A stretch of 64,000 nucleotides of DNA from Spirochaetota bacterium. GTDB taxonomy: Bacteria; Spirochaetota; UBA12135; COTS27; JAFLEE01. The stretch spans positions 1-64,000 of the forward strand of contig JAFLEE010000008.1 of the NCBI GenBank assembly GCA_017302015.1, written 5' to 3'. Below are positions 1 to 64,000 of this stretch, one piece after another. The first letter of the stretch is position 1. The number at the start of each line of letters is the position of its first letter. Both the position numbers and the translations under genes were made by a program. Below the pieces are notes generated by a model. It had not been told where the DNA came from. It saw nothing but the letters and a program-made list of their open reading frames with translations, and made no database searches.

Positions 1-130
1 ACGCAGGGAGGGGTTCCGACCACCCTCGATTTCTGGCTCTTTTGCCTCGGAATCGGTGGCTTTTTTGGATCGGAACGGGTGGCTTTTTTAAATCGGAATC
101 GCTGGCTCTTTTAGATCGGTGCGGCTATCA
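1..130. mobile_element. end of an IS21-like insertion sequence (rest lies left of the window)
   Basis: About four imperfect copies of a 23-24 bp unit built on TCGGAATCGGTGGCTTTTTT lie between positions 28 and 117. Multiple direct repeats just inside the end are typical of IS21-family elements, where they serve as transposase-binding sites. Read on the minus strand the stretch begins with TG near position 130, exactly where helicase homology in the neighbouring gene stops. The repeat sequence differs from the IS21 element at 5270-7859, so this is a second, different element. The exact tip and the target duplication cannot be confirmed because the other end is outside the window. Confidence 0.6.
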
Positions 131-1062
131 GAGCCGGACAGAAACTCAAGAATCCCTAATAATTTTCCTTTGTGCTCGCCGGGGTCCGCGTGATCGCCAG
201 CGCTCACAAATGCCGGAAACGGGGTTGCGGAAAGAAGAAGCGTCTTTACCCTTGGCTTAAGGAGACCTCTTGGGATAGGTTGGAGCAATTCACCGTGCTT
301 CATTCCAAGAAGTTCTCGGTAATTTTGGAACTCATCAAGGATCACCAGGCAGGGATCAAGGCTTTCGACAATGCACCTCGCCATGCCCTCGCGCATACGA
401 GAAACGCATCTGGCGAGATTCTGTTCATTATCCTTTTTAGCGAAGCCGTGCCGGCTCCATCTTTTTCTCATCCATTTAATATCGAGTCTCCATTCCTTGA
501 AGATACGTGCGGCCACCATTCGTTTCGGTAGGAAAAGACTTTTCTTCCGAAGGCCAATCAATGTCTCTTCGAGCTTTATAGCAAAGTTCTTTTTTGACGC
601 CGGCTTGTAAAAAACCTCAATTAGTTTCCTCTTTAAGATGCGCTTCTCTTTATACAAAATGGCGGCCATATAAGCCCGTTCATCGATATTCCCTCGGCCC
701 AAGCCGATATCCAAGGAGGTCCCGGGTGTCAGGCAAATCAGCGGAGGCAATTTTCGGCTTTTGATTTTGGACCAAAATAAGCAAATTCGGTCTACTTTTT
801 TTTTAAGATCACCGTCGTCGAGGCCCAGTTTGGTGCGGTTCTGTGCACAGATATCCAAACTTGAGGCTACATAAATGACGGGCTTCCCTTGTTCTTTTTC
901 AAGTTTCTTTATTCGTTTGATCACCTCCCTGGCTACCGTGGTTTTACCCAACCCCACTTCATCCGCCACGAGAAATCGATTCACGAACTTTCTGCGTGAA
1001 ATTAACTTTTTAGTGGCCCAAATGGCGGTGGACTCTTGAAATGGAGTGGGTTTTTGTGCCAT
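88..1062 (-). pseudogene. SF2 helicase, N-terminal half, truncated by an insertion sequence
   Basis: The 324-codon frame has the first RecA domain of a large superfamily 2 helicase. It shows Walker A in VADEVGLGKTTVA (about residues 32-44), a DEFQ box in the ILDEFQ segment (about 240) and motif III LLLSATPF (about 275). The second RecA domain with motifs V and VI is missing. Homology ends near position 130, and the last residues, including LKEPAIPI, are read from an IS21-like end before a TAA at 88-90. The gene starts 10 bp after the phospholipase-D-like gene and is the third gene of that operon. Without the second domain it should not work as a translocase, so the module is probably inactive unless the remainder lies beyond the insertion. 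Confidence 0.8.
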
Positions 1063-1072
1063 GGGGAAGAAC

Positions 1073-2872
1073 CTATTGGGCCATGGGCGTTTTAATATTT
1101 AATGACTTCTTGATTTCTGCCCATAGTTTCTCCAAGCCCCTGCTGCCTTCACGACCCTCGCGCACGGCTTCTTCGATCACTTTCTGAACCGCAAGAACCC
1201 GCTCGCCATCCGAATAGTCCGCCAAAAGCATGGCTTCAAGGTAATCCTCAAGGCGCACCTGAGTGACTCTATTGGATTTGTGCCCAACTTTCATCTCACG
1301 TGGCGCTTGGTTGTAGATAGAATTAATTTTAACGCCTAAGACTTCTGAAAGCACAGAAGCCATATCACTCTCTTTGAGCAATTCTTCGACGCATTCATCG
1401 TAAACGGACCGACCACGCCCCACCACATTCACCAGGTTGGAAAACTCCAATGCGTTCGAGCCCATGTGAAGGCGAACGATCAGGAAAACCCCGGGTCTCA
1501 TTGAAGTTAATGCAATTCTTTTGCCTTTCAACATGCTCTGAAGGTCCAGATTCTCCGCATCGCCCAATAGTTTTGCCGTTAGTTTTAAACCTTTCGGCAA
1601 CGAAAACATTTCACCACTCCAAACCAAACCCCAAGAGGGGCCTTGCCGTTTGCATTGAAACTCGCCTCGGGAAATCGCTCTTTGTATGGACTCGAGCGCT
1701 TCTTCTATTTCGCTGGTTTTTTCGCCCGTCTCGAATTTCTCCAGATTTGGCTCACTCAACCAATTCTGAATCTTTGTTTTATCGCCTCCCTCGAACATGA
1801 ATTTCTTTTCAAAAGAAAGACATTCATCTTTGTTCGAGGTCATTTTCAGCATGACCTCTTCATTCCTGGCGTCTTCCCCCATGGCCGGATTCGTGAAATT
1901 GGCCGAGCCCAGGTATATCTCACTACCCCGTGAGTTCTTCAATTTGCAGAGATATACTTTGGCGTGGAGATCATACCCCCCTGCATCAAAGACGAAAAGT
2001 TTCTTCCCGTTTTTCAAAAATTTACCCTTCGGAATCTCGTGTAAATCCTTTTCGCTCGTGATCAGCACATCGTCTGTCTTCAAGCGACTCACTTGTTTTT
2101 TCTTCAGAAACGGACTAATGACAATGGATCGTTCATGACGATCGAGGGGCACCCTGAATTTCGAAACATCTCGGGGACCCCACAATAGTTCGGCCTTTTG
2201 AATTCCCCGGGGCAACTCAAAATAGACTTTCCCGGCCTCTTCGATCGCCTGGCCCAATATTTTAAACTGGGCCTTCGTCATCGTGACTCCCGGCTTTTTT
2301 GCCGCCAGGTACTGCAAGAAGCTTTTGAGCCCCTCCACTTTCACCCCGTGTTTCGCTCTTTCAAATCCATGAAGGGTGCTTTGGATATCCCATTGTTTTC
2401 CCGATGTCAGGTTCTTACTGGCGACGATCAATCGCCACACCGGCCGGCGAATCTTTTCAGAATCTTCATATTTCAAGAACCAGCATTTCGGGTGGAACGA
2501 ACCGTGGTGTTCGGGCTCAGGTCGACCCACCAGACTCGTGGCACTCAATTCCACGAGGCGTTTGCGGGCACCCTCCCTGAACTCATCGAAAGCCTTTGGC
2601 ACTTTGATGCGCGCATTTTGCAAAAAAACCACGCTATGGGTTGAAAATCCCTGGATGGCCCCCATGACCCGCGGCAAGTTTACGGAACTGTTCCCTTCTT
2701 GATTCGGCTTAAACCAATCCCCCAGTTCGGCGCCGTCCCAGGTATTGAAGGCCAATTGGATGAGCGTTTCAAGATCCAAGGAAAAGGTCGTTCCAACCGC
2801 ATACCGCATCTTCATGCTCTTCGGCGGGCGGAACAGGTTTAAAAATGGCTCCTTGTCTTCGATGCCAATCAT
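1073..2872 (-). CDS. phospholipase-D-fold protein, putative defence nuclease
   Basis: The product is 599 residues from the ATG at 2872. That start overlaps the stop of the upstream DUF6361-like gene as ATGA, which is why I prefer it to the longer frame starting at 2926. Two HKD-like half-sites are visible. The first is HPKCWFLKY followed by ASKNLTSG. The second is canonical: LHAKVYLCKL followed by LGSANFTNPA. Paired HKD motifs build one PLD-type active site that cleaves phosphodiesters; many defence proteins with this fold (for example DrmC of DISARM) act on nucleic acid rather than lipid. The last roughly 200 residues have no recognised domain. There is no signal peptide, so a cytoplasmic role is likely. 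The substrate is inferred only from context. Confidence 0.75.
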   Translation of the reverse strand: MIGIEDKEPFLNLFRPPKSMKMRYAVGTTFSLDLETLIQLAFNTWDGAELGDWFKPNQEGNSSVNLPRVMGAIQGFSTHSVVFLQNARIKVPKAFDEFREGARKRLVELSATSLVGRPEPEHHGSFHPKCWFLKYEDSEKIRRPVWRLIVASKNLTSGKQWDIQSTLHGFERAKHGVKVEGLKSFLQYLAAKKPGVTMTKAQFKILGQAIEEAGKVYFELPRGIQKAELLWGPRDVSKFRVPLDRHERSIVISPFLKKKQVSRLKTDDVLITSEKDLHEIPKGKFLKNGKKLFVFDAGGYDLHAKVYLCKLKNSRGSEIYLGSANFTNPAMGEDARNEEVMLKMTSNKDECLSFEKKFMFEGGDKTKIQNWLSEPNLEKFETGEKTSEIEEALESIQRAISRGEFQCKRQGPSWGLVWSGEMFSLPKGLKLTAKLLGDAENLDLQSMLKGKRIALTSMRPGVFLIVRLHMGSNALEFSNLVNVVGRGRSVYDECVEELLKESDMASVLSEVLGVKINSIYNQAPREMKVGHKSNRVTQVRLEDYLEAMLLADYSDGERVLAVQKVIEEAVREGREGSRGLEKLWAEIKKSLNIKTPMAQ

Positions 2873-4134
2873 GAACGCCCCGTCCGTTTCAACAAATCCA
2901 ATACGTTCCGCTTTCCTTGATCCCAACGAAAATCGAAATAGTAATCAGATTGTTCAGCGTCCCCAGGCTTTTTTATCCCCGCAGGCAGCAAGATGTCATG
3001 GTTGCCAAACCGAGAATTATTCCTTCGTTGGTTTCTTTCTCGGTCAACCATTAAGTTTTCCATCTCAATATACGTTGCCTCTGAATTTCGTCTCCGCATA
3101 CACTCAAGGCAATCACCCATGAAACCCAGGAGGGACCGACCTTCGTTGCTCACCATGAGGCTGCCCAATTCCGGGTATGGCTTGCACGCCATGATGAATG
3201 ACTGGGGCTCCCAACTTAAAAGGCTCCCGACCCGTTGTCTCCACTCGCCCCATCGCTTTCGATGTACTTTGACCGCTTGAGACCATTCAGTATTCTTAGA
3301 ACGATCCTTATCCCCCCAGTAGTTGGCAAGTACCCATCGATAGAGTAGGTCGATCCCCTTCGCCACACGGGAATATTTCCGAGACTCATTCAGCAGTTCT
3401 TTAAGTTTCAGTGGCAATTTCGCCTTTTTTATCGTTTCGAATGGGCTTTCCATTTTTTCAATTTCATTTGGGTTCATTTTTAACAGGGGCACATAGAGGG
3501 AGTCGGGGAAATCCCTTTCAATTCGACATCTGAAGAACTCGGCCTCTGCACGGGTTAAGGCAAAGCCCAATTTGTTTTTCCATTTCAGTTTCTCCAAATC
3601 GGAAAACAGGGGCGCAACCAATTCCCCGAAATCTTCGTCCCACTCTACCTCGGCGGGAAGCGACCCAACGTCGTCAACTTCTCTTTGCACCGCCCGGGGC
3701 TCGCACTGCTCAAGCATCGACGTGCGATCCATATACGATTGTCCGCCGAAGAGGCCGAAGGTCCTGATGGCAGACCAATAGGTCATGGAGGGCTTGTATT
3801 TCAAGTCCAACCCCAGGTTCCGTCCGATGACCCCCCCTTTCTCACCCCCATTTACCAAAGATTCGATGAGGTCGGCTTCTGCAATCCGGAGCCGACCCTG
3901 AGGGTTCGCTTTACGGTTCGCCCGCATTGCGAAAAACACGGCGGGAACAAAAACAACATAGCGGAATCGGGTATGCAAGGTCGATGTGCCGGGGAAAAGA
4001 ATGTTCGAAATGGCTTCGAGGGGCAACCCCAACCCAAGGACATCAAAGGTCGAATTGGCCTTCAGGTCAGCGATGACCCGACGGGCGTCCTGAACGTCGG
4101 ATTCACTCGTCAAGGTCCAGGAAATTAAACTCAT
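2869..4134 (-). CDS. DUF6361 family protein, defence-associated
   Basis: The 421-residue protein starts MSLISWTLTSES and has the stretch LFPGTSTLHTRFRYVVFVPA near residue 50, which I recognise as the hallmark of the DUF6361 family. Its biochemical function is unknown. It is the first gene of a translationally coupled operon: its TGA overlaps the ATG of the PLD-like gene, and the helicase follows. The combination of DUF6361, PLD fold and helicase beside a DISARM-like methylase operon points to a defence role. Upstream, instead of a promoter region shared with the divergent operon, there is an IS256 remnant. No catalytic motif is apparent by eye. Confidence 0.7.
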   Translation of the reverse strand: MSLISWTLTSESDVQDARRVIADLKANSTFDVLGLGLPLEAISNILFPGTSTLHTRFRYVVFVPAVFFAMRANRKANPQGRLRIAEADLIESLVNGGEKGGVIGRNLGLDLKYKPSMTYWSAIRTFGLFGGQSYMDRTSMLEQCEPRAVQREVDDVGSLPAEVEWDEDFGELVAPLFSDLEKLKWKNKLGFALTRAEAEFFRCRIERDFPDSLYVPLLKMNPNEIEKMESPFETIKKAKLPLKLKELLNESRKYSRVAKGIDLLYRWVLANYWGDKDRSKNTEWSQAVKVHRKRWGEWRQRVGSLLSWEPQSFIMACKPYPELGSLMVSNEGRSLLGFMGDCLECMRRRNSEATYIEMENLMVDRERNQRRNNSRFGNHDILLPAGIKKPGDAEQSDYYFDFRWDQGKRNVLDLLKRTGRS

Positions 4135-4199
4135 GATTTCACCTGATTTCCGATTGAAGGAATGGCCCGGGGTAGCGTTCGTTTATCATGTTCGGTGAC

Positions 4200-5269
4200 C
4201 TTTTAGGCAAATCAAGACAACCGTCCCACGACAGTTACCCTAAACCTCTCAGGGGTAGGACCGTGCATTTTGAACCACGAAGGAACTATACCCCGAGGCC
4301 ACTCAATTTTCAAATCGATTTTTCATTTTTCACGATCGGGTATTTGTCCCACTATCGTTCGCGTAGATCGCCCAGGCGTTTCTAGGCCAAGTCCTTATTG
4401 GCTGCGCGAGAAACTTGTTTCAAATCCCGGACGAAGGCCTGGTAGTCCTTTCAGGCAACGTATTTGAGCGAGTTTCTAACCTGGTGAACGATGTAGAGTT
4501 GAACCTCGGTTTCTCAAAAGTCACCTCAATTGCCTCTGTGAACCCCTTGAGGCCGTCGATGGAAGCGATGAGGATGTCCTTGACTCTCCTGTTTCTAAGG
4601 TCGGTGAGTTTTTGGAACCAGAACTTTGTCCCCCCTCTATCGTTCAAATATACCCCGAGAACGTCCTATTTCCCCTCAATGTCCAGCCCGAGGATGCTGT
4701 AGACGCATTTTTGGCGCACATAGCCCTCCTCGCGAATCTTGATGAAGAACGCATCCTACCAAACGAAGGTATAGACGGCGTCGAGTTGTCTGCCCTGCCA
4801 CTCACGGATAACCGGAATCATTTTATCGGTGATGGCTCAAAAAGAATTCAACCCCATACATTTCCTGCATGTGGTCCTGGATCTGCGAGTAACTGAGGCC
4901 GATGCTGAAGAGACCCAGGATATTATCGTCGAGCGTCTCATTGAGGACATTTCGCCTCTTGCGAACCAGGATCGGCTGAAAAGTCCCATTTCGACCCCTC
5001 GGGGTCGCGATTTCGACCTGTCCTTGGCCGGTTTTGACCATCTTTTTGCCGCACCCGTTACGTCAGTTCCGGATTTCTTCCAGGCTTTGGTGATGGGCTT
5101 CGATTTCGCCTTCAATCGAGGCTTCGAGAATACGCTTGAGAAGCGGGGTGGTGACACCGTCCTTCCCTGTAAACGGCTTCCCTTTTTTCAATTCCTCGAT
5201 TGCGTTCTTCTCGAAAGCCACGAAATGCAGCGGTTCCTTGTCAGATTTAGTCATAGTCTGATCCATTTC
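4200..5269 (-). pseudogene. decayed IS256-family transposase
   Basis: Fragments in several minus-strand frames match an IS256 (mutator-type) transposase in the right order. The N-terminus MDQTMTKSDKEPLHFVAF starts at 5269. LLKRILEASIEGEIEAH is near 5100. The family signature VKDILIASIDGLKGFTEAI is near 4550-4600. Degenerate C-terminal sequence (WDKYPIV) lies near 4330. Frameshifts and in-frame stops separate these pieces and the last conserved segment is not recognisable, so the gene is dead. Its start ATG and its ribosome-binding site are now 2.6 kb apart because an IS21 element inserted between them. The left terminal inverted repeat was not identified. Confidence 0.8.
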
Positions 5270-5320
5270 TGCCAAGGCTCACCCATATTCCCCACCCCGA
5301 GGCCGCTCATATTCCCCATC
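5266..5320. repeat. IS21 left end: target duplication, terminal repeat, one subterminal copy
   Basis: TTTC (5266-5269) is the target duplication. The terminal inverted repeat runs 5270-5295 and ends CATATTCCCCAC. A second CATATTCCCCA copy lies at about 5308-5318. In IS21 elements such repeats bind the IstA transposase. Confidence 0.85.
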
Positions 5321-5363
5321 CACTCTGCCTGATCTCTCGGGGGATGGCTGACTGGGTCTGGGT

Positions 5364-6107
5364 TCAGGTCGTTTTTCCCTCCTGGCGCCATGATCGCGCT
5401 TTCTTGGCCACAATTTTGTAAGCCCCTGAAACGAGTCGGTCCAGCAAGGCCCCGCCCATCACTGGGTCGGGGAACATGCCGAGCCAATCCTCGGTCGGGC
5501 GATTGCTTGTGAGGATGACGGAGCGAAGCCCAAGGCGGTCGTCCACGAGGCCGTAAAGGAGTTCGGCCTCCTCGGTGGTCATGCGACGAAATGCAAAGTC
5601 ATCCAGGATGAGAAGATCGGCACGTTGCGCCCGAATCATGAGGCGGTCACGGCGGATCGGCGCATTTTGGTTGAGCAGGTCCTTGAAAAGTGCAGAGGTC
5701 TTTCGGAACAAGACGTGCTTCCTGCGCCGGCAAGCCTCGTGCCCCAGCGCCTTGGCCAAGTGGGTTTTGCCGATCCCTGGAGGCCCGCAGAGTACCACGT
5801 TCTTGCCTTCACCGATGAAAGCGCAGGTTCGGAGGTCGGCAAACATCGGCCGCGAGAAGGCCTGAGCATTGAACGTCCAATCGAACGATTCGAAGGTGCG
5901 CTCGCTTCCCATCCCGCTCATCATGAGGCACTTGTGCACCTGGCCTTCGTCCCGCTTGCTCCTTTCATCTTGCACCAGGAGCGCGAGAAACTCCAGGTAA
6001 CCGAGTTTCTGCGACTGCGCCTCTTTGGCGCGTAGCGGCGCGTTCTCGAGTATGCCAGGCAGTTTCAAACTGCGTAGCGTTGTTGCCATCTCTGTCGTCA
6101 GGTCCAT
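5364..6107 (-). CDS. istB: IS21 IstB, AAA+ ATPase helper of transposition
   Basis: The protein is 247 residues from the ATG at 6107, which has a strong AAGGAGG about 6 bp upstream. It contains a Walker A motif (CGPPGIGKTHLAKAL, about residues 105-120), a Walker B motif (LLILDDFAF) and the segment LTSNRPTEDW, all typical of IstB. The family forms ATP-dependent oligomers on target DNA, related to DnaC, and recruits and activates the IstA transposase. It follows istA by 16 bp. The frame extends upstream to 6320, but that part overlaps istA and lacks IstB homology. Nothing suggests that istB itself is damaged. Confidence 0.92.
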   Translation of the reverse strand: MDLTTEMATTLRSLKLPGILENAPLRAKEAQSQKLGYLEFLALLVQDERSKRDEGQVHKCLMMSGMGSERTFESFDWTFNAQAFSRPMFADLRTCAFIGEGKNVVLCGPPGIGKTHLAKALGHEACRRRKHVLFRKTSALFKDLLNQNAPIRRDRLMIRAQRADLLILDDFAFRRMTTEEAELLYGLVDDRLGLRSVILTSNRPTEDWLGMFPDPVMGGALLDRLVSGAYKIVAKKARSWRQEGKTT

Positions 6108-6123
6108 ATCAACCTCCTTGGTT

Positions 6124-7689
6124 TTAGGACGGTTTCCAGAACGAGTCTTCATCGTGCATGAGTTCCCGCTGCGCCTCGGATAGGATTGGTGGGGATATCG
6201 GGTTCTTTGCGCGAGATAGAAATAGATCCTCCACGGACCTCCAGTCGGCCTTGTTGCTTTCGAGGGCCGTTCGAAGAACGTCATGGAATCCAGAGCATCC
6301 CCCGTTCTTGTCCAAAACACGGAGCAGGGCCTGGCCCTTGCGGCAATTCACCCAGGCACTTGGGCGCAGGATCTGCTCCATGATCCGTGCCGCATCCACA
6401 CCGAAACGCCTTGCCTTCTCGAGGAGGAAGGCCGGATACTCTCCCCGTTGGATGGCTTCCTCGTAAGGCGGGAGGTCTCCCGGGAGGAAGTTGTAGCGCT
6501 TCCCGGTGATGGCGTAGATGCGCACGAAACGCCCGAGGTGCGAAATTTTGAGGATTTTCCCGCATTTTCTAAGCCATACCTCCTTCCCGACGAGGGCGGG
6601 GAGCGCATAGAAGCGTCCCTCGAACTGAAAGAACCGGTCTGCGCTCACCGTCGCCTGCTTCCACAAAGGGATCTCGAAGGGGTCTTCTGGAAGCGGCTTG
6701 AGTTGGGGCTTCTCCGTCTCGAAGAGCACACGTGGCGCGACCTGGGTCGTGCCATGCTTGCGTTCGGCGTGCACCTCGCCGAGATACCCGAGCGCCAGGG
6801 CGCTTAAATCTTCCAACGAGGCGTTTGGATGGAGATTGCGCAGCATGCGGAAAAGTTCGCGTGCCACGGGCACCTGGCGCTCCACCTTACCCTTGTCCTG
6901 CGGTGTTCACACGCGGGCCGGGTCGATGAACGTATCGTAATGCTCGGCAAGTTCGCGATAGGCGTGATTGAGTTCGGGATCCCAGAAGTCGGCCTTGAGG
7001 ATGCCGCTTTTCAAGTTGTCGATGACGACCCGGCGCGGCACGCCCCCGAGGTATGAGAAAAGGAGCACGTGGCTCTGCACGAAACTGCTGCTGGTCTGGT
7101 GAAAGGTGAACTGGATGAACATCTTGCGCGAGTAGGAGAGGACCGCCACGAACGCGTAAACGATGTGGCGCTTCCCATCGGGACCGATCATGGCGCCGAC
7201 CTGGCCATAGTCGATCTGCACCTCGTCCCCTGCCGGCATCTCGATGCGGATGCCGGGGCGACTCTTCGGCCCGACCAGTTGCTGCTTGGCAACGAATCTC
7301 TTGAAAGCCGAATAACTGGCCGTCAGTTCGTGACGACGCCTCACGACATCCCAGGCGGTCTTGGGCTTAAGCGGCTCGTGCTCGTGCTGGATGAGATCCC
7401 GAATCTCCTCTAGGTAGGGCTCGTATGCCGACGCGGTCGGCAAGGGCCTCATGTTCCCGAGGGCGATCCGGTCCAGCCCCTCAACAAATCGACCGTCCCC
7501 AACGGGGATCTGATCCAATTCCAGGGCCGCAAATTCGGCCAGATACTTTCGGATGGTCTTTCGGTCGAGTCCCTCGTTCCGGGCGATCTCGGAAAGCCGC
7601 TGTCCATCGCGCCAGCGGCGATAAAGGGCACTCAGTTTTTCAGGGCTCATAAGGTGGTATCCCACGGTTCCTCCGTCCTGCGCGGACAT
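6124..7689 (-). pseudogene. istA: IS21 IstA transposase interrupted by one in-frame TGA
   Basis: The reading frame runs from 7689 to 6124 (about 521 codons) and is broken only by a TGA at 6907-6909. The N-terminal piece (260 residues) has a helix-turn-helix (LSEIARNEGLDRKTIRKYL) and the first two acidic residues of the DDE site, in VQIDYGQVG and VVIDNLKSG. The seven codons after the stop read TPQDKGK and lead into VERQVPVARELF, which contains the expected catalytic glutamate. Both parts are in the same frame, so this is a single nonsense change and not a frameshift. The stop falls between the second Asp and the catalytic Glu, so the truncated product should lack transposase activity. TGA ends many intact genes here, so recoding is unlikely. 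Confidence 0.88.
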
Positions 7690-7734
7690 TGGAACGATAC
7701 CAGTCAGAGGCCCCGAGAGGGGTAAGGCGGGGGT

Positions 7735-7863
7735 GGGGAATATAGGCGGCCCTGGAAGGGCTGCCCTGGGGAATATGGGTGGCCCTGGCCGGTCTAAAAG
7801 TGGGGAATATGAGCGGCCCTAAATGGGCTCAAAGTGGGGAATATCGGTGAGCCTGGACATTTC
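7735..7863. repeat. IS21 right end: four GGGGAATAT repeats, terminal repeat, target duplication
   Basis: GGGGAATAT occurs at 7735, 7768, 7802 and 7836, a regular 33-34 bp spacing, each followed by a variant of GGCGGCCCT. The outermost copy is part of the terminal inverted repeat 7834-7859. TTTC at 7860-7863 is the target duplication. The regular spacing is the usual layout of transposase-binding sites in IS21 elements and not a CRISPR array. Confidence 0.85.
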
Positions 7864-7917
7864 CTACCTCCTTATTGTAGGCAATTGGTGGCTATGACAC
7901 ACTTAGGCTAACGAACC
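7860..7917 (-). other. 5' leader of the split IS256 element, with its ribosome-binding site
   Basis: Read on the minus strand this segment ends AATAAGGAGGTAGGAAA. Joined across the IS21 insertion it gives AAGGAGG, a 6-base spacer and the ATG of the IS256 transposase at 5269. The IS256 outer end should lie near 7915, but no matching inverted repeat could be established at the other side. Confidence 0.65.
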
Positions 7918-8103
7918 CTATTCCAATAGATATGGAGCACGCCTCAAAATTTCAACCTTGACCAATTTATATTCGTATTTCGGGGTAGAATACAAGTCAT
8001 CTGGCCTAATAATATGCGCCTCGAAGACATCAAACCCTCCCGAAGCCTCTTCGGTGTCATTCCTGGCGGTGCCCTGGTAACCATAGTTGCATTGGGCACC
8101 CAT
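7918..8103 (-). CDS. possible 61-residue orphan ORF
   Basis: A short minus-strand frame encodes a protein ending EYKLVKVEILRRAPYLLE. The composition looks protein-like, but there is no recognised domain, and the nearest GGAGG lies about 14 bases before the ATG, which is too far for a good start. It lies between the IS256 remnant and the start of the large helicase gene. It could be the tail of a gene lost when the insertion sequences arrived, or chance. Confidence 0.25.
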   Translation of the reverse strand: MGAQCNYGYQGTARNDTEEASGGFDVFEAHIIRPDDLYSTPKYEYKLVKVEILRRAPYLLE

Positions 8104-8224
8104 CGGAGATTCATCACCCCTCCACCCTCAATTCCCGTTCCCACCCCGTCCTGCATATTCCCAACCTTGGGTAGACACCCTTAGCCCTCAGTTTCCACCA
8201 AAACCTCCACCTAGGTGTCCCGCT

Positions 8225-11200
8225 ATGAGCGATTCATTCAATATTTTTGACCTCCACCGAACCGTCGTCGGGGAATATAAGGACTACGTCAACAGTTTCA
8301 TCCACATCGCGGACAAAGACATACGAGAGTTTGTCGACGCGCAAATCCACGAAAACGCCTTTTGGCCCGAGCCGCTGCTCCAATTCAACCCCAGGCTCAA
8401 GCGCCGCGGGGCGGTGAAGGACCTGGCCGGGAGCGGGAAACTCCTCCACCCCGATTTTGTTCACCTGTTCAAGGGCTACGAGCTCTACGAGCACCAGGCC
8501 ACGGCCATGGACCTGGGGATCAAGGAACGGGAGTTCGTCGTCACCTCGGGCACGGGAAGCGGGAAATCCCTCACCTACCTTGGAACGATCTTTCACAAGG
8601 CGCTCACCGAGGGTTGGGGGCCGGGAATCCGAGCCGTGCTCGTTTACCCGATGAACGCCCTCATTAATTCCCAATACGAGGAAATCAAGGGCTATCAAAA
8701 GAATTACGAGGATGCCACCGGGCGACCGTTTCCCGTCCGGTATGCCCCCTATACGGGTCAGGAAGACGAGGCCGAACGGCAGAAAGTGGAGAGCGAGCTG
8801 CCGCAGATCATCCTCACTAACTACATGATGCTCGAACTCATCATGACCCGGCGGAAGGAAAGTCGCATCCGTGATTCGATCCGCGAGAGCCTGACCTACC
8901 TTCTCTTTGACGAACTCCATATGTATCGCGGTCGCCAGGGCGCGGACATCGCCATGCTCGTGCGGCGCATTCGGGCCGCGGCTAAAAACAAGGTGATCTG
9001 CCTTGGCACATCTGCCACCATGGCCACCGGGACCCCGACCGAACAACGACAAGCCGTGGCGAAGTTCGCTGAAACTATTTTTGGCGTCAGGGTCGACCCC
9101 GGGCAGGTTATCAGCGAAACCATCGAGCCATCTTTCGGTGGAGAAGGTGAAGTCCCCGCCGCGGAAGTGCGCCTTGCGGTCCAACAGGGGGTGGACTCGA
9201 AAGCCTCGGAAGAAGCGCTTCTCGCCTCCCCCTTAGCCCGGTGGCTGGAGGCGGAGATTGCCCTCAGGCAGGTCACGGAAACGGACGGCAGCAAGGTAAT
9301 CGTTCGTGGGGTTCCGATCTCCCAAACTGAGATCACGCAGAAGTTGGCCGCAAAGACTGGTTTGGATAAGAAGACCTGCTCGGAGTCCATCCAAGACCTG
9401 CTCTTGTGGATGAATGTGGTCAACACGGCGAAGAATGAGCTTCGAAAGTCCTACCTCCCCTACAAGGTCCACCAATTTATCAGCCAAACAGGAAGCGTGT
9501 ATGCCACGCTCCCGAATGTCCCCGGCGGGATCAAGTTCCGGATCGAGCCCGGGATGTCTATCAAAATCGACGGGGTGGACTATTCGCTCTACCCCTTGGT
9601 GTTCAGCCGCACCACGGGCCATGCGTTCTATTGCGTGACCATGGATGCGGAGAAAGGCATGCTCCCCCGTGGGTTCGAGGAAGGATCGTCGGAAGCCGAT
9701 GAGGACTCCAAAAATGGGTATTTGATACTCGGTGGAAGTGAGGTGTGGGACCCCGAAGTTCACATGGAGCACATGCCTGACGAATGGGTACAAGGCAACG
9801 AGGGGGAGCGCCAATTCACGAAGGATTACGCCAAAAGAGCGCCCCAGCGTTACCATGTGGGAGCCTCAGGCGCGGCTTACCACGCCAAGGGTTCGGACAC
9901 CGTGGAAGGGTGGTTCATGCCCGTGCCGCTATTGTTCGATCCCACGGGCGGGGTGTTCTACGATCCTCGGACCGTCGATAGCACGAAGCTCGCACGCCTG
10001 GGCATGGAGGGGCGTAGCACGGCTACGACAGTGACCGCCTTGGCCGTTCTTCGCGCCCAGGAGCGTGCTGGCTTCGAGGACAAGCGTCGAAAAATACTCA
10101 GTTTTTCGGACAATCGCCAGGATGCCGCTTTGCAGGCCGGTCACTTCAATGACCTCGTGAAGGTGGTGGAACTTCGCCACGGCATAGCCAAGGCGCTTGC
10201 CGAGAAGAAAGAACTCGACCACACGAACATCGACATGGAAGTGAGCAAGGCCTTGGGGCTCTCGCCCGACGATTATTCCCGCCTGAAAGGGCCTGAGGGG
10301 CCCGTGAAGGCCCAAATCGAGAACGCCTTCCGCGAATACCTTCTTTACCGCGTGCTGGCCGACCTGCGGCGCTCCTGGCGCATCAATCTGCCCAACCTCG
10401 AACAAACCGGGCTCCTGCGCATCGACTATCGAAATCTTGAATCTGTGGCCAGCGAGGGGGCGACGTGGAAAGACGTACCCGTCATCGGCGCCCTGGGTAT
10501 TGAGCGGCGGCTCACCGTGTTGGGAAACGTACTGGATCATATTCGGCGTGAATTCGCCATTTCCAGCGCGGTATGGCTCGATGACGAAGAACAGATTAAA
10601 CAGCGTTTCCGCAACATCACCGAACGGCTCCAGGCTCCGTGGGTATTTGATGAGAACACCGAGAAACCCGAAAACTTTGTGCCCAAGATGATGGTGCTCA
10701 AGGGCTCCAAGGGTGGCAAGCGATACCGAATCAGCTCCGCGGGCCCCCAATCCCTTTTGGGACGGTACCTCAAGAAGGTGGCGGGTGAGGTCAAGGAGGA
10801 CCTCTCGAAGGCCAACTATTATAAAGCCGTCGGGACCCTATTCGAGAAATTGGCCAAACTGGGGTTCCTCGATGAGGTGCCCGCAAAGGCAGACGACGGG
10901 ACACAGATCAACCATTACCGCTTGAAACTCGACACCATCCTTTGGCGCGAAGGCGATGGTAAGGCAATCAAGTGGGATGAGGTTCGAAGGTACACCTACA
11001 AAGACCTCGAAGACAGGCCCAACCTGTATTTCCAAACAATCTATAAAGAAGGTTTCGGCGCGGTTTCCCGCTACCTCGCCGAAGACCATACCGCCCAGGT
11101 GAACAGCGAGAACCGCAAAACCCGGGAACAAAAGTTTCGTGAGGGGGCCATCAGCGCCCTCTTTTGTTCACCCACCATGGAACTCGGTATCGACATCCGC

Positions 11201-13366
11201 ACCCTCGACGTGGTTCATATGAGAAACGTGCCTCCCGGGCCCGCAAATTACGCCCAACGCGGAGGCCGTGCAGGCCGCAGCGGACAATCGGCCCTCGTGC
11301 TTGTGACCTGTTCCCCCTGGTCCCCCCACGACAACCATTATTTCAGCAAGCCCTCGGAGATGATCGCCGGGCAAGTGAACGTGCCCCGTATCGACCTCTT
11401 CAACGAGGAATTAGTGCGCACGCACCTGCATGCGCTCTTCATGGAATCCAATTGCCCTGGCGAACTTGGGGATTCGGTCGGGACAATCCTGGAAATTGAA
11501 AGGCCGGGGATGCCGCTCACCACCGATGCTCAAAACGCACTCATCCTAACCTCGGCTGGGCGCACAAAGATCATCGAGGATTTCAAGCGCGTGCTCGGCG
11601 AACTCGGCCCCCAACTTTTGGAGAAAACCCGTTGGTTCGACAAGGAATGGATTTCGCGAAATCTGGACGCGTCTTCGGCGTCATTCGAGAAGGCCTTGAG
11701 CAGGTGGCGCATCCTCTTCGCCGATGCCACCTCCATGCAGGTACGGGCTCAGGAAGTGATGCGCAACCCACGCCTGAAAAAAGGTTCCGATGATTACAAG
11801 AGTGCCGATCGCCAACATGGACAGGCAAAATACTTGCTGGAAACGCTCCTCAACCAGCACAAGGTGGGCGTTTCAGAGTTCAACCCTTGGCGCTACTTTG
11901 CCGCCGAGGGCTTCCTCCCGGGATATAACTTCACCCGTCTCCCGCTTCGGGCGTCCATCCCCGTGGGGGACGGGTCGGAATACTTGAGCCGACCGAGGTT
12001 CGTCGCCCTGCGCGAGTTCGGCCCTCAAAACACCATCTACCATTCGGGGAACAAGTTTCAGATCAATCAACTCGCGTGGAACGAGGAATCCCGGGTGCGC
12101 CAAGATGCCCGCGTGGTGCTCAAATCAGGTTACTGGCTGGATGGGGCGGAAAAAAACGCCGAGGTCTGCCCTTTTACGAAGCAAAAATTGGAGAGTTCGG
12201 GTAAGGACTATGACGCGGTATTAAACCTCATCCCTATGATGGAGAGCCGAACCAAGCCTGCCACGCGCATCACATGCGAAGAAGAAGAGCGCCTTTCTCT
12301 TGGTTACCGTATCGACACCTTTTTCTCGGTGGATGGGGGAATGAGTCGGGTGAGAAAGGCCCTCATCGAAATCGACGGGCAGACGCTGCTGAACCTCAGT
12401 TACATCCCCGCTGCCCGCATCGTGCAGGTGAATCGCGGGTGGCGCAGTTCGGAGGAGGACGGCTTTTACATCGGGGAAAAGTCGGGATTCTACCACAGTG
12501 CCAAAGACTATAAGAAACGACAAAAAGAAAAAACGGCAGGGCCAGAAGGCGACAGGACAAAGGAAGACATCATCTCCATCAACCTGTTCACCACGGCCAA
12601 CGCCGATGCCCTTTACATCGAACCCATGGGTCCCCTGTCGCTTAAAAAAGATGGCGTGATCACCCTTCAATATGCCCTACTTCGGGCCATTGAGCGGGAG
12701 TTTCAAATCGAACCCGGCGAGGTCGCGGCCACACTCATGGGCGATCCCGAATCTCCCAATATTTTCCTCTTCGAGGCCTCGGAAGGGTCGCTGGGCATCC
12801 TCTCCCAATTCACGACCGATCCCAGTTTATTCAACAAATACATCAAAGCGGCACAGTTGGCGTGTCGTTTTGAAGATACCGAAAGTAAGGCCTCTTATAA
12901 AGACCTACTTTCATACTACAACCAACGAGAGCACCGCATTATCGATAAAAACCTCGTGAAGGACGCGCTCGATCGCCTGGCGATGTGTACCTGCCAGGTT
13001 GACGGCGGCTCGGGCCTGGATTACGATGGGCAATACGCGATGCTCACGAAAAAGGCCGATCCGCACTCCAATACAGAGTCGAAGTTTCTGAAATTCCTCT
13101 ACGAGCGCGGCCTTCGCCTGCCGGATGACGCCCAGCGGAAGGTCCCCTACATCTATTGCCAGCCCGATTTCTTCTACAAAGGCATGCCCGACACCTGGGT
13201 CTTTTGCGATGGCACTCCCCACGATGGGGTCGCACAGCAGAAAAAGGATGAGGCCCTTCGGGAAGAAATGCGCAATCACGGCCACGACGTGATCGAATGG
13301 CATTACCGGGACAGCCTTGAGGGCCTAGTCGAAAAGCGGAAAGACATTTTCAGGAAGGTCAAATGA
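8225..13366 (+). CDS. giant DEAD-type helicase with DUF1998/MZB-like domain and Vsr-like nuclease tail
   Basis: The protein is 1,713 residues from the ATG at 8225 (MSDSFNIFDLH); the frame opens at 8087, but the extra 46 residues are proline-rich and unlike coding sequence. Walker A is SGTGSGKS (108-115), the DEAD-like box is DELH (229-232), motif III is GTSATM (261-266), and motif VI is QRGGRAGRSG (about 1010-1020). Residues about 1480-1580, with IFLFEASEGSLGIL, resemble the DUF1998/MZB domain of MrfA- and DrmB-like helicases. The last 100 residues (QPDFFY, then WVFCDGTPHD, then DEALREEMRNHGHDVIEW) look like a Vsr/DUF559-type nuclease. Its stop overlaps the next start (ATGA). The likely role is DNA translocation and cleavage in a DISARM- or restriction-like system. 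It is larger than DrmA and may combine roles split between DrmA and DrmB. Confidence 0.8.
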   Translation: MSDSFNIFDLHRTVVGEYKDYVNSFIHIADKDIREFVDAQIHENAFWPEPLLQFNPRLKRRGAVKDLAGSGKLLHPDFVHLFKGYELYEHQATAMDLGIKEREFVVTSGTGSGKSLTYLGTIFHKALTEGWGPGIRAVLVYPMNALINSQYEEIKGYQKNYEDATGRPFPVRYAPYTGQEDEAERQKVESELPQIILTNYMMLELIMTRRKESRIRDSIRESLTYLLFDELHMYRGRQGADIAMLVRRIRAAAKNKVICLGTSATMATGTPTEQRQAVAKFAETIFGVRVDPGQVISETIEPSFGGEGEVPAAEVRLAVQQGVDSKASEEALLASPLARWLEAEIALRQVTETDGSKVIVRGVPISQTEITQKLAAKTGLDKKTCSESIQDLLLWMNVVNTAKNELRKSYLPYKVHQFISQTGSVYATLPNVPGGIKFRIEPGMSIKIDGVDYSLYPLVFSRTTGHAFYCVTMDAEKGMLPRGFEEGSSEADEDSKNGYLILGGSEVWDPEVHMEHMPDEWVQGNEGERQFTKDYAKRAPQRYHVGASGAAYHAKGSDTVEGWFMPVPLLFDPTGGVFYDPRTVDSTKLARLGMEGRSTATTVTALAVLRAQERAGFEDKRRKILSFSDNRQDAALQAGHFNDLVKVVELRHGIAKALAEKKELDHTNIDMEVSKALGLSPDDYSRLKGPEGPVKAQIENAFREYLLYRVLADLRRSWRINLPNLEQTGLLRIDYRNLESVASEGATWKDVPVIGALGIERRLTVLGNVLDHIRREFAISSAVWLDDEEQIKQRFRNITERLQAPWVFDENTEKPENFVPKMMVLKGSKGGKRYRISSAGPQSLLGRYLKKVAGEVKEDLSKANYYKAVGTLFEKLAKLGFLDEVPAKADDGTQINHYRLKLDTILWREGDGKAIKWDEVRRYTYKDLEDRPNLYFQTIYKEGFGAVSRYLAEDHTAQVNSENRKTREQKFREGAISALFCSPTMELGIDIRTLDVVHMRNVPPGPANYAQRGGRAGRSGQSALVLVTCSPWSPHDNHYFSKPSEMIAGQVNVPRIDLFNEELVRTHLHALFMESNCPGELGDSVGTILEIERPGMPLTTDAQNALILTSAGRTKIIEDFKRVLGELGPQLLEKTRWFDKEWISRNLDASSASFEKALSRWRILFADATSMQVRAQEVMRNPRLKKGSDDYKSADRQHGQAKYLLETLLNQHKVGVSEFNPWRYFAAEGFLPGYNFTRLPLRASIPVGDGSEYLSRPRFVALREFGPQNTIYHSGNKFQINQLAWNEESRVRQDARVVLKSGYWLDGAEKNAEVCPFTKQKLESSGKDYDAVLNLIPMMESRTKPATRITCEEEERLSLGYRIDTFFSVDGGMSRVRKALIEIDGQTLLNLSYIPAARIVQVNRGWRSSEEDGFYIGEKSGFYHSAKDYKKRQKEKTAGPEGDRTKEDIISINLFTTANADALYIEPMGPLSLKKDGVITLQYALLRAIEREFQIEPGEVAATLMGDPESPNIFLFEASEGSLGILSQFTTDPSLFNKYIKAAQLACRFEDTESKASYKDLLSYYNQREHRIIDKNLVKDALDRLAMCTCQVDGGSGLDYDGQYAMLTKKADPHSNTESKFLKFLYERGLRLPDDAQRKVPYIYCQPDFFYKGMPDTWVFCDGTPHDGVAQQKKDEALREEMRNHGHDVIEWHYRDSLEGLVEKRKDIFRKVK

Positions 13367-16188
13367 ACCTGGGGTTTCGCACCGGCTCGTTGGTGAAGGT
13401 CCGCGGAAGGAATTGGATCGTTCAGGCCTCTACCGATGAAGACGTGCTTCGCCTCAAGCCCATGGGGGGCTCGGAAGAAGAAAGCACGGGTATCTACCTT
13501 CCGCTGGGCCTGGATACCGACCTTGAATCCGCCACCTTCGGCCCGCCCGATCCCAAGCATATCGGCTACCTGGGTTCGGCTCGGGTGCTTTTGGATGCCC
13601 TGCGCCTCGGGTTTCGCTCGGGGGCGGGCCCTTTCCGCGCCATGGGGAAATTGTCGTTCCGGCCCAAGGCTTACCAACTCGTGCCCCTCATCATGGCCCT
13701 CAGGCAGGAGGGCGCCAAGCGGCTCCTCATCGCAGACGATGTAGGGATTGGAAAGACCATTGAGGCGCTCCTCATCCTCAAGGAACTCCTGGAGCGTCGG
13801 GAGATCAAACGGTTCGCCATCATCACGCCCCCTCACCTGTGCGAACAATGGCAGCAGGAACTCTCGGAAAAGTTCGGAATCGACGCGGTAATCATCCGCT
13901 CCAGCTCTCAGGGGCGCCTCGACCGGGAAATCCAGGGCGACGTGTCGGTCTTCAAATACTACCCCTACCAGGTCATCAGTATCGACTACATCAAGCAGGA
14001 GAACCGCTGGCGGGTCTTTTCCAAAGAATGCCCGAACTTCGTCATTCTCGACGAGGCCCACACGTGCGCCAAGCCCGCCGGGGCCTCGCCCGCCCAGCAG
14101 GAGCGCCACCACCTGATGCACCACCTGGCGGAAGACCCCGCCCGCAGCCTCATCATGCTCACGGCGACCCCGCACAGTGGGAAGAACGAGGAGTTCGCAT
14201 CCCTCCTGGGCCTGCTCCACCCTGAATACGCGGGGCTCCAATTGGCGGACGCCCCAGAGGAAATGCGGCGGAAGGTCGCCGGGGATTTCGTGCAGCGGCG
14301 CCGGGGCGACATCGAGAAGGGCTACGGGAGAGAGAACACCCCGTTTCCCGTGCGCGACACGAAGGAAATCAGTTACCACCTCACAGACGCCTACCAGGCC
14401 GTTTACGACGAAATCACGCAGGTGGTGATGGGCATGCTCAAGGGGGATGGGCTCAAACGGGCCCATTACTGGAGCGCCCTAGCCCTTCTGCGCGGCGTGA
14501 TGTCGAGCCCCGCGGCGGGCGCGGACATGCTTCGCAATCGCGCGGCGAGCGAAGCGGATAATGCGGAGGCCGAGCAGATCGGGAACCCCCTCCCCGAGCG
14601 AGAAGGTGTCGCTGGCGACACCACACCCAGCGGGCACTTCCCCGAGCGGATCAAACGCTCGGTGGATTTCGACGCCCTGGCCGGTCGGCTTGAGGCCCTG
14701 GGGAACCCCGGGCAGGATCAGAAGGTTGCCGAGGCCGTGAAGGTCATCACCGGCTGGCTCAAGGATAAAACCCACCAACACCATCCCATCGTATTCTGTC
14801 GGTATATCGCGACGGCCAAGTACGTTGGCCAGGTGTTGAGCGAGGCGCTAGGCAAAGAGTTCGGCACCGGGAAGGGCCGCGTGGGCGTCGAGGTCATCAC
14901 GAGCGAAGACCCGGATGACCTGCGGCGCGAACGCATCGACGCCATGGAAACCCACGCCCGGCGCGTGCTCGTGTGCACCGATTGCCTCTCCGAGGGGATC
15001 AACCTGCAAGACCTGTTCACCGCGGTGCTCCACTACGACCTGCCGTGGAATCCGAACCGGCTGGAGCAGCGCGAGGGCCGCATCGACCGCTACGGGCAGA
15101 AAGCGCCCGAGGTGAAGGCCTGGCTGTTATGGTGCGAGAAGAATCCCATTGACGCCGTGGTGCTCAAGGTGCTCATCCGAAAGATTCGGGAAATCCACAA
15201 ATCCATCGGCATCACCATCCCCTTCCCTGAGGCGAGCCAATCGCTCATCGAAACCGTGGTGGACGAGGTTTTGAAGAACGCCAAGCAGGTGGGCGGTCAA
15301 CTCAAGTTCGACATGCAACAGGCCGGGGTGGATACGCCCGAGGCCAAACTCTCCCATGCTCTTGAGGAAGCCAAACAGCGCAATCAGGAAACCCGCAATA
15401 TCTTCGCCCAGCACGCCATCAAGGCCGCGGACCTTGAGGCCGACCTGAAAGAGAACGACGAAGCCATCGGGAACCCCGAGGCCGTGGAATCGTTCGTCGG
15501 CCGGGCACTTTCCGAGCACCTGGGCTGCCAGGTGGAACCCGGGACGGAGCCGATGACGCTTCGCATCTTCCCCACGAATCTACCGGAGGACATGAAGGGC
15601 CTCTTGGGCGTGAAAGGCGCCGAGCCCGTGGCCGTATCGTTCCAAAGCCCGGTGCCCGAGGGCTATCGCTACCTGGGGCGAAATCACCCCTTCGTGGAAG
15701 AACTCTCCCGCCGCCTCGCCGATTGGGCCATGACGGGTGCCCCCAAGGCCCCGGCCCGGGCCGCCGTGGTCATGACGAAGGACGTGACGGTGAAGACCAC
15801 GCTACTACTATTCCGCGTGCGCAACGTCATCGAAGACCGGGAAACGAAAGAACAGATCGTCGCCGAGGAAATGCTCATGACGGGTTTTGAGGGCACTTTC
15901 GGTGGCGCCTTCCTGGAACCCGAGCGGGCCCGCGACCTGCTCTCGAAGGCCAAGGGGAGCGGCAACCTCTCGCCCGAAATGCAGGCCGATACCCTGGGGC
16001 GCGAGGTGAAGGCCGTGGCCGAAATCACGAAGCCCTTGGATGACCTGGCTACCAAGCGATCGGAAATACTCATCGCCGCCCACGAGCGGTTCAGAAAGAC
16101 TATCGGGGGTACACGGTATCGCACCGTGGAGCCCGTGCTGCCTATGGACCTCGTCGGCGTCTACGTGCTCCGACCGGACCGGGGATAG
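13363..16188 (+). CDS. SNF2-type helicase, DISARM DrmD-like
   Basis: The 941-residue protein begins MNLGFRTGSLVKVRGRNWIV, a beginning I associate with the DrmD family. Walker A is in DDVGIGKT (125-132), the DEAH box is at 230-233 (ILDEAHTCAKP), and LTATPHSG gives motif III. The C-terminal RecA domain has SEGINLQ and LPWNPNRLEQREGRIDRYGQ near 545-575. SNF2-type ATPases translocate along duplex DNA; in class 1 DISARM the drmD and drmMI genes are neighbours, as here. The start overlaps the upstream stop by ATGA, so the two proteins are probably made in fixed proportion. GC is high and uniform. A general restriction-associated helicase is the alternative to true DrmD. Confidence 0.85.
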   Translation: MNLGFRTGSLVKVRGRNWIVQASTDEDVLRLKPMGGSEEESTGIYLPLGLDTDLESATFGPPDPKHIGYLGSARVLLDALRLGFRSGAGPFRAMGKLSFRPKAYQLVPLIMALRQEGAKRLLIADDVGIGKTIEALLILKELLERREIKRFAIITPPHLCEQWQQELSEKFGIDAVIIRSSSQGRLDREIQGDVSVFKYYPYQVISIDYIKQENRWRVFSKECPNFVILDEAHTCAKPAGASPAQQERHHLMHHLAEDPARSLIMLTATPHSGKNEEFASLLGLLHPEYAGLQLADAPEEMRRKVAGDFVQRRRGDIEKGYGRENTPFPVRDTKEISYHLTDAYQAVYDEITQVVMGMLKGDGLKRAHYWSALALLRGVMSSPAAGADMLRNRAASEADNAEAEQIGNPLPEREGVAGDTTPSGHFPERIKRSVDFDALAGRLEALGNPGQDQKVAEAVKVITGWLKDKTHQHHPIVFCRYIATAKYVGQVLSEALGKEFGTGKGRVGVEVITSEDPDDLRRERIDAMETHARRVLVCTDCLSEGINLQDLFTAVLHYDLPWNPNRLEQREGRIDRYGQKAPEVKAWLLWCEKNPIDAVVLKVLIRKIREIHKSIGITIPFPEASQSLIETVVDEVLKNAKQVGGQLKFDMQQAGVDTPEAKLSHALEEAKQRNQETRNIFAQHAIKAADLEADLKENDEAIGNPEAVESFVGRALSEHLGCQVEPGTEPMTLRIFPTNLPEDMKGLLGVKGAEPVAVSFQSPVPEGYRYLGRNHPFVEELSRRLADWAMTGAPKAPARAAVVMTKDVTVKTTLLLFRVRNVIEDRETKEQIVAEEMLMTGFEGTFGGAFLEPERARDLLSKAKGSGNLSPEMQADTLGREVKAVAEITKPLDDLATKRSEILIAAHERFRKTIGGTRYRTVEPVLPMDLVGVYVLRPDRG

Positions 16189-16197
16189 GGCATCGCC

Positions 16198-19100
16198 ATG
16201 AACTACCCCAGCATCCGCATCGAAGGAAGCATCCTTTCCCACGACCTGCTCGACCGCCTGGAGCGCGGTGACCTGCGCCACCAGGATGCCAAAGATTTCG
16301 GGTTCGACCATCACCACAAAGTGAAGGACCGCATCGCCGAGGCCTGGGCCGCTGCGAGCGCCCATTACAAGGTATTCCAAAGCCGAATCAGCGGCCTGAA
16401 ACCGGACGAAACGGGCACGACCGAAACCCGGCGCCACTTCGGGGAACCTTTTTTCTCCCTCCTCGACTACACGCTCGTGGTTCAGAAGGCAGGAGAATCC
16501 TTCGGGGACCGCAATTACCTCATCTCCCACCGGGACGAAACCCGCGATGGCTTCCCCGTGCATATCGTTGGCGCCAACGATAGCCTGGACAAGAAACGCG
16601 ACAGCGGCGGAGGGGCCCGGATTTCGCCCCACGCCCTCCTGCAGGAGTATCTGAACCTCACGGAGCACACCTACGGCCTGGTCACCAACGGGCGGCTCCT
16701 GCGCCTGCTTCGCGACAGCACGCGGCTTATCCGCCTTTCCTACCTTGAAGTCGACCTGGAGCGCATGTTCGGCGAGGAGCTCTACGCGGACTTCGCCGCC
16801 CTATACCGCCTCATCCACGCCAGCCGCATGCCGAAAACCCGGGCCGACGAGCCGCGGGCGGTGGTCATCGAGCAATACCACCAGGACAGCCTGGACGACG
16901 GCGGGCGCATCCGCGACCGGCTCTCGGAAGCCGTGGCACGGGCCATGGAACTCATAGGATGCGGCCTGCTGGCCCACCCGATGAACGAGAAACTGCGCGA
17001 GCAGGTGAAGGCCGGTAACCTGACGGGGCCCGATCTCTACCGGGCGCTCCTGAAACTCATCTACCGCGTGCTCTTCATGATGGTGATCGAAGAGCGCGGC
17101 CTGATCTACCCCGAAGGGACCCCGCAGCGCCTGCGGGAACTCTACCGCGATTTCTACAGCGTGGGCCGCCTGCGCCAGCACGCCATGCGCCGAAGGTCGG
17201 ACGAGAAGCAAAATCGTGACCTGTGGGTGACGCTTCGCCACACCTTCCGCCTTTTCGAGAACGCCGAACTCGGGGCCAAATTGGGCCTCAAGCCCCTGGG
17301 TGGCGACCTCTTCCGCCCGGGATCGCTCGAGCTTCTCGAAAACGCCGAACTCGACAACGCCTCGCTCATGGAGGCGTTCAGCGGCCTAGGCACCTTCCAG
17401 GACACCCGCACGGGCGCCTGGGTGCGCGTGAACTACGGGGCGCTGAACGTCGAAGAGTTCGGCTCGGTCTACGAGGGCCTGCTCGACTACAGCGGCGACA
17501 TCAAGAAAGAAGGGAACGGCTGGGCCTTTGCCCTCGTGAAGGGCAGCGAGCGGGGCGCCACGGGCAGCCACTACACCCCTGAGGAATTGGTCCAGCCCCT
17601 CATCCGCCACAGCCTCGACCACGTCATCAACGAAAAACTCGCCCTGCCCGACAAGGCGCAGCGCGAGGCGGGCCTCCTCTCCATCGCCGTATGCGATCCC
17701 GCCTGTGGAAGCGGCCACGTGCTGCTCTCGGTGGCCAGGCGCATCGCCGCTCAAGTGGCCAAGGTGCGCACGGGCGAAGACCAACCCTCGCCCCCGGCCT
17801 TCCGCGCCGCCATGCGAGATGTGATCGCCCGCTGCCTCTACGGGGTGGATAAGAACCCCATGGCCGTGGAACTCTGCAAGATCGCCCTGTGGCTTGAGGG
17901 CCACAGCCCCGGGGAACCCCTGGAGTTCCTCGACCACCGCATCCGCTGCGGCGACAGCATTTGTGGCATCCGAACGCTCGCCGAACTCGTGGAGGGCATC
18001 CCCGAGGCCGCGTTCGATACGTCCGAGGAAGATGACAAGGACGTCGCGAAAGCGTTACGTAAAAAGCACGCGGACGAGGTGAAGGCCCGTAAAACTGGGG
18101 CCCTGAGTTTCGGCGACACCCAGGGCGCCCTTGAAGACCTTTCCACGCGCCTTGCCGCCCTAGAAGCCATGCCCGAGCATTCCCCCGCCGAGGTCGACAC
18201 TAAACAAAAGGCCTGGCAGGAACTCGTCACCGGACCCTCCTACGCCCGCCTTAAAGCCGCCGCCGATACCGCGATGGCTTCGTTTTTCACACCCAAGACA
18301 GAAGCGAATCGAAACCTGATCGCCACGGAAAAGGATTTCAGGGCGATCCTTGACGGGAGGATTTCACCTCCGGTGAGCCAGTTCGCCAAGGCCGCCAGCA
18401 CGCTAACCGGGGAGCGGCGGTTCTTTCATTGGTTTTTGGAGTTTCCCGAGGTGAAGGATGGGTTTGATGTGGTCATTGGAAACCCTCCTTTTCTCGGTGG
18501 GCAGCGTATTCGAGGGGCCAACGGTATCCGCTACCTTGACTATATGAGGCACACATTTGCCCCTGCGGGCTCTATAGATATGGTGGCATACTTTTTCCGT
18601 CGAGCCTTCGACCTCATTTCGCCGAATAGGCTCTTCGCCTTAATTGCTACCAACACCGTAGCGCAGGGTGCTGCCAGAGAAGGAGGCCTTGAGGTTATCG
18701 AAAAAAACGGTGGCACAATTAACTTTGCCGTTCGTTCAACTCCATGGCCTGGAGTTGCCGCCGTGGAGGTGGCTCTTGCTGTCGTTAATAAGGGAACATG
18801 GCCTGGCAAGAAAGTCCTAGACGGGAAAGAGGTTCAGCATATATCAAGTTTTTTTGACGATCAGATGCAAGTTGCAGGAAATCCACATTTTCTTTTGATA
18901 AACTCGGGAAAGTCGTTTCAAGGCTCAATTGTATTAGGTGATGGCTTCGTAATGGAACCCGAAGAAGCGCAGCGTCTGATTAAGAAAACACCAAAAAATA
19001 GCGAAGTAATTCAGCCATACATGAATGGCGAGGACCTCAACAGTAGGCCTGAACAAAACCACTCGCGATATGTGATTAATTTTTATGATTGGCCCCTAGA

Positions 19101-20151
19101 AAGAGCCAAAGCCTTCCCGGAGGTAATTGAGATTCTTGAAGAAAAGGTGCGACCGGTTCGAGAACTCAATAATCGTGAAATTTATAAGAGGCTTTGGTGG
19201 CAATACGCTGAAAAGAGACCAGCTTTATATCGAACAATTTCGGGAATGAGCGATGTCCTCGGAATCGCATGTCAAGCTGTTAAATACGTGTCCTTCTCCT
19301 ACTTGCCTGCAAACTGCATCTACTCAAATGCATTAACGATTATCGCTTTAAATTCGGATTCGGATTTCGCTGTCTTACATAGTTGCTTTCACTCAGAATG
19401 GGCTTGGAAGAATTCTTCAACCATGAAGGGTGATTTGCGCTATGCTTCATCTGCATGTTTTGAAACGTTCCCTTTTCCTGATGGACTTAATTCAATTCCG
19501 AAGGAAATTTCCTATAACTATCGAACTCTTCGACATAAATTAATGTCCGATTGCCGAATTGGAATTACAACCGTATATAACCTATTTCACAAGAGGTCAT
19601 TGGACTTTAAAACCATTGTTGATTTCAGCAAGCATCTCCGGTCACTTCAATCCCCTATCGATTCTCATGAATCACCAATTACTAAACAAGCTGTCGAAGA
19701 CATTAAAGCACTCCGTCGGCTTCATACAACAATCGACGAGGCAGTTTTGAACGCCTATGGCTGGCACCAACCCGGCCCCATGGGCCCCGCCATCCAGCTT
19801 CGCCACGATTTCTACGATGTCGAATACCTGCCCGAGAACGATCGGGTGCGCTACACCATCCACCCCGAGGCCAGGCGCGAGGTACTCAAGCGACTCCTGG
19901 CGCTCAACCATGAGCGGCACCGGCAAGAGGTCGCCGAGGGGCTGATGGACGAGAACGACAAGCCTACGGCCAAGGGGAAGGCGATCTTGGCGGAACGGAT
20001 GGGGAAGGCGGGGAAGGATGATGGGGAGGACGGGGGGGAGGCGGAGGCGGTTGTGGGGGGTCTTGGCGAGGCTAAGGTGAAGCGGGGGCGACCGGCGGGG
20101 AAGAAGGGAGCTGGGAAGAAAGAGGATGGTGGGCAGCTTTTAATGGGGTGA
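16198..20151 (+). CDS. Eco57I/DrmMI-like N6-adenine DNA methyltransferase
   Basis: The protein is 1,317 residues. The SAM-binding motif I is DPACGSGHVLL (about 501-511) and the catalytic motif IV is NPPF (762-765), diagnostic of gamma-class N6-adenine methyltransferases. The N-terminal 450 residues are the large helical part shared with DrmMI and PglX-like enzymes. The segment after motif IV (positions about 18,540-19,740) is markedly AT-rich, while DNA on both sides is GC-rich. That segment should be the target-recognition domain, so the specificity region looks exchanged. The C-terminus is a low-complexity Gly/Lys/Glu tail. It starts 9 bp after the DrmD-like gene and is the third gene of the operon. 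It should mark host DNA as self. Confidence 0.87.
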   Translation: MNYPSIRIEGSILSHDLLDRLERGDLRHQDAKDFGFDHHHKVKDRIAEAWAAASAHYKVFQSRISGLKPDETGTTETRRHFGEPFFSLLDYTLVVQKAGESFGDRNYLISHRDETRDGFPVHIVGANDSLDKKRDSGGGARISPHALLQEYLNLTEHTYGLVTNGRLLRLLRDSTRLIRLSYLEVDLERMFGEELYADFAALYRLIHASRMPKTRADEPRAVVIEQYHQDSLDDGGRIRDRLSEAVARAMELIGCGLLAHPMNEKLREQVKAGNLTGPDLYRALLKLIYRVLFMMVIEERGLIYPEGTPQRLRELYRDFYSVGRLRQHAMRRRSDEKQNRDLWVTLRHTFRLFENAELGAKLGLKPLGGDLFRPGSLELLENAELDNASLMEAFSGLGTFQDTRTGAWVRVNYGALNVEEFGSVYEGLLDYSGDIKKEGNGWAFALVKGSERGATGSHYTPEELVQPLIRHSLDHVINEKLALPDKAQREAGLLSIAVCDPACGSGHVLLSVARRIAAQVAKVRTGEDQPSPPAFRAAMRDVIARCLYGVDKNPMAVELCKIALWLEGHSPGEPLEFLDHRIRCGDSICGIRTLAELVEGIPEAAFDTSEEDDKDVAKALRKKHADEVKARKTGALSFGDTQGALEDLSTRLAALEAMPEHSPAEVDTKQKAWQELVTGPSYARLKAAADTAMASFFTPKTEANRNLIATEKDFRAILDGRISPPVSQFAKAASTLTGERRFFHWFLEFPEVKDGFDVVIGNPPFLGGQRIRGANGIRYLDYMRHTFAPAGSIDMVAYFFRRAFDLISPNRLFALIATNTVAQGAAREGGLEVIEKNGGTINFAVRSTPWPGVAAVEVALAVVNKGTWPGKKVLDGKEVQHISSFFDDQMQVAGNPHFLLINSGKSFQGSIVLGDGFVMEPEEAQRLIKKTPKNSEVIQPYMNGEDLNSRPEQNHSRYVINFYDWPLERAKAFPEVIEILEEKVRPVRELNNREIYKRLWWQYAEKRPALYRTISGMSDVLGIACQAVKYVSFSYLPANCIYSNALTIIALNSDSDFAVLHSCFHSEWAWKNSSTMKGDLRYASSACFETFPFPDGLNSIPKEISYNYRTLRHKLMSDCRIGITTVYNLFHKRSLDFKTIVDFSKHLRSLQSPIDSHESPITKQAVEDIKALRRLHTTIDEAVLNAYGWHQPGPMGPAIQLRHDFYDVEYLPENDRVRYTIHPEARREVLKRLLALNHERHRQEVAEGLMDENDKPTAKGKAILAERMGKAGKDDGEDGGEAEAVVGGLGEAKVKRGRPAGKKGAGKKEDGGQLLMG

Positions 20152-20185
20152 GGTGCTCAATAAGGTCATTTTAGGATGAAGTTGT

Positions 20186-21052
20186 ATGTTTAAACTGAAA
20201 ATTGAAAAAGAAGTTCTAAAACAAATCTCGATGAGTCCCAAATGGGATGTTATCGCCAGGGCTAAATCGATGAAATCTTGGAAAGGAATCTATAGAGCCA
20301 AGATTTCAGAGAGTTATCTTAGCCGTCTCTCTCTCTATTTGTTCTCCAGGTCACTCATGGGTTTGCGCAAATGGGATACTACGGATTTTATTGCCTTTCA
20401 TCCAGAGAAAAACGTACCGCTGCTGCGTGCCTATGAATTTCTTTGGCTACAGTATGACGAAAAGAATGATGTTCAAAACCAGGTTTTTTACTCTGACCTC
20501 ACTTCCTCATTCCCACCCAATGTGTATAAATTCATTGACGACTCATCAATGAGAAGTAGCGTGCGCAAATCTGATTTCACTGACACTACCAAATCCCTTT
20601 TTGGGGAACTCTATTCAGGTGGCGAATTTTCTAAATCGATCTCCAATTATACAAAACAATTTATCGACAGCCTCATGACCCCTTCCCAGTTTCAGCACAA
20701 ACTCAAAACTACAAAATGCTGCTACTGTGAAATTGAATATACACAAGAAGGAAACCCAGAGACGACCCAAAGGAGCATGCAGCAACGGATGAAAGACTTG
20801 ATGTATCGTAGAGCCAAAAGGAATCGTGGCTGGAATGGACTTGAGATTGAAAGATTGGAACCAAATCTAGAGTATTTCGATAAAAACGTGGCCATGTGTT
20901 GCCACTGGTGCAATAACGCCAAAACCGATGAATTCACGGCAGAGGAGATGCGGAAAATTGGAGGCACTATGAAAACAATTTGGCAAGATCGCTGTAAAAA
21001 AGACTTCGAGGAAGACTTGTTGAAAAAATTGGATTTGACACAGCCCGGATAA
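20186..21052 (+). CDS. HNH endonuclease domain protein
   Basis: The protein is 288 residues, in low-GC DNA unlike the GC-rich operon before it. The C-terminal third has CCYCEIE (about 177-183) and then GLEIERLEPNLEYFDKNVA followed by CHWCNNAKTDEF. This is the Cys-supported HNH layout, with Cys pairs holding zinc and the LEIER/N/CNN segment forming the beta-beta-alpha-metal site. The N-terminal 170 residues are unrecognised and may be specificity or toxin-control sequence. It lies 34 bp after the methylase stop, so it could be co-expressed as the cutting partner. The same architecture recurs at 26688. A McrA-like restriction role is inferred. Confidence 0.78.
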   Translation: MFKLKIEKEVLKQISMSPKWDVIARAKSMKSWKGIYRAKISESYLSRLSLYLFSRSLMGLRKWDTTDFIAFHPEKNVPLLRAYEFLWLQYDEKNDVQNQVFYSDLTSSFPPNVYKFIDDSSMRSSVRKSDFTDTTKSLFGELYSGGEFSKSISNYTKQFIDSLMTPSQFQHKLKTTKCCYCEIEYTQEGNPETTQRSMQQRMKDLMYRRAKRNRGWNGLEIERLEPNLEYFDKNVAMCCHWCNNAKTDEFTAEEMRKIGGTMKTIWQDRCKKDFEEDLLKKLDLTQPG

Positions 21053-21182
21053 GAATACCACCACATAGCATCCTATTACGACAATGATATGCACCAAGTG
21101 TAAAGGGTGATGTAACTATGGGGAGTCTGTGCTAACCTTATGCAACCGGCAACAAACCGGACACTTGGGTTAACAGTCTCTG

Positions 21183-21297
21183 GTCGAATACCTGCCTAAG
21201 AAAGATCGGGTACGCTACACAATCCATCGCGAAACTGGGCGAGAGGTGCTTAAACGGTTCCTGGCGCTCAACCACGAGCGGCATCGGCAGGAGGTCT
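21183..21297 (+). pseudogene. relic of a second methylase 3' end
   Basis: About 115 bp repeat, at roughly four in five bases, the part of the adenine methylase gene at 19819-19933. Most differences are at third codon positions. The frame reads VEYLPKKDRVRYTIH and then LALNHERHRQEV, the same segment as the active gene. It has no start, no flanking methylase sequence and is cut off by an IS3 remnant on its right. Synonymous divergence shows that it came from a related, once-functional allele and not from a recent local duplication. Confidence 0.85.
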
Positions 21298-21299
21298 CT

Positions 21300-21870
21300 G
21301 AGAGATCGAACACCCTTGCCTCGCCAGATTCTCACGGAGCCGCACCGCTCCTTCACCTCGCCAGTGACCTCCATACGGTTATGGATCAAGCGCTGGATTA
21401 AAGCCTTGCGCTCCTTTCGCTTAGACGATTACTTCCGGCGAGAGCGGTAGTAGCCGGAGGGGGTCACATCCAGGGTGTTGCAGGCCTTGGTTACCGGCAA
21501 GGCTTGGGGTTGGGCGATGAGCGCAATCTACACATGGGTCACCGAAATACCAAGGCGATAGTTTTTTATTAAAAGATCGCGCTCCACCCGTAGCAGGGTC
21601 ACTTTAAGCTTTATGCGAGTGAGCTCGACCTGGACGGGGTGGGTGCGTCCGGGTCCTCGAAATGCCAGTTCTCCTTCCTGGCGCAGCTCCCATTTCCACC
21701 GCGAGAGTGACCCGGGGGTAACTCCCAAATCCTTCTCGATCTCTTTGAGGGGCTTTTCCCCTTTGGCTGCCAGGGCGAGGGCGTCTTGCGTGAACTCCCG
21801 ACCGATCTTTTTCGTGTCTTTTCCTCGTGAATTTGCTCGTCTATAAACCTTCCTCCTTAGGTTATCCGAA
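21300..21870 (-). pseudogene. IS3-family transposase remnant (OrfA and start of OrfB)
   Basis: The minus-strand frame at 21528-21728 and its upstream continuation encode an IS3 OrfA: RRANSRGKDTKKIGREF, then LGVTPGSLSRWKWELRQ (helix-turn-helix) and a basic coiled segment with LLRVERDLLIK. Downstream at about 21310-21520 is the beginning of OrfB, ALPVTKACNTLDVTPSGYY, broken by stops. The catalytic DDE core is absent. The OrfB remnant ends abruptly where the methylase relic begins, suggesting a deletion joined the two. Confidence 0.75.
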
Positions 21871-21912
21871 GGCGGCTTAACTCCCAGTCCACATTATTGA
21901 GATAGATCACAT

Positions 21913-24018
21913 CTAAATTTCCCGAAATGGGAAGTTTGAAAGACGAAGGGTCGCTTGGTAATCATAAGGCTGGCAATACGCCTCGCCATTTACGAGCCGG
22001 CCTCCGTACTTTCGGGCCAACTCGCACAAATCCTCCGCCCTCAAGCTGCCCCGCTCATGCAATCGTCGTGCGAGTTCAATAAGGAACGTTCCTTCTCGGG
22101 ATAGAAAATCGCAGGCGATCGCTTGCGCTTTCAAAAGAAGGTTTTCGATCTCTTCCTGGATCGCCCCAGCCCGATCCCGTAGGAACTGATCATTGCCATC
22201 GGCACCTTCGCTCATGAATCGACCAAGGCTTTGTCCCAGGCCATACTGGCGCACCGCCTGGGCGGCCAAACTAGTCGCGGACGAAATGTCGCTGTGGCTG
22301 CCCATGCCCTGGTTTTCCTTTCCAAATACGATCGTCTCGGCCAGGGACCCGGCGAGTAGGACCGCCAATCGGCCTAAGAGGGCTTGATATGTCGTGAGGG
22401 CCAACTCGCGATGCACTTCAACGAAGCCCTCGCCACGGTTTGCCGCACTATTGACTTGGACGCTCGTGGGCACCAGACCGCTGTAGGCCATGCTCACGAC
22501 CGCATGCCCTGCCTCGTGCACGGCGACCAGAGCAGACTCGGCGCCTGGAGTATAGGCCCGGTCGGCTTCAATATGTCTCTCAAGCGCAAGCATCATGCGG
22601 TGGTGAGGTGCAGCATCCTGACCCGTATAGAAATCTGCCACCAGGGATCCCCGGTCATAGGTGAATCTGATTTCTTGGACGGGCATCCCAAGACGACCGC
22701 GCTCAGCGAACACGCGTGCGATATTTCGGCCGATGTGCGCGTGGATGGTGCTAAAGAGAGGCCGCGTACCCTGGGAAGGGACCACACCATCGCGAAAGAG
22801 ATACTCATGCACTTTGTCATCGAAGCGTAGCGACACTTGGCTTTCTTGCAAGGTGCGTTCAGCAAGCCGGTGGAGCTCAGCGGCGATCACCCGGCGGTAG
22901 GCCTGCGAACCCAGCGAGGGGTAGATAATGTGCACGTTTCCCAGGCGCGCGATCTGCTCGGCTCTGAATCGGCATAGCAGCGCCTCCTTGATGTTGGCCA
23001 TGGTGAAGGCGAGGGTCCTTTCCCGAAAGAGATCTGGGTCTAAATCGGGATTCAGTTCGTTGGCCTCTTCATGAAGTTCATCGATGTTCCCGATCACGAA
23101 CACCAGGGTCTGGCGGCAATCGATGGTGCTGACGAATTTCACCTGTTTAAGTAGCCCACGGATCAGGGTCAGGCAGCCCTCGCCATCTAGCAACTTCAGC
23201 GCCTCCTTCATCATAAATATCGTCGAGAATTTTTCTTTGAAAAGCTCTCTGAGAGACTCGAGCATGGCGTCGGGGATGAAGGGACTTCCGCGGTAATGCA
23301 GTCTGACCCCCGTATGAGTGAATTCCCTCCAATAATGTTTGAAATTCACCATGCGATTGAGGGTTTCACGACCGCTGAGCACGCGATTGCCAGCCACGCG
23401 CACGCCGCAGTCCAAGGCCTGCTTGAGGTCTCGGATGAAACTGTTAGCGGTGGCGTAGTCATCCGGTATCTTGGTGATCTCGACCCGACCCGTGTCGAGG
23501 AGGTCCCAGACGAAGGTCTTGTGTTCGCGTTCATCGCCGTTGGCGTTCTTGGTTCGGAAATGCTGGAATTCGTCGAGAATCAGAACGGCCGGCTTGCCAT
23601 CGATTTGACAGAAAGCCTCGTTGCTTACGGTGAAATCATCCGAGCCCAGTTCCGCCAAGTTGATTCGAAAGCAGCTCTGCGTGCAGCCCAGAAGCTCGGC
23701 AAGGCGGCGCACGAGGGCCGTCTTGCCGACCCCCGTGAGGCCCCACAGGTTCACCACCATGGGGCGCTCTTGCAAATGACTGCAGAGAAACCAGCCCGTG
23801 ACGGAGGCGATGACCTTGTCAATGACGGAATCTAGACCAAAAAACTCTTGCTTCAGTTGTTGGGCGGCATGCTCAAGCAGGTCCCAACGCTGGCTGTCTC
23901 CTAGTATCTCATTCTCCATCGATTTTTCATTCTGCACTTGGAGCGAAGCCTTATCTTCAAGAAAGGTCGCCTGAATTCCAGCAGAATTGGAATCGTGCTT
24001 ATAGGTCTGGTGCTTCAT
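21913..24018 (-). CDS. Clp-type AAA+ ATPase fused to an FtsH-type M41 zinc peptidase
   Basis: The protein is 701 residues with a good GGAGG about 7 bases before the ATG. Walker A GLTGVGKT is at 93-100 and Walker B AVLILDEF at 144-151. FVIGNIDE near 308-315 is sensor 1, and GTRPL at 417-421 matches the sensor-2 GARPL of Clp/HSP100 ATPases. The C-terminal part has the zinc-protease motif HEAGH (501-505) and the downstream acidic ligand region in GSHSDISSAT (D577), the M41 signature of FtsH. FtsH normally carries a classic-AAA module and two membrane helices; here the ATPase is of the Clp clade and no transmembrane segment is seen, so a soluble self-contained protease is predicted. The substrate is unknown. 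An island location suggests conditional proteolysis in defence or stress. Confidence 0.85.
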   Translation of the reverse strand: MKHQTYKHDSNSAGIQATFLEDKASLQVQNEKSMENEILGDSQRWDLLEHAAQQLKQEFFGLDSVIDKVIASVTGWFLCSHLQERPMVVNLWGLTGVGKTALVRRLAELLGCTQSCFRINLAELGSDDFTVSNEAFCQIDGKPAVLILDEFQHFRTKNANGDEREHKTFVWDLLDTGRVEITKIPDDYATANSFIRDLKQALDCGVRVAGNRVLSGRETLNRMVNFKHYWREFTHTGVRLHYRGSPFIPDAMLESLRELFKEKFSTIFMMKEALKLLDGEGCLTLIRGLLKQVKFVSTIDCRQTLVFVIGNIDELHEEANELNPDLDPDLFRERTLAFTMANIKEALLCRFRAEQIARLGNVHIIYPSLGSQAYRRVIAAELHRLAERTLQESQVSLRFDDKVHEYLFRDGVVPSQGTRPLFSTIHAHIGRNIARVFAERGRLGMPVQEIRFTYDRGSLVADFYTGQDAAPHHRMMLALERHIEADRAYTPGAESALVAVHEAGHAVVSMAYSGLVPTSVQVNSAANRGEGFVEVHRELALTTYQALLGRLAVLLAGSLAETIVFGKENQGMGSHSDISSATSLAAQAVRQYGLGQSLGRFMSEGADGNDQFLRDRAGAIQEEIENLLLKAQAIACDFLSREGTFLIELARRLHERGSLRAEDLCELARKYGGRLVNGEAYCQPYDYQATLRLSNFPFREI

Positions 24019-24520
24019 GTTTCCTCCACAGTAGGTTCACCTAGAGTATGTATTTTCTCTTTCTCTTTCTCTTTCTCAAGGAAAAGGATAGGCCAGCCCC
24101 TGGACAGGGATTGTCTTGGAAGCTGAACTAATTTTATAGATGATCTTCAGATGCTGAATTATCACGAAGGGCTTAATTATGAAAGAAATCTCTCAATTAC
24201 TTTTTATGAAACACATTGAGGATTTTATTCAAAATCAAGCCAAGATAAAAACTAAAGTATAAAACAATTTATAAATTTCTGGCGGCACCCATTCATCTTG
24301 ACGTTAAAATACTACCTCCGAAACCAACTTCGTTTAAATGCGGAGCAAATGCAACGTTCGAAGTTGAAATATCTCAGTCATATGTAATTTGAATTTTGCA
24401 AAACTGGAATTCGTTTGGGGGCGACACTCGTCCAATTTGATGATATGCATTGGCATTCAATATTTCACAATATAAACATACTCACTATGGCTTCCCTGAG
24501 TTTTGCGCGCCAAACCAGAT
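24019..24520. other. AT-rich intergenic region with a polypyrimidine tract
   Basis: No supported gene is seen in about 500 bp. It holds a CTTTCT-type repeat tract at 24055-24077 (plus strand), just upstream of the Clp-M41 start, which could be a slippage-prone promoter spacer. The rest is AT-rich with many possible -10 boxes but no clear choice. Confidence 0.5.
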
Positions 24521-24910
24521 TCACTTCCAGGAACTAGAAGGCTTCCAAATGGGAAGGACATTCCATTTAGCCTGACTATCACCGCTTTTCGGTCTTTGCC
24601 CCCGACAAGCCACCACCTCAATTTCCACGAGACTGGCATCGACGATTATTTCCTGAAGGTAGGTAAAAATAGTTTCCATTTCCCCGGATTTCTTTTTCCG
24701 TTCAACGGGTTCAATCAAGGCAATATAACAGGAGTGAAATTTCCCCTGCTCGTCTTTTTTATCCATCTGCCAAAAAAACCCGACTCTAGATTCCCCAGGC
24801 TGAAGTAGAACATCCTTCCCGATTGTATCAGATTCTAAGAGTACGGGCTCCGTGCCAACTGCCTTGACCTGAACAATAAACCCCATAGATGACTCAATGG
24901 GCAGTTTCAT
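24521..24910 (-). CDS. hypothetical protein in the cREC-SpoU operon
   Basis: The protein is 129 residues and I do not recognise its family. The sequence alternates short hydrophobic stretches (GFIVQVKAVG, VGFFWQM, IIVDASLVEIEVV) with charged turns, which suggests a compact mostly beta fold; there is no signal peptide or membrane segment. Its start overlaps the end of the cREC-SpoU gene by 17 bases, so it is the last gene of a three-gene operon and probably works with the two upstream enzymes. The tail ending KPSSSWK may be disordered. Confidence 0.6.
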   Translation of the reverse strand: MKLPIESSMGFIVQVKAVGTEPVLLESDTIGKDVLLQPGESRVGFFWQMDKKDEQGKFHSCYIALIEPVERKKKSGEMETIFTYLQEIIVDASLVEIEVVACRGQRPKSGDSQAKWNVLPIWKPSSSWK

Positions 24911-25772
24911 TTTTTACTCCTTTTAGCCAAAGATAGGATGCCGCGGCCGCCGCAGTGGCAACGTTAATGCTATTCCCCATGCCTAACATGGGGAGATGCA
25001 TGAAGTCATCGCTCATATTTAATGCCTCATCGCTTATACCTTTTCGCTCGTTACCTAGAACAAAAGCAACAGGGCCAGTCAGATCAGCTTTCGAAAGAGA
25101 TTGGCCCCCTGCAACGAGTTCAACAGCAATAATCCGAATGCTCATCAACCGAAGCATTCTAAGCGACTCCGCAACAGGGTAGACGCCAATGGGAACCCAC
25201 TTTAACATGCTTTTTGACGCCCGCTTGAACTTACCTCCTGTAAGGAGGTCCAATTCAGCCTTGCCCATCCATATTTTTTCCGCTATGACCGCGTCAGCAA
25301 GCCTGAAGATGTTGCCGATGTTTGAAGCAGATGAAACTCCGTCCAAAACCAAATGAAGAGGATTTCTGCGCAGATATTTGAATTCTGATCGAGCAGGCTT
25401 GCCCATGCGTAGTTCACTGCGGTCAAGCAGATGACTTCCTACCCGCAAATTGCTTCCGCTTGATAATTCATCATTGAGGTGATTTTCAACGTAGTTTTTA
25501 ATAAACCGGACCCCCGCCTCCATTCTCAATCTTGCGACGGGATTTGTCGTGTGAATTCTGATCTCTGGAGGAATGTAACCATTTGTCACAACCTCTTTTT
25601 CGATCCAGACAATCACGTCATACCCTGTCCCAGAAGTGACTTCCCCCAAGTCATGATCCAAAGAAATGATCTCAACTTTATATGTTCGGAGACAGCCAAT
25701 GACTTCATGAGGGGCTTTTGCCAAAAGCCAGCCAGGCGGAGCTTCTCTTTCATCATCGAGCCATATTTTCAT
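24894..25772 (-). CDS. cREC receiver-like domain fused to a SpoU/TrmH RNA 2'-O-methyltransferase
   Basis: The protein is 292 residues with two parts. Residues 1-95 (MKIWLDDERE, then EIISLDHDLGE, then TGYDVIVWIE and HTTNPVARLRMEAG) match the family named cyclic-phosphate-processing receiver domain (cREC). Residues about 133-288 are a SPOUT methylase: motif 1 DGVSSASNIGNIFRLADA, motif 2 FVLGNERKGIS and motif 3 MGNSINVATAAAAASYLW. SpoU enzymes 2'-O-methylate ribose in tRNA or rRNA using SAM. Joining a domain linked to RNA cyclic-phosphate ends with a ribose 2'-O-methylase would fit repair and sealing-protection of cleaved RNA, but that is an inference. Its start overlaps the upstream deiminase stop (ATGA) and its end overlaps the next gene. 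Confidence 0.82.
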   Translation of the reverse strand: MKIWLDDEREAPPGWLLAKAPHEVIGCLRTYKVEIISLDHDLGEVTSGTGYDVIVWIEKEVVTNGYIPPEIRIHTTNPVARLRMEAGVRFIKNYVENHLNDELSSGSNLRVGSHLLDRSELRMGKPARSEFKYLRRNPLHLVLDGVSSASNIGNIFRLADAVIAEKIWMGKAELDLLTGGKFKRASKSMLKWVPIGVYPVAESLRMLRLMSIRIIAVELVAGGQSLSKADLTGPVAFVLGNERKGISDEALNMSDDFMHLPMLGMGNSINVATAAAAASYLWLKGVKNETAH

Positions 25773-26614
25773 GACTGCACTCCTCTATTGAAGTCTCGGC
25801 ATCCCCATGAAAAACAATTGAATGCTCCGCCATGCTGGATTAACTCGGAACCGCAAATCAAGTAGACATTTCTTTCGGGGAACAAATTTCTGATTTTATC
25901 GAACACCACTTTGTCAAGGGCGCACCCACTGCCAGGAATAATGATCGCCTTGCCAGCTTCGAGGTAGTTGATATGAAGGCATTCTTGCCTACTCTTTGTA
26001 TCCCTGAATGGGATCGTTTCGAACGAAAACCCATTCTTGACTAGCACCCTCGTCAGTTTCCTGTGCCAGCCACTGTGTTTTCCCACCGCCTCATGAATCA
26101 ATACCGTGTCATTTGAAATGAATCGAATCAGCCCATCGGCATGTCCGGTGACCTCATTGGGTAGTTCCGGAATTAAAATGACCTCGCAGGAGAGTTTGTT
26201 TTCAATTTCGTTAACTATATCAATAACAGCAAGGCCTGGATTATCTCGGATGACCCTATCTGTCAAGATACACCGACCCTTTGCCCTAACAATGTTTCCA
26301 CCATCAAGGGCTATCTTAGACTTGATCACCCGCTGAAACCCGTTTCTTTTGATAACCAAATCCTGGGATGTTCTGAACTTCGCCAAGACGGGCGTATTCA
26401 AGTACTTGGGGTTGAAGTTAAAGAGCACGAATTCTGAGCCCCGAACCCATACCGGCATGTAGTCTCTACAAAAGTAGTCTTGAGTTCCTACCAGAAAAGA
26501 GGTACTTATATTATTTATATGCAATATATTTCTTATATTTGTAATCAAACCCCTGAAATGATTTTTTGAATGAAAAGAAAACCAAATAGTATTTACTTCC
26601 GTATCGGGACACAT
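25769..26614 (-). CDS. agmatine/peptidyl-arginine deiminase-like guanidino enzyme
   Basis: From the ATG at 26614 the product is 281 residues; the frame stays open to 26833, but that would cross the divergent gene's start region. Motifs of the guanidino-group-modifying fold appear in order: RDYMPVWVRG, LDGGNIV, GHADGLIRF (His and Asp), INYLEAGKAIIIPGSG, and HGGAFNCFSW near the C-terminus with the catalytic Cys. The family hydrolyses guanidinium groups (agmatine or arginine) through a Cys-thiouronium intermediate. All expected catalytic residues are present. It is the first gene of an operon with cREC-SpoU, not with polyamine genes, so the usual agmatine role is doubtful. The substrate could be a modified protein arginine or a nucleotide-linked guanidine. 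Confidence 0.78.
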   Translation of the reverse strand: MCPDTEVNTIWFSFHSKNHFRGLITNIRNILHINNISTSFLVGTQDYFCRDYMPVWVRGSEFVLFNFNPKYLNTPVLAKFRTSQDLVIKRNGFQRVIKSKIALDGGNIVRAKGRCILTDRVIRDNPGLAVIDIVNEIENKLSCEVILIPELPNEVTGHADGLIRFISNDTVLIHEAVGKHSGWHRKLTRVLVKNGFSFETIPFRDTKSRQECLHINYLEAGKAIIIPGSGCALDKVVFDKIRNLFPERNVYLICGSELIQHGGAFNCFSWGCRDFNRGVQS

Positions 26615-26687
26615 GTGATCGATGATAGGATACACCAAGGACAAAAGTTGTCCAACCCCGAATTCACACTGCCCGAAGGAGAACTGG

Positions 26688-27716
26688 ATGAGTGCAAATA
26701 AGATCAACGTTGGGTCAATCATGGCTCGCGACTTCAAGCATATGAACGACCTCTTCATTGCAGATTGCATCCGGAGAAAGGTTGATCCGGCGGGAACATC
26801 TTCTCTATATGAGAGCTTTGTAGCGTTTGTCAAAACCGAGCCGACCGAAGAAATCAGAGACTACTTTAAAAAACTATATCAGTTAAACCCACCCGATGAC
26901 TTGACATTGCCTGAAGGACAAGATGTGGATGACCTCTGGACAACACTTAGCCTGCGTTTTGCAAAAGAACATCCTTTAGTTAAAAAGTGGCATCTATCCT
27001 ATAGAGCCAAAGAGGCCGACTACCTGAAAGCGTTTCTAGAGAAGAAAATGGACGAGACGCCTTGCCATTATTGTGGCACGAACGAAAAGTCGATCAAACT
27101 TTTAATAGAAACGGGGAAACTCTTTTCCAAAAGACTCCTAACTCGAGGGCGATCGCTAGAGGTCGAACGCAAAGACCCCCTCAAGGGGTATGTAGATGGA
27201 AATCTTGAATGGGCTTGCTACTGGTGCAATAACACGAAGACGGATTCATTTGATGATGCCGATTTCAAAACAATCGGGGATGCGATTGGTCAATTGTTTC
27301 AAAAGAAGTTGGGTGAAATCAATCAACGCCAGTATCTTTTCAAAAGGAGACAATATTGTCCAAATGCAAATTTTGCGGCTTCACAAGTTATGGCCCGTCG
27401 AAGGATCAAAAGCATCCCGATGATGTTCATATCCATCTCGAGACTGGAGCAAATTGCGTCTATTGTGGTTCAACAAGCTACGGCACGTGTCATGACCAGA
27501 GACACCCCGATGGCGTCCATCGCCACGGATCCGATGGAGTTAAGTGTATTTTCTGCGGATCCACAAGCAATGGAACCTGTAGAGACCAGCGCCATCCGGA
27601 AGGGGTACACGAAAAATAGCAAGCCTTATGGACGGTGCATACGATTATTTCGTCGCCCTGCCCAATATTACCCATGCCGCGATTCGCCTTTCTTTCCGAT
27701 CTTCACGGTGATCTAA
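26688..27716 (+). CDS. HNH endonuclease domain protein, second copy
   Basis: The gene starts at the ATG at 26688 (MSANKINVGS), with AAGGAG 7 bases upstream. The formal frame gives 342 residues. It has CHYCG (about 126-130) and then SLEVERKDPLKGYVDGNLE followed by CYWCNNTKTDSF, the same Cys-supported HNH layout as the gene at 20186, with an unrelated N-terminus. The HNH homology ends near 27345. The last roughly 120 codons run out of frame over the Cys/His-repeat gene and are compositionally poor, so the natural C-terminus is uncertain. It is divergent from the deiminase operon. A nuclease role is inferred from the motif. Confidence 0.72.
   Translation: MSANKINVGSIMARDFKHMNDLFIADCIRRKVDPAGTSSLYESFVAFVKTEPTEEIRDYFKKLYQLNPPDDLTLPEGQDVDDLWTTLSLRFAKEHPLVKKWHLSYRAKEADYLKAFLEKKMDETPCHYCGTNEKSIKLLIETGKLFSKRLLTRGRSLEVERKDPLKGYVDGNLEWACYWCNNTKTDSFDDADFKTIGDAIGQLFQKKLGEINQRQYLFKRRQYCPNANFAASQVMARRRIKSIPMMFISISRLEQIASIVVQQATARVMTRDTPMASIATDPMELSVFSADPQAMEPVETSAIRKGYTKNSKPYGRCIRLFRRPAQYYPCRDSPFFPIFTVI
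27356..27619 (+). CDS. small protein of three 30-residue Cys/His repeats (zinc-ribbon-like)
   Basis: The 87-residue protein probably starts at TTG 27356, which has AAGGAGA about 6 bases upstream. It consists of three exact-period repeats whose first Cys are residues 4, 34 and 64. The unit is CxxCGxTSxG, then DQxHP, then VHxH. Two Cys and two or three His per repeat suggest one zinc ion each. I know similar CxYCGS repeat proteins only as hypothetical. It overlaps the formal 3' end of the HNH frame in another frame. The context suggests a nucleic-acid-binding or regulatory partner of the HNH protein. Confidence 0.75.
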   Translation: MSKCKFCGFTSYGPSKDQKHPDDVHIHLETGANCVYCGSTSYGTCHDQRHPDGVHRHGSDGVKCIFCGSTSNGTCRDQRHPEGVHEK

Positions 27717-28225
27717 GCCCTCTGGATCTATGTTTTAGAGAGAAGCCTGATCTGGTCATACTCTGCGGGGATATCTGCCCTAAGAGGGATGTGGTCACGA
27801 CCATACCACTACTCTACGTACACGGCAACCACGACAATCTGGACACCTTAAAAAGGCGTCTTCCAGGGAGGAATATTCATCTTTCGGTTGAAACGATTTT
27901 CGGCGTTCGTATACTCGGAATAGGAGGGGTATTTGATGGCGATGCAAATTATATTCATCAGATAGAAAACCTTACTTCAAGACGGGTCATTGCTCAAACA
28001 ACAAAGAAGTTTGAAAAAGTAGACCTTATCGTATCTCATGAGGCGCCGAAAATGGCCCATCCGCTCGGCGAGATAGAATTAAATTCGTTACATGAGCACT
28101 TCCAGCCCAAACTCTGGATCCATGGCCACCACCACGAGAAAAGGGTATCAATCCACGGTGGTACAAAAATCATCGGGCTGCCGTGGCTCAGGAAGGACGG
28201 GTCATTTGTGATCGTTGACATGTAG
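27674..28225 (+). CDS. calcineurin-like metallophosphoesterase
   Basis: The protein is 183 residues from the ATG at 27674 (MPRFAFLSDLHGD); the frame opens at 27635. The five metallophosphoesterase blocks are present: SDLHGD, LCGDIC, VHGNHDN, VSHEAP and HGHHHE. This fold uses two metal ions to hydrolyse phosphomono- or diesters. The spacing between the second and third blocks is short, giving a minimal enzyme with no extra domain. It follows the Cys/His-repeat gene by 54 bp and is probably co-transcribed. The substrate is unknown; a nucleotide or RNA-end substrate would suit the neighbours but is not shown. Confidence 0.85.
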   Translation: MPRFAFLSDLHGDLSPLDLCFREKPDLVILCGDICPKRDVVTTIPLLYVHGNHDNLDTLKRRLPGRNIHLSVETIFGVRILGIGGVFDGDANYIHQIENLTSRRVIAQTTKKFEKVDLIVSHEAPKMAHPLGEIELNSLHEHFQPKLWIHGHHHEKRVSIHGGTKIIGLPWLRKDGSFVIVDM

Positions 28226-28513
28226 CCACTCAACACAAAATTTAAGGCCCAACCCCAACAACGCCTGCCACATTCTGTCTCTGCCTTCCTTCAGACAAAA
28301 TACTTCCAATAAAGCCTCCGTGGTTAATATATTATTAATACAGAATTACTTATTCAAATATTAATTTGTTAAGACTTAAAATACTTTAACAGGGAAGTCT
28401 TAGACAGATTTTGTCTTCTAAACGTCATAAAATCTCCTTGCATCTAATTCAATGAACCGGAAAATTTAGTTTCAGATAGAGGCAGTCAGACAACCAAAGG
28501 AGGTTACGGGAGT
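28226..28513. other. AT-rich intergenic region upstream of the AAA ATPase gene
   Basis: No gene is seen. The region is AT-rich, contains TTAATATATTATTAATA near 28325-28342 (a short palindromic stretch) and ends with AAAGGAGG about 12 bases before the ATG at 28514. A promoter here is likely, but its boxes cannot be chosen confidently. Confidence 0.4.
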
Positions 28514-29605
28514 ATGAAACCAAAACTGCGCGAGGCATTTACCGAATACGGGAGTTTTAACTTAGATTTATACTTTGCCATCACTTACAACTCCCTAGGG
28601 TCGGATATAATCTCAAATTTTCCTATTAGGCGATCCAAAAATATTATTAGATCGTTTTTATCTGATATTGATTTCGATAAATTTCACTTTGAAACTATTT
28701 ATAAAACATGGAATACAAAAGATGAAAAATCCGAATCCATAGAGAATGATTTGGCTATCGGAACCGTCTATAGAAGCAGCAAGCGGAAATGCGTCGTCCA
28801 TGTTCATTTCGGCGAAACAGAGGTTTCGATCAGATTTGTTTATGACACCAATGACATAGAAGCCGAAAAGTGGGTCTTGGAAACGAACCATAGCCTTAGA
28901 AGGAAATATGGGGAAGAGGCCTCTCCGGTATTCAAGGTGCTATCCATGGAGGGTGAGTCATTCTCAACAAATGACGTCAAGACCGAAGATTTCAGCACAA
29001 TCGGTATTTCCGACAATTACAATGATGATTTTCTTGAAATCAATGAGTTAATTGTCAATTCAATTACAAATGCCGAATCGGGTGTCATTCTTTTGCACGG
29101 AGAAGCCGGCACGGGCAAGACCACTTATATAAAGCATTTGATCGCAAAATTCAAAGACACCGAATTTATCTTTGTTCAAAATGAATACATTAAAAACCTT
29201 TTAAGCCCTGCATTCATACCTTATCTACTAAAACATCGGAACTCAGTTTTGATCATCGAGGACGCAGAAAAGGAAGTCAGGTCACGGGATGCCGAGACTG
29301 AAGACTCCGTCGTTTCAACACTCCTTCAAATCGCTGACGGTTTATTCAGCGATTATTTATGCATTAAAATACTATGCACATTTAATGCAGACATCAGCAA
29401 TATCGACAAAGCCCTCTTGAGAAAGGGACGGGTAATTGCGAATTATAAATTTGAACCACTCACAAGCGAAAAAGCCCATTGCCTTTCCACGAAACTTGGG
29501 GCCCCCCACCTGTCAGGCTCTCTGACCCTTGCAAACATATATGGGTTTAGGAAAAAGAATTTCAACTCAACGCCTAATTTACCGCTAGGATTTGGGAAAA
29601 GGTAA
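28514..29605 (+). CDS. AAA ATPase of the DUF5925-associated type
   Basis: The protein is 363 residues. The N-terminal 165 residues are acidic and unrecognised. Walker A is GEAGTGKT (196-203), Walker B is SVLIIEDAE (about 240), CTFNADIS is a sensor-1-like Asn segment, and LLRKGRVIANYKF matches the arginine-finger/sensor region of BCS1- and proteasomal-like AAA proteins. The end (LTLANIYGFRKKNF) resembles the C-terminus of the DUF5925 AAA family, so the gene seems complete. There is no membrane segment. It lies alone after a 288-bp gap, in low-GC DNA. Its partner and role are unknown. Confidence 0.75.
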   Translation: MKPKLREAFTEYGSFNLDLYFAITYNSLGSDIISNFPIRRSKNIIRSFLSDIDFDKFHFETIYKTWNTKDEKSESIENDLAIGTVYRSSKRKCVVHVHFGETEVSIRFVYDTNDIEAEKWVLETNHSLRRKYGEEASPVFKVLSMEGESFSTNDVKTEDFSTIGISDNYNDDFLEINELIVNSITNAESGVILLHGEAGTGKTTYIKHLIAKFKDTEFIFVQNEYIKNLLSPAFIPYLLKHRNSVLIIEDAEKEVRSRDAETEDSVVSTLLQIADGLFSDYLCIKILCTFNADISNIDKALLRKGRVIANYKFEPLTSEKAHCLSTKLGAPHLSGSLTLANIYGFRKKNFNSTPNLPLGFGKR

Positions 29606-30078
29606 GTTTCATCCATGCCCTTATGAATGACGAAACGAATCTCCCCGATTAATATAAACTGAAATCTAACATTATACTTAATTGGAAATTTTCGAACTAT
29701 TTAGTATTCACCAGTGATCACAACTTAATGAAAGGGCCGATTCCCCGGCCTATTCACCCTCAGAGATGACTCCACCCATCTCGCGCCAATTTCTCGCCCC
29801 GCACCCGCAGCATACCGGAGGTCTAGCAGACGTTTCACCCTGCCATGACTCGGCCTCCCCCGCTTAACCCGAGGAGGCCCACGTACCCCTACCCCCCACG
29901 ATGCCTCCCCGGAGCCTCCCCGAACAGCGCTTTATACTGCCGGTAAAAAGTCGCAATACTCGCGCACCCGAATCGCGCCGCTGGTGATGACGATGATCAT
30001 AGCGGTTCAATTTTTTAGAAACCGGATGCATATCCTTCAGTGGGTGTTAATCACATGCGAAATGATTCTTGCAGGATT
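29606..30078. other. junction between the low-GC island and the GC-rich chromosome
   Basis: Sequence 29606-29735 is AT-rich like the island; from about 29740 it becomes GC-rich. The only coding-like content is the AraC relic at 29889-29993. Confidence 0.5.
29889..29993 (-). pseudogene. relic of the C-terminal helix-turn-helix of an AraC regulator
   Basis: A 34-codon minus-strand stretch ending in TAG reads RFGCASIATFYRQYKALFG followed by EAPGRHRGG. That is the second DNA-binding helix and end of an AraC/XylS domain. The frame closes with a TGA just upstream, and no N-terminal part is found in the following sequence. It sits at the GC transition. Confidence 0.7.
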
Positions 30079-31701
30079 TTATCTGATCTGGCGCTGGGAA
30101 CGGAGGCTTGAATAATTGATCCCGCAGGTGGAAACCCGGAAGATGTCGAAGTAGCGATAATTGGTTCCCGCGACCTGGAGAAACATCATGGAATAGGTTT
30201 CTTCCCGCCCATCCCACAAGCCCGAAATGGCGGAGAATATTTTCGGTGCGCAACCACTCACGAAAGGGAACAGCCCCTCCGGAGGGGGGGCTTCTTCACA
30301 GGACTCTCGGGTATTCTGGAACTCGTCTAGCGCAACGCCATCTTGGCTTTCCCTTCTCATGGGATCGTCGACAAAATAGACATCGTTCAGAAGGGGTTTC
30401 AAGTTCGTACCTTGAATCGCCGGGCGACACACCACGTAGGGTGCCGCGTCTCGTCTTGCAAGGTAAAACGCCGCGTTGGTGCTTTGGCCTTCATTCGTGA
30501 CCAGAAAAAGCTGCGCGTGCCCAAGATCAAACTCGAACACGGCGGTCGATTTCTTCCGTGGCTCGAACCAAGTCAAATCGGAAGGACCTACGGACCTGGG
30601 CGTCCGCCAAAACCCCACCTTGGTGAATGCCATTTGGCTGTAACGCTGAAAATGGCGCCACGCATTAGACGGCGCGAAAACGCTCTCCGCCAGCCCGGAA
30701 ATTCGGCCAAACTCTCCGTAACGCTCATGGTCCGGCATGGGTTTCAGGGGAGGAATTTTAAATTTGGCGAGAGACCACGGAACTTGGTTCGTCACGGGGG
30801 GCGCAAGAACCTGCACATCCACATCCCTTGACTGGAGCAACTGGACGCGACGGAAATACGAATCGACGCTCGGGGCTTCCCAGATCGAGGACGCATAGAT
30901 GAAATCGCCACCCATAGCGAGATTTTTCAAGAAGAAGGAGCCGATCTCTTCCACCAGGACTCCCCGCCCTCCGGACTTGGAGAAGAGCAGGGTTTTGTCC
31001 GCCAAAAGATGCCCGAATCCGACGGCCCCCACGACGATCCGGAGGACCTCGCGGTCGTCGACCTTTTTTCCCGACAACAAGGCCACATAATTCCTTTTCG
31101 CGTGGCAATCCCCGCGCGCGAGCCTCGCTCGCAGCATCGGGAAGAGTTCCGCGCGGACATACGCGGCGCAACCGCCTTCCGCATCGAGGTCGAGCCAAAA
31201 AGCCATCGAAGGCCCCAACGGCACCCATTCCTTCCCGCAAAGCGGATCGGTCAACTCGCGTCGCGCCTCCTCGTGCTCCAGGAGGCGCAACACCACCATC
31301 ATCGAATGCTGGTAGATCGCAAGATCGGTGCGGATTTTATCCTGGTGGGGTGAAGCGCTTTTCTGAAAGCAGGTCTCTTTCAGCAGAGATGGGCGACCCC
31401 CGCCACGCAAACGGGTCCAGACCATGTTCGATTCGGAATCCCTTCGAACGCCCATTTCGAGTTGGAACAGGCCCGTGTTACTGCGCACCGCGGCGCCTTC
31501 GAGAACCTGCTTGAAGAGGTCACCGGGTTCGATAAAAGTAATTCCGTATTCTTTCAAAATGCGGCAGACGCAGCGTGTGGCCGCATGGTACTCCTGGTGG
31601 GCCTCCACATGGCCATTCACACCGGGGAAGATCAGCGTACTCGCGGGAAACGAGGATTGGCCGAGGAGGATCCATCCGACGAGGAAACGAAGGGCGTGCA
31701 C
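30079..31701 (-). CDS. secreted protein of unknown function
   Basis: I choose the GTG at 31701, giving about 540 residues that begin HALRFLVGWILLGQSSFPAS, a convincing signal peptide; the frame opens at 31794 with a longer, proline-rich leader. No domain is recognised. After the signal the protein is of mixed composition, with several Cys residues that could form disulfides in the periplasm. SGDR- or SGNH-like motifs were looked for and not found. NVNGHVEAHQEYHAA-type text near the start and SFFLKNLAMGGDFIYASSIWE in the middle may be family-specific. It is a single gene divergent from the beta-lactamase-like gene, in GC-rich chromosomal DNA. Confidence 0.6.
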   Translation of the reverse strand: MHALRFLVGWILLGQSSFPASTLIFPGVNGHVEAHQEYHAATRCVCRILKEYGITFIEPGDLFKQVLEGAAVRSNTGLFQLEMGVRRDSESNMVWTRLRGGGRPSLLKETCFQKSASPHQDKIRTDLAIYQHSMMVVLRLLEHEEARRELTDPLCGKEWVPLGPSMAFWLDLDAEGGCAAYVRAELFPMLRARLARGDCHAKRNYVALLSGKKVDDREVLRIVVGAVGFGHLLADKTLLFSKSGGRGVLVEEIGSFFLKNLAMGGDFIYASSIWEAPSVDSYFRRVQLLQSRDVDVQVLAPPVTNQVPWSLAKFKIPPLKPMPDHERYGEFGRISGLAESVFAPSNAWRHFQRYSQMAFTKVGFWRTPRSVGPSDLTWFEPRKKSTAVFEFDLGHAQLFLVTNEGQSTNAAFYLARRDAAPYVVCRPAIQGTNLKPLLNDVYFVDDPMRRESQDGVALDEFQNTRESCEEAPPPEGLFPFVSGCAPKIFSAISGLWDGREETYSMMFLQVAGTNYRYFDIFRVSTCGINYSSLRSQRQIR

Positions 31702-32087
31702 AGCGATACGCGAGTACCCGCCGCCAAAGCACCCCGGGGCCGGGAATGGGGCATCTCGCAGTCGCCCCGGGGCGGCCTCCACGGGTTGCTTCACGACCTA
31801 TCCCTTCACTTCTTCAAATCCGGCTCAAAATAATTTTATCGATATTCGGGAAGGAGGGATAGGCGCATGCTTTTTGGTTCACAGAGGAAGTTTACTTGAA
31901 GCCCACCCAATTTTCAAATCGCCCTTCGCTGACGCTATCCTTTTTTTCATTTTGTCGCGTTTGATTGACGATTTTTGCGTATTCTAAATTTTTCTTTCGT
32001 TCCAATCGTAATCCTCTTTGCATTACGAACCATAGCGGTCCGTGCACGATACAATCTCCCCCTTCTGATTTGAACACCGGAGTACCC

Positions 32088-34334
32088 ATGCCCGCGCCAT
32101 ATGCCGCCCTTTTGGTTCTTTTCTGTTCTCTCCTCGCCGCCCCGAATCCATCGGCGAGCCTTGTTCCGGTCAATGAGGTGAGTAACCGGGTTCTCCGCTC
32201 ATGGGTGCTTCTGGGGCAATTTCCCAATGCCGCGGTGACCCAAGGGCGCGGGGAAGACGGCGCCACCCGCCAGGGCCTGGGCCAGGATTTCCTCGCCTCT
32301 CTGGGAGGAGAGGCCAACGCCGTGCTCACCGAGCAGACTACCGTGCCCTATACCGACGCCCAGGGAAAATCGGCCCTTGCCCGCGCCGTGCGATGGGAGG
32401 CAGAAGGCGCCTTGGTCGACTTCATCAAGGCGCTCAAGGGCGAAGACGCCCGCGTCGCCTACGCCTATTGCCACCTGCACAGCCCGCGGGCCCAGAAAGT
32501 CGGCGTGCGCTTCGGCTCCGACGATTCGGCCAAGGTCTGGATCAACGGCCGTCTGGTGCACAAGATCTGGACCGAGGGGCGCGGCGTGCGCCCCGGCGAG
32601 GATACTTTCAGCGCCGAACTCAAGGCGGGCCCGAACACCCTACTCGTCAAGGTCGAGAATAATTGGGGGGGCTGGGGCTTTCATCTCGAGGTGCTCGACG
32701 CCAAATCCGCCGCCGCTGCCACCGCGCTGTCGCGCCAGCGCGAAGCCGTGTCGCTCCTGCAAGACGCCGAATTGCGGCCCCGGGGCAAATATGAGTTCCT
32801 TTTCCGGCCGGGGCCCTTCCCCCAATTGGAGTTCAAGGAGGCGGCCCGACTCGAATCCCTTGCGGGCAAAATGACGCTTTCGGTGCGCTGGTTCGATTCG
32901 GAGTGCCGCGAGGTCAAGGTGGCGGAAAAGCCGGGCCGCTACGGCGCCTACGCGGAGGCGCGCACCACCAATGGCCTGCTCATCCGCCGCGCCCTCACCT
33001 TTAATTGCGCGCCCCGCGGCTGGACGCCCTGGTGGGACCGCCATCAGGCGCGCCTCGAGCGTTTCCCCAACGCCCCGATCGATCCCCTGGTCTTCGAGGC
33101 CCACCGCGACGTGGTGGCGACTTGGGCCGGCTCCTGGTTCGTGGAACGGCTTTCTTGCGAACCCGATGGGGCGGTTCTTCTCGCCCACCTCAGTGAAGCG
33201 CGGCCCGCAGGTCGCATCCCCAATGAGCGCGACCCCTGGGCCGCGAACTCGGATTACCATGCGCGCCTCAAGTACGCCGTCCTCGGTCGACCGGTCGATG
33301 CCGCCCGCCTACCGGCGCCTCCCCAACCCCAATCGCCAGCGGCCCCCGTGCTTCGCCCAGGCGGCGAGGCCGAGGCCGGCCTGAAGCCGGGCACCGTGGC
33401 GCGCATCGCCGCCGCCTGCCGCTCCTGGGCCGAGGAGGGCCGCGTGCCCTTCGTGACCCTGGTGGCGCGCCGGGGCGTAGTGGTCTACCACGAGGCCCTC
33501 GGCACCAACGCCTTTGGCCCCTACACCCTGGAGACCGCCTGCCCGGTGGCCTCCATCACCAAGGCGGTCACCGCCACCTTGGTGGCGCGCTATGTCGACC
33601 AGGGTCTTCTCAAACTCGACGAGCCGGTGGGAAAGTACCTACCAGATTTTCCCGTCACGGGCCCCAAGGCCATCACGCTTCGCCACGCCCTCTCCCACAC
33701 CACGGGTTACGAGGGGAACCAGGGCTGGGGCGGGGTCGACCAACCCTGGTTCGATAATAGCGCGAGCCTGCTGCTGCCCTTCTTGAACCCGGGCCAAGCC
33801 TTCCTCTACAACGGCAAGGGGTTCTCCCTAACCGGCAAGGTGCTGGAGCTGGCCGGGGCGCTCTCGGTGGAATCCCAGTTCCGCCGCTGCCTGTTCGAGC
33901 CCCTGGGGATCGTCCACGCCCGGGTGGGCGATCTTGGCGGCAGCGGCCAATTCCGCGCGGGCGAACTCGCCGTGCTCGCCCAACTCTGGTTGAACCGGGG
34001 CGCCTACGGCGCGCTGCGCTATTTCAGCGAGACGACCTGGAAGGCCTTGCTTCCCAGCGACCTTTCCAACCACTTTCCCGCGGTCCGCAACGCGGAATAC
34101 GGCATCGGGCTGAGCCCCATGCGCTTGACGAACCGCGAGTCGACGGCGACCCGACCCTGGCTGCTCTCACCGCAAACTTACGGCCATGGCTCGGCCACCG
34201 CCTCCATATTCCGTATCGATCCCGAGAACGAAGTCATCGCCGTGCAGGTCCGCAACACCAAGGGCGACCCCAAAGTCTATGATCGCCACCTCGAGGCCTT
34301 CCTTCGGGCCATCGACGAGGGCCTGCCGCGCTAA
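32088..34334 (+). CDS. secreted serine beta-lactamase-like hydrolase with N-terminal accessory domain
   Basis: The protein is 748 residues from the ATG at 32088, starting with a signal peptide (PAPYAALLVLFCSLLAAP). Residues about 60-440 form an accessory part, including a jelly-roll-like stretch (AKVWINGRLVHKIW) as found before sugar hydrolases. Residues about 445-748 are a class C beta-lactamase/DD-peptidase fold: SITK (S489, K492), FLYNGKGFSL in place of the usual YxN site, and YGHGSATASIF for the third motif. Such proteins hydrolyse esters, amides or D-amino-acid peptides rather than beta-lactams in most polysaccharide loci. An esterase acting on decorated glycans is a reasonable inference. 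The YNG sequence departs from the usual YSN. Confidence 0.82.
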   Translation: MPAPYAALLVLFCSLLAAPNPSASLVPVNEVSNRVLRSWVLLGQFPNAAVTQGRGEDGATRQGLGQDFLASLGGEANAVLTEQTTVPYTDAQGKSALARAVRWEAEGALVDFIKALKGEDARVAYAYCHLHSPRAQKVGVRFGSDDSAKVWINGRLVHKIWTEGRGVRPGEDTFSAELKAGPNTLLVKVENNWGGWGFHLEVLDAKSAAAATALSRQREAVSLLQDAELRPRGKYEFLFRPGPFPQLEFKEAARLESLAGKMTLSVRWFDSECREVKVAEKPGRYGAYAEARTTNGLLIRRALTFNCAPRGWTPWWDRHQARLERFPNAPIDPLVFEAHRDVVATWAGSWFVERLSCEPDGAVLLAHLSEARPAGRIPNERDPWAANSDYHARLKYAVLGRPVDAARLPAPPQPQSPAAPVLRPGGEAEAGLKPGTVARIAAACRSWAEEGRVPFVTLVARRGVVVYHEALGTNAFGPYTLETACPVASITKAVTATLVARYVDQGLLKLDEPVGKYLPDFPVTGPKAITLRHALSHTTGYEGNQGWGGVDQPWFDNSASLLLPFLNPGQAFLYNGKGFSLTGKVLELAGALSVESQFRRCLFEPLGIVHARVGDLGGSGQFRAGELAVLAQLWLNRGAYGALRYFSETTWKALLPSDLSNHFPAVRNAEYGIGLSPMRLTNRESTATRPWLLSPQTYGHGSATASIFRIDPENEVIAVQVRNTKGDPKVYDRHLEAFLRAIDEGLPR

Positions 34335-34617
34335 CAGGATCGACTGGCCCGCGTCCCGAGATTCCTTGAGAACCCGGCGCTGTTTACGGTGTTCGATTGG
34401 GGCGGGATGGACTCACGGGGAGCTTCGAGTCAGCGAGGGGTGCGCACTGATGCCCGTGATCATAGAGATGGAGGGCAAGTAGATGATCCGACCCATGCCT
34501 CCGCCCGAAAACTCTCCACGCGGGTGAGTTGAGGATCTCGATCGATCCGTTTTGACGGTGCCTTAACATGCGCAGATGCGCCTCCGCCTCCATCCGCACG
34601 ACCGCGAAATAACGGGG

Positions 34618-35028
34618 ATGCCGTTAAAGGTAAAATCAAGCATGCGCTTCTTCAGCCTCCTCCCCGCCTTCATCAGCCTCGGCGCCCTGATCACCGGGGC
34701 CGGCATGATCCTCTCGCCCAACGGAAGCCTCCTCGGCTTCCCCCTGGAAATGCTTCGGGGGTCGCCTTTCAAGACTTTCCTACTCCCCGGGGTCATCCTC
34801 TTTACCGTCAATGGCCTCGGGCAAGCGGCCGTCGCCTGGCTCACCCTTCGGCGACATGCTTTAAGCGGTACGGCGATGCAAGTCGCCGGGCTTTCCCTCG
34901 CCATCTGGATATTCGTTCAGGTGAGCATGATCGGCGGCGGGCATTGGCTCCAGAATGCCTACTTTGTGTTTGCTTTGCTTGAGATCATTTCTGGGTGGGT
35001 GCTTCTGACGCGTGGCCGAAGTCGCTGA
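34618..35028 (+). CDS. small integral membrane protein
   Basis: The protein is about 136 residues from the ATG at 34618. Four hydrophobic helices are visible: FFSLLPAFISLGALITGAG, FLLPGVILFTVNGLGQAAV, MQVAGLSLAIWIFVQVSMI and AYFVFALLEIISGWVLL. The family is not recognised; the layout resembles small DoxX-like or DUF4345-type proteins, without a diagnostic motif. It stands alone between the hydrolase and the GH16 gene. The start could also be 34642. Confidence 0.6.
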   Translation: MPLKVKSSMRFFSLLPAFISLGALITGAGMILSPNGSLLGFPLEMLRGSPFKTFLLPGVILFTVNGLGQAAVAWLTLRRHALSGTAMQVAGLSLAIWIFVQVSMIGGGHWLQNAYFVFALLEIISGWVLLTRGRSR

Positions 35029-35221
35029 ATCATTCTCTTGCGGTCTGGCAAGGGAATCGCAACGCCGAAACCATCGCCAATATCGCCGAGATCGGACTGG
35101 GGGGTCTGAACTGGTTAGAGTCAGCGAGTGGAGAATTCGGCCTTCCGGTGCCGTTAGGGGGAAGGATCTTTGACGATCCCCCCGTACCAATCACAGTAAA
35201 ATCTCCCGATAGGAGTTCACT

Positions 35222-36505
35222 GTGAACCGATGGCTGCTGATTGCTTTATGGGCTCCCTCTATCATTTTGGCCCAGACCCCAAGGGATATCTATACCGTCG
35301 ATTTCGAAACCGACGGTTTCTTGAGTAATACCACGCTCAAGTACGGCGCAGCCTTCACACAAAATCCCGCCGATGCCATCCAGGGTAAGCGTTCGCTGAC
35401 CATCGACACCACCACGAATAACGTCGCGTGGAACGAGTTCTTCACCACCAAACCGGGCCTATTCAAACCGAACACCCCGTATCGCATCACCTTCGACTAC
35501 CGGTGGACCCCCGGAAAGTCGGATGAATCCTCCATCTATGTCCTTCTGCGCAGCAAGACCCCGGGCCGAAAGGATATCGGCTTCTACAGCAAGATGCCCC
35601 AGTTCACGGGCAATACGGGCAAAATCCAGCGCATCATGCGGGTCGGCGACGACGACCAGTATAGCCTCATCATCGGCATCAACAAAAAAGGAAGCATCAC
35701 CATCGACCAAATCGTCGTGCGCGAGAACGAGACGAATATCGAGCGCCCGGCCAAGGCCGCCGCCGTGGAAGTCGTGCCGGGGCCGCCCGCCGGCAAAAAA
35801 TGGGTTCCCATCCCCGAACTCAGCGACGAGTTCGAGGGGGCGAGCCTTGATTCCAGTAAATGGACGCCGTTTAGCAGTTTCTGGAAGGGCCGCGCCCCCG
35901 CCTTCTTCTATTCCAATAACGTGGCCGTCACCAACGGGCAACTCGTGCTGAGCATCCGGCGCGAAAATTATGCGGCGAATCCCGACCTGATGAAATTGCC
36001 CACCAATTTCCATACCTTCACCTCGGCCACGGTCCAGAGCAAATCCACCGTCCGCTACGGGTTTTTCGAAGTGCGCGCCCGCCCGGTGCGGGCCACTTGC
36101 TCGAGCGCCTTCTGGTTCACGCGCAATGGCTGCGAAATCGACGTCTTCGAACTTGGCGGCTACGCCGAAGGTCACGAATCGACGATGTATTCCACCCTCC
36201 ACGTCTTCCCGGCCGATTGGAACCAAAAAATGCCCCACTGGTCGAAACAGACCGTCTGGGAATATGACGGCCGCCTGGCCGACGACTACCATCTCTACGC
36301 ATTGGACTGGAACACCAACTGGATCACGTTTTTCCTCGACGGGCAGCCGGTGGGCAAACTCACGAACACCCACTGGCACCAGCAAATCAATATGCTCTTC
36401 GATATCGAAACCATGCCCAATTGGTTCGGCGTGCCACTTCCCAGCGAGACTTTGCCCGGCACCTTCAATGTCGATTATGTCCGTTCGTGGAAACTGGGGG
36501 AATGA
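35222..36505 (+). CDS. secreted GH16 family glycoside hydrolase (agarase/carrageenase-like)
   Basis: The protein is 427 residues from a GTG at 35222 with AGGAG upstream; a signal peptide (WLLIALWAPSIILAQ) follows. Residues 20-170 form a beta-sandwich, probably a carbohydrate-binding module (VDFETDGF, then PYRITFDYRW). The GH16 domain begins near 205 and has the catalytic motif EIDVFE (E305, D307, E310), the retaining nucleophile and acid/base pair, with YHLYALDWNTNWITFFLDG after it. GH16 enzymes cut beta-1,3 or beta-1,4 bonds in laminarin, agar, porphyran or carrageenan. The insertion pattern and neighbouring sulfatase favour a galactan, but the substrate is not settled by sequence alone. A TAAAAT box lies about 20 bases before the start. 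Confidence 0.87.
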   Translation: MNRWLLIALWAPSIILAQTPRDIYTVDFETDGFLSNTTLKYGAAFTQNPADAIQGKRSLTIDTTTNNVAWNEFFTTKPGLFKPNTPYRITFDYRWTPGKSDESSIYVLLRSKTPGRKDIGFYSKMPQFTGNTGKIQRIMRVGDDDQYSLIIGINKKGSITIDQIVVRENETNIERPAKAAAVEVVPGPPAGKKWVPIPELSDEFEGASLDSSKWTPFSSFWKGRAPAFFYSNNVAVTNGQLVLSIRRENYAANPDLMKLPTNFHTFTSATVQSKSTVRYGFFEVRARPVRATCSSAFWFTRNGCEIDVFELGGYAEGHESTMYSTLHVFPADWNQKMPHWSKQTVWEYDGRLADDYHLYALDWNTNWITFFLDGQPVGKLTNTHWHQQINMLFDIETMPNWFGVPLPSETLPGTFNVDYVRSWKLGE

Positions 36506-36572
36506 GGGGTCATTTACCTGACGCCCTCGTGCAGCTTTCCGACGAGGGGCCCTCGCGTCGGCGTCCGCCCCC

Positions 36573-38207
36573 CTAGTCTTCCCTCACCACCTTCACCTGG
36601 CGGAACATGAACGGGTTATTACAAACCCGAACTTCCTTCCCGCTAGCGGTGCTCACCTTCTTTAGGATGACTTCCTTCGTCAGCACATACGGGTATTTCT
36701 CCTCGTAAGACTCGTCGGTCATCTTCGGGTTGAAATCGTCAAAGAGGGCGGGCCCGTCGTACTGGTCCGGGTGCTGGGAATCGTCGATCTGTAGGTTCTC
36801 GATGGTGATGCGCTCGGGCATATAGCAGGTGTAGCCGAAATCGTGCTGCCCGGCATTGGAGCCCCCGACGAGAGCGGCGCTCATGGGCTTGCCGTTGCCG
36901 GGTTTGAAGACGCAATCGCGGATGGTGAGTTCGCCCTGCCAGGTACTCCCGTAATCGGGGCGCAGATTGACGAGGCTTCGGGCGCAGACGGTGGAGTGCT
37001 CGAGGATGAACCGGCCCGAGCCGATGAGGTTGATCCCCTGGTGCCCCAGGGTGGAGTGGCGGATGGTCGCGTTGGCCACGCCCATGTGGGCGTCGAAGCG
37101 CGAGAAAATGCAGTGGTCGTAGACGAGATTCTTCCCGAAATTGGAGCCCATGATGCCCCAGTACCTGGGGTCGTGGATGTCGTTGGACTGCTTGCAATGG
37201 ACGAACGAGACATTGAGGGCCCGGTTGACGTTGATATCGTAGGTGCCCATGGAGACGCCCCGGCCGGCGGAGCCGATGGTGTTGTAGATCTTATGCCCCG
37301 TCAGCACGGTATTTTGGACGGTCACCTTGGCGCAATTGGTGACGCTGATGAAGCCGCCGTAGGGGGCGCCGCTCTCCCCCTCGCCCGTGACGAGGTGGCT
37401 GAGACCGTCGACGATGACGTTGGAACGGCGGATGAGGATGCCCCGGGCGTAATAACTGTACTTGGAGGCTTCCTGGTTGGCGATCGTGGTGAAGCGCCCC
37501 CCGGTGATGCGCAGGGTGCTCTCGTCCATGGGGAGGACCGAGAGATCGGTGATCTCGTCGAAATCCCAGAGGATGGGGGTGAGGGGGTCGACCACCCCGT
37601 TCACATCCACCTGGAAGATATCGGTCTGTGCGGCCCCGCTATTCTGGTTGGCCCCGAAGCGGATATAGCGCTTGACCTTGGAATTGGTCACGGTGACCAG
37701 GCTGGGGCCCCGCAAGGCGAGGCTGACTTTCTCCTGCCCCCGTTTGAGGCTCACGATACCGCCGGGCTTGGTGGCTTTCTGGGTGGAACTGACCGCGAAA
37801 ATATTCAGATTTCGGTTCTCGACCTGGGTGTCGTCGATGACGAAGGCGGCGGTGTTGAAATCCGTATCCGTCATGATCTCGACCGTGCGGCCCTTGCCGC
37901 CGATATAGTAGGTGGCCTTGCCGTCCGCCTTCACGGGGAGCCGATGCTCGTTGGCGAACGCATGGGCCGCGAAAATCGCCTCGATATCGTCGGTCTTTCC
38001 GTCGCCCACGGCCCCAAAATCGGCGTATTCCACCACGCCCTTGGCTTTGATCGCCTGGGCTTTCTCCGCAGAAAGGGCCGCGCCGGCGGGGCTTGTTGGG
38101 TTTTGATTCATCGAAGCTTGTCCGTGGGCTCGGCGGAGGAGCCCACCGGCGCATAGGGTGGCAAGGGCGCCCTTCAAGAAAGTTCGCCTAGGGATGGTCG
38201 CTCTCAT
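36573..38207 (-). CDS. Tat-exported right-handed beta-helix protein (pectate-lyase/GH28 superfamily)
   Basis: From the ATG at 38207, preceded by GAGG, the product is 544 residues. The N-terminus has the twin-arginine signal RRTFLKGALATLCAGG, so it is exported folded. EYADFGAVGDGKTDDIEAI near residue 60 is the start signature of pectate-lyase-superfamily/polygalacturonase beta-helices. The rest has many parallel-coil repeats with V/I-x-N segments (VTNCAKVTVQNTVLTGH, VYDHCIFSRFDAHMG). The family includes lyases, epimerases and hydrolases of acidic glycans; the catalytic residues could not be assigned. It is convergent with the GH16 gene. A TATACTCATCCA box lies about 40 bases upstream. Confidence 0.82.
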   Translation of the reverse strand: MRATIPRRTFLKGALATLCAGGLLRRAHGQASMNQNPTSPAGAALSAEKAQAIKAKGVVEYADFGAVGDGKTDDIEAIFAAHAFANEHRLPVKADGKATYYIGGKGRTVEIMTDTDFNTAAFVIDDTQVENRNLNIFAVSSTQKATKPGGIVSLKRGQEKVSLALRGPSLVTVTNSKVKRYIRFGANQNSGAAQTDIFQVDVNGVVDPLTPILWDFDEITDLSVLPMDESTLRITGGRFTTIANQEASKYSYYARGILIRRSNVIVDGLSHLVTGEGESGAPYGGFISVTNCAKVTVQNTVLTGHKIYNTIGSAGRGVSMGTYDINVNRALNVSFVHCKQSNDIHDPRYWGIMGSNFGKNLVYDHCIFSRFDAHMGVANATIRHSTLGHQGINLIGSGRFILEHSTVCARSLVNLRPDYGSTWQGELTIRDCVFKPGNGKPMSAALVGGSNAGQHDFGYTCYMPERITIENLQIDDSQHPDQYDGPALFDDFNPKMTDESYEEKYPYVLTKEVILKKVSTASGKEVRVCNNPFMFRQVKVVRED

Positions 38208-38248
38208 GAAGAACCTCACGCCTTTCGGGAATCCATCAACCCGGGCTT

Positions 38249-38260
38249 TGGATGAGTATA
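38249..38260 (-). promoter_or_regulatory. TATACTCATCCA box, promoter-like
   Basis: The minus-strand 12-mer TATACTCATCCA lies 30-40 bases before the beta-helix gene. The same 12 bases stand before the S9-like hydrolase gene at 55811-55822. TATACT is a good -10 hexamer; no convincing -35 is seen in either place. Confidence 0.5.
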
Positions 38261-38349
38261 GCGCATTTTAGCCCACATTGTTTATATGGGGCACAATCAC
38301 CTGCTTCGGTTGCCTTCAAGGAAAAGCTGACCCAGGCAGGCCCGAAATG

Positions 38350-39861
38350 CTATCGAGCGGCCCTCCCCGATTCCGAGCGCATGACCGCCCGCACCACATT
38401 GCGCCCGGACCGCGCCGATGGGGGCAGGCCCCCACCGGGCTCGGTCCATTGGCCCGCCAAGTGGAAGCGCTTTAAGCCCGGGAACCCCTTGGGTAGCCCC
38501 TTCCCCGCGCTCAGGGATTTCATCAGGTCGCCCGTCAACAACCAGCCCTGCATGCAGCCGCGCCAATTGCCGGTATAACGCTCGCAGGTCGTCGGGGTGG
38601 CCACGTCACTGGCCTCGACGCGATCGCGCAGGCCGGGGAAATGGGCTTCCAGCGCGACGAGGGTTTCATCCAAAATGCGCTTTTTCTCCGCCAGGTAGGC
38701 CGGGCGATCGTCGCGCAACGATTTCCAGGAGTCGTAGTCTCCGTCGTACTGAACGACCATGACCACGCCCCCCTTGGGGGATAAGTGGGGGTCATCGGTG
38801 TAATGGCGTAGGCGCAGGTGGAAGCGATCGCGGCCATCCACCCGAACCGGCTTCGTCAGGGGCAGGAAGATCTTGGTGGGGAGCCCATCGAGCCTCCAGG
38901 CGCGATCGACCCGCACCCCGAGGCTCACCTGCACGAGGCTCGCGCTCAATTCCTGTTTCACGACCATGGCCCGATAATTCGCATCGTCGATGCGGCCCTC
39001 CAGGAGGCGGTCGAAAACCTGCCGAGCGTCGCAGGCCGCCACTACGTGCCGCGCCCGCTGCACGCGGCCGTCCTCGAGTTCGACGCCAATAGCGGCGCCA
39101 TCTTCGACAAGCACCCGCCTGGCCCCGGCGCGATAGACGAACTCGGCGCCCAGCGCCCGGGCGCGTCGATGGGCCGCGATGGCCACCGGCAGCGAGCCGC
39201 CCAATGGGTAGCCCGCATTGCCCGTGCCCATCCAGGCGAAGGCCAGGATGGGGCCGGACATGGGGAAATCGGTCCACCCGATGAGGGCGGGGATGGCTTC
39301 CCGCAGGAAGGGGCTTCTAAGTCGGGCGCACCATTGGTGCACCGAAATCTTAGACCACTTCATCACCGTGGGAAGGGCGGGAAGGGAGCGCAGGAGGCGG
39401 GGAAGGCTCTCGGGCGAGAGTGAAAACTCGTCCATCACGAAATGCCGTGCTTTTTCGATCGCCCCGCAAATGCCCTTGATCGCGACGGCATCCTCGGGAG
39501 AAAGGGCGAGGAGATGTTCCTTAAGGCGCCGCGGGTCGATAGCGAGGTCGAGAACCTGGCCGCCCGAGCCGACATAGCGGCCGAAACTTTCTAAGGGACG
39601 GAAGACGCGGCCTTCCAAGACGCCCAGGTCTTCCCACATGCGGCGGAAGCCCAGGTCTTTCCCGCAGCCCACGAAGTATTCGATGCAATAGTCGAAGAGG
39701 TAGCCCTTGCGCTTCCACGCCGTACAGAGCCCTCCGGGGATATTGTGGCGCTCGAACACCCTCACCGACAGGCCCGAAAGCCTGGCATGCACCGCCGTCG
39801 AGAGGCCGGCGATCCCCGCGCCGATGACCGCGACATCCACCGGGGGGAGCGATTCGCTCAT
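38350..39861 (-). CDS. FAD-dependent oxidoreductase, CrtI/phytoene-desaturase-like
   Basis: The protein is 503 residues. The N-terminus has the dinucleotide fold VAVIGAGIAGLSTAVHAR followed by ERHNIPGGLC, the FAD-binding signature of the amine-oxidase/carotenoid desaturase group. The C-terminal region WTEPGGGLPPSARSGRNVVR matches the second FAD contact of that group. These enzymes desaturate or isomerise polyenes or other lipids. No other carotenoid genes are nearby, so a carotenoid substrate is not supported. Its start overlaps the stop of the HXXEE gene (ATGA), so the two are co-translated. Confidence 0.85.
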   Translation of the reverse strand: MSESLPPVDVAVIGAGIAGLSTAVHARLSGLSVRVFERHNIPGGLCTAWKRKGYLFDYCIEYFVGCGKDLGFRRMWEDLGVLEGRVFRPLESFGRYVGSGGQVLDLAIDPRRLKEHLLALSPEDAVAIKGICGAIEKARHFVMDEFSLSPESLPRLLRSLPALPTVMKWSKISVHQWCARLRSPFLREAIPALIGWTDFPMSGPILAFAWMGTGNAGYPLGGSLPVAIAAHRRARALGAEFVYRAGARRVLVEDGAAIGVELEDGRVQRARHVVAACDARQVFDRLLEGRIDDANYRAMVVKQELSASLVQVSLGVRVDRAWRLDGLPTKIFLPLTKPVRVDGRDRFHLRLRHYTDDPHLSPKGGVVMVVQYDGDYDSWKSLRDDRPAYLAEKKRILDETLVALEAHFPGLRDRVEASDVATPTTCERYTGNWRGCMQGWLLTGDLMKSLSAGKGLPKGFPGLKRFHLAGQWTEPGGGLPPSARSGRNVVRAVMRSESGRAAR

Positions 39862-40490
39862 CCGACCGTTCCTTGGGCGGGCCTCCCCCGCTGCATGACG
39901 AACCTAAAGAGAAGGAGGTGGCCGACCACAGAGAACAAGATGGACCCCAGCCACCATTCCCACGCGTGGGTCAACCCGTGGGAGGTGACGAAAATGGCCG
40001 CATAGACCGAAATCGCGAATTGGATGGAGGCCATGACGAGGCCCGGGTTCCATCTCCGGTCCATGAGGCCCTGGCGGATGTGGGTGGCGCAATTGATGAG
40101 GCTGAAGATGATGATGAGCAGGCCGAAGCCGAGATGGATGGTCGCCAACACGCCGAAGACCGCGAAGGCCAGCCAGACGAGGAGGATATTGATCCAGAAG
40201 ACCTTGCGGTCGGTGAGGGTTTCGGTGCCCTGCGGGTCTTTATTGACGTAGGTGTTGATGTATTCCTTGAACCCGCCCGGCCACAGATGCTCTTCGGTCT
40301 GGTGGATCAGGTAGAGGGGGATGTTCACCAAGGCCCAGAACATCGCCTGGGAGGGATGATAGAGGGAGAAAAGCGCGACGCCGGTGAGTACGGCGAGGAC
40401 GGGCGCTAGGTGGGCCCACCGTTGGTCTTTCGCAAGGGCATCGATCACGGCAGCACCTCCATCTGGAACCCGGCGCGGCTTGGAAGGCAT
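39858..40490 (-). CDS. HXXEE-domain membrane protein
   Basis: The protein is about 210 residues from the ATG at 40490, which has GGGGA 7 bases upstream; a TTG at 40529 is a poorer start. Several membrane helices are visible (LAPVLAVLTGVALFSLY, AMFWALVNIPLYLIHQTEE, ILLVWLAFAVFGVLATI, LGFGLLIIIFSLINC). The motif HQTEEHLWPGGF is the HXXEE signature; a conserved His/Asn pair follows later (LINCATHIRQG). The family's function is unknown, possibly metal- or lipid-linked. It is translationally coupled to the CrtI-like enzyme, which suggests a shared membrane-lipid or pigment reaction. Confidence 0.75.
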   Translation of the reverse strand: MPSKPRRVPDGGAAVIDALAKDQRWAHLAPVLAVLTGVALFSLYHPSQAMFWALVNIPLYLIHQTEEHLWPGGFKEYINTYVNKDPQGTETLTDRKVFWINILLVWLAFAVFGVLATIHLGFGLLIIIFSLINCATHIRQGLMDRRWNPGLVMASIQFAISVYAAIFVTSHGLTHAWEWWLGSILFSVVGHLLLFRFVMQRGRPAQGTVG

Positions 40491-40656
40491 AGGTGATCCC
40501 CGCCGCACGATGGTTTCGACTTGGTTCAAGCTACCATGAATGCAAAATCACTTGTCGCCCGAAGCCAGATTCCCGCCAACCAAACTGGCGCGAAAGGCTC
40601 GTCGGGGCCGATGACACCGGTTCAAATGGCTTAAGCGCCCCCTGCGCGGCCATCAA

Positions 40657-40725
40657 GCGCAGGTTATGATTGATCCCATTCCCCCGCCGGCCCGCGGGGG
40701 CGGGGCTCCCCGGAGGAACCCATTG
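40657..40725 (+). repeat. leader element copy 1 (start codon changed to ATT)
   Basis: About 68 bases match 51459-51526. The shared blocks are GCGCAGG, TATGATTGATCCCAT, a GC-rich inverted repeat (CCCGC around CCGGCC) and CGGAGGAACCCAT. In copy 2 the last bases are the GH2 ribosome-binding site and ATG; here the ATG is ATT and no long frame follows. It may now serve only as a promoter or leader for the AraC gene. Confidence 0.75.
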
Positions 40726-40799
40726 GCACGAGCCGGGCCCATGATCTTTACGCCCAACCGCATGACGGTGTGGGCGCAAGCGCCCTGAGGATGGCGGCC

Positions 40800-41660
40800 A
40801 TGAAGATATTCCACCCGGAAATCCTCTCCAAAGCGGGCCTGCGCATCGATGCCCGGAAAAACTCCAACGCCTCGCCCACGCCCCTCCATGTCCACCACGG
40901 GGTAGAACTCGTCTACGTCTATTCGGGGGCCGGCACCACGGCCATCGATGGAACCAGCTACCCGATCACCAAGGGCACGGTCTGCCTGATCCCGGAAGGC
41001 TTGACCCACCACTACACGACGGAGCACCCGTTCCGCTTCTATAATATCCTCTTCGGTTTCGATGTTTTCTCCCCCCCGGAACTCGCGGAACTGCGCGCCT
41101 TGCCCATGATGGCGTCCCTTTTTTTCGACGCTGGGAAAAACGGCGCCCGCACGCTCTCGCTCATGCCCACCCAGCATCTTTTGTTCGAGTTCACCGCCGA
41201 GAACCTCATCCATGAGGTGGGCGCCCCCAATGTCTTTTCCCTCGTGCGCGCCAAGGCCCTGGTCAAAGAACTCCTCATCCTCATCGCCCGCAAGGCCCAG
41301 GAGCCGCGGCAGGCCTTCTGCGCGCGCCCGAGCCGGGCCTTCATCCGCATGCTCGGGTTCGTCCATGAGCATTACACCGAGAAGGTCAGCCTGGGCCAGG
41401 TGGCCGCGGCGGGCGGCTTGTCGGAGAAATACGCCAGCGTCGTCTTCCAGGAGAGCGCCGGGAAGAGTTTCGTCGACTACCTCACCCAATTGCGGCTCGA
41501 CATGGCAAAGCACCTGCTTAAGACCAGCGACGCCCCCATCATCGAGATCGCGTTCCGCTGCGGGTTCAACGACGCGAGTTATTTCACCCTGCAATTCAAG
41601 CGCGACACCCATCAGACGCCGCGCCAGTTTCGCCACCAGGCCATCACGAAATCCTTATAG
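40800..41660 (+). CDS. AraC family transcriptional regulator
   Basis: From the ATG at 40800, preceded by GAGG, the product is 286 residues; upstream in-frame starts exist at 40770 (GTG) and 40791. Residues 1-100 are a cupin-like sensor domain (TPLHVHHGVELVYVYSGAG, then GTVCLIPEGLTHHYT). Residues about 180-286 carry the double helix-turn-helix: VSLGQVAAAGGLSEKYASV and IIEIAFRCGFNDASYFTLQ. It probably senses a sugar and controls the nearby glycan genes, the GH39-like gene downstream being the nearest. It is in the same direction as that gene, separated by about 180 bp. Confidence 0.88.
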   Translation: MKIFHPEILSKAGLRIDARKNSNASPTPLHVHHGVELVYVYSGAGTTAIDGTSYPITKGTVCLIPEGLTHHYTTEHPFRFYNILFGFDVFSPPELAELRALPMMASLFFDAGKNGARTLSLMPTQHLLFEFTAENLIHEVGAPNVFSLVRAKALVKELLILIARKAQEPRQAFCARPSRAFIRMLGFVHEHYTEKVSLGQVAAAGGLSEKYASVVFQESAGKSFVDYLTQLRLDMAKHLLKTSDAPIIEIAFRCGFNDASYFTLQFKRDTHQTPRQFRHQAITKSL

Positions 41661-41837
41661 TTTGACCTCCCTTCTCTTATAGTTTTTGTGCCAGCGATGG
41701 CCTATACTCGTGGGGAGCCGGAGGACCTCATGGAGTGGGTTCTCCTCCCTTGGGCCAAAGGCCGCGAAGGGTTTTCTGCATCGATCCACCGCGGAATCGA
41801 GCGGCCCAGGGGCTTGGAGCCCAATAAGGAGCGTCAA

Positions 41838-44690
41838 ATGAATATCCGAAATATGCTGAGAATCGTTCTCTTGGGTTTGTCCCTCGCCGGGGTTTCTCCG
41901 ACCCTCTTCCCGGAAAATCTCATGTTCAACGCCGGCTTCGAATTGGGCGGCGCCGGCTATCAATGCATCAAAAATTTGCGCCCCGACCGCAATCCCGATT
42001 TGGTCTATGAGGCGCCGATGGCCGATCCCTCCACCCGTGTTTCGGGGAAGCAATCCCTGAAGATCCCCAACCGCTTCGCCGAGGCGATCTACTTCTCGTC
42101 GTATTTCCACGCCGAAAGGGTCAAGCCGAACACGGCCTATGCCCTCTCGGTCTGGCTCAAGAGTTCGGCTGGCAATTATCCCGCCGTCTTGATCGCCCGT
42201 TCCTCCACGCGTTGGACGAGCTACGCAACGAGCGTCATCCGCATCGGGAAGGAGTGGGAACGATTCGTGGTAAATTTCAAGACCGACCAAGCGGTCGATT
42301 ATTTCCGCTTCGTATTGCTGTGCGGAAAAGAAGACGCCCCCTGCGATCTTTGGATGGATGATGTGGCGCTCGTCGCAGACGGCGAAGCCCCTGACAACCC
42401 GGGCCTGTCGGGCTTCCCCAAGGTCGAACCCCTTTTCATCCAAGATGGGGCCCTGAAAGAGATTCCGGTGGCGGTGGAGTTCGAAAATCAACTCCCCCGC
42501 CCGGGCGCCGCCTCGCTCCAGGTCTCCGTCACCAATCCTTTTACCCAGCAGAGGGTCTTCGCCACCGAGCTTCCGGTCGATCTCTCGACGGCGGGGATAA
42601 AGAATCTGCGTCTGGCGATCCCGGCGAGCATCGGCTATGGGAGTTACCGGGTGGCCTTGTCCTCGGGGGGCGCGGGGGGCCGCTGGATGCAGGGCACCTT
42701 CGCCATTTCGGGGAAGTACCAGCCGAAGGCGGTCGATATCGACCAAGACTTCTGCCTCAGCCTCAACGACCAGGGCGGGATGGAAGGCGGGCTTGCGATC
42801 GCGACGCCTTTTTGGGCGGATTATTGGTCGAAGGCGGTGCCCGAATTGAAGGTCGCCAGAGGCATGGTGGCGAGCGGGCCCCTCGAGGCGAAATATGCCC
42901 TGGTGCAGCGCATGGGCTGCCGCCTCTTGAGGCTCTGGTCTCCGGGGAACATCCGCTGGAGCCAGGTGGAGCCCGAGGAGGGGCGCTTCGATTTCTCCCC
43001 CATCGACCGCACCTTGCGCATGACCGAACGGCACGGCATGAAGGTGCTCCTGGTCTTGGGGAATATGGATTTCATGGATGTAAATACCGGCGCCGAGTAC
43101 GCCAACGGGTCTTTGCCCGACTGGCTCAAGGATAAAAGCGAGGTCCGGGAAAAGTTCCCGATCAAGGGGAAGTACACCAAGGGGCGGGTTTACTTGCCCC
43201 CCATGGATTTATGGGAGCGCTATGTGCGGAAAACCGTCGCGTATTGCGCGGGTCGCGTGACCCATTACGAGCTCATGAACGAGCCGAACCTGATCTTTTC
43301 GGATCCCGCCGATTACCTGGGGTACGCCAAAGCGGCCGCGGCGATCCTGAAGGAGTACGGCAAGAAGCGCGTCGGACCGTGCACGACCGGGGACCTCGGC
43401 GGCCAGGCCACGACCTTCCTCGGGCAATTCATCTCGGGCAAGGGGCTGGATTTCGTGGATATCGTCTCCTTCCACCCGTATGACGCGAAAGAATTGTCTT
43501 CTCGCATGCCCGCCGACAAGCAAATCCAGGAATTCAAGGCCCTGGTCGAGCAAGCCGGCGAGAGGCCCACCCCTCTCTGGAACACCGAATTGTATTTCAT
43601 GGACTCCAAGAGCAAGACCACCGTGGAGCGTGATAGCAAGCCCTACCATCCCGCCCGCAGGATCCTCATCGACCTGGGCGAGGGGGTCCGGCAATCCATC
43701 AACCAGACGCTCCAGTCTTTGTGGAATACCGAGTTCCATCCCGGCCAGATGGAATATCCCCAAACGATTATTTTGCCGTCGACGGTCTACGTGTCGCTGA
43801 ACGCCCTCGCGCGCCTCTTCGAGGGGGCGGTGCCGGTGGCGAAGTTCCGTTGGCCAGAAGAGTCCATCTGCTACGTCTACAAACGGGAGGGCGCGGCCAT
43901 GGCCGCCTATTGGAATTACGGGGAGGCCCCGACCTCCACCGCCCGCCTCCAAACGAGACTGCGCGACTCCGTCACTTTGGTTGATCTGTGCGGCAATCGC
44001 CTCGCGTTCGACGGGGTTTCGCTGCCGCTCGGGCAAGCGCCCTGCTATCTGGTGGATTCCGCACCGGGGGGGGCCGAACTTTTAGTTCTCGCCCTGAAAG
44101 AGGCCACCCTCGTGGGTGTCGACGCGAACGAGGGCAAGAAGCCGGCCGGGGCCGAATGGGGGCCCGTGAAACTGCTCATCGATGATTTCGAAGCGCCCAA
44201 GGCCTGGGTGGTGGGCTCCACCGTCGCCGGCGGGCCATCGGCTAAAACGGAAATGGTCGGCCCCGATGGGGTCGCGGGCCTCCCCCAAGGGAAGCAGGCC
44301 CTCAAGGTGGATTTCAGCGCGGAAAGCTTCGTCGAAGGCCAGACCACCCACAAAACGCCTTGTGTCCGCACGATCTTCGACATGAAGAAGGTCGATGGCT
44401 CCGTTTCGACCCTGTCTTTCTGGTTGCGCGCCGAGCAAGACATGAGCCTGACCATCGGGCTCCCCAAAAAGGATTGGTCCGACCGCTTGACCACGACTCT
44501 GCGCCTGAAGAAGACCGACGGCTGGAAAAAGTTCGCCCTGTCGATGGAAGGCGACTTCCGCCTCTCCGAGAAAAAATGGCCCCTCGGCGAATTAAAGGGA
44601 GAACTCTGGTTCTATAATCGCTCGGTTCCTGCCGGGGGAACGCTCAACCCGGCGGGGGTGGTCTATCTGGATGAGGTCGCGCTGCGATGA
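41838..44690 (+). CDS. secreted GH39/GH5-like glycoside hydrolase with flanking carbohydrate-binding modules
   Basis: The protein is 950 residues from the ATG at 41838; AAGGAG lies 8 bases upstream. A signal peptide (LRIVLLGLSLAGVSPTLF) leads into a jelly-roll CBM at about 30-180 (NLMFNAGFELGG, then PNTAYALSVWLKS). The central TIM barrel has the clan A signature ELMNEPN (acid/base E482) and WNTELYF (nucleophile E584). A further beta-sandwich lies at about 790-950 (LLIDDFEAPKAW, then LSFWLRAEQD). Clan A enzymes of this type retain anomeric configuration and act on xylosides, galactans or related polymers. The exact GH family needs a profile search. The stop overlaps a spurious start of the next frame. 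Confidence 0.83.
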   Translation: MNIRNMLRIVLLGLSLAGVSPTLFPENLMFNAGFELGGAGYQCIKNLRPDRNPDLVYEAPMADPSTRVSGKQSLKIPNRFAEAIYFSSYFHAERVKPNTAYALSVWLKSSAGNYPAVLIARSSTRWTSYATSVIRIGKEWERFVVNFKTDQAVDYFRFVLLCGKEDAPCDLWMDDVALVADGEAPDNPGLSGFPKVEPLFIQDGALKEIPVAVEFENQLPRPGAASLQVSVTNPFTQQRVFATELPVDLSTAGIKNLRLAIPASIGYGSYRVALSSGGAGGRWMQGTFAISGKYQPKAVDIDQDFCLSLNDQGGMEGGLAIATPFWADYWSKAVPELKVARGMVASGPLEAKYALVQRMGCRLLRLWSPGNIRWSQVEPEEGRFDFSPIDRTLRMTERHGMKVLLVLGNMDFMDVNTGAEYANGSLPDWLKDKSEVREKFPIKGKYTKGRVYLPPMDLWERYVRKTVAYCAGRVTHYELMNEPNLIFSDPADYLGYAKAAAAILKEYGKKRVGPCTTGDLGGQATTFLGQFISGKGLDFVDIVSFHPYDAKELSSRMPADKQIQEFKALVEQAGERPTPLWNTELYFMDSKSKTTVERDSKPYHPARRILIDLGEGVRQSINQTLQSLWNTEFHPGQMEYPQTIILPSTVYVSLNALARLFEGAVPVAKFRWPEESICYVYKREGAAMAAYWNYGEAPTSTARLQTRLRDSVTLVDLCGNRLAFDGVSLPLGQAPCYLVDSAPGGAELLVLALKEATLVGVDANEGKKPAGAEWGPVKLLIDDFEAPKAWVVGSTVAGGPSAKTEMVGPDGVAGLPQGKQALKVDFSAESFVEGQTTHKTPCVRTIFDMKKVDGSVSTLSFWLRAEQDMSLTIGLPKKDWSDRLTTTLRLKKTDGWKKFALSMEGDFRLSEKKWPLGELKGELWFYNRSVPAGGTLNPAGVVYLDEVALR

Positions 44691-44812
44691 TTGCAGCATG
44701 GGGGCAACCTCACGGCGGGGGTGGACCCGCAAGGCGACAACTCGGGTCGGGCCCAAGAACCTGGCCGCGCGACGGTCGGGCAAGCGGGCGGCATCGGGAG
44801 ATCCCTTCGTGG

Positions 44813-45895
44813 ATGGTTCGATGCGTCCTAAGGCTCACTTTTGCCCTATCGGTGATGGGAAGCCTCGCGAGCGTCCTTTGGGCGGCCGCCTCCAATAGCG
44901 AAATGGCAAAAAGAACCTTTTTCCTCAAGGCCCCGGGCGCGCGCGTGGTCGAACTGAAGGGCGAGTGGGCAAAAACGAACATCCCGCTACTGCCCGATGG
45001 TGCGGGGCGATGGTCTGTGGATCTCGCCGCCCTCCCGGCGGGCGTATGGACCTATTCGTTCCTGGTGGATGGACTCAACGTGCTCGACCCGTCGAACCCA
45101 GAGGTCAATCCCGAATATTTCGGGGTTAAGAAAAATATCCTGCACCTCCCCGCGTCCCCCCCAGCGCCGTGGGATTGGCAAAACGTCCCCCATGGGGTTC
45201 TTCACACGCACGCCTATGAATCGAAGGCGCTGGGGCAACGAAGGCATTTGGTGGTGTATACCCCAGCCGGCTACGGCGCAAAGCCTGCTCGGCTGTATCC
45301 GCTGCTGGTGCTCCAACATGGCTTCGGGGGCTCCCGGGGCTCTTGGGTCGCCCATGGAAGGGCCAACCTCATCCTCGACAACCTCATCGCCGCGGGGCAT
45401 GCCAAACCGATGGTCGTGGTCATGCTCGACGGCCATTCGGGGAACTCCCAGCAAGCGCAAGATTCCAGCGGCGTCGAGGCTTTCCGGCAGGAGCTCCTAA
45501 GCGATGCGATCCCGCTGGTGGAAAGGGAGTATCGGCTGGCCGGGAATCCCGGCGCAAGGGCGCTCTTTGGTTTAAGCATGGGGGCCAAGCAGGCAACGAC
45601 CGTGGGCTTGGGGAGCCTCGACCTATTCGGCTGGGTGGGCGGATTCAGCGCGATCGCCTACCCCGGGCCCGAAATACTCGACCGCCTTGTCGAGGCGCCG
45701 GAACGAGCCCAAAGCCTCAAATTACTCTGGCTGGCTTGGGGGCGCGATGATGCGCGCGCCGTGTCGGCCGGGGAACCCTTCCTCGAGCAATTGCGGAAAA
45801 CACGTATCCGATATCAATGGAAAGTGGTGGATGGCGGGCATGAGTGGGCGGTCTGGCAGCGCTGCTTGGTTGACCTCCTCCCTAAACTCTTCTAA
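44813..45895 (+). CDS. secreted alpha/beta-hydrolase esterase with N-terminal glycogen-binding-like (CBM48/E-set) domain
   Basis: From the ATG at 44813 the product is 360 residues with a signal peptide (LRLTFALSVMGSLASVLWA). Residues 30-110 resemble an E-set/CBM48 module (KRTFFLKAPGARVVELKGEW, then GVWTYSFLVDG). The C-terminal domain is an enterochelin-esterase/CE1-type hydrolase: LLVLQHGFGGSRGSW, the nucleophile elbow GLSMG and a terminal GGHEW with the catalytic His. Such enzymes remove acetyl or feruloyl groups from polysaccharides. It follows the GH39-like gene by 120 bp on the same strand. The frame is open from 44687, but that part is GC-rich filler without features. Confidence 0.82.
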   Translation: MVRCVLRLTFALSVMGSLASVLWAAASNSEMAKRTFFLKAPGARVVELKGEWAKTNIPLLPDGAGRWSVDLAALPAGVWTYSFLVDGLNVLDPSNPEVNPEYFGVKKNILHLPASPPAPWDWQNVPHGVLHTHAYESKALGQRRHLVVYTPAGYGAKPARLYPLLVLQHGFGGSRGSWVAHGRANLILDNLIAAGHAKPMVVVMLDGHSGNSQQAQDSSGVEAFRQELLSDAIPLVEREYRLAGNPGARALFGLSMGAKQATTVGLGSLDLFGWVGGFSAIAYPGPEILDRLVEAPERAQSLKLLWLAWGRDDARAVSAGEPFLEQLRKTRIRYQWKVVDGGHEWAVWQRCLVDLLPKLF

Positions 45896-46055
45896 AATCA
45901 AAAAACAGATGCCTAGGCACCTCCATCGGAAGGATCCTCGCGCGCCCGTCGAAGGGCGTTCGCCCGGAGTGGGCGAAATACACTGCCATCGACCCCATGA
46001 ACCGATCGCGATTGGCTAACGATGATTCGGCCCCGCCGCCTCTAGGAGATCCACC

Positions 46056-47531
46056 ATGAAGACCTTTTTTTTCTTCTTGCTCATCGGCTTGATCATTTTC
46101 TCCCAGGCCATGGTCTATCAAGGGCAACGTGAAACGGCCGGGGTGCCGACGCTCTATTGGGTCACGGATCCCAACCCCGCGCGCCACGAGCAGATCGCGC
46201 TCTTTCGGGCCTGGCTCAAGAAGAACAAATACCCCGATATCCAGGTGAAACTGGATGTCGCCAATCGCGGCCTCCAGAAAACGATCGTCCAGGGGGTGGC
46301 CGGCGATATCATCGACGCCGGGGGGACGCAGGTGCCGGTGCTGCAGGCCATGGGGCTGCTCGAAGAGGTCGGGCCGCGCCTGGCCTCCTTCGGGCTTCCC
46401 GTTTTCCAGAGTTACGAGGCCATCCGCCATGAGCTCGTGCTCGACGGGAAGGCCTACGGCACCCCATGCAATGTGACCCCGGCGCTCTATATCGTCAACC
46501 AGGGCCTCTTCGAGCGTTTCGGCCTGCCCCCGCCGCCCCGCCGCTGGTCGTTCGAGGAGTTCGAGAGCCGGGGGAAACGATTCGTGGCGAAAGCCAACGA
46601 GGGCCGCAAGCACCGCGAGATCTTTTTCGCCTATCGGGTCGACAGCGTGGTGCTGCGCCGTTCCCTCGGGCTCGGCGTCTATAACGAAACCCTCACCGGG
46701 CCGTGGCCGGACCTTCCCGCCGTCGCGCGGGTCCTAAAGAGGGTCTACCAGTGGACCTATGTGGACCATCTAATACCCAGCGAGGCCGAACTCTCTTCGA
46801 TGGCCACGGAACAGGGCTACGGGAGCGCCGATTACCAGCTCTTCCACAAGGGCTTTTTCGCCATGACCTGGGGCGGCCGCCACGCGCTCATCCAACTCCG
46901 GCAGATGGCCCCCGCGCTCCATCTCTCGGGGGTCGAGATGCCCAACGGGGGCTACCCCAATACCCTCACGAGCAGCCGTTCCCTCGTGCTGTATGCGGGC
47001 TCCCGCCAAAAAGAATGGGCCAAGTATTTCTTCGCGTTCCTCCGGAGCGAAGACTATAGCCTGCATGTGGTGCAGGATGCCGACAGCATGCCGCCCCTCC
47101 CCGCCGTGCTCGACCGCAAGGCGTTCCTGGAGCCGGCGGCCTTCACCAACGAATGGCCGCTCCACAAGGCCTACGCCCAAGCCGCCCGCGAACTCGCCAT
47201 CGGCTATGAGATCAGCCCGTTCCTTCCCCCGACGGTGAACAGCCTTAAAATGAAGGCGGGGGCCCTGTTTATGAACGGCGTGATCACGGCCGAGGAGGCG
47301 GTGCGCCAGGCCGCGGAGGGGGTGAATGAGGAGATCGAAAAGTACGTGGGGCGCACCCCCGAGCGAAAGCGCCAATTCGAAAAAGCCAAGGCGCTCCAAG
47401 TGAAGATCGATGCCCTCAAGGCCAATGGGGAAAAAATCCCCGCCGAGTGGATCGCCAATAATTTCCTGAGGAAATACTACCTCGATACGGGGAAGGCTTA
47501 CTGGCGTACGGCCGGAAAGACCATGGAATAG
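46056..47531 (+). CDS. ABC-type sugar-binding lipoprotein-like protein (family 1 solute-binding)
   Basis: The protein is 491 residues with an uncleaved-looking N-terminal hydrophobic segment (MKTFFFFLLIGLIIFSQAM) after AGGAGA. The pattern HEQIALFRAWLKKNKYPDI, then VAGDIIDAGGTQVPVLQAM, then AMTWGGRHALIQL is typical of family 1 extracellular solute-binding proteins for oligosaccharides. A charged helical extension of about 80 residues at the C-terminus (EEIEKYVGRTPERKRQFEKA) is unusual for the family. No permease or ATPase gene follows, so its transporter lies elsewhere or it is a sensor. Two esterase-like genes flank it. Confidence 0.8.
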   Translation: MKTFFFFLLIGLIIFSQAMVYQGQRETAGVPTLYWVTDPNPARHEQIALFRAWLKKNKYPDIQVKLDVANRGLQKTIVQGVAGDIIDAGGTQVPVLQAMGLLEEVGPRLASFGLPVFQSYEAIRHELVLDGKAYGTPCNVTPALYIVNQGLFERFGLPPPPRRWSFEEFESRGKRFVAKANEGRKHREIFFAYRVDSVVLRRSLGLGVYNETLTGPWPDLPAVARVLKRVYQWTYVDHLIPSEAELSSMATEQGYGSADYQLFHKGFFAMTWGGRHALIQLRQMAPALHLSGVEMPNGGYPNTLTSSRSLVLYAGSRQKEWAKYFFAFLRSEDYSLHVVQDADSMPPLPAVLDRKAFLEPAAFTNEWPLHKAYAQAARELAIGYEISPFLPPTVNSLKMKAGALFMNGVITAEEAVRQAAEGVNEEIEKYVGRTPERKRQFEKAKALQVKIDALKANGEKIPAEWIANNFLRKYYLDTGKAYWRTAGKTME

Positions 47532-47672
47532 GCCACCGATGCCGGGGGGAAACCCTAAATTCAAGATGCTGCCCCCTTCGCCAGTCGCAGACTCACCGGA
47601 AAGGCCGGCGTCATCGGCTCTTCCTCCTTTGGGCCAATCGTTTGAGATGTCATAAAACGATCGCATTTACCC

Positions 47673-48644
47673 ATGAAGCCCTTCAAAAAGAACGCGCGGG
47701 TGGTCTTTCTTGGTGACAGCATCACCAGCCAAGAGACCTGGCATTCGGCCATCTACCAGTATTACCTCGATCATCGCGGGCAAGAGAATATCCGGATCTT
47801 CAACGCCGGAATCGCGGGCGCCACCGCCCAGGTGGCCTGGCTCTACCGCCACGAGCATCTTTACCGGTTCCAGCCGACCCATGTGAACCTCATGTTCGGG
47901 ATGAACGATATCGGCCGGGGGGACCATGGGCCCCATCCGACGCCGGAACAGATCCAACGCCAGGGGGAGAGTTTCGAGCGCCACAAGCGCTTCATGACTT
48001 TGCTCACCGAGGAGTTCCTCGCGCGGGGGATCACCGTCACCTATTGCACCCCCACCCCCTACGACGCGGCCATGGTTTGCGAAGAGGAGAAGCTTCCCGG
48101 CTGCGCCCCTGCGCTGGAACGCTGCGGGGAACTCATCCGCGAACTCTCCCGCGCCTATGGCTGCGAGTTCGTCGATTTCAATACAGAACTCACCGCGCTC
48201 AATCGGGCGCTCCAATGCCTGGATCCGACGAAGTCGCTCATCGGGCCCGATCGGGTTCACCCGACGGCGGAAATCGGGCACATGGTCATGGCCCGACTCT
48301 TCTTGCGGGCCCAGGGCTTTGAAGAGGTCTCCGCGCCGACCCTCGAGACGCTCCGCTCCCCGACCGCCTTGGCGCTGCCCATCGGCGAAGGCCTCAGGGA
48401 AAAAAATGTGCCGGACGCCGCGCTTCGACGGCTCCTCGCCATCGAGTCGATGCTCCTGCTGAAATACAAAGACGAGCCGCTGGAAAAGAAACTCGATGCC
48501 ATCCGGGAATTTATCCGTGAAAAGAGCGCCGATTCCATCGACTATTTCCGCCAAGGATCGGTCTTTTACCTCGAACACAAGGCCCGACAAGAAGATTATT
48601 TCCGCGAGTCGCTGCGCTTGTCCGAGTGCCTGCACCGGCGCTGA
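47673..48644 (+). CDS. SGNH/GDSL-type esterase
   Basis: The protein is 323 residues. Block I is VVFLGDSITSQ, block II includes IFNAGIAGATA, block III is LMFGMNDIGRG, and block V is DRVHPTAEIGH with the catalytic Asp and His. This is a complete SGNH hydrolase, probably a sugar acetylesterase. There is no signal peptide (MKPFKKNARVVFLGDS), so it acts in the cytoplasm on imported oligosaccharides, or is exported otherwise. It follows the solute-binding protein by about 140 bp on the same strand. Confidence 0.87.
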   Translation: MKPFKKNARVVFLGDSITSQETWHSAIYQYYLDHRGQENIRIFNAGIAGATAQVAWLYRHEHLYRFQPTHVNLMFGMNDIGRGDHGPHPTPEQIQRQGESFERHKRFMTLLTEEFLARGITVTYCTPTPYDAAMVCEEEKLPGCAPALERCGELIRELSRAYGCEFVDFNTELTALNRALQCLDPTKSLIGPDRVHPTAEIGHMVMARLFLRAQGFEEVSAPTLETLRSPTALALPIGEGLREKNVPDAALRRLLAIESMLLLKYKDEPLEKKLDAIREFIREKSADSIDYFRQGSVFYLEHKARQEDYFRESLRLSECLHRR

Positions 48645-48719
48645 CGCGTTCCCCCCGAGCCGAATCGATCGCCCTGCGGTGACGGATGCCTGGGGCGCGG
48701 GCAATGCGAACTTCTGCCC

Positions 48720-49622
48720 TCAATTCCTCGCCCGTTCCCGCTCGCGCCAGCGGCTTGGTGAGACGCCCATGACGGCCTTGAACCGTCGGGTGAACGTGTG
48801 GACGTCGGGGAACCCCAGGGAACCGGCGACGGCTTCCACCCGGTTTGCTTCGTCGAGGAGAAGCAGCGAGGCTTTTCGGATGAGGGCTTCGCGGCGGTAG
48901 CGGTCGGGACCCATGCCGAAGCGGGCCTTGAAGCGTTTGCGGAAGGCGTGATAACCCAAGCCGAGTTTCGCGGCGACCTCGGCGATCGGGATGCCCCGCT
49001 CGCACTCGGACAATTCCTCCACGGCGAGGCGCATGAAGGCGTCAACGGTCTGGCCTTCCGCCGATTTCCGCGGCTTCGGAGGGATGCCTGCTTTCGGGGT
49101 TGGGGGAACGCCATCTACCGCATCGGTCGCCGACCGCGCCGCTTCTGCCCGGCTCCACAATTCGCCTGCGAGCGCCAACATGGGCGCGAGCATCAGGAAG
49201 GGGCGGTGCGCGCCCGCTTGTCGACTGAGGCGCAGAAGCGCGTCGAAGCGCCTGCGGAATAAGGCGATGTGGCCGACGCGAAGGACCGGCGTCCCGAGCA
49301 GGTCGGGGCGGATCTCGGTGAATAGGGGATAGAGGGGCGCGGGGAAGGCGAGGTACCCGCAATGGCAACCGCGCAGGTAGCGCACGTGGTGGCGTCGGCC
49401 CGGAAGACGCAGGAAAAAACAGCCGGGCTCGACGATGCGCGAATCCCCGCCCTGGGGCGCGTACTCGAGCGTTCCTCGGAAAAGAAACACCAGCGCGCAT
49501 TCGGTGCTGATGAAATCCTGCTCCAGGCCGTGGTCGGGAGGTCGGGTGAATCCGCAGCGAAGCAGGCGCCTGACCCGTCCCGATCGCCGCGCCGCCCAGT
49601 GCCAATGCCGCAAGGGGATCAT
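48720..49622 (-). CDS. AraC family transcriptional regulator
   Basis: The protein is 300 residues. The N-terminal part is a cupin-like fold (VEPGCFFLRLPGRRHHVRY). The C-terminal 100 residues hold two helix-turn-helices: IPIAEVAAKLGLGYHAFRK and VEAVAGSLGFPDVHTFTRR, followed by MGVSPSRWRERER, the usual AraC end. It is divergent from the sulfatase gene with about 150 bp between, and convergent with the SGNH gene. Control of the sulfatase/GH2 pair is likely but not shown. Confidence 0.88.
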   Translation of the reverse strand: MIPLRHWHWAARRSGRVRRLLRCGFTRPPDHGLEQDFISTECALVFLFRGTLEYAPQGGDSRIVEPGCFFLRLPGRRHHVRYLRGCHCGYLAFPAPLYPLFTEIRPDLLGTPVLRVGHIALFRRRFDALLRLSRQAGAHRPFLMLAPMLALAGELWSRAEAARSATDAVDGVPPTPKAGIPPKPRKSAEGQTVDAFMRLAVEELSECERGIPIAEVAAKLGLGYHAFRKRFKARFGMGPDRYRREALIRKASLLLLDEANRVEAVAGSLGFPDVHTFTRRFKAVMGVSPSRWRERERARN

Positions 49623-49775
49623 GGAGGCTCCGGTCGGGAGTGTGCCCCGATATTCTCAAAAACGCAACCCGTGTCTCAAAAATGACCTTACGGGAAGGAC
49701 GCCGGTGGCGCATGATTCATGTAGGCTTCCGTGCGCCGACGCCAGGCCCACGCGGTCGATCCGGCAGGAGTTTCC

Positions 49776-51236
49776 ATGGCCCCCAACCTCATCTTCATGC
49801 TCGTGGACGATCTCGGATGGCGCGACCTCTCATGCACCGGGAGCACCTTCTACGAGACCCCGAACATCGACCGCCTGGCCAAGGCCGGCATGCGTTTCAC
49901 GCGCGCCTATGCCGCCTGCCCCGTGTGTTCCCCTTCCCGCGCGAGCATCCTCACGGGCAAATATCCCGTGCGGGTGGGCATCACGGATTACATCAACTGG
50001 GGGCGTGACGGCTCGGATGCCCATGGGCACGCCAAGGGTTATCTGGTGGATGCCCCCTACGCCGACCACCTTCCCCTCGAGGAAGTTTCTCTGGCACGGG
50101 CCCTACAAGAGGGGGATTACCAGACCTGGCACGTGGGCAAGTGGCACCTGGGGCGCGAACCCTACCATCCCGAGCACCACGGATTCGAAACGAATATCGG
50201 CGGCTGCATGGTGGGATGCCCCATCGGGCCCGGATACTTCTCTCCCTGGGGCATCCCCGCATTGGAAGGCGTCACGGTTCCCCCGGGCACCCATCTCGAC
50301 GAGTACCTCACCGGCGAGGCCTGCCGCCTCATCCGCCAGCGCGACCCGGCGCGTCCCTTCTTCCTCAATCTTTGGTTCTACCTCGTGCACACCCCCTTGC
50401 AGGAGCGTCCGGAGCGCATCGCCAAATACGAAGCGAAACGGAAAGCGATGGGCTTGGATGGCTTAGAAGAAACGCGGGAAGGGGACTTTTTTCCCTGCGA
50501 TCACAAGAAGGGCCAGCGCATCACGCGGCGCTTGGTGCAAAGCCATCCCGTCTACGCGGCGATGGTGGAAACGCTCGATGATTGCGTGGGTCGCGTGCTC
50601 AAGACGCTCGAGGAGGAAGGCATCCTCGAGAACTCCGTGCTCGTTTTCACGTCGGACAACGGCGGCCTCGCCACGGCCGAGGGTTCGCCCACCTGCAATC
50701 TGCCGCTGGCGGAAGGCAAGGGTTGGCGGCAGGAAGGCGGGGTGCGCGAACCCCTCCTCATCTCCTGGCCGGGGCGCGTGGTCCCAGGAAGCGTGTGCGA
50801 GACTCCGATCACGAGCCCCGACTTCTATCCGACGTTCCTCGAGGCGGCGGGGCTGCCGCTGCGACCCGAACAGCACGTCGACGGCCAATCCCTCGTGCCG
50901 CTCCTCACGCAGCAAGGAAGCCTTTCCCGCGACGCGCTCTATTGGCATTACCCGCACTACGGGAACCAGGGCGGCACGCCCGGCGCCGCGATTCTGGTGG
51001 GCCGCTATAAACTCCTCGAGCATTTCGAGGACGGGCGGGTGGAACTATTCGATCTCGAGAGCGACCCCGCCGAGAGCGTGGACCTTTCGAAACTGGAACC
51101 GACCCTGACCGCGAAGCTCAAAGCGCGCCTGGATGCCTGGAAAAACGAGGTGGGGGCCCGGCATCCCACCGTGAACAAGGCCTTCACGCCTTGGAGCGAG
51201 GCGCACGCGCGCAAGGGATGGAAACCGTGGGTGTGA
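49776..51236 (+). CDS. arylsulfatase A-like sulfatase
   Basis: The protein is 486 residues from the ATG at 49776 (MAPNLIFMLVDDLGWRDL); the frame opens at 49731. The metal-binding start LVDDLG and the sulfatase signature CSPSRASILTG are present. C51 in CSPSR is the residue oxidised to formylglycine by an anaerobic-type or FGE-type maturase. WHVGKWHLG supplies further active-site Lys and His, and FTSDNGG the later metal ligands. No signal peptide is seen, so it probably desulfates sugars inside the cell, or has an unrecognised export route. Sulfatases here show that the target glycan is sulfated. No maturase gene is within the window. Confidence 0.92.
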   Translation: MAPNLIFMLVDDLGWRDLSCTGSTFYETPNIDRLAKAGMRFTRAYAACPVCSPSRASILTGKYPVRVGITDYINWGRDGSDAHGHAKGYLVDAPYADHLPLEEVSLARALQEGDYQTWHVGKWHLGREPYHPEHHGFETNIGGCMVGCPIGPGYFSPWGIPALEGVTVPPGTHLDEYLTGEACRLIRQRDPARPFFLNLWFYLVHTPLQERPERIAKYEAKRKAMGLDGLEETREGDFFPCDHKKGQRITRRLVQSHPVYAAMVETLDDCVGRVLKTLEEEGILENSVLVFTSDNGGLATAEGSPTCNLPLAEGKGWRQEGGVREPLLISWPGRVVPGSVCETPITSPDFYPTFLEAAGLPLRPEQHVDGQSLVPLLTQQGSLSRDALYWHYPHYGNQGGTPGAAILVGRYKLLEHFEDGRVELFDLESDPAESVDLSKLEPTLTAKLKARLDAWKNEVGARHPTVNKAFTPWSEAHARKGWKPWV

Positions 51237-51458
51237 TGCACACCCGGCGCTTGTTTCGGTAAACGCCGTCATTTCCCACAGCTGGTCGCATACCCGTGCG
51301 GCGTCCGCGAGATCGGCTTGGCCGCCGAGCCGGTCCACCGGGACTGGGCACGGGCCCCTTGAGCAGGGGATCCCGGAGTTCCACCCTCCTTCGATTCGCC
51401 GTTACCGCATATCGTCGAGGACCGATAGACGGGGTCTTCGCCCCTACGAGACCCTCAT

Positions 51459-51526
51459 GCGCAGGATATGATTGATCCCATGCCCGCGCCGGCCTGCGGG
51501 GAAAGCCTCCCGGAGGAACCCATGGG
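51459..51526 (+). promoter_or_regulatory. leader element copy 2, in front of the GH2 gene
   Basis: TATGAT at 51467-51472 could be a -10 box. A GC-rich inverted repeat (about 51483-51501) follows, then CGGAGGAACCCATG, which supplies the ribosome-binding site and the GH2 start codon. The same element is at 40657-40725. Confidence 0.6.
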
Positions 51527-54002
51527 TTTTTTTCGTGTTCTCGCCGTGTGCCTCGCCCTGCAAGCCGCCGCCTTCGCCGAAGAGAACCTCGTGAAGAACC
51601 CGGGTTTCGAGGACCCGGCCGATCTTTCCGCCTGGAACCTGAATAATTGGGCGAAGAACGAAGTTTCGGGAGTCTTCGACGCCGAGAACCCCCGCAGGGG
51701 AAAACTCGCTTATCGGGTGACGATTAAAAAAGTATTAGGCACGCCCGAACTCCACCTGCAGCAGAAAACCGACCTCAAGCCCGGCGGCCGGGTACGCCTG
51801 CGCTTTTCCCTGCGCGGCAGCGGCAGCAAGCCTGTGAGCGTGCTCATCCGCAAGATCGGCGCCCCGTGGACGCCCTACCTGGCCCGCACGGTGAAGATCT
51901 CGAAAGAGTGGAAGGATTATTCTTTCAGCCTCATCCTCCCCGAGATCGACCCCGCGGACACCGGCCTTTTCTTCATCCTAGGCGAGGCGGCCAACCTCTG
52001 GGTGGATGAGGTCAGCCTCACCCCCCTCGCCGACGGCGATGCCTCCATGGCCGACCAGGTCAATTCCCTAGACGGTATCTGGTCGGTTAGATCGGGATCC
52101 TGGCAGCAGGAGGTCGCGGTGCCCGGCTTCCTCGAGAATTTTCCCGGAACGAAGGCGCTCCACGAGTTCACCTTTTCCCGCGCCCTCGAGATCCCCGAGC
52201 TCGGCGATGAACGGCGGCTTTTCGTCCGCTTCGATGCGGTGGGGGACGGGGCCGAGGTCTGGGTGAACGGCCAGCACGCCGGCGGCCACGTGGGGGCCGC
52301 CCTTCCATTCGAGGTGGATATCACCGGGTTCGTGGAATCGCCCTCCGTCTCCAATCGCCTCGAGGTCGTGGTGCGCGATGATACGTATTTCAGCACCCCC
52401 CGCGAGAGCAGCGACTGGCGCAACCGCAAGCATTGGATCCCGCGGGGCATGGGCACCGGCAACCGGAAGGGGATCCTTCAGGGCGTTTCCCTGGTGGCGA
52501 GGCCGCTCGTGCACGTCTCCGACGCCTTCATCCGCACCTCGGTCCGCGAGAAGACCCTCCGTGTGGCGTTCGAGCTCGTCAACGGCAAGAAGGAGGCCCA
52601 GAGCGCCCGCCTGGAATGCACGGTATTGTCGGAGAAGGGCGAGACGGTCATGGCGCTCCCCGCGACTGCCGTCGAGCTCCCGGGCTATGTCATGACGCCC
52701 GTCTCGGTGTCGGCCGCGTTTTCCGGGGTGACGCTCTGGCAGCCCGATCACCCGGCGCTCTATACCCTGCGCACGCGCCTCTTCGGCAAATCGGGGGTGC
52801 TCCTCCATGAGGCCAGCACCCGCTTCGGTTTCCGCGAGGCCTGGTTCGACGGGATCCATTTCATGCTCAACGGCGTCCGCTGCAACCTGCGGGGCGAAAG
52901 CCCCTCCTACGGCGAGAAGCGCGAGATGTTCTTCACCCGGGAAAGCGCCTCGGCCATGCTGAAGAAGTACCAGGCGGTCCACTTCAATACGCTCCGCTTC
53001 CATTCGATGCCCGCGCCGCCCCACGTGCTCGACCTTTGCGACGAGCTGGGCATGCTCGTCATCGACGAGAGCGCCATCTACGCCAGCTGGGGCATGCTCG
53101 ATCCCGCCCACCCGAAGTTCATGGAATCTTGCCGGGAGCACTTGTCGCGTTGGGTGCGCCGAGACCGCAACCATCCCTCCGTCATCCTCTATTCGGCGGA
53201 CAACGAGGGGCTCAATGTGAATCTCCTCTCCCCCGGCCAACTCGCCGAGTTCAAGAAGGTGATCGACGCCCACGACGGTAGCCGCGGCGTCATTTTTGAC
53301 GGCGATGGCACGGCCTTCGGCGCCACCGTGGCCAGCGTGAAGCATTATTGCCGGACCGTGGACGATCTGGCCGAGGCCGGCGGCAAGGCGTCCGGATACG
53401 CCCGCGACCTGCGTAGCGATATCTATTGGGCCACGAATTTCCGCCAGAAATTCCCCCTCGGCATGGGCGAGTTCCTATTCCCCTATGAGCCCAACCTGAA
53501 GGCCAAGGAACGCGAGGCCATCTACATGATGGGGCTGCAAACCCGCGGCTACCGCTTCGCCGATTGGTTCGATATCCGCCCCTATAACCCCAGTTACGAC
53601 GGCTTCCTCAAACCCGAAGGCGTGCGGCCGGGCTACGAGGAGGGCCACGAGATCCTCGTGAAGTCCTTCGCGCCGGTGGCGGTCTTCGATATGGCCTACG
53701 ACGAACTCGGCCCCTTCCCCAAGCCCCCCGCGCTCAAGATCGGGAAAGAGGCCGTGCGCCTCCTCGTCGTCTATAACGACGCGTTCTCCGGGACGTCCGT
53801 CGACCTCTCATGGAAAGCGGAGTCGGGCGGGAAGAAGCTCGCCGGGGAACAGAAGGCCCTCACGATCGGCCTCGGGGAACATACGATTTACCGTATCGCG
53901 TTCACCCCGAAAGTCGCGGGCGAAGTTTCCCTGGAACTCGCCGCGGCGAAGGCCGGGAAGGAATGTTTCCGAGACAGCCGGAAATTCGTGGCCGAGCCGT
54001 AG
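51522..54002 (+). CDS. secreted GH2 family beta-glycosidase with N-terminal CBM
   Basis: The protein is 826 residues from the ATG at 51522; GGAGG lies 5 bases upstream and a signal peptide (FFRVLAVCLALQAAAFAEE) follows. Residues 25-170 are a jelly-roll CBM (NLVKNPGFEDPADLS). The GH2 sugar-binding (about 180-330), immunoglobulin-like (330-430) and TIM-barrel (430-730) domains follow. RCNLRGESPSYGEKREMFF, ELGMLVIDESAIYAS and YSADNEGLNV (acid/base E562) are GH2 landmarks; GMGEFLF (E650) is a candidate nucleophile. The likely activity is beta-galactosidase or beta-glucuronidase on oligosaccharides. It follows the sulfatase on the same strand after 285 bp. Confidence 0.85.
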   Translation: MGFFRVLAVCLALQAAAFAEENLVKNPGFEDPADLSAWNLNNWAKNEVSGVFDAENPRRGKLAYRVTIKKVLGTPELHLQQKTDLKPGGRVRLRFSLRGSGSKPVSVLIRKIGAPWTPYLARTVKISKEWKDYSFSLILPEIDPADTGLFFILGEAANLWVDEVSLTPLADGDASMADQVNSLDGIWSVRSGSWQQEVAVPGFLENFPGTKALHEFTFSRALEIPELGDERRLFVRFDAVGDGAEVWVNGQHAGGHVGAALPFEVDITGFVESPSVSNRLEVVVRDDTYFSTPRESSDWRNRKHWIPRGMGTGNRKGILQGVSLVARPLVHVSDAFIRTSVREKTLRVAFELVNGKKEAQSARLECTVLSEKGETVMALPATAVELPGYVMTPVSVSAAFSGVTLWQPDHPALYTLRTRLFGKSGVLLHEASTRFGFREAWFDGIHFMLNGVRCNLRGESPSYGEKREMFFTRESASAMLKKYQAVHFNTLRFHSMPAPPHVLDLCDELGMLVIDESAIYASWGMLDPAHPKFMESCREHLSRWVRRDRNHPSVILYSADNEGLNVNLLSPGQLAEFKKVIDAHDGSRGVIFDGDGTAFGATVASVKHYCRTVDDLAEAGGKASGYARDLRSDIYWATNFRQKFPLGMGEFLFPYEPNLKAKEREAIYMMGLQTRGYRFADWFDIRPYNPSYDGFLKPEGVRPGYEEGHEILVKSFAPVAVFDMAYDELGPFPKPPALKIGKEAVRLLVVYNDAFSGTSVDLSWKAESGGKKLAGEQKALTIGLGEHTIYRIAFTPKVAGEVSLELAAAKAGKECFRDSRKFVAEP

Positions 54003-54065
54003 GGTTTTTCGGCGGGGAGCGCGCCTAATGGGTTCGGCCACGGCGTCGGGGCGATGCCCGGATCC

Positions 54066-55793
54066 CTAATGCTTCTTCACCTCGAATCGGCACGGCACCT
54101 CGCAGTGGATCTCGAACTTGTCCGCGTCTCGATCGTAGTCGAGGGTCGCGACCTTGTCGATGGAATCGAGGAAGACCGAGAAGGGCTTCGTGACGAGGTA
54201 GCCGCCGACGATCATGCGGCCCTTGCGCGGGATCGTCACGGGCACGGCGTGCTTCTGGCGGTTCTCCTCGCTCATTCTCCCGATGCTCTCGCGCTGCTCC
54301 TTGGTGGCCTTGCCGAAATGGTCGGCGTCACCGACCCCCGGGAGTTCGAGGTAGGTGATCAGGGATTCCTTCCCCAATTCCTTGGCCCGGGCCACATAGC
54401 GGCGGGCCTGCTCCACACCGACGCGTGGGTCGGTGTCGCCATGGGCCGTGAAGAGGGGCGTGCGCAGGTTCTCCACCAGGGCCAGGCCGCTGCGCGAGCG
54501 GTAGGCCATGGCGTGGGTGTCGGGGGATCCCCCGATCCAGACGTCCAACTCGTCGCGGAACTCGCCCTTCTGGTCGTTGCGGTACCACAAGGCGTAATCG
54601 GAGATGCCGCAGAGGGCCGTGCAGGCGGCGAAGAGGTCGGGGAATTTCCCCACCAGCGCGTAGCCGTTGCCCCCGCCCCCGCTGCCCGCGTCGAAATAGA
54701 TGACCTCGGGGTCGAGGATGAGTTCGCGGTAGAAGACCTTGGCGTACTGGATGGCGTCGTAGACGTCGAAGAGTTCGAGGCCGTTGCAATCGGCCTTGCC
54801 CTGGGAGTACTTGCGGCCCCGCATGTCCACCGCCACGAGGAGGTGCGAGCCGGTGGGCTTGGGGAGGTAGGAGAAGCCGCCGATATCCATGTGCCACCCG
54901 TGGGTCGTCGCCCGAAGGGGCGACGGTTTCTCGGGCTTGGTCACGAGCATGGCGAGTTTAAGCCCCGGCGTGCGGCTCGATTCGTAGTACACGAGGTCGC
55001 GCCCCGGCGAATAGAGGTTCCGTTCGCTCACCGCCAGGTTCTTCCCCGCCAGGGGCGGCATGAAACGCTTGTCCCCCGTTTTGCCCAGGTCGGCGGCGGG
55101 GCCCGCCTCGAGTTGGTAATTATTGTCGTCGGTCGCCTTGCCCCCTCCCGTCGCCGCGGCGGGCGCGACGGCGAGGGAAAGCCGCGCGCGGTCGCCCTCC
55201 CGGGCGAACTTGATGCGCGCCTCGAAATAATTCCCGTTCATGACGCGGCGATCGTGCATGAAGGCGGTGAAGGCCCCCGTCGCCTTCACGGCGTTCGACT
55301 TCCCAGGCACCACGAGTTCCGTGAGGACGGTATCGGGCATCAATTGGAAGGCGTTGGAGACGAGGGGGATGGCCACCGGTTTCCCGTCGGCCAGGACCCG
55401 CGATCCGGCCGCCGAAGCGGGAAAGCGCAGGGCCAGGCGAACATCGACCACCTCGGGGGGGATCTCTTCAATTAAATAATCGAGGGCGAGGCCCGACCCT
55501 TGGCGCGTGGCCGTCTGCCGGAATCGGACGGATTTCTTCGACCGCTCCACCGTGAAGCGACCCTTGAGTTCAAAGGCCCCGTCTTTCGCCACGGGAAAGC
55601 CCGCCTCGGGCGCCACGCTGCGCGCGCTTTGCATCGTGGGTACATTGCCCGTTTCGCTCACCACGACGAAAAGGCTCACGCCGTCGAGGGTGATGCCGCC
55701 ATCCGCCCCGATGGTGAGGCCCGGGGCGAAGTCCATGGCTAGGCCCGTAACGGAAAAGAGGAGGATGGGAATCGGCGCGTAAAATAATTTCAT
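54066..55793 (-). CDS. secreted alpha/beta-hydrolase, prolyl-oligopeptidase-like
   Basis: From the ATG at 55793 the product is 575 residues with a signal peptide (KLFYAPIPILLFSVTGLA). The first 250 residues are beta-rich. The C-terminal half is an alpha/beta-hydrolase with DAGSGGGGNGYAL in the nucleophile elbow (Ser within GSGGGG), LFTAHGDTDPRVG for the Asp and ADHFG for the His. This resembles S9/acetylxylan-esterase folds; peptidase or glycan esterase activity cannot be separated by eye. It is on the minus strand, convergent with the GH2 gene. The frame extends far upstream to 56468, but it only shadows the chemoreceptor gene. Confidence 0.78.
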   Translation of the reverse strand: MKLFYAPIPILLFSVTGLAMDFAPGLTIGADGGITLDGVSLFVVVSETGNVPTMQSARSVAPEAGFPVAKDGAFELKGRFTVERSKKSVRFRQTATRQGSGLALDYLIEEIPPEVVDVRLALRFPASAAGSRVLADGKPVAIPLVSNAFQLMPDTVLTELVVPGKSNAVKATGAFTAFMHDRRVMNGNYFEARIKFAREGDRARLSLAVAPAAATGGGKATDDNNYQLEAGPAADLGKTGDKRFMPPLAGKNLAVSERNLYSPGRDLVYYESSRTPGLKLAMLVTKPEKPSPLRATTHGWHMDIGGFSYLPKPTGSHLLVAVDMRGRKYSQGKADCNGLELFDVYDAIQYAKVFYRELILDPEVIYFDAGSGGGGNGYALVGKFPDLFAACTALCGISDYALWYRNDQKGEFRDELDVWIGGSPDTHAMAYRSRSGLALVENLRTPLFTAHGDTDPRVGVEQARRYVARAKELGKESLITYLELPGVGDADHFGKATKEQRESIGRMSEENRQKHAVPVTIPRKGRMIVGGYLVTKPFSVFLDSIDKVATLDYDRDADKFEIHCEVPCRFEVKKH

Positions 55794-55810
55794 GGGAAAC
55801 CCCCGCTTGA

Positions 55811-55822
55811 TGGATGAGTATA
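55811..55822 (-). promoter_or_regulatory. TATACTCATCCA box, second copy
   Basis: This 12-mer, identical to that at 38249-38260, lies 18 bases upstream of the hydrolase start. It contains a -10-like TATACT. Confidence 0.5.
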
Positions 55823-55953
55823 CAAACGGGCGGCCCGCGCGTCCACGATTTCCCCTTCCTGCCCCGCCGCCCCTATCCGGCTTCGGGCAAGTTTGACCCG
55901 ATTCGTGCAAGCCCCAGGGCGTTCGGCGGACGAATGATCCTTTGTCACTGTCG

Positions 55954-56103
55954 GGCTTCGATGCCGAGTACGGCATCTCGGGGGTCGTTTTCGAGGCGCT
56001 TCGCCTCAACGGAAAAACCATCAGCGACGCGACGGGTGCCAATCTCGTGGTTAAAAAATACGTGGGAGAAGTCCAAATCAAGGAGGAAGCGGGAAAGGAC
56101 TGA
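55954..56103 (+). pseudogene. 3' fragment of a secreted glycan-related protein
   Basis: About 50 plus-strand codons, ending in TGA, read GFDAEYGISGVVFEALRLNG, then KTISDATGANLVV and YVGEVQIKEEAGKD. This is the usual last strand pair of beta-helix or jelly-roll glycan proteins (ending of the form xxNLxxNGK, then YVxxVxF). There is no start, and the upstream sequence is not coding. It is a leftover of a deleted gene. Confidence 0.6.
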
Positions 56104-56118
56104 GGCCCCGAAAACCCC

Positions 56119-58053
56119 TCATGTTTCCAGCAGGGCCCGCTCCGGCCCCGCCCTCTCCACGCGGAAGCGCTCCAATTGGGAGCGGAGCGACTGCATGGAG
56201 GCCTCCTGCCCCGCCGCAAGGCCCTCCACCGACCGGGTGCCCGAACGGATCTCGGCCATCCCCGATTCCAGCCGGTCCATGGCGGAGGAAACCCGGTCGG
56301 CCAATTCCCGCAGGCCGATGAGGGCGGCCCGGATCTCCGAGGTCTTTCCCTCGAGGTGCCCGGCGGCGGCGTCCATGGCCTGGTTGGAGACAAGGATGCC
56401 GTCTCCCGTGCCCTTGACCAGGGCGGTCGTTTCCTGGATCTCGCCCACGGCCGCCACCATCTCGCCATTGGCGAGGTTCTGCTCGTCCATGGCTTGGCGC
56501 ACCTGGCGGACCACCTCGCCCACGCTCGCGCTCTCCCCGGCGATGCGGTCGAAGGCGGCGGCGGTGGCCTCGAGTTCTTCCCGGGCCCGGCCCTCCACCT
56601 GGTCGACCTCGCGCAGCAGGGCCTTCACCTTCACCGCCTCGCTCCTGGATTGGTCGGCCAATTTCCGGATCTCGTCGGCCACCACAGCGAAGCCCTTCCC
56701 CGACTCCCCCGCGTGGGCGGCCTCGATGGCCGCGTTCATGGCCAGCAGATTGGTCTGCCCGGCGACCCCGCTGATGATGTTGGCGAAGGAGGCCACCGCC
56801 CGGGTGGTCTCGATCATCTTCCCTACGGCGGTGGCGGAGCGCGCCAAAAGTTCCTTCCCGTCGGACGCGGCGGCGGCCAGGGCCGCCCCGGAGGCGTCGG
56901 CCTTCTGGGCCACCCCGGCGATGGTCCGGATATTGGCGGCCTGCTCCTCGATGGTCGCCCCCATCTCGTTGACCGAGGAGGATTGGCGGCCCACCACGCG
57001 CCCGAGATCCTCGATGCGCGAAGCGATCCCACGGAGGTTCGAAAGCAGCGTGGCGATCTGCTCGGCCTGCTCCCGCGCCAGGCCCTCGAGGGCGCTGAAG
57101 TTCTCGTGCTGCTCACGGGTGGAGCCCCGCACCGCGGCGCTGGTCTCGGCCATGGCCTCCACCGCCTTCGCGTTGCGCCCGATATGGTCGTGGATCTCCC
57201 GGGAGGCGCCGTGGGTCGCGCCGAGGTTCTCCCGGGTGAGCCCCACCATGGAGCGGATCTTCTCCACGAAGCCGTTGAAGGAACGGGCCAATTCGCCGAA
57301 CTCGTCGCGCCGCCCCTCCGCGATGCGCCGGGTGAGATCCCCGTCGCCGCCCTCGATCTCGCGCATTTGCTCGGTGACCAGGGCCAGGGGGTCTTGGATG
57401 GTGCGCACGAGCCGCAAGGTGAGGAAGACCATGAGGATGACGAGGAGCGGCACGCCGATGAGGAAGAAGCGCTGCACCCGGGCGATGCCCCGGGCCGCCT
57501 GGCCTTCCACCTGGGCGGCCTGCTCATTGGCGAGGGCCACCACCCGGTCGATGGCTTTGCGGTGTTCCTTATAGAAGGGTTCCACTTCTTCTTTCAAAAT
57601 CTTGTAGGCGCCGGCCCGGTCACCCCATGCGAGGGCCGGGAGGTAGCGCTCCCGCACCGTCCGGAAGAACGCGAGGGCGGGGATGCGCGAATCATCGAGG
57701 AACGCCGCGCGGGTGGCCGGGGGCTCCAGGGCCACCTGCCAGAAGGCGTGGCGCTCCCGGTATTCCTTCTCGAGCCGCTCGAGTTGGCTCCGGCCATCCT
57801 CGAGGACCGCCGTGTTCGTCTCGGCGGAGAGGGCGTGCAGGTAATACATGCTTTCCACGAGATAGGCCGGCGGCGGGAGGATATCGGCCACCAAATCCTT
57901 GGAAAGGATGATGTCGCGATAGAGGGGGCCTTGGATGCGCACATTCCCCACCATCCAAAGGAGCACCGCGGCGAACAACCCGGTGGCCGCGAAGAGCCCG
58001 ATGACGAGGAGGAAGACTTTCTGGCGGATCTTGAGGCTGAGGGAAAGGGGCAT
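56119..58053 (-). CDS. methyl-accepting chemotaxis protein
   Basis: The protein is 644 residues. The first membrane helix is [20 protein letters not shown], a periplasmic four-helix sensor of about 170 residues follows, and a second helix is [25 protein letters not shown] linker ([19 protein letters not shown]) leads to a long coiled-coil signalling hairpin whose tip reads [24 protein letters not shown]-like sequence (about 490-515). It binds CheW and CheA to control motility. No other chemotaxis gene is nearby. The location beside glycan genes suggests it may sense a sugar, which is inference. Confidence 0.93.
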
Positions 58054-58453
58054 GGAGGGCTCCTGGGGATTCGGCCTATAGGCCTGAAAAATGTCTAAAT
58101 ATTCATTAAAATGCCAATCGATTTGTCATTAGATCGTATCGCCCAATATTTAGGCAATCGGAATCCTGAAGATCCTAGACAGGGATTTCCCGAAAATCCC
58201 CTTGTTTTTAGCCGGAATGCCCAGCGTTTCATTCAATGCAAGGCCCTCGGGACTTCAGGGCGAGCCAATTGGAACCACTTCATCTACTTGGAATGTCATA
58301 AAACGTGCCAAGTCCGCGGCGGTTGGGCGGGCCTGCCAGCCGGAAGGGCCGGGCCCCCGAAGCCCCCGTACCGTCATCGGGAACTCCGACCGCGCCGCAG
58401 AGAAACCATCCACCCGGTTTGAGAATCGGATATAATCCCCCAGGGAGTCCCCC
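58054..58453. other. intergenic region with a TATAAT box
   Basis: No supported gene is seen in 400 bp between two divergent genes. GGATATAATCCCCCAGGGAG (58430-58449) gives a -10 box TATAAT and an AGGGAG ribosome-binding site ahead of the ATG at 58454. The middle is GC-rich without coding features. Confidence 0.5.
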
Positions 58454-60418
58454 ATGCATCTGCGCCTATTCATTTTTTTGGCCCTGGCCCCGTTCGCCGC
58501 CGCCCAGCCGCCCGAGCGCGTGCTGTCGCTTTCCAACGTCGACCGCATCGCCCTCGTGGGGGATAGTTTCAGCGCCTGCCATTACGCCCTGCGCGACAAG
58601 GCCTACCTCTCCATCCTCTCCATGCTCTCGGACTATAATTGGGAATCGTTCTCGCGAAGCGGCTACGACGCCGTGCGCCTCACGGCCTCCATCCGAAACG
58701 GCGACAAATTCTTCCACGACGCCCTCTCGTTCCGCGATTACGGGGCGACGCGGGCCATCCTCATCACCCACGAGAACGACGTCTTCCACCGGCGCCGCGA
58801 TAACGCGTGGTACGCCGAGAACCTCCACGGGCTCATCGAGGCCGTGCGCGCCTGCGGCGCCGAGCCCATCCTCGCCAGCGAGTTCGGCAGCGGCACCGGG
58901 GGCCGCGACGAGCGCGACCTCAAACTGCTGTGCGCCCTCGCCGAGCGCACGGGCATCCGCTTCTGGGACCTCGCCAGTTCCACCAAATTCGTCAACGGCA
59001 CCCGCTACCTCCCCTTCTGGGGCAGCGGCCACCCCGCCACCCGGACCACCTGGCTCTTCGCCGACGCCTTCCTCGCCCAACTCGCCGCCCTCCCCCGTCC
59101 CGCGGCTTCGCTCAAACTCTACCGGGTGCGCGACGCCTTCGCCTCCCGCGATGAGGCGGACCTGCTCTATGACGCCATCGAGGAGCGCGCCGCGCGCTTC
59201 AAGGAGATCAGCGTGGGGCATTACGCCCTGACGAAAGAGGGCGCCCGCTATTACGACGCCCTCAACCAGAAATTCCCCAACGAGCGGATCGCCAGCGAGT
59301 ACCTGAAGATCCAAAACGGCGAAGAGGTCGCCTTCGGCGAGCGCGGCCTCCTCGAGGTCGTCATGCCGGCCGTGGGGCCGCGCCTCGCCTCCTGGCGCCT
59401 CCACCTCTCCGATCCTTCCATCACCGTCTACGGCCGCCACCTCTTCACGCCCCCCTACGAAGTCGACATCAAGTTCCAGGGCTTCCAATGCGATCCCGTC
59501 CCCGCGGTGGTCGTCGGCGATACCTATGTCTCCAGCGACGCCGCCTTCGCCAACCAGGTCTTCACGGTTGTGGGGACCGGAGACGGCCTCGTGCTCTGCT
59601 CCCCCGACCCCCGCCAGTACAAGGTCGTCCCCGGCACGCTCACCAAAAAAAACGGCAGCGGCCCCGCCTCCATCGTTTACTCCCAGACCCGCTCGGGCAT
59701 GCACCCCACCTGGTACGCCCAATTGGGCCGGCCCGAAGGGGTGTGGAAACCCCTCGCCCAGCAAGACGGCGACTACGTCATCCCCGCCCGCGAATTGAGC
59801 GCCTTCATGGCCTACGACAAGCTCCCCCTTCTGCTGGTGAAGAAGGGCGGCTTCACCCTGAAGGACGTGCGCGTATTTTGGCGAGGCGATGAGGGCAAGT
59901 ACGAGGCGCCCCGCCAGGCTCCCCAGGAAGCCCGCGGCCCCGAACTCCTCCCCAGTATCTGCCCCGGCAATCCGGGCGAACTGGAAAAATGGGCCACGGA
60001 GGGCGCCCTCACCGCGGGAAAGGCCTTCGATGCGGTCTACCCGTCCGGGGCCTCGGGTCTGTTGGAACTCTCCGGCACCAACGCCCTCGTCCAATCCTTC
60101 ACCGTACCCCCCGCCGAGTTCGCCCGGCGGCTCCAGATCCAGGTATGGGCTCGGGTATTCCCCGCCGTCTTCGACCCCCTGGGCGCCCCCACCTCGGCCC
60201 CCATCACCGAAGATAGTTTCGACCCGGGTACCCTCGTCGTCGAACTTTCGGACAACGGTTTTGCCCCCGCCGAACTCCGCAGCCTCGTCGGGCTCCATTG
60301 GAAGGGGGTGCGTTTCCAGAACCTCGTGCCCGCCCTTTCCACCGGCGGGAGGATTCGCATCTATTCTAAGGACAAGGCGATCCAGATCGGGCGGGTGTCG
60401 GTGAAGTGGGTGGATTAG
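58454..60418 (+). CDS. secreted SGNH-like hydrolase with C-terminal beta domains
   Basis: The protein is 654 residues with a signal peptide (LRLFIFLALAPFAAA). IALVGDSFSA is the SGNH block I, ILITHENDVFH is a block III-like segment (N-D), and FWGSGHPATRTTW, with SGHP, is the block V region. The catalytic domain covers about residues 25-230. The remaining 420 residues contain at least two beta-sandwich-like stretches of no recognised family. Acylesterase activity on a glycan is likely. TATAAT lies about 17 bases before the start, an unusually short leader. Confidence 0.72.
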   Translation: MHLRLFIFLALAPFAAAQPPERVLSLSNVDRIALVGDSFSACHYALRDKAYLSILSMLSDYNWESFSRSGYDAVRLTASIRNGDKFFHDALSFRDYGATRAILITHENDVFHRRRDNAWYAENLHGLIEAVRACGAEPILASEFGSGTGGRDERDLKLLCALAERTGIRFWDLASSTKFVNGTRYLPFWGSGHPATRTTWLFADAFLAQLAALPRPAASLKLYRVRDAFASRDEADLLYDAIEERAARFKEISVGHYALTKEGARYYDALNQKFPNERIASEYLKIQNGEEVAFGERGLLEVVMPAVGPRLASWRLHLSDPSITVYGRHLFTPPYEVDIKFQGFQCDPVPAVVVGDTYVSSDAAFANQVFTVVGTGDGLVLCSPDPRQYKVVPGTLTKKNGSGPASIVYSQTRSGMHPTWYAQLGRPEGVWKPLAQQDGDYVIPARELSAFMAYDKLPLLLVKKGGFTLKDVRVFWRGDEGKYEAPRQAPQEARGPELLPSICPGNPGELEKWATEGALTAGKAFDAVYPSGASGLLELSGTNALVQSFTVPPAEFARRLQIQVWARVFPAVFDPLGAPTSAPITEDSFDPGTLVVELSDNGFAPAELRSLVGLHWKGVRFQNLVPALSTGGRIRIYSKDKAIQIGRVSVKWVD

Positions 60419-60558
60419 GGGGAGGGATGTCAGGCATCACGATCGGCCCTGGCCAAAATATCCAACCGCTGGAAATGGCGAACCAAACGCAAATGATTCC
60501 TGGGCTTCATTTTCTGGTTTTACGATCATTGCTGTAAATCGAGAAGGGTCATTTCACG

Positions 60559-61086
60559 ATGAAGATCTCCGTCAAACTTGATATTTCAGATTTAGACGAC
60601 TACCGGAAGCAAGCTTTCGGAAAAGGCAAAAGCCGCACCACCGTGATTGGTGGAATGGCCTTAATCACGGTGTTTTTGCACGCGCTTTTTTTGGCCGACA
60701 AGAATTACACCCACGCATCTTGGCTTGTCATCGTGACGGTATGGGACACCTTTTTAGCCATGGGTATCCTATCGATGCTCCACGCGATCAACACGAGCAA
60801 ACGAGACTTTAAAACGAATAAAATCAATGAAGGAGTCCAGAATTTCGAATTCAATAAAAACGGAATCGCCTTCTTCTCCACACACTCGATTGCGAAATAC
60901 GCATGGAACGACCTCTTTAAAGTCGTCGAATCCAAGGCCTCTTTTTTTGTTTTCATCACCTCGGAAAGAATGTTGATTTTGCCAAAGCGCTGTTTTCCGG
61001 GCCAGAAGCCCATCCGACAACTTCGCGAGATTTTTCGAACCCATTTCAACATCGACCGGAGAGAGATTCTAGACGAAGAAGCATGA
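60559..61086 (+). CDS. YcxB-like membrane protein
   Basis: The protein is 175 residues. Two membrane helices (TTVIGGMALITVFLHALFLA and WLVIVTVWDTFLAMGILSML) are followed by a soluble C-terminal domain, in which FNKNGIAFFSTHSIAKYAW, then FFVFITSERMLILPKRCF, is the YcxB-like domain pattern. The function of the family is unknown. It stands alone. Codon use is lower in GC than in the glycan genes around it, so it may have been acquired separately. Confidence 0.75.
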   Translation: MKISVKLDISDLDDYRKQAFGKGKSRTTVIGGMALITVFLHALFLADKNYTHASWLVIVTVWDTFLAMGILSMLHAINTSKRDFKTNKINEGVQNFEFNKNGIAFFSTHSIAKYAWNDLFKVVESKASFFVFITSERMLILPKRCFPGQKPIRQLREIFRTHFNIDRREILDEEA

Positions 61087-61487
61087 TGCAGAGTCCCGCG
61101 AAAGGAGGTGGATTTCGGTCGTACACTATTTTTTAAGTGGAACGAATTGATGATTCATTTTCCACCAGTTTTGGGCGGGCCCGCACCTTGCGCCCAATGG
61201 GTTCGATCAAATCGATTCCTTTTCCTGAAAGGAACCCTCTTTGGTGCGCTCCCAGAATCGATCTGAAAAGGACTGGGAACTTCGCCAAGGGGGCGCACGA
61301 ATTGAACAGTTGGAATTTTTGCCTAGTCCCTATTTAAACCATTTTTTTCGTTGTTTTATCTTTTCCTTGAAAAGGCCTCAATCGGTTCGGCTTTGAATGT
61401 CTGACCATCGATTCGTCAAAGTTACACGGGCTGCGGTCCACCTGTATTCCTCCCCGATGCCACGCCTTTTTAGGCTAGAATTTCCCC
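61087..61487. other. intergenic region
   Basis: About 400 bp without a supported gene. It is lower in GC than its right neighbour and has a -10-like TAGAAT about 10 bases before the GTG start at 61488. Confidence 0.45.
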
Positions 61488-63623
61488 GTGCGAACAAACT
61501 CGATTTTGACCCCACGGCGCCGAACGGAACCCCCCGACCCTAAACGTTGGGTCTCCCGGGCGCATCGGCGCCATGCCGGCATGCTTCTCATCGTCCTGGC
61601 CAGCGTCCTCGGGTGGCCGCAAAACGTCGTGCCGCTCCACGACCTCGTCCCCCCGGTCTTAAAGCCCAGTGGCGAAGCGTTCAAGTTCTGGAGCAACGGT
61701 ACGCCCTACGTGAAGAAGTACCACGTCGATGCCCGCTCGGCGTTGGCGGCCGACACGAACCCCGGCACCATCGATCGGCCCTTCAAGACCATCGGCCGCG
61801 CCGCCGCCCTCCTCGAACCGGGAGAATGCGTGGTCGTCCACGCGGGGATCTACCGCGAATGCGTGCGTCCGCCCCGGGGCGGCGCTTCGACCGAGCGGAT
61901 GATCGGCTACCTCGCCGAGGGAGACGTGATCGTCACGGGCTCGGAGCCCGCGGAGGCGCGATGGTCGACTGTGGACGCGGTCGCCGGGGTCTATCGCTAC
62001 GAACTTGCGGCGCCCGCTCCCGGCGAATACGATCCGTTCATGCTGGAAAACCTTCCCGACGCGGCCTTCGACATCATGGAATGGGCGAAAGGCCTCCGCG
62101 GGAAGGTCCCCTATACCTTGCCCCGCGGGATGGTCTTCCAGGATGGGGCGCTCCTCGCCCGCGCCGCGACGCGCGCCTGGATGGAAAAGACGGAAGGGTC
62201 CTATTGGACCGACCGGGTGGCGCGGGCCGTGTACGTCCGCACGGCCCGGGGGCGCGATCCGAACCGAAGTCTCATGGAGCTGACGGCGCGCCGGGCCTGT
62301 TTTCGTCCACGGGTGCGCGGCCTCGGCTTCATCCACGTGCGGGGCTTCGTCTTCGAGCAGGTGGGCAACGGCTTTCCCCGGCCCCAAGAGGGCGCGCTTT
62401 CCACGGCCGCCGGCCACCATTGGCTCATCGAAGAGAACACCGTGCGCCTGGTGAACGGGATCGGGATCGATATCGGCGCGGGCTGGTACGGGGGCGCGTG
62501 CAAGCCGCCCGAGGATGGGCCGGGCTCGAATGCGGGATGGAATATCGTCCGCCGAAATCGCGTCAGCGATACCGGCGTCTGCGGCATCGCGGGGCTCCCG
62601 GGCCTGAACGCGCTCATCGAAGAGAACGAGCTGCGCCGTTGCACGATGTACCCCGTGGGGCTGATCTTCGAATGCGCCGGCATCAAGACGCATGGCAACG
62701 TCGGCGCGCTCATCCGACGCAACCGCATCGTCGACTGCCAAGACCACGGCATCTGGATGGATTACGACAACCGGGACTCCCGCTGCACGGAGAACACGAT
62801 CGTCGGCGCCCGCACCGGGATCCATATCGAAGCCAGCGTGCGGGAGCCGTGCTGGATCGACGCGAACCGCATCGTCGACGTCGACATGGGCATCTACGAG
62901 AACGATTGCCGCGGCCAGGTATTCTCTAACAACTGGTTCGGTCGCGTGGGCACCGCCTTCGACCTCCAGGGGAAAACCTCCGACCGCAGGCCGGGCGGCG
63001 CGCCGACGGGCGGCGGCGGCATGCTCCTGACGGACAATACCTTCTACCAATGCCGTGAAATCGTCGGCGACCGGAGGCCGACGGCGGTGGCCAACGAGAA
63101 TCTCCGCCCCGTCACCGTCGCCCAAGTCCCGCGGGAACTCGAGGATCTGATCGAGCGGGCTCCCCGAGCGGCGCCCGTGCAGATCCTCGTGAACCCGTCT
63201 TTCGAGTCGGGCACGGAAGGTTGGGCCCTGCATTGCTACAACGGCGCGAAAGCTTGGCTCGCCCATGAGTGGCAGGGCCCGATGCCCGCGGCCCGCATCA
63301 CCGTCCGCGACGGCGGGATGGAGGCCTGGAATGTGCAATTGGTTCAGCCCGTGAAGGTGGAGGCGGGAAGATCCTACGCGATACGCGCGACCCTTCGCGG
63401 GGAGCGCGAGGGTATGAAGGCGACGGTGGGCCTACAGCAAGACCATGAACCGCACCGCCTGTTCACGCGAAATTTCGCCGTAGGCCGCATGGCGACGAGG
63501 ATCGCCGAAGCAGACCTCATCATCCACGCCCGAAATGCCGACACGATGCGCCTGGTTTTTTTCGTCGGCGGCGACGGCCCAGGGACGATCTGGGTCGGCG
63601 AGGTCGCCGTCATCCAAGAATAA
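61488..63623 (+). CDS. secreted right-handed beta-helix protein with C-terminal carbohydrate-binding module
   Basis: The protein is 711 residues from a GTG at 61488. An N-terminal hydrophobic segment (AGMLLIVLASVLGW) serves as a signal, preceded by an Arg-rich n-region. Residues 65-85 (PGTIDRPFKTIGRAAALLE) are the start typical of the DUF1565/parallel beta-helix group. The central 400 residues contain N-rich coils (IEENTVRLVNGIGIDIG, GALIRRNRIVDCQDHGIWM). Residues about 565-711 form a jelly-roll CBM (LVNPSFESGTEGW). The family includes lyases and sulfated-glycan hydrolases; the catalytic residues could not be assigned. It has a very short leader (TAGAAT then GTG). Confidence 0.8.
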   Translation: MRTNSILTPRRRTEPPDPKRWVSRAHRRHAGMLLIVLASVLGWPQNVVPLHDLVPPVLKPSGEAFKFWSNGTPYVKKYHVDARSALAADTNPGTIDRPFKTIGRAAALLEPGECVVVHAGIYRECVRPPRGGASTERMIGYLAEGDVIVTGSEPAEARWSTVDAVAGVYRYELAAPAPGEYDPFMLENLPDAAFDIMEWAKGLRGKVPYTLPRGMVFQDGALLARAATRAWMEKTEGSYWTDRVARAVYVRTARGRDPNRSLMELTARRACFRPRVRGLGFIHVRGFVFEQVGNGFPRPQEGALSTAAGHHWLIEENTVRLVNGIGIDIGAGWYGGACKPPEDGPGSNAGWNIVRRNRVSDTGVCGIAGLPGLNALIEENELRRCTMYPVGLIFECAGIKTHGNVGALIRRNRIVDCQDHGIWMDYDNRDSRCTENTIVGARTGIHIEASVREPCWIDANRIVDVDMGIYENDCRGQVFSNNWFGRVGTAFDLQGKTSDRRPGGAPTGGGGMLLTDNTFYQCREIVGDRRPTAVANENLRPVTVAQVPRELEDLIERAPRAAPVQILVNPSFESGTEGWALHCYNGAKAWLAHEWQGPMPAARITVRDGGMEAWNVQLVQPVKVEAGRSYAIRATLRGEREGMKATVGLQQDHEPHRLFTRNFAVGRMATRIAEADLIIHARNADTMRLVFFVGGDGPGTIWVGEVAVIQE

Positions 63624-63761
63624 GGGGGCGGCCCCACTCCGGATCGGCCCACCGGTCTCGGCCACCTCGATTCTTTTCGCGGCCTGAAATCCGAAAACGA
63701 CATCGGCACGCCCGCCGGGCCCGATTTTTCGGCCCAGTGTCCGCCCCCGCGAAAATCCCCC

Positions 63762-64000
63762 CTACCGCGCCGCCACGCTATCCCGCCCGATGAGCCGATA
63801 CGGAAGGACCGTGTTCTGCGGGAGCCGGTTCTCATCCAGATGGCTTTCGATGACGTTCGCGGCGATCTGGGCGAGGGCCTCGTGGTCTTGGGTGATGGTG
63901 GTCTGGGGGGGCGTGGCGTAGCGGGAATAAAGCGAATGCTCCGAGGCGATGAGGGAGATGTCGCGGGGCACGCGCTGGCTATAGAGGGAGAGGGCGTAGG
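63762..64000 (-). CDS. LacI family transcriptional regulator, C-terminal part (runs off the window)
   Basis: The last 78 codons of a minus-strand gene are visible. YSQRVPRDISLIASEHS, then PPQTTITQDHEALAQIAA, then VLPYRLIGRDSVAAR matches the end of the periplasmic-binding-protein-like effector domain of LacI/GalR regulators. The N-terminal helix-turn-helix is beyond the window edge. It is convergent with the beta-helix gene and probably responds to a sugar released by the locus. Confidence 0.8.
   Translation of the reverse strand, partial: YALSLYSQRVPRDISLIASEHSLYSRYATPPQTTITQDHEALAQIAANVIESHLDENRLPQNTVLPYRLIGRDSVAAR

What the first reader, a model, noticed from the sequence alone, without database searches (positions are those of the whole stretch)
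21913..24018. Chimeric protease: Clp-clade AAA+ joined to an FtsH-type M41 peptidase, apparently without membrane anchors
Seen: Clp-like Walker, sensor and GTRPL sensor-2 motifs precede HEAGH and the M41 acidic ligand. Known: FtsH combines M41 with a different AAA clade and is membrane-bound, while Clp ATPases pair with ClpP or HslV. This combination is not one I know by name and sits in a defence island.
Basis: partly seen in the sequence, partly recalled or inferred. Interest (0 to 1): 0.75.

Follow-up and report, generated by a model that had tools for sequence, protein, structure and literature searches.

The report
Soluble Clp–FtsH hybrid protease family
This gene encodes a protein-destroying machine that joins the motor of one known bacterial protease (Clp/Hsp100) to the cutting domain of another (FtsH), and it belongs to an apparently undescribed family found scattered in bacteria and, far more diversely, on very large phage contigs, sometimes beside the phage's own Hsp70/Hsp40 chaperone genes.

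Summary
Confirmed. The 701-codon ORF 21913-24018 (minus strand) encodes a Clp/Hsp100 NBD2-type AAA+ module followed by an FtsH-type M41 zinc peptidase, with no predicted membrane helix. It is not a one-off fusion. I found 17 other distinct bacterial copies (mostly Bacteroidota, one Spirochaetes MAG; about 1% of sampled Bacteroidota genomes) and about 45 distinct full-length copies on IMG/VR viral contigs, many of 100-479 kb. Walker A Lys, Walker B Asp, sensor-1 Asn, Arg finger, sensor-2 Arg, the two His and Glu of HExxH and the Asp zinc ligand are invariant in 64 of 64 sequences. The motor lacks the canonical pore-loop-1 motif and the ClpP-docking loop, and carries a ~110-aa domain in the pre-sensor-1 hairpin. 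Bacterial copies sit beside WYL regulators in 9 of 18 loci; three, including this one, lie near a cREC gene. In six viral loci DnaK and DnaJ genes follow. I read it as a soluble, single-chain ATP-dependent protease used as an accessory proteostasis or conflict factor, probably exchanged between large phages and bacteria. Proteolysis, hexamerisation and a defence role are inferred. No Pfam, NCBIfam, PADLOC or PHROGs model covers the full architecture; I found no paper describing it.

The parts
21913..24018 (-). Clp-NBD2/M41 chimeric protease, 701 aa
   Evidence: ORF and translation; Pfam; family of 64 aligned homologues
22579..23901 (-). Clp/Hsp100 NBD2-type AAA+ module, about residues 40-480
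   Evidence: hhalign to ClpB NBD2 E 8.5e-16; structural Z 22-24 to Skd3, ClpC, ClpA and ClpB NBD2
23719..23742 (-). Walker A GLTGVGKT (residues 93-100); Lys99 invariant in 64/64
23569..23586 (-). Walker B (residues 145-150); Asp149 64/64, Glu150 62/64
23137..23469 (-). about 110-aa insertion (residues 184-294) between the two strands of the pre-sensor-1 hairpin, the Clp pore-loop-2 site
   Evidence: strands 178-183 and 295-300 flank it in the model with pLDDT 87.4; span 97-132 aa in bacterial relatives, 25 in L042, 19 in E. coli ClpB
23086..23106 (-). sensor 1, LVFVIGN (Asn311 invariant)
22945..22971 (-). arginine-finger motif RFRAEQIAR; Arg358 aligns with the Arg of ClpB EFINRID and is invariant 64/64
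22705..22914 (-). ClpB D2-small lid domain (residues 369-438), with sensor-2 QGTRP at 22759-22773
   Evidence: Pfam PF10431 3.3e-8; Arg419 64/64
22021..22539 (-). M41 zinc metallopeptidase domain (residues 494-666)
   Evidence: Pfam PF01434 3.4e-18; hhalign to FtsH M41 2.9e-21
22504..22518 (-). HEAGH zinc-binding/catalytic motif (residues 501-505)
   Evidence: His501, Glu502, His505 64/64
22288..22290 (-). Asp577, third zinc ligand of M41
   Evidence: 64/64
24894..25772 (-). cREC receiver-like domain fused to a SpoU RNA methylase; upstream neighbour, possible partner
   Evidence: Pfam; only cREC gene of this genome; cREC also near the protease in L032 and L033 and in viral L065
24521..24910 (-). 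129-aa ORF of unknown family between cREC-SpoU and the protease; association uncertain
   Evidence: ORF only, no Pfam match

Best explanation
The gene encodes a soluble, single-polypeptide ATP-dependent protease. Shown: a Clp/Hsp100 NBD2-type AAA+ motor is covalently followed by an M41 zinc peptidase, as in FtsH but with a motor of another clade and no predicted membrane anchor. The residues needed for ATP hydrolysis and zinc proteolysis are kept in essentially every relative examined. Inferred: it forms a hexamer whose AAA+ ring unfolds substrate and feeds it into an M41 chamber on the same subunits, so no separate ClpP is needed. The ~110-aa domain in the pre-sensor-1 hairpin, next to a pore without the usual GYVG motif, would gate or select substrates. 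Biologically it is most likely an accessory proteolysis module: in one group of large phages it works with phage DnaK/DnaJ, and in bacteria it is often under a WYL regulator and deployed during phage or stress conflict. The window copy is one such acquisition, sitting in a defence island beside a cREC gene.
For: Domain order and boundaries. AAA clade: ClpB NBD2 E 8.5e-16, ClpA D2 4e-9, Lon 1e-6, FtsH AAA 9e-5; the FtsH profile matches only the M41 half; Hsp100 NBD2 Z 22-24. Peptidase: FtsH M41 E 2.9e-21. Catalytic and ATPase residues 64/64 (Walker B Glu 62/64). Confident full-length model, pLDDT 87.4, pTM 0.81. Family M41 domains form one side of a branch against FtsH (100/98). No IGF/IGL loop and no strongly hydrophobic segment. 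WYL gene beside 9 of 18 bacterial copies; in 13 genomes, 7 of 29 WYL domains lie next to the protease. cREC: 3 of the 4 cREC genes in those 13 genomes lie close to the protease. DnaK and DnaJ follow the gene in six viral loci. Restriction or defence genes lie near L036, L041, L042 and L050 and in the window.
Against: No activity, oligomer or phenotype is known. Pore-loop-1 aromatic-hydrophobic-Gly is missing (1/64), so classical threading may be impaired or done differently. The neighbourhoods are mixed: DnaK is on only 7 of 40 viral contigs tested, the window genome has no WYL hit at all, and many loci have no defence gene near. 28 of 40 viral contigs gave no terminase above cut-off, so some may be fragments or wrongly classed.
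Confidence: 0.6

Rival explanations
1. Dedicated anti-phage effector: phage or MGE infection releases WYL repression or produces a cyclic-phosphate signal handled by cREC, and the protease then destroys a phage protein or an essential host protein.
For: Defence island in the window; RM, GmrSD and pAgo-like matches near several relatives; WYL neighbours in 9 of 18 bacterial loci, a regulator class known to control immune operons (PMC9122601, PMC9122588); sparse distribution, about 1% of sampled Bacteroidota.
Against: The most diverse copies are on viral contigs, where an antiviral role is unlikely; several bacterial loci show no defence genes; no PADLOC model covers it.
Confidence: 0.3
2. General stress or proteostasis protease: a disaggregase-protease fed by Hsp70/Hsp40, acting on misfolded proteins, with no special link to conflict.
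For: ClpB-type motor plus nearby DnaK-DnaJ in six viral loci; the active sites of both domains are conserved.
Against: No ClpB middle domain or D1 ring, the elements known (established knowledge) to engage DnaK in ClpB; no chaperone neighbours in the bacterial loci examined; patchy distribution unlike a housekeeping protease.
Confidence: 0.3
3. Regulatory or processing protease with one or few native substrates (for example the WYL repressor or a virion protein), using the insert as a recognition domain rather than threading bulk substrate.
For: Loss of canonical pore loop 1; large variable insert at the pore-loop-2 site; conserved WYL partner.
Against: A complete set of ATPase motifs is kept, which suggests mechanical work; the viral neighbours differ from phage to phage.
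Confidence: 0.25
4. Divergent FtsH paralogue that lost its membrane anchor.
For: Foldseek ranks FtsH chains first for the whole chain because both domains align, though with rmsd above 11 A.
Against: The AAA module is Clp NBD2-type by profile and structure; M41 domains form a group apart from FtsH.
Confidence: 0.03

Closest known systems
FtsH / YME1 / AFG3L2 (M41 AAA proteases)
   Same: Motor and M41 peptidase on one chain, in the same order; HExGH plus Asp zinc site.
   Different: Motor is Clp NBD2-type; no predicted transmembrane segment; extra pre-sensor-1 domain; no FVG-type pore loop.
ClpB, ClpC, ClpA, Skd3 (Hsp100 NBD2)
   Same: NBD2 fold, D2-small lid, Arg finger and sensor-2 arrangement.
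   Different: Single AAA ring with its own peptidase; no D1 or middle domain, no ClpP-docking loop, no GYVG pore loop.
Dodola (DolA/DolB)
   Same: An anti-phage system with a Clp-like AAA+ protein (PMC11514479); weak DolB profile match at 47-129, E 5e-7.
   Different: Two-gene system; no M41 domain described there; only the Walker A region matches.
cREC/WYL NAD- and RNA-repair conflict systems (Iyer et al. 2021, PMC7824862)
   Same: cREC with WYL in phage and bacterial conflict loci; cREC lies near the protease here.
   Different: The text has no mention of M41 or FtsH; it names ClpP, ClpS, ClpA, ClpX and DNAJ in jumbo phages but not this fusion.

Membership tests
FtsH (M41 AAA proteases) | M41 peptidase domain with HExxH and Asp zinc ligand | tested here: met
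   Pfam 3.4e-18; residues 64/64
FtsH (M41 AAA proteases) | AAA module of the FtsH/classical AAA clade | tested here: not met
   FtsH_AAA 8.8e-5 against ClpB NBD2 8.5e-16; TIGR01241 matches only profile positions 416-598
FtsH (M41 AAA proteases) | N-terminal transmembrane anchor | tested here: not met
   Hydropathy only: maximum 1.77, within M41, against 2.3 twice in E. coli FtsH; no experimental test
FtsH (M41 AAA proteases) | Homohexamer with ATP-dependent proteolysis | not testable with these tools
   Single-chain model only
Clp/Hsp100 | NBD2-type AAA+ with D2-small domain | tested here: met
   PF10431 3.3e-8; Z 22-24
Clp/Hsp100 | Pore-loop-1 GYVG (aromatic-hydrophobic-Gly) | tested here: not met
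   Missing in the ClpB alignment; 1 of 64 matches
Clp/Hsp100 | IGF/IGL loop for docking ClpP (unfoldases of ClpP) | tested here: not met
   No [LIVM]G[FLM] between sensor 1 and Arg finger in 18 of 18
Dodola DolB | Full-length DolB profile match | tested here: not met
   Only residues 47-129 match, 27 bits
A named anti-phage defence system | PADLOC model covering the protein | tested here: not met
   Only weak AAA-region matches
A named anti-phage defence system | Protection against phage | not testable with these tools
   Needs an infection assay

The most novel reading that the evidence does not exclude
A further, undescribed architecture of energy-dependent protease: a self-contained soluble Clp-M41 machine that diversified in large phages, where some lineages encode it in one cluster with their own DnaK and DnaJ as a portable proteostasis kit, and that moved to bacteria more than once and was rewired under WYL/cREC conflict signalling.
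Probability: 0.4. Interest if true: 0.85.

Novelty: new variant of a known kind. Interest (0 to 1): 0.7.

Why it matters
Bacterial AAA+ proteases are usually taught as a short fixed list (FtsH, Lon, ClpAP/CP, ClpXP, HslUV and the proteasome type) in which Clp motors borrow a separate peptidase and M41 peptidases go with a membrane-bound AAA motor. A widespread family that breaks both rules, and that large phages carry in considerable diversity, tests how interchangeable unfoldase and peptidase modules are. It offers a one-chain Clp-type protease for mechanistic work, and raises the question of why phages bring their own chaperone-protease set. The missing pore-loop motif also makes the translocation mechanism directly testable.

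Tried and rejected
tblastn of the protein against plasmids and phage isolates gave no match; two viral copies against phage isolates found only FtsH or Clp pieces, none covering 80% of the query. The first viral scan, with a two-sequence AAA alignment, found nothing because its patterns were too specific; the 14-sequence alignment found 57 loci. A scan with one viral protein found only itself; a clade alignment added one new locus. Paper searches for M41 with Clp, AAA+, defence or huge phages found no description of the family; the library is open access only. I rejected an artefactual fusion, because 17 other bacterial and about 45 viral copies share the join; an FtsH paralogue, by motor clade; and a dead protease, by invariant catalytic residues. 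BFVD returned separate phage Clp, AAA and M41 proteins and giant-virus FtsH, no evident full-length match.

Full report
OBSERVATION. The finding is an ORF of 701 codons, 21913-24018, on the minus strand. Pfam places AAA at residues 91-169, ClpB_D2-small at 369-438 and Peptidase_M41 at 494-666. In NCBIfam the FtsH profile matches only its M41 part, while ClpA, ClpB and ClpV profiles match the motor, all far below their cut-offs for the whole protein. PDB sequence searches split the same way: FtsH, YME1 and AFG3L2 match the C-terminal part, ClpB, ClpC, ClpE and ClpA the motor. No second full copy was found in the genome.

THE MOTOR IS CLP-TYPE. A profile of 18 bacterial family members aligns to E. 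coli ClpB NBD2 at E 8.5e-16 over 283 columns, to ClpA D2 at 4e-9, Lon 1e-6, ClpX 9e-6, HslU 5e-5 and FtsH AAA 9e-5; the C-terminal domain aligns to FtsH M41 at 2.9e-21. In the alignment NFRPEFINRIDEVVVFHPL of ClpB faces RFRAEQIARLGNVHIIYPSL, giving Arg358 as the arginine finger. The AAA part of the first AlphaFold model matches Skd3, ClpC, ClpA and ClpB NBD2 at Z 22-24 with rmsd mostly 3-4 A. A second model from 57 aligned sequences has pLDDT 87.4 and pTM 0.81. Foldseek ranks FtsH chains high for the whole chain because both domains align, but with rmsd above 11 A.

DIFFERENCES FROM CLP. The span between the conserved WxLLDxG and sensor 1 is 97-132 residues in 17 of 18 bacterial members, 25 in L042 and 19 in ClpB. 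In the model, strands 178-183 and 295-300 are the two sides of the pre-sensor-1 hairpin and the mostly helical residues 184-294 lie between them, the site of pore loop 2 in Clp proteins. The segment between beta-2 and Walker B, which carries GYVG in ClpB, is mostly shortened; only 1 of 64 members has an aromatic-hydrophobic-Gly triplet, though 57 have an aromatic residue somewhere in the segment. No member has an IGF/IGL-type tripeptide between sensor 1 and the Arg finger (18 of 18), so canonical ClpP docking is not expected. No member has a hydrophobic stretch comparable to those of FtsH; the few values near 1.9 are at doubtful ORF starts.

A FAMILY, NOT A FUSION ACCIDENT. A Spirochaetes MAG copy (L002/L038) is 34% identical end to end. 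A genome-contig scan with the motor alone found 13 loci, mostly Bacteroidota, every one carrying the M41 domain. Four more came from a sample of 395 Bacteroidota genomes, about 1%. A scan of IMG/VR with the 14-sequence alignment gave 57 loci, about 45 distinct, 26-33% identical and mostly full length, on contigs of 14-479 kb. Over 64 sequences Lys99, Asp149, Asn311, Arg358, Arg419, Gly417, His501, Glu502, His505 and Asp577 are invariant and Glu150 is kept in 62. M41 domains of the 18 bacterial members fall on one side of a branch against FtsH (100/98). Viral status: 12 of 40 tested contigs have Terminase_6N above cut-off; L088 has a portal protein, L068 a T4-type clamp loader next to the gene, L079 a tail-fibre match. 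The others rest on IMG/VR's classification. Cultured phage records lack full-length copies.

PHYLOGENY. Sixteen of 18 bacterial copies, including the window's, form one group (97/94) among the viral sequences, and L033 and L053 fall elsewhere. The tree is unrooted; phage-to-bacterium transfer is the simpler reading but not shown.

NEIGHBOURS. WYL genes lie beside 9 of 18 bacterial copies. In 13 genomes with 29 WYL domains, 7 lie next to the protease; by my estimate from genome sizes chance would give well under one. cREC genes are rare, 4 in those 13 genomes, yet 3 lie close to the protease, in L032 overlapping its stop codon; a further case is viral L065. cREC and WYL have been linked before in phage and bacterial conflict loci (PMC7824862). 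In six viral loci (L069, L070, L073, L078, L109, L119) DnaK and DnaJ genes follow the chimera, directly or within a few genes; DnaK occurs on 7 of 40 viral contigs. Restriction or other defence genes lie near L036, L041, L042 and L050 and in the window, but not in all loci.

MECHANISM. Shown: domain order, conserved ATPase and zinc sites, insertion site, missing motifs, gene neighbours. Inferred: soluble hexamer; ATP-driven unfolding by the Clp ring with direct delivery to the M41 chamber on the same subunits; insert as gate or selector; WYL-controlled expression; Hsp70/40 delivery in one viral group. For the window copy I cannot choose firmly between a defence effector and a stress protease.

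NOVELTY. The parts are known; the combination appears undescribed in Pfam, NCBIfam, PADLOC, PHROGs (partial matches phrog_4871 and phrog_30773 only) and the open-access papers searched. Subscription papers and supplementary tables were not readable, so prior mention cannot be excluded.

Noticed in passing
window 24894-25772 (-): A cREC receiver-like domain fused to a SpoU RNA methylase; the only cREC gene in this genome.
   Followed up: partly
window 20186-21052 (+) and 26622-27716 (+): Two related proteins with HNH-like CxxC motifs flank the protease region; no Pfam match, weak PtuA/PtuB match for the first.
   Followed up: partly
window 21053-21912: Degenerate transposase-like remnant just downstream of the protease, seen by eye only.
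   Followed up: no
window 8087-20151 (+): Three-gene block with DruE-like, DpdE/DrmD-like and DrmMI/type IIG matches that fits no single named system neatly.
   Followed up: no
L069, L070, L073, L078, L109, L119: Large viral contigs encode full-length DnaK and DnaJ in one cluster with the chimera, often followed by a small Nudix-like gene.
   Followed up: partly
L116:12950-14956 (+): A ClpA/ClpC-like first-ring protein a few genes from the chimera on a viral contig.
   Followed up: no
L089, L090, L104, L110: Viral-classed contigs with ABC transporter, permease and OmpA-like genes near the chimera; their viral status deserves a check.
   Followed up: no
L051:10028-11023 (-): A 331-aa protein of unknown family overlaps the start of the protease gene and lies between it and the WYL gene.
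   Followed up: no
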